DNA of 29,414 nucleotides, from positions 1 through 29,414 of IMG/VR virus record IMGVR_UViG_3300043469_001447. One strand, given 5' to 3'. Positions 1 through 29,414 of the stretch are shown here, in pieces; within the stretch, counting starts at the first letter, position 1, and each line of letters opens with the position of its first letter. The DNA is from a virus. The notes under the pieces were generated by a model. The model had not been told where the DNA came from. It ran no database searches and worked only from the letters and a program-made list of their open reading frames with translations. Both the position numbers and the translations under genes were made by a program.

Positions 1-56
1 GTGACGAAAATCTCCTCAACCGTCTCCGTGATGCTGGTCGTTACCAGTTCGCTCAT
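1..56 (-). CDS. Partial gene, start only; function unknown
   Basis: The first 18 residues of a minus-strand protein are visible (MSELVTTSITETVEEIF then V) before the window ends. Its ATG overlaps the stop codon of the upstream gene as ATGA, the same coupling seen at several other junctions here, which supports a real start and translational coupling. The 12 bases around the start (plus-strand GCTCATGGGATG) are identical to those around the start at 2376. Too little is present to assign a function. Confidence 0.6.
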   Translation of the reverse strand, partial: MSELVTTSITETVEEIFV

Positions 57-424
57 GGGATGATCGGCAATGGCGCTCCCTTGGGTTGCGGAGTGTAAGT
101 TAACTTCCAACTGCCGATTGTGTATTCACGCTCGATGTTTCCCGCCCGCAGTATCTTAACGCCCCATGTCACAACCTCGGGCCAGGTCTCATTCTCGCTG
201 CCAGGAATGTCGGCCAGCGTAACCACGCCCGCAGCAAACGCACAGGTCTGCGTGTAAATCACGTTATCCCCACGCGCCACGGAAAAGCGGGCAGCGATAA
301 TTTCCAGAGGACCGCCAGCATTGGCATAAGCAAACGTGCGCCCAGAGATGGTCGCACCGCGCTTGATCTCCTCAAGCGGCACGGTCACACAGTTTCTGGC
401 GGAGGGTAGGACAGTGGTAGGCAT
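53..424 (-). CDS. Small beta-rich phage protein, possible virion component
   Basis: The predicted protein has 123 residues when started at the ATG at 424. A longer reading from 526 is open, but its extra part overlaps the upstream coding gene and is rich in Trp-Pro repeats, so I reject it. The body alternates hydrophobic and polar residues as beta strands do (IIAARFSVARGDNVIY, then a GSWKLTY segment near the end). This pattern is common in small phage adhesin, fibre or tail-associated beta-sandwich proteins. It starts 7 bases after the preceding gene and ends with an ATGA overlap onto the next, so it belongs to the same transcript. No specific family is recognised; the virion role is inference from position and fold pattern. 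Confidence 0.6.
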   Translation of the reverse strand: MPTTVLPSARNCVTVPLEEIKRGATISGRTFAYANAGGPLEIIAARFSVARGDNVIYTQTCAFAAGVVTLADIPGSENETWPEVVTWGVKILRAGNIEREYTIGSWKLTYTPQPKGAPLPIIP

Positions 425-431
425 GGTCAGG

Positions 432-848
432 TCATTTGAAAAACAGGTTTTTGAAGGCCACGGCCAAGGCCACGGCAGCCACACCCCATGAAATGATAAG
501 CCGCATCCCCTTGGCTTGGTTCTCAACCGTGTCGACTTTGGCGGTGAGCTGATTGAGGTCGGACCGCATTTCGGCCACTTGGGAGACCACGCCGGAAGAA
601 CCGTATCCGTTGCCCTTGAGCCCCTGCACCAACTCCTTCACCAAGTCGGAAAGCACGGCCAAGTTCTTGTCGGTGGTCGCGCAGTCCAGCCGTAGCTCGC
701 CAATGGCGATGCTCAGATTCTCCTGGGTCTGGTGACGGCTGCTGTGGATCATGGCGATGTCCTCGCGCAGATCGGCCAAGCATTTATCGGTTACACGGTC
801 GCGCTTCTCCTGGCCAATCAAGAAGGCGTTGAATTCGGGCGTGTTCAT
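432..848 (-). CDS. Coiled-coil protein with C-terminal membrane helix, possible lysis or holin-like protein
   Basis: The protein has 138 residues. Residues about 20-112 are charged and heptad-like (for example LREDIAMI and VAEMRSDLNQLTAKVDTVEN), suggesting one or two coiled coils broken by a Gly/Ser stretch (80-86). Residues 115-132 form a single hydrophobic helix followed by a short basic tail (FKNLFFK). This layout, a soluble coiled coil then a C-terminal membrane anchor, resembles XhlA-type phage and hemolysin-associated proteins. Its ATG overlaps the stop of the lipobox protein upstream (ATGA), so the two are probably co-translated. A lysis role is inference; no holin motif is diagnostic, and no endolysin is visible nearby. 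Confidence 0.7.
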   Translation of the reverse strand: MNTPEFNAFLIGQEKRDRVTDKCLADLREDIAMIHSSRHQTQENLSIAIGELRLDCATTDKNLAVLSDLVKELVQGLKGNGYGSSGVVSQVAEMRSDLNQLTAKVDTVENQAKGMRLIISWGVAAVALAVAFKNLFFK

Positions 849-1627
849 TTGGAAATCGCGGCGGCGCGGGCCTCATGGATTACGGCTTCGTGTTCTAGGT
901 CCATGCGGCGGCCAAGGGCGGCGAGGACGGTTTTCTTGCCTGCCTCGTCCATCTGCTTGAGCACCCCGTCGATGGCGGGGACCACGCGGACAAGGGTGGC
1001 TTTGACCCGTGCGGCCTCGGCCTCGGTTTCGTCGGCGAGCGTGCCCTTCTTGTAGGCGTGCCATGCGGCGATGCCGAAGGCGACGAGCGCGAGGACCGTG
1101 AGCGCACCCACGGCAGGCATGAACCACGGTTGGGAAATGAGCTGGGCCAGCCCGAAGCAGATAAGCCCCGTCAGCGCAGAGGCAGCGCCGAGCGGTATCT
1201 GGCGGGCATAAGCGAGCAGCCCGGCCACGGCCCACGCTCCGAGCCCGATAATGCGCAGCGTCTTTGCCTGCGTCTTCATCTCTGCATCCCGCAAGTCGGC
1301 GTTCTCGTCCGTGAGCTTGGTGATGGTCGCAGCCTGCGTCTTGATCGTCAGGTCGCGCTCGATCAGTACCGCTTTAACGATGGCGGCGGGGGCGGTGGCG
1401 ACGGCAATCCGCTGGCTCTCGGTGGCGGCATTGACCACCGGTGCGGCGGGCGTGCCCTCAACGGCGGTATCAATTGATACCGTGGCGTCGAGTACCGCAG
1501 CATCCTTCTTCTCCTGTCCGTCCACGACCGGCGCAGTAGCGGTCACGGGAGCCTTGGCCACTGGAGCCGCACTATGCGCGCATCCGGTGAGCAGTATAAC
1601 GGATAAGATGGAGATGAGTCGGATCAT
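845..1627 (-). CDS. Lipobox protein with periplasmic coiled coil and three membrane helices, spanin-like
   Basis: The ATG at 1627 is chosen because it yields a clean lipoprotein signal: basic MIR, hydrophobic LISILSVILL, then lipobox LTGC with the lipidated Cys at residue 16. An upstream ATG at 1717 is in frame but would bury this signal and overlap the preceding gene. The 260-residue protein continues with an Ala/Pro/Val-rich spacer (17-80), a coiled-coil-like stretch (about 85-122), three hydrophobic helices (about 125-140, 145-165, 168-190) and a charged C-terminal domain (191-260). An outer-membrane lipid anchor at one end and inner-membrane helices at the other is the topology of a unimolecular spanin, the phage protein that fuses the two membranes in the last step of lysis. 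Known u-spanins usually have one helix, so this would be an unusual form. A membrane-anchored superinfection-exclusion or structural role is the alternative. Confidence 0.7.
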   Translation of the reverse strand: MIRLISILSVILLTGCAHSAAPVAKAPVTATAPVVDGQEKKDAAVLDATVSIDTAVEGTPAAPVVNAATESQRIAVATAPAAIVKAVLIERDLTIKTQAATITKLTDENADLRDAEMKTQAKTLRIIGLGAWAVAGLLAYARQIPLGAASALTGLICFGLAQLISQPWFMPAVGALTVLALVAFGIAAWHAYKKGTLADETEAEAARVKATLVRVVPAIDGVLKQMDEAGKKTVLAALGRRMDLEHEAVIHEARAAAISK

Positions 1628-1686
1628 TTTGTATTGCCTGAGTTGCGGCGATGAATAATTGGTTCTAGTGCAGGCATGGTTATATA

Positions 1687-1872
1687 TTAAAAACTGGCTT
1701 GAGCTGTCCTTTTCCATTGGTGAGTACGCCCATTACCCGTATAGGTATAGCGGTAGCTGCTATCCTGCGCCCAATAACCCGGCTTACCCGGTGAGGTGGC
1801 CGTCAATGGCACCGCAACCATAACCGTATCGGCGATCTGTTTCCCTGAAGTGCTGCGGGATGACGCGGCCAT
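1687..1872 (-). CDS. Small hypothetical protein of 61 residues
   Basis: A short open frame lies between the beta-rich 161-residue protein and the lipobox protein, in the same orientation and with an 18-base gap after the former. It starts with ATG preceded by TTAACCC, a C-rich context like several neighbouring starts. The C-terminal half (GYWAQDSSYRYTYTGNGRT) is aromatic and Gly-rich, as in small beta-rich virion proteins or fibre tips. I do not recognise the family. Correct spacing, strand and composition support it as a real gene, but it is short. Confidence 0.5.
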   Translation of the reverse strand: MAASSRSTSGKQIADTVMVAVPLTATSPGKPGYWAQDSSYRYTYTGNGRTHQWKRTAQASF

Positions 1873-1890
1873 GGGTTAAGCGGTTAAGGA

Positions 1891-2376
1891 TTAGGCGATG
1901 GTTGCGACGACATTGCTCTGGAGCAGCCACTTGCCGTTACGGGCAACAACCGTGATGCCTGAACCGATGAAGGCGGCGGTGGTGGCCGTGATCTTCGCTC
2001 CGGTCGTGCCGTCCAAAAGCGTGGAGCCGGTGAAAGTGACGACGTGCGCGAAGTTGGTGCCAGCGATGATTTCAAGTTGGGTTCCATCTTGGGCAACCGT
2101 CGGGGCGGCGACCGTCATCGCGGCGGCAGAAGTCTTCTCGATGAAATATACCCCAGAGAGAATTGGGATAGCGCCGTTGGCCGTGCAAATGGTGGAGGGC
2201 AGCTTGAGGACAGGAGAATCGTTCGCTGTAAGGACTCCTGCGGCGCTGAACTGGAGCACGCCATAGGCGAGCTTGGGGAGATAACGAACGGCGTCGAACT
2301 TGCCTAAAATATAGCGGAAGATGACGGAGCCGGGTGGATTAGGACGGGCAGATTTTTGCAGGGTGGTGGTGCTCAT
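1891..2376 (-). CDS. Beta-rich structural protein, probable fibre or head-decoration type
   Basis: The protein has 161 residues. The N-terminal 40 residues look like an anchoring segment (RYILGKFDAVRYLPKLAYG). From residue 65 on, the sequence alternates Thr/Ala/Val/Ile with Gly turns (ANGAIPILSGVYFIEK, then DGTQLEIIAGT and NGKWLLQSNV), the pattern of the repeated beta elements found in phage tail fibres, spikes and decoration proteins. It follows the portal and the 98-residue gene on the same transcript. A TAAATGCAACCG box plus hairpin lies 35-64 bases upstream of its start. No catalytic motif is visible. The structural role is inferred from composition and operon position. Confidence 0.6.
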   Translation of the reverse strand: MSTTTLQKSARPNPPGSVIFRYILGKFDAVRYLPKLAYGVLQFSAAGVLTANDSPVLKLPSTICTANGAIPILSGVYFIEKTSAAAMTVAAPTVAQDGTQLEIIAGTNFAHVVTFTGSTLLDGTTGAKITATTAAFIGSGITVVARNGKWLLQSNVVATIA

Positions 2377-2410
2377 GGGATGGGTTGATTAAGGTAAGCC
2401 GAGGATACTT

Positions 2411-2440
2411 GTTTGAGTTTCAAACGGGCGGTTGCATTTA
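2411..2440 (-). promoter_or_regulatory. Gene-boundary box TAAATGCAACCG plus hairpin, copy A
   Basis: Read on the minus strand, TAAATGCAACCG (2440-2429) includes the stop codon of the 98-residue gene and is followed directly by a perfect stem GTTTGA/TCAAAC with a 3-base loop (2425-2411). The 15 bases at 2426-2440 are identical to those at 4816-4830. The box also opens a 5-codon frame, MQPPV. The next gene starts at 2376. Confidence 0.45.
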
Positions 2441-2734
2441 ACCCCGCGCATTCTTTTCCGCCTCTGCGTCGTTTTCTGCGGTGGCGATCAGGCCGGCCAC
2501 GATGCGCTCGGGGGCAAAGCTCTCGGCGATGCGCTTGCGGGTCTCACGGAGAATACGGGCCTCAAAGTCGGCCGTTTCCACGTCCCACACCTTCGCCTCG
2601 ATTTCCTTGGCGAGCTTTTCGCTCACGCGCTCGCAGTAGAGAAGGAAGGCGGGATGCACCGCGAGGGCGCGAAGCAGGGCGAGACGATCAACCGGAGCGT
2701 AGTTGGCGGCGCTGTCAGTGTAAGGTGTGGTCAT
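2438..2734 (-). CDS. Small helical protein downstream of the portal, unknown function
   Basis: The protein has 98 residues and is mostly predicted helix with many charged residues (AFLLYCERVSEKLAKEIEAK, then ETRKRIAESF). It begins 7 bases after the portal stop, so it is translated from the same message. Small helical proteins in this position occur in many podophage-like genomes, where they may assist capsid, scaffold or connector assembly. I do not recognise a named family and assign no function. The start ATG at 2734 has no Shine-Dalgarno sequence but carries the ACC-ATG context common to this region. Confidence 0.6.
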   Translation of the reverse strand: MTTPYTDSAANYAPVDRLALLRALAVHPAFLLYCERVSEKLAKEIEAKVWDVETADFEARILRETRKRIAESFAPERIVAGLIATAENDAEAEKNARG

Positions 2735-2740
2735 GGTGAA

Positions 2741-4783
2741 TTATTGAGCGGGTGCGCCTTGAGCTGCGGCCCCTGCGGCTGCGGCATCCTGAATCGGCAC
2801 CATGTCGCCACCACCAGCGGCCACGTCAGGCGGTGGGGCTCCTGCGGCCATTCCTTGCGGAGCCGGCACGGGATGGCCGGTAGCCGGGTCAATCATCATC
2901 GGCATCATCGGAGCCGGTAGCAGGGTATCCACGTCATCGTAACCGAGTAGGAACAGGCTCTTTTTATAGACGGGGCGCACGGCCTGCTGCATCTGCGGAG
3001 GATAAGAGAAATACCGCTCAATGAGCTGCATCGCCATTTGCTGCTGTTGCAGCCCTTGCGTGCCGTCCTCGCGCCCAACCAAGAGTTTTACGTTGATCGG
3101 CAAACCCTTGAGCGTGTCCTGCGCGATCCAAGCGGACTGCGCCTGATCGTTCTCCAAGTAGGTGTAAGCCTCCTGCGGGTCCATCGTGGCAACGCAGATG
3201 CCAAGCAGCTTGTTGATATGCTCCTCGTAACCGACCTTGATCCGGCGCGTCCAACGCTTCGAGAGTTTTGAGGCTTCGCGCAAGGTGGCTTCCTGCCCGC
3301 CAAGGGTCGTGTTCTGCGGTACATCCGAGTAGTCGCCTCGGGAGATATTGGAAATGCCCAGCCAGAAGTGGCACCAGTAGATCGCCTTTTCAATCAAGTC
3401 CTGGGTGTCGAGATCTAGCTTTGGGAACACAAATACCTCCAGCCAGTCCTGAATCGTCTTGTCCTCCTCCAGCTCTACCGTGTCGAACGGCTTGAGCTTG
3501 CGGAACGACTTCTTGCCAACCGTGGCGTCCTTGTGCTCGCCAATAATCGGCGTCGAATTGATCGCATTGCGGAAGCTGTGGCGGTTCCACTGCTTATCAA
3601 TATAGTCCTGAAACGGCTCCATCATTTCAGGGATGGAGAAACCCCACCAGTATTTACCGCCGTGCGGCTTCCATGGGGCAATCGCCGTGTAAGGATGCCG
3701 ACCCGTAGGCGTCACCTTCTTCTGAAATTCGCAGTCAATGATGAGCTTGGTCTTCTTCTCACGCCAAATGACGATGCGTTGCGCCTTTCCCCACCCCAGT
3801 ACGTCGCGCTCCAGCCAGATTTCTTCCACCGCGTAGGTGGATGCCTCGGGGTCGATGCTTGAAAGCGTCTCCTTGCTCACCTCGGCCCGTGCGCCGGGTG
3901 TCTTGCGCCGGCCATTACGATCACCGATGCGGCCTTCGAACTGCGCCCAGGTGAGCCACGGACGCTCTAAAAACCGCTCTTTCAGCCAGCTCTTTGGCTT
4001 ATCGTAGCCCTCCCAAATGATTTCCGCCTCATCGAGCGTCTTTGCGTCGGAGGGGGCCATGAAGCAGTCGCTATCAATCTCTCGCGAGCGAGCGCCGGAA
4101 TACAAAACCTCGCGCATCCGTACCGGCTTGGGGGTCTGCGCAAAACCGTGCCGCGTCGGGTCAAACTTGAATGTGGGGTCCGCGTCGAGCGCTTCGACGG
4201 CTACACCGGTCACGGGATCTATCGTTGGCGTAAACCCGTCTTGTCCCTCGATAATAAAACCGTGATTGAGGATTTCAACCGGCTGTTGGGTGGTCGCATC
4301 ATGCAGCACGTTCACGCTCATGTCGTCCCACTCGTCCACGTCCTCATCGTAGATGGCCTTGAGGATCTGCGCCCGGTGAATCCATTGGCTGTTCTGCGCT
4401 TCCAGTAGCGAATCACACACCTTGCCCAACTTGAAGAGGCGATAATTGGCGAAACGGTCGAGGCCACGGGCCATGTCGGTGTCAGCCGGACCCTCGGGGG
4501 CGAACTGACAGAAGGGGGAGCGGCTAAAAAGCTCGTCCTCGGTGCGGGCTGAAAAGTGGTCAACCACATAGGAGGTGAGCGGGATACTCATGTTTTCATG
4601 AGCAAACACGGTGTCTCCTAAAGCCCTGTATGCCTTTGCGTTGCGATAGTCCTTCTCGCTTTTCTTGTCGGCGTCGATGCGCTCCTTGTTATCTTTTACG
4701 AGGCTCTGGACACGCTTTTCTAGGTAGGTGCTTAACGCATCCTCCTGAGATTTATTTAGGACAAGGTTTCGCTGGCGAGGCAT
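2741..4783 (-). CDS. Portal protein (head-tail connector)
   Basis: The protein has 680 residues, within the range of large podophage portals. Portals form a dodecameric ring at one capsid vertex through which the terminase pumps DNA. Supporting features are a charged N-terminal helix (10-50), a central region with HPYTAIAPW and a following GFSIPEMMEPFQDYIDKQ segment (about residues 390-430), which matches the portal pattern of a Gly-rich turn, a Pro-Glu and a Gln helix near the wing domain, then NAINSTPII. A long amphipathic stretch follows in the stem or crown region. The last 60 residues are Pro/Ala/Gly/Met-rich and probably disordered. The start is the ATG at 4783, 45 bases after the giant gene, with a strong GC hairpin in between. 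Family assignment rests on sequence pattern plus the terminase in the same operon; the exact portal subfamily is not determined. Confidence 0.8.
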   Translation of the reverse strand: MPRQRNLVLNKSQEDALSTYLEKRVQSLVKDNKERIDADKKSEKDYRNAKAYRALGDTVFAHENMSIPLTSYVVDHFSARTEDELFSRSPFCQFAPEGPADTDMARGLDRFANYRLFKLGKVCDSLLEAQNSQWIHRAQILKAIYDEDVDEWDDMSVNVLHDATTQQPVEILNHGFIIEGQDGFTPTIDPVTGVAVEALDADPTFKFDPTRHGFAQTPKPVRMREVLYSGARSREIDSDCFMAPSDAKTLDEAEIIWEGYDKPKSWLKERFLERPWLTWAQFEGRIGDRNGRRKTPGARAEVSKETLSSIDPEASTYAVEEIWLERDVLGWGKAQRIVIWREKKTKLIIDCEFQKKVTPTGRHPYTAIAPWKPHGGKYWWGFSIPEMMEPFQDYIDKQWNRHSFRNAINSTPIIGEHKDATVGKKSFRKLKPFDTVELEEDKTIQDWLEVFVFPKLDLDTQDLIEKAIYWCHFWLGISNISRGDYSDVPQNTTLGGQEATLREASKLSKRWTRRIKVGYEEHINKLLGICVATMDPQEAYTYLENDQAQSAWIAQDTLKGLPINVKLLVGREDGTQGLQQQQMAMQLIERYFSYPPQMQQAVRPVYKKSLFLLGYDDVDTLLPAPMMPMMIDPATGHPVPAPQGMAAGAPPPDVAAGGGDMVPIQDAAAAGAAAQGAPAQ

Positions 4784-4797
4784 GAGCCAACCATGCC

Positions 4798-4830
4798 CCG
4801 CCCCCCCATTACAGGGGGCGGTTGCATTTA
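4798..4830 (-). promoter_or_regulatory. Gene-boundary box TAAATGCAACCG plus GC hairpin, copy B
   Basis: On the minus strand the box at 4830-4819 contains the stop codon of the giant gene. It overlaps and runs into an 8-bp all-GC stem (arms 4814-4821 and 4798-4805, 8-base loop). The hairpin ends about 15 bases before the portal ATG and has no T tract, so it is not a normal intrinsic terminator. It could limit read-through from the giant gene, be an RNA-processing site, or set portal translation. A 23-codon frame, starting MQPPP within the box, overlaps the portal start. Confidence 0.5.
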
Positions 4831-7800
4831 TCGCATGAACACATTCCGCGCTCTAGCTATCTGCGCCTTAGCCCGATCTCGCTCATTCTGAGTGATGGTG
4901 TCCACCGTCCGCTCTACCTGCTCGGGATTCATCACCTTGAGGCGGTCCACCATCGGGGTTAAACGCTCCTTGATCCGCTCGCCGGAGATCCGCACATAAT
5001 CATTATACTGCTCAGGCGTCATCACCGCGCCCCCTGGCAACTTGGTGGATTTTGCGGGCGTGGAAATAAACACGTTTTTATTCCGCAGCACCTCGCGCAA
5101 CGGGTCGTTGGTCTCATCCGAACCGAACCGGTCCAGCGGAGAACGCTTCACCGCCTCGCCCAGCACCTCCGTTTTGACCGAACCCGTCTGACGCAACCCA
5201 GGTATAACCTGGCCGACACGACCGCCCACGCCGTCCGAGTTGCGGGTTTCCGGCGAGGCCAGCCGGTCAACTTGCTTCACGAGGTTGGGAATAACCGCGC
5301 TGGTCGCCGTGTTGGCCAAGAAACCCTCGATCTTGTCGGGACTACTACTGCCCGAGGCAATGTCCATGAGGGTGCCGAGGCCGGAGAGCATCGAGGTTTC
5401 AAAGATCGTCTGCGGCAGCTTGAACATGGCGTTAAGGTACGGATTCTTGCCGGCCAACTCATCCTTTGATGTCTGGAACCGTTTGGCGTCCACCGCTTGA
5501 GCCACAGCGGCCAAAGGCAGCAACAGCGGGCTATCCTTGTATGAAATCCACTTGTTGCCCACCTTGAAGCTGAACGGTCTCCAGCCGGTCGCCTCAAGCT
5601 GCTGGTTCTTACGCCAGTCAGTCGAACCCTTGGCGGTGATGTCAAAGAACCGTTCTTTATTGTCGTCGTCGTCCCCCCCACCGAGACCGGCCATAGCGGC
5701 GATACCCACCATCGCCATACTGCCCGCAACCGCTTGGAAGTAGAGCCGTGCCCGCTCCTCTTGCGTGAACTCCTGCCTACCGTCGCCCTTCTCATTGAGC
5801 ATCCCGAACTTCGCCCGCACGGCACCGACCGGCGTAAAGTTCAACGACGTGTTAAACAAGTTGGTCGGCACGCGCAGGAACGGCAGGAAAATCTGCATCG
5901 CTGGCAGATCGTTGGTCACGCTGCGCAGGTTTCTGTAAACTGCGCCGGCAATACCCACAGGGTTTTGATTGAGCGTGCTTTCCCGTCCATACTGGGATGC
6001 ACGTTGCCCCACTTCTTCCGATTTCATGTTGGCCTCACGGTGGCCTTCAATCAGCTGCGAAACACGCAGCGCCTTATCCATCCCGGTCCAGCCCTCGGCC
6101 TTAGCCTGCTGCTCCCACTTAATGAACTGGTCGGGGGCAATCCCGAGCGATTCACGGATCTTGGAGTGCAATTCGGCCCCCTGGTACTGGCCTTCCAGAA
6201 TCTTCGCCGTCGCCACCCGAGCATAAGCCTCGCGGGCCGGATAGAAGAACACGGCATCAGCCGCACGCATGGCGCGGGAGACGTATTTCATGACTGCGGC
6301 GTGCTTTTGCAGCCCATAGGCCAAGGCAGACGGCAGGCGGACGAAGTCGCGGGCGTAATTAACCGACTCCAACACGTTGCCGGCCTCACCGGTCTTCCCC
6401 ACTTCGCCCATTTCGCGCAAGCTGCGACCCGTCGCCATGATCTCTTTGCCGTGCAACCAACCATCGTTGAACCCGCTCACCCACCCGGTCAACGCATGAC
6501 CAGCGTTTTTGGGGTTGGTCGCCATGAGCGTGCCAAGCTGGATCGTGGATAGGAACATGTTGCTCTGCGCGTTCGCCATTTGGGTCGTGAACCCCGATAG
6601 CAGGTTGGCGTACCACACCGACAATCCCACGTCGGCGGCGGTTAACCCCTTGACGATACGCATACCGTTCATCAGGTCGTACTCGGCACGCACACGGGCC
6701 AGCTCGTTCGGCGCGTTCTCCACCTTGTCGGCGAGGTCGGCGACGGTCTTCAACTGCTCGGCGGTCACACCGGGCAACTTCAACTCCTTCGCCACGGCTG
6801 GAATCAGGTCGGCGCGGGTGAGTGCCCCGAGGTTGTTCAGCGTCGAAACCTTGGCGATGGCGCTGATGATGCGCTTAACCTTGTTCGTCGAGTTCTCGAA
6901 CTTCTTCTTCAACTGGTCGAGCGCCTTGGTGCGGGCATCGGCGATGAACTGGCGCGAGGTGGCGGCGAGGTCGTCGGCCAGCCGTTGCGCGTCGGAACCG
7001 GTCAACCCGGCTTCATCCACAAGGGACTTGGCGAGGTCGTCGGAGGTCGCGTTGGTTTTGCTGACATGCTGCTTGGCCAGTTCGGCGATCTTGAGCCCCA
7101 ACGCCTCATGCGCGTCCTTAACGGCCCGCTCCAGCGTCTTGCGGCTGTACGGAGCTGCCCCCATGTTGGCCATTTCGGTGTCAATCGCCTCCATGATGGG
7201 CGAACCCTCACCGTACTTGCCGGCCAGATCTGCGCGGACGGCATCGAACACCTCCTTGTATTTCTCCTTGTTGCGCATGGCCTCGGTGAGCACTTCCAGC
7301 GCGGAAGGCGAGGAGTTCACCGCATTGCCATTACCCGAGTCAGGCAGGGCATCCTTCATGCGGGCCTTGAGTTCAGCCACCAAGCGGCTGGTAAACTCAG
7401 CCACCGGCGCCTGCTGCTTCGACACGCTCATACCTCCAACCAACTTGGCCAAGCGTTCTGCGGCCTGGTTGCGGTAGCGTTCCCACAGGGGAATGCCCAG
7501 GTTGATCCGGTTAATCACGTCGGCCTTGTTGGCGATCATGCGTTCAACCGCCTCACGGGTGGCCTTATTGAGGTCAGCGACCGTCTCATCCATGACGCCG
7601 GTTCCGTCCTCACCCAAAATCTGCTCCTGCCGATTGCGCACATTCTTGATGTACTCCATCGGCGCGGCGATGCGCTGATCCTTGTAGATATGCTGGTGCA
7701 TCGAGATTTGCTGGCCGGCCTCCGTCGAGTTCACGTCGCGGGAGGCGGCGGCGAGCGCGTCCATCCGGTCCATGATTGCCTGCTTGTCAGTCGGCGCGGC

Positions 7801-10800
7801 CTGGCGAAATGCCTCCATCTCGCGGGCCATCAGTTCACCGATGACACCGATACGGGTATCACCCCGGACGCCCGAGTTACGGTCTAGGGCCAGCTTGCGG
7901 GCCTCGGCTTCGCCCTTGTCGGCGATCAACTGGCGGGCCTCGGCGGCAACGTCCGCCTGCTTGCGCACCTCGTAGGGGTCACGCTCAACCGGCACGCCAC
8001 GAGCACGCAGCGAGTCTTGGAACTTGGAGTAGGTCGGCTCTGCCTCAGTGGCGGGGGTGCCAAAAAGTTGACTTTGTGTATTATCTGATGCAGGGTTTTT
8101 GCGGAATACCTCCCGTCGAGGGCCAGAAACCGTAGAGGCGGGGGGTGTCGGGCTGGGTGCGTTCTGGCGTAGCCCTTCACCTTTGTCTTGGATGTCGCCG
8201 CGAACCCAATCGACGCGAAGATGCGCTTGGCGACCTCCATCCGTGGTGAGCGGGAAATGAGTAATCAGGCTACCATCAAAGGCGCGTTGCTCTTCAACCT
8301 TCCCATCCGGTCGAATGATGACGGCATGATTCACGCCACCATCGTATTTACGCACATAAATTCGAGTTCCATCTTGCACATCAACAAGGCGGACTTGGGC
8401 GTTTCTGAGCGTTTCGACTACGCGAGGAATCCATGCTGCTTTGCCTTTGTGGATCGTATTGGAATTTCCATCCCGGATCAGGTGCCATACACGGGTGGCG
8501 ATGCTTCCCTTGTCGGCAACCTTCATGTCTATACCGCTGCCGTCGGCTGCGACGACGGTTTCTGGCCATGACCGAACTTCTTCGGCGGCGCTCTTAACGA
8601 TTTCAGCGTTGAGCTTTGAAGTGTCGAGCAGGGGCTTGTCCGCACGGTCATTAACCATCGTAGCGTCAGCTTCACGCAGGCTTTGGCCTTCGGCAGGCGT
8701 GCCTAGCGGGCCGGTGTCACCTGGGCTCTGCTGGCTCGCCCCCTTGCGCTTGCCTTTCTTCTGCATCAACTCGGCGCGGACTTTCTCGTGCTCGGCACGC
8801 ACGCGCTCAAGCTCGGCCCCCTTGGTGAAGGGCTTGGCAAGTTCGGCCTCGATCTGCTTCAAGCCTTCGGCGGAACGCTGGGCTTGGATGTTGGCCTCTT
8901 CGATCTTGGCCTCGAACCCGGCGAGGTAGTTGTCGAGACGTTGGACGAAGCCGGTATCGCTGATGGTGTCGTCGCCGATGTAATCCGTAACGGATTGAGG
9001 GCGCTGGTTTGAATTGCGTGGCTTGGCTCCAATTTCAACACGCGGGCCATTTTTTGCCATCTCATCGACAGCAACCAAAAACTCATATCCTCGGTAATAG
9101 CCGATGCTCGACTTGCGCTCACCGCTCATTTTTGCCGATTGAATCGCTTTGGCGACGGCTCCCGATATGCCCTTTTTCCCATCGGAAAGCGGCTTATCAA
9201 AGAAGTCTGTCATCACCCACGGCTCCGGCACCGGCTGGCGGGCGTCGATCTTGGTTTGAGCATCGGCCACGACAGCATCCCGGCGCTGTGGAGCCTCGCG
9301 CAGCCACTTGGCGCGGCCCTGCATCTCGTATTTGCTCTGCTTGTGGGCGCGTTCTTGCAGTTCCAGCTTGGAACGCTGGTTGCGCAGTTCGATTTCCTGC
9401 TGGATAAGCGGGTCGCCGGAGGCTGCGGCCTTCATGTCGGAGGCGTTGGCGGCTTCGCCTGACACGTCCTCAATGCGGCGGGTGGTGCGGTCGGCCTTGC
9501 GGAAACCTTCGATGCCGCGCGCCTTGTGCTCCAAGAGCTGCCACATGCGGGTATCGTAGGTTTGCTTGGTGGCGTAGCGGTTGACGACGACCTCGAAGCC
9601 CTCGGGGTCGCGGGCGTAAAGTTCGTTACCCTGGCGGATGATGCGGCCCTCGCGCTGCTCCAAGTCGGACGGACGCCAAGGGGCGTCGAGGTGGTGCAGG
9701 GCCACGAGGCGCTTTTGGACGTTGGTTCCAGCCCCCAGCTTGGGTGTGGACCCGAACAGGATGCGCATTTCGCCCCGGTTCATCTGGTCGAACAACTTCT
9801 GCTTGGCCAGCGGGGTCTTGTAATCGTGGATGAAAGCAATCTCGGCGGCGGGGATGCCAGCGGCGATCAGCTTGGCCTTCATGTCGTCGTAAACCGAAAA
9901 CGAGGAAGAATCTGCAAGTAGTTCGTCCATGCTCACGGCTCCAGACTCGGCTTCGCCCTCGGTGCCGGCCTCGCCCTCGGCGGCGGGGGCTTCGGCGGCG
10001 GCTTGTTCTTGGGACTCAAGCCATGCTCCGAGCGCCTCGGCGACTTGCTCCTCGGTGGGGCGCAGCTTTGTGATGTTTTCGCGAAGCACGTTCAAGTCTG
10101 TCCGAGATAACACGTCCGTAGCGCGGGCAATGGCCTCCGACTTGGTGGACAGGCCACCCTTAACTTTGACGCCAGAACTGCGCTCGGACACGCCCCATGT
10201 TCCAGAGGTCGGGTCTTTTGAGACGAAGAACTCGATGTCTGGCGCAGCGTCGAACTTAACGGGTTTCGCGTCCTCGATGGCGGCTAGTTCGCCGTTGGCC
10301 GTCTTGATGAAATAGAAGTCCTTGAGCTTTTCCTTCACCTTTTTGGTCGCGTCGCCACGGGCGGAGGCGGGTACGGAGAGGTCACAGAAAACAAGCTGGG
10401 TGCCACGGTCGGCGCTCCACTTTTTGTATTGGGCAACAATTTCAGCGACGGAGCGGTTGATCTTACTCTCGGGCCGGTCCGGATAGCTGGGGTTGATCAG
10501 GCGCATGTCCAAGCCAGCCTTGCGGGCGTCGTTGGTGAGCTTGAGCATGTTATCCTTCTTCGGGTCGTCGGGCATGTTATCGACCCGGTAAAGGATGGTG
10601 CCTGGCGGGTAGCTGACGACGGGGTCGCCCTCGGCATCGTAAACCGGGCTTCCGTCCTCGCCCATTTTCTGCACTTCCACGCCAAAGTAAGCCTCTTGGT
10701 CGGCGGTGCGGTCGGAAACGTAGTTGTTGGGCTTGCCGCCTGCCAGCTTGGGCACGGGGAACCGCTCGCCGCGTGCCTGCGACTGCGCTTCCAGATCGGC

Positions 10801-13800
10801 CATGGTGATAACGTCCGAAACGGTGCGGTAAATGGATGAGATTTCGCCGACGTTCTGGAACTGGGCAAGGCGGGTGGCCATGCGGTAGCCGGTGCCGGTG
10901 GGGTCCACCTCGTAAACCTGCTTCACGTCGCCAAATACCTTTACCCAGGCGTCGAGCGTCTTGAGCCCCATGTCTTTCAACACGTCGGGCTGCAAATACC
11001 GCTGCATGGTGAACATCTCCACGAGCGAGTTGCTAATTGGCGTTCCGGTAGCGAACACGAGCGGGGCTTTTCCGCCGAACCGCTTGTGCATGTATTGGGT
11101 TTTCAGGTAGAGGTCGAACGCCTTGGCGCTACCTGCTGGGTCGCCTAGACCGGCCACGCGCTGCATTTGCGTGGTGTAAAACAGGTTCTTGAACTCGTGC
11201 GCCTCGTCCACGAACAAGCCGTCGATCCCCAGCTCCTCAAACGTGGCCACTGAATCGCGTGCGCCAACGCCATCGGACAGCTTCTTCAGCTTCTCCTCTA
11301 TTTTTTCCTTGGTCTTTTCGGCCTGGGCGACGGCACGGGACCGGCGCTTACCCTCGGCGGCTTTCATGGCCTCGATGGTCTCGGAAATCTCCGCGATCAT
11401 CTCGGTGAGGATGCCTTTCTCGATCTCGGGTGACACACCAATTTTCTTAAACTGGCTGTGGCCGATGATAACGGCGTCGTATTCGCCGGTAAGGATCTTG
11501 GCGAAGAGGGTTTGCCGGTTCTCTTTGTCGAAGTCGCTAGGGCTGGTGTAAAGGACGTTGGCGTTGGGGTAGAGCTTCACGAACTCGTCCGACCACTGCT
11601 TGGTAAGGTGATTAGGGACGACGAACAGAGGCTTACGCACGCGGCCCATGCGGCGCATTTCCATGAAGGCGGCGACGCCCGCGAAGGTCTTGCCCGCGCC
11701 GACGACGTGATCGTAAAGGGCGCGGCGCTCGGTGATGGTGCGCCAAACGACGTTCATCTGATGCTGGCGGAGCTTCACCAAGGGGCTCGCGCCGGGCAGA
11801 GTCAGGTGCGAACCGTCATACTTCGGGTCAACGTAGTTGTTGGCGGTGTCGTTGTAGATGCGGGCGAGGCGTTCGCGGCGGTCCTCGTTGTCCCAAATCC
11901 AGTCGGCCCACTTCTGTTTGATTTCCTCGGCCTTGATGGTGGCGAGCGCGGTCAGTTTCTCGTTTACCACGAGCTTATCGTCGGAGGTCTTGTCGTAAAC
12001 GATGGTCGGGCGAGCGTTGAGCGCATCAGAAAACAGCTTCTCGAAGCCCACGGTGCGCCCGTCAATCGACACGCCCCAAGTCTCATTGGTGGCGACGTTG
12101 GAGCTGCCCATGTTAAACAGCCAGCCACCATCTGACTTGCGGTAAACCACGGCGTCGGGGGTGAGCCCGGTGATGTCGCTGACGAAGCGGGAAACGTCGC
12201 TGGCGGGCACCCACGGCGCACCCACGGGCGCGGAAATGTCCACGGCGGGGATGTCGGCGGGAATAACGGCGCGCAGGGCTTCGACGTTGGACGCCCACGC
12301 ATCGCCCTCGCGCTGCTGTGCGGCCTCGGCTTGCTTGAACTTCTGGCGCACGTTGCCGGAAAGGTATTGATCGCGGCTCTCGTAGCCTCCCGTGGGGGTC
12401 TTGAAGATGAGCCCGTCCAGTTCGCGCAGGATGTCGGCCTCGGGGATGCCGGAAAGCTCCTGCATGTAGGCAAGATCCACGTCGCCGCGCTGGTTCAGGG
12501 CGACGGCCAGCGCTTCCTTGGCGGTGCCGACCTTGGTAATCTCGCGGTAGGGCTGGTTCACGCGCTTGGTGAAGATGGCGGCTTTCTTGGCGGAGGGCTC
12601 GCGCTTGGTGCCGCCTTGTTTTTTCGCCACGGGTGCCGAAACGCCAGCATCGTAGTCCGATTCCAAGCCAAGGATGCGGAACGCCTCGGGGTCATTGAAG
12701 AAAGCGCGACGGTTTACAGGGCGGTTGAGGTGCCCGAACTCCTTTACAAACGTGTCGTAGGCTTGGTTCAGCCCCTCGCGCAGGGCGTCAAGCTGGGCCT
12801 CATTGCTCTGGGTGTTGAACTCGGCTTTTACGAGGGCGTTGAGCGCATCGCGCACGGCGATCATGCCCTTGATGCGGCCCAAGTCGGCCTCTTTCACGCC
12901 TGCCACTGCCTCGGCCTGCTGCTCCATGTTGTAGTCCTGGGCGCGGCGCATGAGCTTGCCGTCCTTGGCGACGTAGTAAGCACCGACGCGGACGCCAGCG
13001 GGCACACCTCCGCCAGCGGGGGCGGGCATGGGCTCGGGCAAGGTAAGGCGGTCGGTGACAGCGGGAGCGACGTGCTGATAGACGTTCTCGGGCAGGCGGG
13101 CGACGGCTGCATCCAAGTCGGCTCCGAGGTCTTGGCCTTTGCCGCGAGGTTCAAGCGTGGCTTCGTCGCGACCGGCATACATGGAGCCGCCGAGCGTCAT
13201 GGTGCCGAGCATCATTTCGGGCCGGGTGGCGAGCCATGCGTTGACGGGGATGGGCTTGCCGGTGGCGGGGTCGGCCACGGAGGAGAGGTTTACCCAATCC
13301 TGATTTGCGGTCGCCTGCTCGCCGGGGGCCAGCTTGCGGAAGAAAACGATGTCGGTCGTTACCTCGGTGTTGGCGTTCTGCTTGAAGGCGGTGTTGGGCA
13401 GGCGAATTGCTCCCAAGAACTCCGCCGACTTGGCGATGAACTGACGGGCGGAGGGGTCTTTGGCGTCTAGGAAGTAGTGGGAAACGACGTAAGAGGCGAC
13501 GCCACCCGGACGCAGCAAGGCAAGCTGCTTGGCGATAAAGTAATTGTGGATGCTGTGCTTGGCCTCTTCCTTGAATGCCTTGTCAGTGAGGGTTTGGTTG
13601 CCAAAGGGCGGGTTGCCCACGGAGCCGTCAAAGGTATCGCGGGCAAGGTCGGACTCTTGGAATCCGGCGTTGTGGATACGGGCCTCGGGATAGATGGCCT
13701 GGGCAATCTGCGCGGTGATGGGATCGCGCTCGATGCCGAGATACGACGTGCCGGAGCGCATCGAATCGGGCATCATGCCGATGAAGTTACCGATACCTAC

Positions 13801-16800
13801 GCCGCCCTCGACCATCTTGCCGCCACGGAAGCCAAAGCGGGCCATGGCAGCGTAAATGCCGCGAGTGATAACGGTCGGGCTGGTGTAGTGGGCATCCTGC
13901 ACCGACCGGCGGGCGGCGGCGTATTCCTCGGGAGTGAGGAGGTTGGCCAGCTCGGAGGAGTAGTCTTTACTCTTGGTATCGAAACGGCTCTTGAGACCAC
14001 CCCAACCGACGTAGCGCACAAGCAAGGATTGCTCGGCAACGGTGGCGGGTCGCTTTTCGGCGATGATCTGCTTGATCGTGCGAATGGCCGCGAGGTTGTC
14101 GCGGAACTTGGTCGTCAAACCGCCCTCGCCGATTCGGTCGGCTGGCGTGATGCGATAGTTTCCTGTCGCTGGCGTGGCAGCGGCTACTTCTTGGCTAGGT
14201 TGAGATTCGGGCCTCCGTAGAGTTCCCACATCTCCATCGACGCGAGGTGTGTCGCCCCGTCCTTCTCCGCCTGCGTCTCCGCGTTGAACGCTTGGTTCTC
14301 CGCTTCCTTGAGTTTCGGCAACAGGCTCCCGTCCTCCAGCCATGACTGAACCTGCTTCGGGTCGCTGTTCGCCCACCCGTAGAGTACGTTCCTCCCTTTG
14401 GGGCCGAGGTGCGCCAGTAGGTTCTTCTCCGCCTGCGCGCTCATTACTTGGTTGCTGAGAAGTCGGCTCATTGGGATTGGTGGTAGATTGGGTTGGGTTG
14501 GTGTTTCCGTCAAGTTTGGCGTAAGCATCGGCAAAGGTGCCCGAGTCATCGAACTCAGCGAAGGCACCGATGGACCGAGCAAGGGAATCGGAGAACGGCT
14601 TGAGGCCAGGAAAGTTCTCGACGATGAATGCGGCGAGGGCCGGCTTGCTGCGGACATCGGGGTGTTCACGCACGAGCAACGCGACAAACTTGTTGGCGAC
14701 CTCAACCTTGGCCGGGTTAAAACGGGTGCCGTAAGGATTGGGGGCGGGAGCGGCGGGCGTACCAAGAAGCTCGTCGCCGAGGGCTTGGAGTTCGGCGCTG
14801 ATCTTGCTGGGCTTGGCAGCGACCTTGGCAGGCTTCGGCGGGGTGATGGTCGTTGCCGTGGCACCTTCGCCGGCTGGCTTGGTGGTCACGACCGGCGCGG
14901 GCTTACCCGCCATCATCTCGTTGGCGATGCGGCGAGCTTCCTCGATGGTCTTAATGTTGGTGCGGACTGCTCCAAATGACTCGTTGGCGTCGGTATCAAC
15001 CGGGATGACGTTGAAATTTCCATCCGTGTTTACGAAAATGCGGGCCTCGGTTCCATTCTCGCCCTTGATGACTTCAAGCGGAGCGGCAGCGCCGGACTTC
15101 TGCGCGGCACCACGCTTGGCATAAACAAAAATGGATTCAGCCACCGACTTCGGGTAGCCTAATCCAGTGAAGGCATTCACATCACCTAGCCACGATTTAC
15201 CTAGTGCTGATTCGCCTGCGATTCGCCCATTTACAATATCCATCTGGAGATCAGTGGTCTCCTCGCGGACCGCCGAAGTGATGGTATAAATAGCGTTATG
15301 ATGGGTATTTTTGAGTGAGTTTTTAACGTCATCACGGGACAAAACCACGTCACGAATGATAGAGGCAACCGAGGCGTCTTTACCGATGCTCTGACGGATC
15401 TTATCGAAACGACTTACTGGGGCCGAGTCCGGTTTTGCGGCGGGCTTCGGCGCTAGATCGGGGTATGCGTTGAAGTGCCCCAGCGCACGGGCCATGGTCT
15501 CGGTCAATTCGCCGGTAGCGAGCGCGTTTTCGACAAGGTTTCGGTGAATGTCTCGGTCGCGAGCGTCCATTACCGGAACACGCTGCACACCAACTTTACG
15601 CTCTGCCCGATTTTGCATGAACCCGTCTTGCGTCATCAGGTGGGGCGGCGTGGTGTCGTTGTAGGCGTCAACCTGCCCTGGTAGAGTATATTCGAGGGCG
15701 TCGAGGATGCGCTTGTCGAGTTCGGCGGTGGTCAGTTTCCCGTCGCCGATCCACTTATTTAGCATCGAGCGAACCTGATTTAGAAAATCGGTCAGCTTTT
15801 CGAGGAGCTTCTTGGGCATCTGCTCGGTATCACCACGGACCACGCGGGCGAACTGCATGGCGACCCACTCGGAGCGGGCTTTTTTATCGTCGATTAACTC
15901 GCGTCCCTTGCGGTTGTTGGGGTCGTAGGCTTCCGCTGCCTTCTGGCGCTGCACCTCATCGAGCTTACGCCATTCCTTGTTGGTGAACTCTTCGCCCAGG
16001 GCGAACTTTTCGGCAAAATGCCCCATCTCATGCACGAAAGCGTTCACGATGGCCTCACCCTGAGTCTTGTCGCGGTTCAGGTAGAGGGTATTGCTGTGCT
16101 GGTCGAAGGCGCCGGCGCTGTCCGGCGTGCGCTGGCCAAGCTCGGCGTGCGCATCCCAGTCGGCTTGTGATAGGGAGTGAACCTCCATGCCCTCAAAAGC
16201 GGCAGGGTTCATCTTGTGCAGCCGGCCCACAAAGTCCTGTACGAACCTTCCGGCGCGGTCGGTGGGTTTTACCGTGGAGCTTTCGAGCACGAACTTGACG
16301 GCGGCGGCTGGCTTGGCTGTGCCACGGGTAAGCACCTTTGACGTGCTCACTTTCTTCGTCTTTTTGGACATGTCAGGCGCGACCTGTTCAGGTTTAGCCG
16401 AATTTTTAACAGGTGCGGGAGCGGTCGGCGCGGCAGTCGGCTTGGCTTTGCTCTCCTTCCAGTCAGCATACGCCTTTTTCGATGCCGTGATACCGGAGGG
16501 CAGTTTAACCCCTGTCACCTTGGCGAACACTTTACGGCTTACGGGATTGTTCGGATAAAGCGATTGGGGTAACTCGCGCCCATCGTCATTGATTTCTCCA
16601 TGCAGGCGAGCGCCCATACCAGTAGCGACGTGACCGGCCATGTCCGGCGCCAACGCGGTGTAGTGCTGGGCGACCTCGGTAGGCGTGGAAATGGACCCTG
16701 CCCCCTGCGCAGGCTCGGGAGTTGTGGGCGTGATCGTGGCCTGTGGTTGGTCACTCTCCGACACGGGAGGCTGGGAAGTGGGTGCCTGCTGGCTGTTATC

Positions 16801-19107
16801 CTCTGGCGAGGATACCGCCTGTCCGGCGTTCGGTTTGGCAACAGGCAAATTGGCTGGAGCCGCCTCTTGCGACGGCTCCGAAATCGGTTTGTCCGCTGAT
16901 ACCGGCGCGGCTGGGACATCCGAAGGAGTGGCAACGTCGGAAGGCATCGAACCTTCAACCTGATCTTTTGGAGAGAACTGCTCTGCCGATTGAGCTACGA
17001 CGTTAGAAATGGGAGCAGGGGTTTCGATGCCACCACCCGCCTCTTGATTGGCGGTAGGTTGCTCGGTGAGCGAGGCAACGCCCCCCTGCGTGGGTTGGGT
17101 CTCTGGCACCGAGCTGATAGGCTCGGAAGTGGTTTCGGGGGCGACGGCGGCGGGCGCGGCCTGTCCTGGTGCGATCACGCGGGTCTTACCCATGTCGGGC
17201 ACGAAGTCCTCGGGCAGTTGGGAAACGGCCTCATTCAAGCCCCGCGCTGCCACATGGATCGTGCGCCCCGTGGCGTCGGTAAACTGGAAAGCCTCGGCGG
17301 GCTGACCGGAAACGGGGTCGGCGGTGATGTCGGGAGCCGGTGCCTCTGGAGCAGGTCCAGCGGCGGCGGGACCGGTGGGAGCGGGAGGAAGAGTCGGCTT
17401 CGATCCGGTCAGCACGTTGCCACCGCCACCCATCACGCCACCAACAACCATGCCAGCGGCGGCGGCCTCGGCCACGCCTTCATTCCATGGCTTTCCCGTG
17501 GCTAAGTTCTGCGCCACCTGCTCCTGCGCCGATTGCGGCAACTCTTCAAGCACACCCTCGGAGAATGCACCACCCAGCACGCGCTTGAGTAGGCCATGCT
17601 TCGCCACGGTGAGCTGGCCTTTAACCAGCATCTCGTCCAGATCCCCGAGGCCCATCGCGTTAGCCGCTTTGTTTCCAGCCAAGCCGATGACCGACGTACC
17701 CACGCCGGAGGCGATACCAAGGCCAATTTGCCCAACCGTCAGGTCGCCGGTCTCTTGGCGGGTCTGCTCGATCTGCTGGCCTGCCGTGATTGCGCCCTCG
17801 CCGATACCAGCCGCCACCATTGCCGGGGTAATCTTGAGTCCGGTCTTGGTGAGCAAGTCGGCCACACGACCAAGCGCAGCCGGTGCCAACTGGAGCGCCT
17901 TTCTACCAATTGCAGCGCCACCCAGCATCGAGGTGGACGACTCGGCAATGGAATCCATGATAACCGATGGGCGTTCAGCCAACGCCTTTACCGTAGGAAT
18001 AAACCCCTTGGTGTTGGCGACCTCCTGCTTTGCGGCCTGCAACTCCTCAGATTGGAAACTGCTGATAAACTCCTTCGACGCTTTGGCGTCGTACCCGGTG
18101 ACATCATTAAGGACTTTGCCTGCATAACCGAGTGTCGGGATGTTGGCCAAGCCGACTGCGGCCTCACCAAGTCCAACAACACTATTGGCAACACCCAGGG
18201 GGATGTCGCGGGCAAGGTTGAGCGCGTTTTTGCCGACCTCGCCCCAAAAGGTCGGGTCGGTTTTCTCCACGCGGGCCTGACGCTCGGGGTCGAGCGTGGT
18301 AAAACCCTGCTGGATCTCGGCTCGAAGGCGTTCAGCGGTGACGGCATCGCCTGCGGCCTCTGCGTCCTTGAGCTGTTTGCGCAGCTTCACCAAGGCGGCG
18401 GGCGATACTGCGGCATTGGGTACGTACTCTTTGCCAGCCGGTGCGGCGGAGGGCGCGGCTTGGTCCACCGGTGCGGCTTGCTGCGGAGCTTGGGGCGCTT
18501 GGGCTGGACCTTGATTCACCATCGGGGCGATACCAAGGCGCATGGCCGAGAGCTGGCCCAACTGGTTTTCAGTGTCGGCGTGCGCAGAATCAATCTTCCC
18601 CATCTCATCGTTTACCCGCTGCCACTTCTCTTGGGCCAAGCGCGTAACCTTGTTGTAGTGCTCCTCCTGACGGGCGAGTTCTTCCTTGTCCTTGGGATCA
18701 TCGGACAGGCGAAGTTTATCCATCTGCTGCGAACCGGTGCCGCCATTCCACTTGGAAACCGGCTGCTTGGTGCGCTTGTCGATCTCGTAGGCGTGGACCG
18801 GCTGGCCGTTGGCATCGAGCGGGCCGGTCATGTTCGGCTCGAACAGGTCGGCTCCGTGGTCCTTAATTACCTTCGCTTGCTCGTTCTTTAGGTTTTCACG
18901 GTAGCGAGCTAGGTCCGCCTTGCGCTGGTTGAGCGACTGCATCGGCGCGTCGTACGGGTCAACATTGGCGTCCTTTATGGCCTGCTTTCTTGCGCGAGTG
19001 TCCTCTTGGTCCAGTGAGCGCAAACGGGCGGCGGTGGCCGGATCGTTCGGGTTGTAACCGTTTTGCTCGTCGCCGTTGCCTGTCAGGAAGGGATTGATGA
19101 ATGACAT
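4828..19107 (-). CDS. Giant polyvalent virion-type protein: metallopeptidase-like, N6-adenine methyltransferase, SNF2 helicase, ejection-like C-terminus
   Basis: One uninterrupted frame of 4759 residues, nearly half the window. Segments in order: charged helical N-terminus (1-280). Gly/Ala-rich membrane-active-looking helices (290-560), ending in the pattern EGVLEELPQSAQEQVAQN seen in phage ejection proteins. Pro/Ala-rich linkers (560-960). Zincin-like domain with HEMGH at 1026-1030 and a possible third ligand Glu at 1080. AT-richer module (about 1236-1330). Disordered linker (1546-1642) that hosts an overlapping gene. DarB-like methyltransferase with EGGVGIGNF (about 1767) and NPPF (1832-1835). 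Helicase with GAGKT (2470-2474), DEAH (2634-2637), ATGTP (about 2685) and QREGRIIRQGN (3151-3161). A possible PBECR-type nuclease fold (3492-3645). Long helical C-terminus with an LPD38-like region (about 4150-4700), including a hydrophobic stretch at 4461-4477 followed by Asp repeats. The start is supported by GGAG nine bases before ATG. Known DarB-like proteins are packaged and protect injected DNA from host restriction; Bcep22-type podophages carry a comparably giant protein. The role here is inferred. Confidence 0.9.
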   Translation of the reverse strand: MSFINPFLTGNGDEQNGYNPNDPATAARLRSLDQEDTRARKQAIKDANVDPYDAPMQSLNQRKADLARYRENLKNEQAKVIKDHGADLFEPNMTGPLDANGQPVHAYEIDKRTKQPVSKWNGGTGSQQMDKLRLSDDPKDKEELARQEEHYNKVTRLAQEKWQRVNDEMGKIDSAHADTENQLGQLSAMRLGIAPMVNQGPAQAPQAPQQAAPVDQAAPSAAPAGKEYVPNAAVSPAALVKLRKQLKDAEAAGDAVTAERLRAEIQQGFTTLDPERQARVEKTDPTFWGEVGKNALNLARDIPLGVANSVVGLGEAAVGLANIPTLGYAGKVLNDVTGYDAKASKEFISSFQSEELQAAKQEVANTKGFIPTVKALAERPSVIMDSIAESSTSMLGGAAIGRKALQLAPAALGRVADLLTKTGLKITPAMVAAGIGEGAITAGQQIEQTRQETGDLTVGQIGLGIASGVGTSVIGLAGNKAANAMGLGDLDEMLVKGQLTVAKHGLLKRVLGGAFSEGVLEELPQSAQEQVAQNLATGKPWNEGVAEAAAAGMVVGGVMGGGGNVLTGSKPTLPPAPTGPAAAGPAPEAPAPDITADPVSGQPAEAFQFTDATGRTIHVAARGLNEAVSQLPEDFVPDMGKTRVIAPGQAAPAAVAPETTSEPISSVPETQPTQGGVASLTEQPTANQEAGGGIETPAPISNVVAQSAEQFSPKDQVEGSMPSDVATPSDVPAAPVSADKPISEPSQEAAPANLPVAKPNAGQAVSSPEDNSQQAPTSQPPVSESDQPQATITPTTPEPAQGAGSISTPTEVAQHYTALAPDMAGHVATGMGARLHGEINDDGRELPQSLYPNNPVSRKVFAKVTGVKLPSGITASKKAYADWKESKAKPTAAPTAPAPVKNSAKPEQVAPDMSKKTKKVSTSKVLTRGTAKPAAAVKFVLESSTVKPTDRAGRFVQDFVGRLHKMNPAAFEGMEVHSLSQADWDAHAELGQRTPDSAGAFDQHSNTLYLNRDKTQGEAIVNAFVHEMGHFAEKFALGEEFTNKEWRKLDEVQRQKAAEAYDPNNRKGRELIDDKKARSEWVAMQFARVVRGDTEQMPKKLLEKLTDFLNQVRSMLNKWIGDGKLTTAELDKRILDALEYTLPGQVDAYNDTTPPHLMTQDGFMQNRAERKVGVQRVPVMDARDRDIHRNLVENALATGELTETMARALGHFNAYPDLAPKPAAKPDSAPVSRFDKIRQSIGKDASVASIIRDVVLSRDDVKNSLKNTHHNAIYTITSAVREETTDLQMDIVNGRIAGESALGKSWLGDVNAFTGLGYPKSVAESIFVYAKRGAAQKSGAAAPLEVIKGENGTEARIFVNTDGNFNVIPVDTDANESFGAVRTNIKTIEEARRIANEMMAGKPAPVVTTKPAGEGATATTITPPKPAKVAAKPSKISAELQALGDELLGTPAAPAPNPYGTRFNPAKVEVANKFVALLVREHPDVRSKPALAAFIVENFPGLKPFSDSLARSIGAFAEFDDSGTFADAYAKLDGNTNPTQSTTNPNEPTSQQPSNERAGGEEPTGAPRPQREERTLRVGEQRPEAGSVMAGGREPVAETQGSGEPSVQRGDAGGEGRGDTPRVDGDVGTLRRPESQPSQEVAAATPATGNYRITPADRIGEGGLTTKFRDNLAAIRTIKQIIAEKRPATVAEQSLLVRYVGWGGLKSRFDTKSKDYSSELANLLTPEEYAAARRSVQDAHYTSPTVITRGIYAAMARFGFRGGKMVEGGVGIGNFIGMMPDSMRSGTSYLGIERDPITAQIAQAIYPEARIHNAGFQESDLARDTFDGSVGNPPFGNQTLTDKAFKEEAKHSIHNYFIAKQLALLRPGGVASYVVSHYFLDAKDPSARQFIAKSAEFLGAIRLPNTAFKQNANTEVTTDIVFFRKLAPGEQATANQDWVNLSSVADPATGKPIPVNAWLATRPEMMLGTMTLGGSMYAGRDEATLEPRGKGQDLGADLDAAVARLPENVYQHVAPAVTDRLTLPEPMPAPAGGGVPAGVRVGAYYVAKDGKLMRRAQDYNMEQQAEAVAGVKEADLGRIKGMIAVRDALNALVKAEFNTQSNEAQLDALREGLNQAYDTFVKEFGHLNRPVNRRAFFNDPEAFRILGLESDYDAGVSAPVAKKQGGTKREPSAKKAAIFTKRVNQPYREITKVGTAKEALAVALNQRGDVDLAYMQELSGIPEADILRELDGLIFKTPTGGYESRDQYLSGNVRQKFKQAEAAQQREGDAWASNVEALRAVIPADIPAVDISAPVGAPWVPASDVSRFVSDITGLTPDAVVYRKSDGGWLFNMGSSNVATNETWGVSIDGRTVGFEKLFSDALNARPTIVYDKTSDDKLVVNEKLTALATIKAEEIKQKWADWIWDNEDRRERLARIYNDTANNYVDPKYDGSHLTLPGASPLVKLRQHQMNVVWRTITERRALYDHVVGAGKTFAGVAAFMEMRRMGRVRKPLFVVPNHLTKQWSDEFVKLYPNANVLYTSPSDFDKENRQTLFAKILTGEYDAVIIGHSQFKKIGVSPEIEKGILTEMIAEISETIEAMKAAEGKRRSRAVAQAEKTKEKIEEKLKKLSDGVGARDSVATFEELGIDGLFVDEAHEFKNLFYTTQMQRVAGLGDPAGSAKAFDLYLKTQYMHKRFGGKAPLVFATGTPISNSLVEMFTMQRYLQPDVLKDMGLKTLDAWVKVFGDVKQVYEVDPTGTGYRMATRLAQFQNVGEISSIYRTVSDVITMADLEAQSQARGERFPVPKLAGGKPNNYVSDRTADQEAYFGVEVQKMGEDGSPVYDAEGDPVVSYPPGTILYRVDNMPDDPKKDNMLKLTNDARKAGLDMRLINPSYPDRPESKINRSVAEIVAQYKKWSADRGTQLVFCDLSVPASARGDATKKVKEKLKDFYFIKTANGELAAIEDAKPVKFDAAPDIEFFVSKDPTSGTWGVSERSSGVKVKGGLSTKSEAIARATDVLSRTDLNVLRENITKLRPTEEQVAEALGAWLESQEQAAAEAPAAEGEAGTEGEAESGAVSMDELLADSSSFSVYDDMKAKLIAAGIPAAEIAFIHDYKTPLAKQKLFDQMNRGEMRILFGSTPKLGAGTNVQKRLVALHHLDAPWRPSDLEQREGRIIRQGNELYARDPEGFEVVVNRYATKQTYDTRMWQLLEHKARGIEGFRKADRTTRRIEDVSGEAANASDMKAAASGDPLIQQEIELRNQRSKLELQERAHKQSKYEMQGRAKWLREAPQRRDAVVADAQTKIDARQPVPEPWVMTDFFDKPLSDGKKGISGAVAKAIQSAKMSGERKSSIGYYRGYEFLVAVDEMAKNGPRVEIGAKPRNSNQRPQSVTDYIGDDTISDTGFVQRLDNYLAGFEAKIEEANIQAQRSAEGLKQIEAELAKPFTKGAELERVRAEHEKVRAELMQKKGKRKGASQQSPGDTGPLGTPAEGQSLREADATMVNDRADKPLLDTSKLNAEIVKSAAEEVRSWPETVVAADGSGIDMKVADKGSIATRVWHLIRDGNSNTIHKGKAAWIPRVVETLRNAQVRLVDVQDGTRIYVRKYDGGVNHAVIIRPDGKVEEQRAFDGSLITHFPLTTDGGRQAHLRVDWVRGDIQDKGEGLRQNAPSPTPPASTVSGPRREVFRKNPASDNTQSQLFGTPATEAEPTYSKFQDSLRARGVPVERDPYEVRKQADVAAEARQLIADKGEAEARKLALDRNSGVRGDTRIGVIGELMAREMEAFRQAAPTDKQAIMDRMDALAAASRDVNSTEAGQQISMHQHIYKDQRIAAPMEYIKNVRNRQEQILGEDGTGVMDETVADLNKATREAVERMIANKADVINRINLGIPLWERYRNQAAERLAKLVGGMSVSKQQAPVAEFTSRLVAELKARMKDALPDSGNGNAVNSSPSALEVLTEAMRNKEKYKEVFDAVRADLAGKYGEGSPIMEAIDTEMANMGAAPYSRKTLERAVKDAHEALGLKIAELAKQHVSKTNATSDDLAKSLVDEAGLTGSDAQRLADDLAATSRQFIADARTKALDQLKKKFENSTNKVKRIISAIAKVSTLNNLGALTRADLIPAVAKELKLPGVTAEQLKTVADLADKVENAPNELARVRAEYDLMNGMRIVKGLTAADVGLSVWYANLLSGFTTQMANAQSNMFLSTIQLGTLMATNPKNAGHALTGWVSGFNDGWLHGKEIMATGRSLREMGEVGKTGEAGNVLESVNYARDFVRLPSALAYGLQKHAAVMKYVSRAMRAADAVFFYPAREAYARVATAKILEGQYQGAELHSKIRESLGIAPDQFIKWEQQAKAEGWTGMDKALRVSQLIEGHREANMKSEEVGQRASQYGRESTLNQNPVGIAGAVYRNLRSVTNDLPAMQIFLPFLRVPTNLFNTSLNFTPVGAVRAKFGMLNEKGDGRQEFTQEERARLYFQAVAGSMAMVGIAAMAGLGGGDDDDNKERFFDITAKGSTDWRKNQQLEATGWRPFSFKVGNKWISYKDSPLLLPLAAVAQAVDAKRFQTSKDELAGKNPYLNAMFKLPQTIFETSMLSGLGTLMDIASGSSSPDKIEGFLANTATSAVIPNLVKQVDRLASPETRNSDGVGGRVGQVIPGLRQTGSVKTEVLGEAVKRSPLDRFGSDETNDPLREVLRNKNVFISTPAKSTKLPGGAVMTPEQYNDYVRISGERIKERLTPMVDRLKVMNPEQVERTVDTITQNERDRAKAQIARARNVFMR
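14184..14471 (-). CDS. Candidate overprinted gene inside the giant gene (+1 frame)
   Basis: The frame one base downstream of the giant frame encodes a 95-residue protein of balanced composition. It reads like a folded, helical protein (for example SAQAEKNLLAHLGPKGRNVL and MWELYGGPNLNLAKK), with no low-complexity bias. The same frame further upstream (to 14864) is a Pro/Ser/Arg-rich shadow, so the change in character occurs at the candidate ATG at 14471; a second ATG at 14444 is possible. Over the same interval the giant frame becomes Gly/Glu/Arg/Pro/Gln-rich linker (residues 1546-1642), as expected where a second frame carries the selection. The start context AATCCCA-ATG-AGC resembles the starts at 56, 2376 and 25517; there is no Shine-Dalgarno sequence. 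The function is unknown. Confidence 0.5.
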   Translation of the reverse strand: MSRLLSNQVMSAQAEKNLLAHLGPKGRNVLYGWANSDPKQVQSWLEDGSLLPKLKEAENQAFNAETQAEKDGATHLASMEMWELYGGPNLNLAKK

Positions 19108-19177
19108 ATAAAAACGCTCCGCTTTGTGAACCGGGCGGGTGCCGGGGATGTGTTGAAAGTGAAAGAATCGAACTAAC

Positions 19178-20767
19178 TCAGGCTGGCATAATGCTGCCCG
19201 GTGACGGCTGGCGCGGACGGGTGAAAACCGAGTAGGCCGGCTGGAACGTCTTCTTCATGCCCATGGCCAGCTTCGCGGTCGGCGAGGTGGTCGCGGAGGC
19301 ACCCAAGGGCGGCAACTGGCCCTGATTGAGCGCCTGCGTGCTTGGCATCATGGCCTGCGTCCCGTTGGCCGAAGCCGGAGCCATGACGGCGGGAACCGGC
19401 AATGGTTTGGGAAGTACCACGTTTGACGGTACGCCACGGGTATCCGCACGAACGGGATGCGTGGTCGGCTGACCGGGAGCGGGGCCACCAAATCCACCGG
19501 CCAACGCTTTGACGATGTTTCCGGGAGCGGCCTTGATTTTATCGTCATGCTCACCGCCAAGCCAACCGCGCCCGGTACGATCACCGCGAACGGCTTGAGG
19601 CGCAGGGGGTGCCACAGGCGCAATGGGGTTCACCGGTGCGACGGAGGGCACCGAGGCGACCGCAGGAACGGCGGCGGGCTGACCACGGCCACGATCCATC
19701 GGCAGAAGGAACGGGTTGGAGTTATCCACGGGACCGGCAGGGGTGGCAGGTAATCCGAGGTCTTGGGACTGATAACCCACACCGGCCCCCATCGGCAACG
19801 GCTCATTCGCGGCAGGAGCGGGCATGGCGGCGGCAACCGAGTTGATCGTGGCCGGTGATTGCGTGTTCGGGATCTGCTGGGCAGCGGCAACCGCATCAGG
19901 CGTTGGCAATGCGCCGGCCTGCGTGTCCGGGCTGGGACTAGCCGTTTGGGGCTCAGGCGCGGGCGTGACCGCAGCGGACGCGGCAACAGGCGAAGGCGCG
20001 GGAGCGGCTGGAGTAACGCTTGGCTGCATCACTTCGGCAGGGGTTGCTTTCGGCTGAGAACGGGTAACAGACACGCCACCGTCAGCAGTTCTCACCGTGT
20101 CGTAAGTGCCACGATCTTTAACCGTGCTGCGCATCTTCGAGGCGGAAATCACCCCGTTGTCATCCATCGTCTTGCCGTTGTTGTTGGCGTTAAATTTGTC
20201 CCGCTTGGCCTGAAAACTCCCGTCCGCTTTGGCCGCAGCGATGTTATCCTCGCGTGAAGGAGTAGCCTGCACTTTGCCGGCTACAACTGGCGATTGCGTG
20301 CCATCGGCATTGTTCACCTGACCGTTAAACTGGCTCATGTCGCCCGAGTTCACCCGGTCCATGGACGCGCCAAAATCTTTCTGCTGAATAGCAAAATCAC
20401 GGCTACCACCGGGCATGTAAGCCTTACCGTCCATGCCGGTACGCATCAGTTCGGCATCCGTATAACCACGGCGAACCGGGGCCGGAGCGGCAGGCGCGGC
20501 GGTAGGAGCGGGCGTCACCCCTGGCTGCATCAACTGCGCGGGGGTCGTGGCCGGTGCTACGCCACCATTTTGCGCCGTGTGCAATGCCTGACGATAGGCC
20601 GCGTCATTCTCCCCGTTTTTCTTGCCCTGCTCTGCTGGGCTCATCGGCGGCTTGCTAGTGCCAAGATACTTATTGCCAGGACCAAAGTAAGCAATGCTTC
20701 CATCTGGACGCTGCTCCTTCCGCACATTCGGGTCATTGTTTATATCGTAAGCGCCACGGTTTGCCAT
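19178..20767 (-). CDS. Pro/Ala-rich low-complexity phage protein
   Basis: The protein has 529 residues and lies between the terminase and the giant gene on the same strand. It is dominated by Pro, Ala, Thr, Val and Gln and is probably disordered over most of its length. Two copies of a related motif occur: TPAQLMQPGVTPAP at 75-88 and TPAEVMQPSVTPAAP at 242-256, each followed by a Pro/Ala run. Between them (100-235) is a more ordered, polar stretch. The tail is basic and Pro-rich (MKKTFQPAYSVFTRPRQP). No enzyme motif is visible. The composition matches linkers in the N-terminal half of the giant protein, so the two may interact or share ancestry; a virion or ejection role is inference. The start ATG at 20767 is 34 bases after box copy C. 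Confidence 0.6.
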   Translation of the reverse strand: MANRGAYDINNDPNVRKEQRPDGSIAYFGPGNKYLGTSKPPMSPAEQGKKNGENDAAYRQALHTAQNGGVAPATTPAQLMQPGVTPAPTAAPAAPAPVRRGYTDAELMRTGMDGKAYMPGGSRDFAIQQKDFGASMDRVNSGDMSQFNGQVNNADGTQSPVVAGKVQATPSREDNIAAAKADGSFQAKRDKFNANNNGKTMDDNGVISASKMRSTVKDRGTYDTVRTADGGVSVTRSQPKATPAEVMQPSVTPAAPAPSPVAASAAVTPAPEPQTASPSPDTQAGALPTPDAVAAAQQIPNTQSPATINSVAAAMPAPAANEPLPMGAGVGYQSQDLGLPATPAGPVDNSNPFLLPMDRGRGQPAAVPAVASVPSVAPVNPIAPVAPPAPQAVRGDRTGRGWLGGEHDDKIKAAPGNIVKALAGGFGGPAPGQPTTHPVRADTRGVPSNVVLPKPLPVPAVMAPASANGTQAMMPSTQALNQGQLPPLGASATTSPTAKLAMGMKKTFQPAYSVFTRPRQPSPGSIMPA

Positions 20768-20789
20768 GCTATGAAATTACCAATTCAGG

Positions 20790-20813
20790 CGGTTGCTCGA
20801 CCGGTTGCATTTA
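20790..20813 (-). promoter_or_regulatory. Gene-boundary box TAAATGCAACCG plus short hairpin, copy C
   Basis: The same 12-base box lies at 20813-20802 on the minus strand, upstream of the 529-residue gene. Here it does not end a gene: a TGA lies in the same frame shortly before it. A short stem CGGT/ACCG and a direct repeat of CGGTTGC (plus strand, 20790-20796 and 20802-20808) follow. The box opens a 13-codon frame (MQPVEQPPELVIS) that stops one base before the downstream ATG at 20767. Confidence 0.4.
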
Positions 20814-20887
20814 CGCGAAACCACCTGGGACGATCCACGTTCAGCTTTTATTTGCCTTCCTCCCCGTGATGGTCCTACTGCCCCGTC

Positions 20888-21202
20888 ATGCCCTACATGG
20901 CCAAAAAGCGCGGAACCGATGACGTTTACCTTTGGTCTATCCCTAAGTATGGTCGCGCTTTCATGAGCGATAAAGAGTTAAAGGAGTTTTGGCGCAAAGA
21001 GGCGAAACCGTATTACACAAACGGAACCGCCCAGCCCGAACCCACCCGGCTTTTTGAAAAGCACGAAATCAATGAGATTGCGCGTGTTTATCCTGATGCT
21101 CAAATCGTTGCCTGCGATAATCTTGCCGTTGTAATTGCCAAGGATTTAGGCGAAGTGGCTGGCGTGATTTTTAGGCCGTGGCGTCTGTTCAAGAAGTCCT
21201 AG
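20888..21202 (+). CDS. Isolated plus-strand hypothetical gene, moron candidate
   Basis: The protein has 104 residues, or 101 if started at the second ATG (20897). It is basic at both ends, with a soluble middle (WSIPKYGRAFMSDKELKEFW, then EINEIARVYPDAQIVACDNL). It is the only plus-strand gene within the late block and converges with the terminase; the two stop codons share the palindrome CTAG at 21199-21202. Its base composition is visibly more AT-rich than the flanking phage genes, which fits a later acquisition. I do not recognise the family, and no convincing promoter is seen upstream. Coding is supported by balanced amino-acid composition. Confidence 0.6.
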   Translation: MPYMAKKRGTDDVYLWSIPKYGRAFMSDKELKEFWRKEAKPYYTNGTAQPEPTRLFEKHEINEIARVYPDAQIVACDNLAVVIAKDLGEVAGVIFRPWRLFKKS

Positions 21203-22956
21203 CCGACCGTCTGCCAACCATCCTGCGAGCGCCCGTCCTCGCGGAACCAGGAACGCCCCCGGTATTCCGTCGCCGAGCCGATGTTGTAGAGCGCCATACC
21301 CGCCGCCATCACATGATCGTCGTGCTTTCCACTCATCGCCTCGCATCCACCCTGGGCATTGACGATGAACGTGCGGAACTCCGACCAGACCTCGGGAAAC
21401 CGAACGTCTAGCTCCTCCTTGCGGATCAGCGGCACCATCGCGTCAATAACCCACTTCTTCGTCAGCTTGTCCGTGTTCCAACCGTAGGCACCCAAAACCT
21501 CCTCATCGCTCATCTTCCGCTTGGTCGCCGCCGACAATGCCCGCCGGCGAAACATGGGGATCTTGTATTTCTGGAGCTGCTTGACGACGTGGATACCCGC
21601 CTGCCCGTTTATTTCAGGGATCGTCATGCACCGGCCATAGTAAATCGACATCGCCGCGAACACCTCCGCGAGCACGTCCGTATCGACTTGGCTCCGGTGC
21701 ATCGCCACCAGCGCCGGCCTCATGTAATCGCCGCTCTCCGCCACATACCCGGCACGCCAGATGTGGGCCGCGTGGTAGTCGCGCTTCGCCGTTGCCCCCG
21801 TCTGCTGGTCCTCCCCCGTCATCGTGTCCAGAGAGCCGATATACTTGCACCCCACAATCGGATCTTCCTGGATAATCACGTCACCTCTTGGGTCAGGCAT
21901 CGGCGTGACACTCTTCTCGGTCTGAAAAATCAGGTTCACCCGCTGGCGCTTGTCATTCGTCTTCGCCTCCGCCTCCCCCGACTTGATGGAAGGAAGGTAA
22001 AACCTTGGGCTCGAACTGAGCAAAAAGCACTCCTCGTCATTGCTGGGCATCTCCTGCCGGAACTTACCCACGTCGCCCTCGTAGTCCGTATTGATGCAAT
22101 TCCGGCGCCAGTTCAGTTGCTCCAAGCTCACGCTGTAAAGTTGCTGCTCCTGCATCTCGTCATCGCTCAAGCTCTCCGCAAAACGCGCCCGCTCATCCGG
22201 GTTCGCAAACCGCCTCACGCTGTCATCGAACTCAAACCACGCCGCGAAAATCTTCTCCCACGCATTTTTGCCCGTCCATGTGCTGTGAAACCAGCCGGAC
22301 GCCCCCTTTGCCGTGCTCGTCGCAAACCCCAGGCTCACCGGGTACTCCTTCGCAAACGACCCCAACACCGCCGTCGTCGGATCTTTGCCCGTCGCCGTTG
22401 TGAAAAACGCCACCTCGTCCAAGTGCAAAACCTGCACCGTGCCCGACCTCCCCGCATTACTACTCCCCGCCGTCTCCTTCGAGTACGTCGAACCGTTCGG
22501 CAGCGCAATGTTGTCCGCCAAGTTCTGATCCTTCATCAGCGGCTTCAACCCGTCACTCCATGGAAACTGGTCAAGCTCCGCATAGCGCCGGAACATCTCA
22601 AACACCTTGTCCGAGGTCGCCTGCACGTCGCCCATAATCACCCCGTTCAAGCTCGGGTACTTCCTCATGTGGTGGTAAATCACCCCCTCCGCTATCGTGC
22701 TCGCCCCCTTCTGCCGTGGCTTCAAAATCATAATCAGGCACGGTATCCCCATCGCCTGACACTTCCGGTAATGCGCCAGCACCCGCACTTGCAGGCTGTT
22801 TATCGCCGGCACCGCCAGAATCGTCCCCTCCTTCGTCCTGATCTTCGCGTACTTCGTAAACCAGAACTCCGCGTCATACGTCATCGCCTTCAACAACGCC
22901 TTCGCGTCCTCACCGTTCAGGTGCGACAGGTCTAAAACTCCAGGCCCCCCGCTCAT
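21199..22956 (-). CDS. terL: Terminase large subunit (packaging ATPase and nuclease)
   Basis: The protein has 585 residues, a usual TerL length. The ATPase half has a Walker A-like KPRQKGAST (79-87) and Walker B VLHLDE with catalytic Asp-Glu at 180-181, followed by the coupling-type segment FATSTAKG (211-218). The nuclease half shows SLDTMTGED (acidic residue 377), a Glu at 448 in PEINGQAG, and KHDDHVMA with Asp 546/547, matching the three acidic positions of the RNase H-like terminase nuclease. The protein cuts concatemeric DNA and pumps it through the portal. The start ATG overlaps the RusA stop (ATGA), so the two are translationally coupled. The stop overlaps that of the convergent plus-strand gene. 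Confidence 0.93.
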   Translation of the reverse strand: MSGGPGVLDLSHLNGEDAKALLKAMTYDAEFWFTKYAKIRTKEGTILAVPAINSLQVRVLAHYRKCQAMGIPCLIMILKPRQKGASTIAEGVIYHHMRKYPSLNGVIMGDVQATSDKVFEMFRRYAELDQFPWSDGLKPLMKDQNLADNIALPNGSTYSKETAGSSNAGRSGTVQVLHLDEVAFFTTATGKDPTTAVLGSFAKEYPVSLGFATSTAKGASGWFHSTWTGKNAWEKIFAAWFEFDDSVRRFANPDERARFAESLSDDEMQEQQLYSVSLEQLNWRRNCINTDYEGDVGKFRQEMPSNDEECFLLSSSPRFYLPSIKSGEAEAKTNDKRQRVNLIFQTEKSVTPMPDPRGDVIIQEDPIVGCKYIGSLDTMTGEDQQTGATAKRDYHAAHIWRAGYVAESGDYMRPALVAMHRSQVDTDVLAEVFAAMSIYYGRCMTIPEINGQAGIHVVKQLQKYKIPMFRRRALSAATKRKMSDEEVLGAYGWNTDKLTKKWVIDAMVPLIRKEELDVRFPEVWSEFRTFIVNAQGGCEAMSGKHDDHVMAAGMALYNIGSATEYRGRSWFREDGRSQDGWQTVG

Positions 22957-23504
22957 CCAATCACCTCCACCTCAAGCCGCTCCTCACCCGCCCAACACCA
23001 ACGCTTGCGAATCACACCGTCCGAAACGCACGAATCAGATTCCCACAACGAATCCAGAATCGCCTTGTCAATGTTGTCACGGTCCGGCTTCGCCCGGTGC
23101 GGCCTCCCCTCCATCGCCGTCTTCTTCTTCTTCGGCCAACTCTCCGGCATCGCAATGTACGCCGTCCAATTCACCTCATGCGGCGCTTTACTCATCTGCT
23201 CCGGCGCTATCTCCCGCGCCTTGTCCGCCCACGCACGATAGCGCACCACCACCGGCCTCTTCGCCCACTTGTCACGCTGCGTCATTCGCGGCTTTCCCAT
23301 CGGCGCACCTGGTATCACGAACTTGCACGCTCCCCCCTGTGACACATCTATATCACACCCCACCTCCTTCACCTCTGCCACCGACTCGGGCTTTTTGGCA
23401 CTCGGCGTCTTCGGCATCCCCACACTGCCCAGCCCTCCCAGAATACCCGCGTTCATCCTCTTAAACGCCTCACTCGCCTGCGGAAAATTCAAATCACGAC
23501 TCAT
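22953..23504 (-). CDS. rusA: RusA-type Holliday junction resolvase
   Basis: The protein has 183 residues; E. coli RusA has about 120, and the extra part is an N-terminal extension of some 60 residues. The conserved core begins at FVIPGAPMGKPRMTQRDKW (62-80). It continues with the RYRAWAD helix and MPESWPKKKK, then KPDRDNIDKAILDSL (139-153), which holds the paired catalytic Asp residues (141 and 143). Further Asp residues at 157 and 162 may supply the third metal ligand. RusA cuts four-way junctions; beside a terminase it is thought to clear branched concatemers before packaging. It overlaps the terminase start by 4 bases. The upstream region is A/T-rich with no clear ribosome site. Confidence 0.9.
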   Translation of the reverse strand: MSRDLNFPQASEAFKRMNAGILGGLGSVGMPKTPSAKKPESVAEVKEVGCDIDVSQGGACKFVIPGAPMGKPRMTQRDKWAKRPVVVRYRAWADKAREIAPEQMSKAPHEVNWTAYIAMPESWPKKKKTAMEGRPHRAKPDRDNIDKAILDSLWESDSCVSDGVIRKRWCWAGEERLEVEVIG

Positions 23505-23525
23505 AAAAAATTTTTAGAAAACTAG

Positions 23526-23608
23526 CCCCATTTTTTTTTGGATTAATGGGGGGGGGCTACTAGGGGATTATGAAGGAGGGGGGGTCTCGGTATCGTCGCT
23601 CCTCCTTC
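23526..23608. repeat. Structured G-run region upstream of rusA
   Basis: The 162 bases between the stop at 23667 and the rusA start carry plus-strand G runs of four to nine. Two inverted repeats are visible: CCCCATT/AATGGGG (23526-23532 and 23545-23551) around a nine-T tract, and GAAGGAGG/CCTCCTTC (23572-23579 and 23601-23608). There is no convincing gene. The region could hold a transcription attenuator, a G-quadruplex or a packaging-related site; none is proven. Confidence 0.4.
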
Positions 23609-23666
23609 GCGGGCTACGGGGTCGGTGAAAAAGGGGTCATGGGGGGGGTGGAGGGTAGATAGCACC

Positions 23667-24077
23667 TCAAAACGGCAAATCCTCATCATCATTGGACGAT
23701 GGAGGCGGCGTTTGGGGGCTCGATGCAGGCCGAACGACTGGATTTGGCGCACTTTCGGCCCCTGATTGGTCATCTGGCACCAGTCCACGCTGCTTGGCCT
23801 CGGATTCAGCGGCCTTCTTAAAGGCTTGGTCACGTTGGGACGGCTTCGGATAGGCTTCGGACGTGCTCGGAGTCCAAGTGAAGGCGTAAAAGCCGACTTG
23901 CTTGTCGCCAAGGTCACAGAGTTTCTTCCCCTTGTTCTTTCCAAAGGGTACTTCGGCAGTGATCGGGGCGCTTTGGCCGGCTTGGCCTGACCCGCTTTTG
24001 CCATCAGCTACCTTTTCGAGGGCGACGGCGATACGGGACAGGAGTTCGAGGAGTTTGGTTTCAGACTGCGGTGACAT
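23667..24077 (-). CDS. FGKxKGK-type DNA-metabolism protein with SSB-like acidic tip
   Basis: The protein has 136 residues from the ATG at 24077; a GTG six codons upstream is also in frame. The N-terminus is an amphipathic helix (1-25). VPFGKNKGKKLCDLGDKQ (43-60) resembles the C-terminal module of exodeoxyribonuclease X-like and DUF3820-type proteins, normally FGKHKGKxLxDLP. The last 30 residues are a Pro/Ser-rich linker ending in DDEDLPF, which closely resembles the tip of bacterial single-stranded DNA-binding protein (DDDIPF) used to recruit repair and replication enzymes. No OB-fold core is evident, so this is probably not SSB itself. It sits between the small terminase and rusA, in a DNA-processing cluster. 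The biochemical role is not established. Confidence 0.7.
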   Translation of the reverse strand: MSPQSETKLLELLSRIAVALEKVADGKSGSGQAGQSAPITAEVPFGKNKGKKLCDLGDKQVGFYAFTWTPSTSEAYPKPSQRDQAFKKAAESEAKQRGLVPDDQSGAESAPNPVVRPASSPQTPPPSSNDDEDLPF

Positions 24078-24115
24078 AGAGAAAACTGACAACACATTTG
24101 GTTTTACCTATGGAG

Positions 24116-24140
24116 ACTAAGCGACTCATACTCGCTTAGT
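24116..24140. repeat. Perfect 9-bp inverted repeat at the small-terminase gene end
   Basis: Arms ACTAAGCGA and TCGCTTAGT flank a 7-base loop (24125-24131). The stop codon of the upstream minus-strand gene lies within one arm. No T tract follows on the minus strand, so it is not a classic terminator. It may be an mRNA-stability or processing hairpin, or a protein-binding dyad. Confidence 0.6.
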
Positions 24141-24537
24141 TCTTCGGCATTTCTATCACATCTTGCAGCCTGCCAGCCTTTTGCGCTCGTTTCATGTTGT
24201 TGATAACGGTCTCGGACAGGAGACGGTTCAAAAGGTCAGGATTGGCGGCGAGAATGGCGGCGGCATCGTCGGAAGTCGGGATCTTGGCCCCTGCGTTGGG
24301 CATCGTGATCTCCAAGGACTGAGGGGCGCGGCCTGTTTCCAGCTCGATAACCAGCTTCACGGCCTGCAATCGGACCGTGTTATCGGGGACCTCGGCGTAA
24401 TTGTGGCCACCGTCAGGGCCTCGGGGGGCTCGCTCGATCTTGGAAGCGGTCAAAAGCTGGTCGAGGGTGGACAAAGCCTTCTCGAACACCTCAGACGTGA
24501 ATAGTCCGCGTCGGCGGATAGGGCTGGATTCGCTCAT
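24136..24537 (-). CDS. Probable terminase small subunit
   Basis: The protein has 133 residues from the ATG at 24537, chosen because GGAGG lies about ten bases upstream; the longer frame to 24615 is not needed. The N-terminal part is helical and basic (RRRGLFTSEVFEKALSTLDQLL). The central segment DNTVRLQAVKLVIELETGRA resembles the helix common in small terminase-like phage proteins, in which an Arg-Ala helix follows an Asp-containing turn. Small subunits recognise the packaging site and regulate the large subunit. It lies a few genes before terL on the same strand. No diagnostic helix-turn-helix is certain, so the assignment leans on context. Confidence 0.5.
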   Translation of the reverse strand: MSESSPIRRRGLFTSEVFEKALSTLDQLLTASKIERAPRGPDGGHNYAEVPDNTVRLQAVKLVIELETGRAPQSLEITMPNAGAKIPTSDDAAAILAANPDLLNRLLSETVINNMKRAQKAGRLQDVIEMPKN

Positions 24538-24944
24538 GCCCCGACCCCTCCCTTGAAAAAGTATGCAGGATACCCGTTTTTGCCCTTCGCCATGACACCC
24601 GAGAGTCATCAACACCCAAGGGTCAAGTAAAGTGAAAAGTGGGGGGCGGAGAGGGAAGAGAGGAAGGCAGGCCGGTTGGCAGTGGGGACGGATTTAGGCC
24701 AAAAAGGGTAAAACGAAGGGCGCTGGAGAGAGCTGGAGGGAGACGATCTGGGGGATAGAGCGGGATAAAGGGGAATAGGAGGCTCTAGTACCTTTCCTGT
24801 AACCTCCCCGTAGGGGTTCCTAATGGTTTTCCGTTGGGGTGGTCAAGACTTTTGGGTAAAGTAGGGGGTAAGAGGCTGGAGAAAAGGGCATGAAAAAGCC
24901 CGCTTCCGGTTAGGGAGCGGGCCTAAGTCTCAATACCTCTGATG
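24538..24944. other. 407-bp region without a gene, upstream of the packaging genes
   Basis: No convincing reading frame is present. The plus strand is strongly purine-rich from about 24636 to 24790. A repeated ACACCC and a short inverted repeat ATGAC/GTCAT occur near 24593-24610. TTGACC, a possible minus-strand -35 hexamer, occurs at 24841-24846, but the matching -10 is poor. The right end holds a terminator. This is the natural place for the late promoter and possibly a packaging or replication site. Confidence 0.4.
24893..24922 (-). terminator. Intrinsic terminator of the 26017-24945 unit
   Basis: A stem of about 10 bp (outer arms 24898-24905 and 24915-24922, with CC/GG continuing inward) has a 5-base loop and is followed on the minus strand by five T. 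It lies 22 bases after the stop codon at 24945. Confidence 0.8.
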
Positions 24945-25517
24945 TTAAACAAGGGGGGCTACAATCTCGATAAAGGTAGTGTGGCCATGCTCAAAGTCGT
25001 AGTGTTCGCCGCAACCACGCAGCGCCTTTTCGCCAAGCGACTTGTCGATTGTAAAATTAGGATACAGACAGGCCCCTGCGTCTATGTACCCTTTGCCATT
25101 CCATCGTTGCTGTGGCGTGTCTGTCTTAATGTAAACGTTCCCGTAATCACCGATTCGTATGAGTTCCCCTGAAACGGTTGTGGTTTGCCCATAGCTGCCA
25201 GAGCAATGCTTTACTCGCACACGTTGGCCAACGCATAACGGAAGGCCATTGCGATCAAAAAAGAGAACCCCGCTACTGGAGGCACATTGAGTGGGTTTAG
25301 GGATGAAACCGGCCTCAATGAGTTTATTGAGGAGGTCGGCGAATTGAGGGGCGGTGAGAGTGTCATCAGGGAACTCTAGGTCGATGTCCTCGCGCTCGGA
25401 GGTGGTGAGGATAAGGGTATCGCCGGAGGGGGAGGTGTATTCCTCAATGTCGTGGGGGGTGCCAAGGCGAGGGTCGCCGATCTTGGAGCGAGCGGCTTTG
25501 GTGTGGATGATGCTCAT
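24945..25517 (-). CDS. Hypothetical protein with SH3-like beta segment
   Basis: The protein has 190 residues from the ATG at 25517, which overlaps the stop of the upstream gene (ATGA) and is preceded by GGAGG seven bases upstream; a longer frame to 25577 is rejected. The middle (NGLPLCVGQRVRVKHCSGSY and following VSGELIRIGDYGNVYIKTD) has the strand-turn pattern of an SH3-like or KOW-type beta barrel. The N-terminal half includes an acidic stretch (SEREDIDLEFPDD) and a short helix. No enzyme motif is visible. It is the last gene of a two-gene unit in the accessory region; function is unknown. Confidence 0.65.
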   Translation of the reverse strand: MSIIHTKAARSKIGDPRLGTPHDIEEYTSPSGDTLILTTSEREDIDLEFPDDTLTAPQFADLLNKLIEAGFIPKPTQCASSSGVLFFDRNGLPLCVGQRVRVKHCSGSYGQTTTVSGELIRIGDYGNVYIKTDTPQQRWNGKGYIDAGACLYPNFTIDKSLGEKALRGCGEHYDFEHGHTTFIEIVAPLV

Positions 25518-26017
25518 TGGGAAGCCTCCGCTTTGGAGATGGCAGCGCGAGCGCGGGAGAGGCGAGCGGTCCAGCATTGGGCGGCCTCGGGGGTATCGAA
25601 GGACTCGGGGCGGTGGTAGTAGAGGGTTTCGAGGAGATCCTTGGTGACGGAGAGGAGATCAGGGGCGGGGGTGTCTATGGCGGGAGTACCGTCGTCGGGG
25701 GCGTCCTGCCCTGCGGTGATGAACTTGGCGGTCTCAATGGCGTTAGCGGGGCCACCTTCGGCGATCCAGATGACGAGGTCGTCGGAGGAAAAGGTATTGG
25801 TAATTTCAAAAACGGAATCGTCGCCAGCCTCGCGATAGCCGTAGTGGAAAGTGGTGAGGTCGTCGTCATCTTGGACGAGGTAATACGCACCGGAGCTGTC
25901 AGGGGCGGGGTAGAGGCACCAAGCGGAGTTCTGCCAGTCGGAGTTATTGCCGATGTCGGGGAGAGCGAGCTGGGCGGAGATTTTCGAGGGAGTCATGGTG
26001 GGAGCGGTGTTTGTCAT
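25514..26017 (-). CDS. Acidic hypothetical protein, first gene of an accessory unit
   Basis: The protein has 167 residues and is strongly acidic (DDDDLTTFHYGYREAGDD is typical), with few Lys or Arg. The N-terminal 100 residues alternate polar and aromatic residues as a beta fold might; the C-terminus is a helix (PEAAQCWTARLSRARAAI). High acidity in a phage early gene can indicate a DNA mimic that blocks restriction or other DNA-binding proteins, but no known family is recognised, so this is only a possibility. A candidate promoter ends 10 bases before the ATG, and the gene is translationally coupled to the next. Confidence 0.7.
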   Translation of the reverse strand: MTNTAPTMTPSKISAQLALPDIGNNSDWQNSAWCLYPAPDSSGAYYLVQDDDDLTTFHYGYREAGDDSVFEITNTFSSDDLVIWIAEGGPANAIETAKFITAGQDAPDDGTPAIDTPAPDLLSVTKDLLETLYYHRPESFDTPEAAQCWTARLSRARAAISKAEASQ

Positions 26018-26020
26018 AGC

Positions 26021-26055
26021 GACTAGAGGAATAGTCGAGACAAGCTGCGCGTCAA
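26021..26055 (-). promoter_or_regulatory. Candidate promoter with dyad over the -10, upstream of 26017
   Basis: Minus-strand TTGACG (26055-26050), a 16-base spacer and TATTCC (26033-26028) lie 10 bases before the ATG, implying a leader of only a few bases. The inverted repeat GACTA/TAGTC (26021-26025 and 26032-26036) overlaps the -10 and could be an operator. The region between this and the divergent plus-strand gene is AT-rich. Confidence 0.45.
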
Positions 26056-26123
26056 CACTAATTTTGCATTTCTTTAATTATTTTATCGACACAGAGGGAT
26101 AATGGCCTTTGTCTGGTGGGGCT

Positions 26124-26393
26124 ATGACAACACAACACAACGGAATGGGATCAATTGAAACGCTGCGGATTGCAGCCTGCATGGGCCAGCTGCGCGGCTT
26201 GGTGAGTGGCAAATGGGTGGAGGCGTATGACGCTGCGCTCGTGAGCATGAGTGAGGGGGATATGGTGCCAGTGTTCGGACTGCTGGCGCGGGCGAACCTA
26301 GGATTGAAGGGCGACCACCCTGCGCGGGAGGTTGTGCTAGAGGCATGGGCCTTGCTGGAGATTGCACAGGTTGGCGAGGAGGTGGCAGCATGA
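26124..26393 (+). CDS. Small hypothetical protein cotranscribed with radC
   Basis: The protein has 89 residues from the ATG at 26124. An in-frame TTG at 26109 is less likely because the ATG shares the GCT-ATG-ACAA context with two other first genes. It is mostly helical, with a weakly hydrophobic C-terminal helix (EVVLEAWALLEIAQVGEE). Its stop overlaps the radC start as ATGA, so the two are coupled. A GATAAT hexamer at 26098-26103 may be a -10, but no good -35 is seen. No family is recognised. Confidence 0.6.
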   Translation: MTTQHNGMGSIETLRIAACMGQLRGLVSGKWVEAYDAALVSMSEGDMVPVFGLLARANLGLKGDHPAREVVLEAWALLEIAQVGEEVAA

Positions 26394-26884
26394 GCGCCCT
26401 AGTCAAACAGCCGGTGGGCAGTCAGTATTTTATCCGCAACCTAAAGCTGGTGTCGGAATCGGTTGGCGAGCGGGCGCAGAACACGATGCTTGCCTCGACG
26501 CCTAGCGAGGTTGCGAGCTACATGAGCGGAGCGTTCGACGGTTTCCCTGACCAAGAACGGGTTTGGGTGGTACTGCTGAATTGTCGAAACCGGCCTATTG
26601 GTCGGCAACTGGTGACGGTGGGGACGGCAACCAACGCGCTGTGCGCGGCTCGGGAGTGCTTTCGTGGTGCTATAATTGGCGGGGCGACGGCGATCGTGCT
26701 GGTGCATAACCATCCCTCGGGAGATCCAACACCGAGCGCGGCTGACATCCGCTTTACGAGGCAAATGATGGATTCCGGCAAGGTGGTGGATATAAACGTG
26801 CTCGATCATGTCATTATCGGGGAGGCTATTCACGACCCATGTGGGCGAGGGATATACAGCTTTCGCGAGGCGGGAATGTGCTGA
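26390..26884 (+). CDS. radC: RadC-family JAMM/MPN protein, short form
   Basis: The protein has 164 residues from the ATG at 26390, supported by a GGAGG-type ribosome site eight bases upstream and ATGA coupling to the previous gene. The JAMM metal motif is complete: HNHPSGDPTPSAAD with His 106 and 108, Ser 116 and Asp 119, and a plausible catalytic Glu at 56. Full-length bacterial RadC has an N-terminal helix-hairpin-helix region that is missing here, as in many phage and mobile-element copies. The biochemical role of RadC is still unsettled; it recurs beside anti-restriction and DNA-processing genes on mobile elements. A strong terminator follows 23 bases after the stop. Confidence 0.92.
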   Translation: MSALVKQPVGSQYFIRNLKLVSESVGERAQNTMLASTPSEVASYMSGAFDGFPDQERVWVVLLNCRNRPIGRQLVTVGTATNALCAARECFRGAIIGGATAIVLVHNHPSGDPTPSAADIRFTRQMMDSGKVVDINVLDHVIIGEAIHDPCGRGIYSFREAGMC

Positions 26885-26907
26885 GAGTCTTACCTAGAAA
26901 AGGAAAA

Positions 26908-26936
26908 CCCCGAGGTTAAACGCCTCGGGGTTTTTT
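26908..26936. terminator. Bidirectional intrinsic terminator between radC and the convergent gene
   Basis: Perfect 8-bp stem CCCCGAGG/CCTCGGGG (26908-26915 and 26923-26930) with a 7-base loop. Six T follow on the plus strand, and an A-rich stretch before it gives a shorter T run on the minus strand. It ends radC transcription and can also end the 27345-26959 gene. Confidence 0.9.
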
Positions 26937-26958
26937 GTGTGTGAGTGGCTCGATGTGC

Positions 26959-27345
26959 TCACACCTTGGCCGTTGCGTCGTGGGCTTTGTCCACCTCTTC
27001 GCCCGCGCTGGTATCGTTGGCGAGGGCGCGGGCAGTGAATCCGGCCTTAACATCGGGGCGAACACGGACGACGAGGTTGACGCGCTTCTCTGAGGCCGGA
27101 GACGCCTTGCGGCCAGCGCCAGGAGCACGAACACGGCAGGGCACGCCATTCACTGAGCACGTTTCGGCGCAAGCCCCGTTGCCCTTAACGTAGAATTGGC
27201 GCTTGGTCCCAGCCCACTTGATAGCTGCGCTGGTGGCGCTGGCCTTGGAGTGAGCCATGATCGCGGTTTTATCCTTTTCAATGGTGGCGACGAAGACCCC
27301 AGCGGCGGCTTTGGCGATGATGAGCGGGACAGGTTTCTTTTTCAT
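26959..27345 (-). CDS. Small basic protein with ribbon-helix-helix-like tail
   Basis: The protein has 128 residues from the ATG at 27345; an upstream TTG at 27381 would overlap the preceding gene. The N-terminal 75 residues are small and basic, with four Cys in the second half (GACAETCSVNGVPC), perhaps a metal or disulfide site. Residues about 87-120 (KRVNLVVRVRPDVKAGFTAR and following) match the strand-helix-helix pattern of CopG/Arc-like ribbon-helix-helix DNA-binding proteins. It lies 20 bases after the LPD29-like gene on the same transcript and may be a regulator of this region. That role is inferred, not shown. Confidence 0.6.
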   Translation of the reverse strand: MKKKPVPLIIAKAAAGVFVATIEKDKTAIMAHSKASATSAAIKWAGTKRQFYVKGNGACAETCSVNGVPCRVRAPGAGRKASPASEKRVNLVVRVRPDVKAGFTARALANDTSAGEEVDKAHDATAKV

Positions 27346-27365
27346 GGGGTGATTTCGAGATGGAA

Positions 27366-28790
27366 TCAGGCGATGCCGCAAGCCTGCTCCATGCCCATGG
27401 CGCCTTGGCGGTGGCCCTCGTCGTGGTTGGCCTTGAGGTGAGCGGCTGGATCTGAACCGGCGATGCGGTGGGCGGCGGTGATCTTCTCGTCGGTGGCCTT
27501 GGCATACCAGCAGCGGGTGAACTTCGCCCAGCGAAACCCGTTGCGCTTGCAGGACTCGATGACTGCCTCGCTCGGTTTCTGGGTGAAGTGCAGTTCCACC
27601 CCACCCTTTGCCGTGTTAAGCCGGACGGACACGCCGGAGCCGGAGGCAACGGGAGCGGCATCAGCGGCGGACGGGACGTAGGCGACGGGGGCCGGAGCGG
27701 TCCAGACAAGGGCGTAATAGCTGGCGAAGGAGCACGTTTCGGCGTCCTTGTTCGACTCACCATCGGGCAGGCGGCGAACGCCGGTGATGACGGCGCCGGC
27801 GGGCAGGCTGGTGCAGGCAAGGAGCGAGCGGGCGATTGATTGGGCAGAGTCGCGGGCATAGTGATCGGTGTTCTGGAAGCCGAAACCCACCATTTCCGAC
27901 TGCACTAGGGCAACGGACTCCTCGGAGAGGCGGCGCGTCTCGCTCAGGTATTTGCAATCTCCCATCCATGCGCGCCAAGCCTGCCCTTTCGGGTCGGTGT
28001 TGCAGTTGTAGCTGTCATCCATGCCGTCGAAGCGACCATAAGCGGCGTGCTTGGTGAGTTCCCCTACCTCGCGCTCGGTCGGGCCGTTGGTCCATGAGAT
28101 GCGGACGCCACTCGTCATGCTCGCGGAGTCGGACTTGCAGGAGAACTCAACGCCGGGGAAAGCGGCGCACAGGATGCGCTTGAGGTTGGCGGCGCAACGG
28201 GCTTGGGAGGAGCCGGTTTGCTGCGCCCACGGGTAAAGCATTTTGACTGCTTCTAGGTGGACGGCCTTCTTTGCCTTCTCCTCTGCATCCCTGCGGTCCT
28301 GCTCCTCGCGCACCTTGCGGTAACTGTTGTTGCGCTCGTCGATGGCTTCCTGCGTCTCGCGCTTGTCGTCGGTGATCGGGTTGGCGTTTAGCCAATCGGT
28401 TACGCCCTCAATTGCGGCGGTGAGGCGCTTGTAATTGGCGGCGGTGACGATGTGGCCATGCGCGGCTTGGATCTCGGCAAGCTTGGGCAGGAGCGCGGGA
28501 TTGCCCTGATTATTCTTCCCAATGGTAAAGCGGTGGACCGTGTAGCGGCGCTCGGTCTCGGGCTTGCCGATGATGCCGGTAATCTCGCACACGCCGTTTG
28601 CGGCGCTGGAGCACTCGGACAGAGCCTTTTTGAAGGCGGTGGCCATGCGCGGGCCTAAGTCGGCTCCGATGTCCCATTTCTGAAACTCCGCCACGGGAGC
28701 GGGCGAAGGGATGCAGAAGGGGATGACGTTGGAAACCTCGGCGGTGGCCTCGGCATGGTTAGTGGGCTGTTCGGTGGTGTTGGTTGTCAT
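27366..28790 (-). CDS. LPD29-like and GFRW-domain phage protein
   Basis: The protein has 474 residues from the ATG at 28790; a GTG seven codons upstream is less likely. The N-terminal 190 residues end in a charged coiled-coil helix (ERNNSYRKVREEQDRRDAEE). Residues about 193-320 contain ISWTNGPTEREV (231-242) followed by YGRFDGMDDS (251-260), which matches my recall of LPD29, a domain of phage and plasmid polyvalent proteins. Residues 396-430 have GGVELHF and GFRWAKFTRCWYAK, the motif often found beside it. Such proteins usually accompany anti-restriction or replication functions on mobile elements; the biochemical activity is unknown. It heads a two-gene unit with a candidate promoter just upstream. 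Confidence 0.75.
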   Translation of the reverse strand: MTTNTTEQPTNHAEATAEVSNVIPFCIPSPAPVAEFQKWDIGADLGPRMATAFKKALSECSSAANGVCEITGIIGKPETERRYTVHRFTIGKNNQGNPALLPKLAEIQAAHGHIVTAANYKRLTAAIEGVTDWLNANPITDDKRETQEAIDERNNSYRKVREEQDRRDAEEKAKKAVHLEAVKMLYPWAQQTGSSQARCAANLKRILCAAFPGVEFSCKSDSASMTSGVRISWTNGPTEREVGELTKHAAYGRFDGMDDSYNCNTDPKGQAWRAWMGDCKYLSETRRLSEESVALVQSEMVGFGFQNTDHYARDSAQSIARSLLACTSLPAGAVITGVRRLPDGESNKDAETCSFASYYALVWTAPAPVAYVPSAADAAPVASGSGVSVRLNTAKGGVELHFTQKPSEAVIESCKRNGFRWAKFTRCWYAKATDEKITAAHRIAGSDPAAHLKANHDEGHRQGAMGMEQACGIA

Positions 28791-28800
28791 AGCGAGGCCA

Positions 28801-28834
28801 ACTATGCACACGGCACCAATTAAAGCAATGCTTT
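28801..28834 (-). promoter_or_regulatory. Candidate promoter with dyad over the -35, upstream of 28790
   Basis: Minus-strand TTGCTT (28828-28823), a 16-base spacer and CATAGT (28806-28801) lie 10 bases before the ATG, the same geometry as at 26017. A dyad AAAGCA/TGCTTT (28822-28827 and 28829-28834) overlaps the -35. The hexamers are imperfect. Confidence 0.35.
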
Positions 28835-28857
28835 TTTATTTTATTTGTCGTTACTCC

Positions 28858-28887
28858 AAAAAAAAGCCCCACCGTTTTCGGTGAGGC
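28858..28887 (-). terminator. Intrinsic terminator downstream of 29037-29342
   Basis: A stem of about 8 bp with one mismatch (28866-28874 with 28879-28887, TTTT loop on the plus strand) is followed on the minus strand by eight T (28865-28858). It separates the orphan gene from the LPD29-like unit. Confidence 0.85.
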
Positions 28888-29036
28888 GTAGGGATTTTAC
28901 AGTGCCGAGGAGGTTTTGACCTACCGTAAAAAGGTGAGGTTTAGCAGTCGTTAAGCCTGCCTATCCTTACCCGTGGAATGCTTACCTTTTTCCGGTTTTG
29001 GCGGGGTGAAGCCCGCCTATCTGGCAAATTCTCTGC
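28888..29036. repeat. Non-coding stretch with repeated AAGCCYGCCTATC
   Basis: AAGCCTGCCTATC (28953-28965) and AAGCCCGCCTATC (29009-29021) match at 12 of 13 bases; CTGCCTATC recurs near 29033. A short stem GGCGGG/CCCGCC (29000-29005 and 29012-29017) overlaps the second copy. No gene is seen. Confidence 0.4.
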
Positions 29037-29342
29037 CTATCGCGCGTTAGGCAGTTTCGATCCATCGGAATCAATCCTCTGCCATCGGTCTCCATGCTCA
29101 CGATCATAGTCGTATTTCCACCGGCGTTCAAAAACGCATCTCCCACGTTCACCTACTCCTGTTTTCCAATGGTAAATTTGAAGCTCTGCAAATTCGCATC
29201 CATCTAAAGCATTATCACAAAGATCAATGCCGTGTTTATCCACACTGGCGATTGCTTCAGCGAGCGAAAGAAATAACCCACGGGTATATGTGTGGTCATT
29301 CGTGCTATCCACTTCGGACAATTCAAATATATCGGTTCTCAT
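29037..29342 (-). CDS. Hypothetical protein of 101 residues
   Basis: The protein starts at the ATG at 29342 with no Shine-Dalgarno sequence. It is mixed helix and strand, with an acidic N-terminus and a basic, aromatic C-terminal third (RCVFERRWKYDYDREHGDRW). It is more AT-rich than the late genes. It stands alone between the window edge and a terminator. I do not recognise the family. Balanced composition and the terminator downstream support a real gene. Confidence 0.6.
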   Translation of the reverse strand: MRTDIFELSEVDSTNDHTYTRGLFLSLAEAIASVDKHGIDLCDNALDGCEFAELQIYHWKTGVGERGRCVFERRWKYDYDREHGDRWQRIDSDGSKLPNAR

Positions 29343-29414
29343 AGTAATTCGTTAAGGTTATCGGAAACTCAAGACTCGGATGCCTAACCAGTCGCTACAG
29401 AGAACGACCACGCT

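Follow-up and report, generated by a model that had tools for sequence, protein, structure and literature searches.

Phages and plasmids widely use polyvalent DarB-like proteins as weapons against restriction, and these proteins have so far been described by their domains only. The module of LPD36, methyltransferase and SNF2 domains occurs both in phages and in conjugative elements (Iyer et al. 2017, PMC5512222), and the nested gene described here shares this distribution. This module is packaged or transferred, and its activity is believed to be directed at the entering DNA (PMC5512222). DarB of phage P1 is a component of the head (PMC5512222), and the giant protein of the Bcep22-like phage JC1 is a virion protein, for which 51 unique peptides were detected (PMC9144972). 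In the freely readable literature we came across no account of a gene nested inside a DarB-like or polyvalent gene, and PMC5512222 yielded no mention of TnpV, of an overlap or of an alternative frame.

Two other known systems are close to this locus in different ways. In Rz1-in-Rz spanins and other overprinted phage genes, a complete small gene likewise lies in the other frame of a larger gene. The genes and functions are different here; the larger frame is a disordered linker with noise-like codon use, and the nested gene is apparently the primary one. TnpV (Pfam PF14198) is carried by Tn4451-type transposons and related integrative elements of Firmicutes, and it resembles the nested family in its comparable length, its helical pattern and its carriage on mobile elements. 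However, TnpV is a separate gene in serine-recombinase transposons, whereas the ORF studied here is nested in a giant phage gene. A role of TnpV in excision has been postulated only (PMC3158075).

The giant gene and the ORF nested in it

The window, which is the whole stretch of DNA analysed, has 29,414 bases and comes from an IMG/VR virus record. Its features are collected in Table 1. The matches of the neighbouring genes to portal, terminase, resolvase and primase-like families are consistent with a partial tailed-phage genome. The largest gene of the window is one ORF that runs over all its codons with no interruption. Its domain matches were all over the cut-off (Eco57I, 3.3e-8; ResIII, 4.4e-7; SNF2-rel_dom, 5.5e-6; Helicase_C, 5.8e-5), and they give the DarB-like arrangement, an adenine methyltransferase and then an SF2/SNF2 helicase in one very long protein. 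Genes called "DarB-like antirestriction" in Erwinia, Klebsiella, Ochrobactrum and other phages share about 43% identity with this gene. The name LPD36 for one of its domains was taken from PMC5512222.

Table 1. Positions of the features in the window.
Feature	Position	Strand	Size or basis
Portal protein	2741-4783	-	family match
DarB-like polyvalent host gene	4828..19107	-	4759 aa (4759 codons)
SNF2/ResIII-Helicase_C ATPase part of host gene	9628..11778	-	domain matches
Start of LPD36-like and adenine methyltransferase module, NYRITP...	13420..14160	-	Eco57I methylase match, residues 1814-1896
Nested +1-frame gene, MSRLLSNQVMSAQAEKNLL...YGGPNLNLAKK	14184..14471, stop included (14184-14186)	-	95 aa; family profile match, AlphaFold model
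Host-frame reading across the overlap	14187..14472	-	low-complexity Gly/Glu/Arg/Pro linker; own conservation not strong
Second in-frame ATG (codon 10), possible alternative start	14442..14444	-	alignment supports it less
ATG start codon of nested gene	14469..14471	-	matches family start (profile position 1)
Terminase large subunit	21199-22956	-	family match
RusA-like resolvase	22953-23504	-	family match
Primase-like protein	27366-28811	-	family match

The nested ORF lies in the +1 frame of the host gene, immediately before the LPD36-methyltransferase-SNF2 module, and it is present exactly where an earlier note on this DNA had placed it. That note had described the host frame at this point as a Gly/Glu/Arg/Pro-rich linker preceding the methyltransferase, and the alternative frame further upstream as rich in Pro, Ser and Arg. 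Both descriptions agree with our host-frame reading and translation. The host frame in the overlap reads NEPTSQQPSNERAGGEEPTG...RRPESQPSQEV, and about 25 bases separate the end of the linker from NYRITP, where the methyltransferase module starts. Family-wide, the host linker is rich in Gly, Ala and Arg. Cysteine is almost absent from both frames of the overlap in 127 loci, with 0.0% of the small-frame residues and none listed for the host frame.

The length of the ORF by itself is compatible with chance, and its 95 codons were kept open in 35% of 2000 host-synonymous randomisations and in 2.4% of codon shuffles. The 95-aa protein alone gave no useful match in PHROGs, in Pfam or in a scan of viral contigs. 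A tblastn search of phages with this protein returned Mycobacterium AAA-ATPases at a best E of 0.9, which were rejected as chance. The small gene was recognisable only once relatives of the giant gene were compared. Against a profile of its family (family B, below) that was built without the window, the ORF scored 56.8 bits with residues 1-88 of 95 aligned, while the best randomised scores with the same profile were 14.4 (2000 host-synonymous) and 8.8 (2000 codon shuffles), and the host-frame reading of the overlap did not match it. Because of this conservation, and not because of its open length, the ORF of the window exceeds chance.

AlphaFold predicted an all-helical product for the window's ORF (pLDDT 92, pTM 0.81). 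Foldseek searches with models of both families, A and B, found no structural match (best E 2.0-5.9). Matches to WRAP-T propellers, obtained in a sequence search of solved structures, were rejected, as they covered only 18 residues.

Homologues and selection in the small frame

Two viral relatives (L002 and L003), whose methyltransferase is about 61% identical to that of the window, have +1 ORFs at the identical place, and their products align with the product of the window. In a survey of 80 viral loci of IMG/VR, which was anchored on the methyltransferase and not on the small ORF, a homologous ORF was found in 78 loci, always in the +1 frame and never in another one; a divergent homologue (L175) was recognised later and brought this to 79 of 80. 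The window belongs to family B, with 35 members in this survey. Family A occurs in the same frame in phages of Erwinia, Klebsiella, Pseudomonas, Vibrio, Ochrobactrum, Agrobacterium and Sinorhizobium and in one cyanobacterial phage, and its consensus is MNLxNWxxQAxxHWKE..P..Y..L...G.L..AL..AAE.T..E...LE..G....EAWEM.RE.YLFPP.E. The two families are probably related: hhalign gave a probability of 72% and an E of 3.3e-5 over 61 columns, and the four-helix pattern, the site and the frame are alike. Scans with the families added 86 further matches (66 viral and 20 genome loci), most of them nested in the +1 frame within an uninterrupted giant ORF.

The nested gene is missing from darB of phage P1, which begins near the module, and from several gut contigs with the same module, where other sequence precedes it. 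The search of 369 gammaproteobacterial genomes returned solely the already known Pseudidiomarina copy, described below. In the Bacteroides phage BKO1-TP3 (L197:2654-2914) the same site before the module is occupied by an unrelated 87-aa +1 ORF, which may be a nested gene that arose independently.

The TnpV model was matched by 35 of 53 family-A members (best E 2.9e-7), while the member of the window did not match it even at E 0.1. The curated cut-off of this model is 27 bits; the Stean member reached 20.9 bits, and the best family-A member may pass it. Through family A, the nested family appears to be distantly related to TnpV. PHROG 938, named "endolysin", was matched by 35 of 60 members of the nested family at profile positions of about 2084-2173. 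This identity was rejected, because the match is an artefact of orf33 of Sinorhizobium phage PBC5 (L012/L017/L040), in which a one-base shift joins the N-terminal half of the giant to the +1 frame, and it carries no information on lysis. We take the shift as a sequencing error or a mutation.

Where two frames overlap in +1, position 1 of each host codon serves as the wobble position of the small frame. For 27 disjoint pairs of family A, the substitution rates at host positions 1/2/3 were.211/.116/.108 in the overlap,.349/.321/.494 upstream and.132/.096/.356 just downstream. For 13 pairs of family B, which includes the window, they were.290/.169/.151 in the overlap versus.120/.089/.361 downstream. 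Over these 40 disjoint pairs the host wobble is the slowest position within the overlap, and the fast-evolving position passes from the host frame to the small one. The amino-acid identity over the same DNA in 39 disjoint pairs was 0.80 in the small frame and 0.69 in the host frame, and the small frame was higher in 37 of the 39. It means that, at the level of the family, the small frame is under stronger purifying selection than the host frame. These rates describe the family, since the nearest relative of the window, at the 61% given above for the methyltransferase protein, is not near enough for a rate of its own, and the window was scored by the profile and the randomisations instead.

An SD-like motif precedes the small ATG or GTG in 83 of 93 non-redundant loci, compared with 439 of 3935 control ATGs (11%) elsewhere in the same frame. 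Some of the starts in this count were picked with the SD as a criterion, and another subset was picked by alignment alone, nearly all with an SD. The signal is a strong AAGGAGG or AAGGAG in Bcep22-like phages. Unlike nearly all other members, the window (CAATCTACCACCAATCCCA-ATG) and its two nearest relatives, L002 and L003, are without a Shine-Dalgarno sequence.

On these sequence comparisons, the nested ORF of the window is almost certainly a genuine, unannotated protein-coding gene. The earlier note had proposed that selection acts on the +1 frame and that nothing is required of the host frame except to remain open. The codon-position rates, which show constraint on the small frame, are largely in line with this. 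Its own check against the gene, a search for missing homologues and for constraint on the giant frame only, found homologues at 78-79 of 80 loci and constraint on the small frame. The gene is very likely to be anciently conserved, and this reading as a whole, together with the role as a partner of the module that is discussed below, would be the best explanation of the locus.

Age of the two frames and occurrence in plasmids

Codon usage was scored against the preferences of each giant gene itself. The mean log relative synonymous usage was +0.167 for the small frame, -0.282 for the host frame in the overlap, +0.299 for the host frame downstream and -0.211 for the +1 frame downstream. By this measure the small frame resembles a gene, and the host frame in the overlap resembles a reading out of frame. 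The small frame scored above the host frame in 114 of 127 loci (0.015 versus -0.336 in the window), and such usage tracks present selection as well as age.

Copies that are not nested were found in a few loci. One of them, from Pseudidiomarina (L095:2974-3762), is fused to a membrane protein and lies near a McrB-like ATPase; another (L098:2899-3321) adjoins a type I HsdM gene. The host-frame linker is still readable in L084 and L098. The non-nested L084, L087 and L098 resemble remnants of broken giants, and for this reason they argue only weakly for a free-standing form. Apart from TnpV, L095 is the sole clear free-standing form.

Because of the codon usage and the free-standing distant relatives, we consider it likely that the small frame is the primary and older one, and that the linker of the giant was overprinted on the small gene. 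The direction of overprinting in the earlier note, with the small gene arising inside the giant, is probably wrong. Overlapping genes as such are known, and the family, its breadth and the reversed direction of overprinting are, as far as can be told, new.

The nested gene is also present in plasmids. A conjugative Salmonella plasmid (strain SA20060086, L202:2229-2510) carries a family-B +1 ORF of 34.2 bits in the 5' part of the gene for the SNF2-related protein WP_015062163.1, and plasmid pl3WSM5005 of Paraburkholderia sprentiae (L200:2139-2444) carries one of 40.3 bits at the same place. In the latter, the NCBI annotation lists the nested gene as hypothetical protein WP_063828885.1 and has the methyltransferase begin only after it. 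The methyltransferase frame of this plasmid is open across the nested gene, and its annotated long gene may be truncated.

In a Campylobacter jejuni plasmid, an SNF2-related gene contains in its N-terminal part a 159-aa +1 ORF (L199:2007-2483) with a strong SD, AAGGAG. The match of this ORF to the profile is weak; in DNA of 29% GC, the chance of such an open stretch is P ~0.0005. A prophage of Helicobacter gave a similar case, and the open stretches in the AT-rich cases are 143-166 codons long (P ~0.0005). The Campylobacter region is also present in the records of the 81-176 plasmid, about 200 plasmids have near-identical DNA here, and no separate gene is annotated there. Because the homologues sit alike in conjugative plasmids, the nested gene is tied to the methyltransferase-SNF2 module and not to the virion.

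Possible role of the small protein and other explanations

The small protein may be a partner or regulator of the LPD36-methyltransferase-SNF2 module. We prefer this role tentatively, on the basis of co-occurrence: a dedicated partner is suggested because the small gene accompanies the module in phages as well as in conjugative plasmids. The earlier note had guessed at a small partner or regulator translated from the mRNA of the giant, which was a fair proposal. The giant ORF would have gained its disordered linker by reading through an older small gene in a different frame. Ribosomes would initiate internally on the mRNA of the giant, so the small protein would be made together with the giant and possibly in excess. 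As a dedicated partner it could bind the module so that, within the cell that makes it, the module stays inactive or soluble; alternatively, it could be a cofactor of the module on the entering DNA. Since the module is packaged or transferred and presumably acts on entering DNA, an inhibitor or solubiliser made together with it, or a later cofactor, would be the simplest role.

The fuller scenario is somewhat more speculative. A family older than the giants would have spread with the LPD36-methyltransferase-SNF2 module among the phages and the conjugative plasmids of Proteobacteria and Campylobacterota, almost always in the +1 frame of the module's gene; the linker of the giant would be a by-product of read-through, and the small protein an obligatory partner made by internal initiation.

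Two other roles for the protein are unlikely, to about the same degree. It could be a virion-assembly factor, a chaperone or scaffold for packing the giant into the capsid or ejecting it, and this would suit the giant in JC1 virions (PMC9144972), DarB in the P1 head (PMC5512222) and the fact that most members are phage-borne; against it, members at the same frame and place occur in conjugative plasmids, which have no capsid. The protein could also act on its own against host defences or in host takeover, for instance by inhibiting type I restriction, and have no more than the mRNA in common with the giant. The host gene is an anti-restriction module, and the two non-nested copies beside HsdM and near the McrB-like ATPase would fit with this, but each of these neighbourhoods is a single case, the net charge of the family, -5 on average and -1 in the window's member, is not negative enough for a mimic of DNA, and the PADLOC defence-related models gave nothing above noise for the nested family.

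It is very improbable that the small domain has no start of its own and is made by programmed +1 frameshifting as the end of a truncated giant. The one-base difference of PBC5 does fuse the small domain, in frame, to the part of the giant that lies upstream, and the +1 frame of the window is also open well upstream of the small ORF. However, PBC5 is only one case, from an old record, an ATG or GTG with an SD is conserved at the first residue of the family, and many members have a +1 stop 2-7 codons before the start, which leaves hardly any room to shift. A chance open frame in a GC-rich low-complexity linker, with no gene, might be suspected from the many randomisations that stayed open and from the window protein that alone had no database match, but the homologues at the same site, the shifted codon periodicity, the randomisation test, the SD enrichment and the long frames in AT-rich DNA make it next to impossible. 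Constraint on an RNA or DNA element of the linker, as the reduced host-synonymous change might suggest, can be dismissed just as firmly, since the changes are relocated to the wobble position of the small frame and not uniformly reduced, and the small-frame proteins still align at divergences where the DNA fails to.

If most DarB-like genes carry a second and more constrained gene, a component of the module has been missed in the annotations covered here. This would include cultured phages (Bcep22-like phages, PEp14, SopranoGao and Itty13) and plasmids like that of C. jejuni 81-176. It also appears to be a clear case in which the large gene, and not the small one, is the overprinted newcomer.
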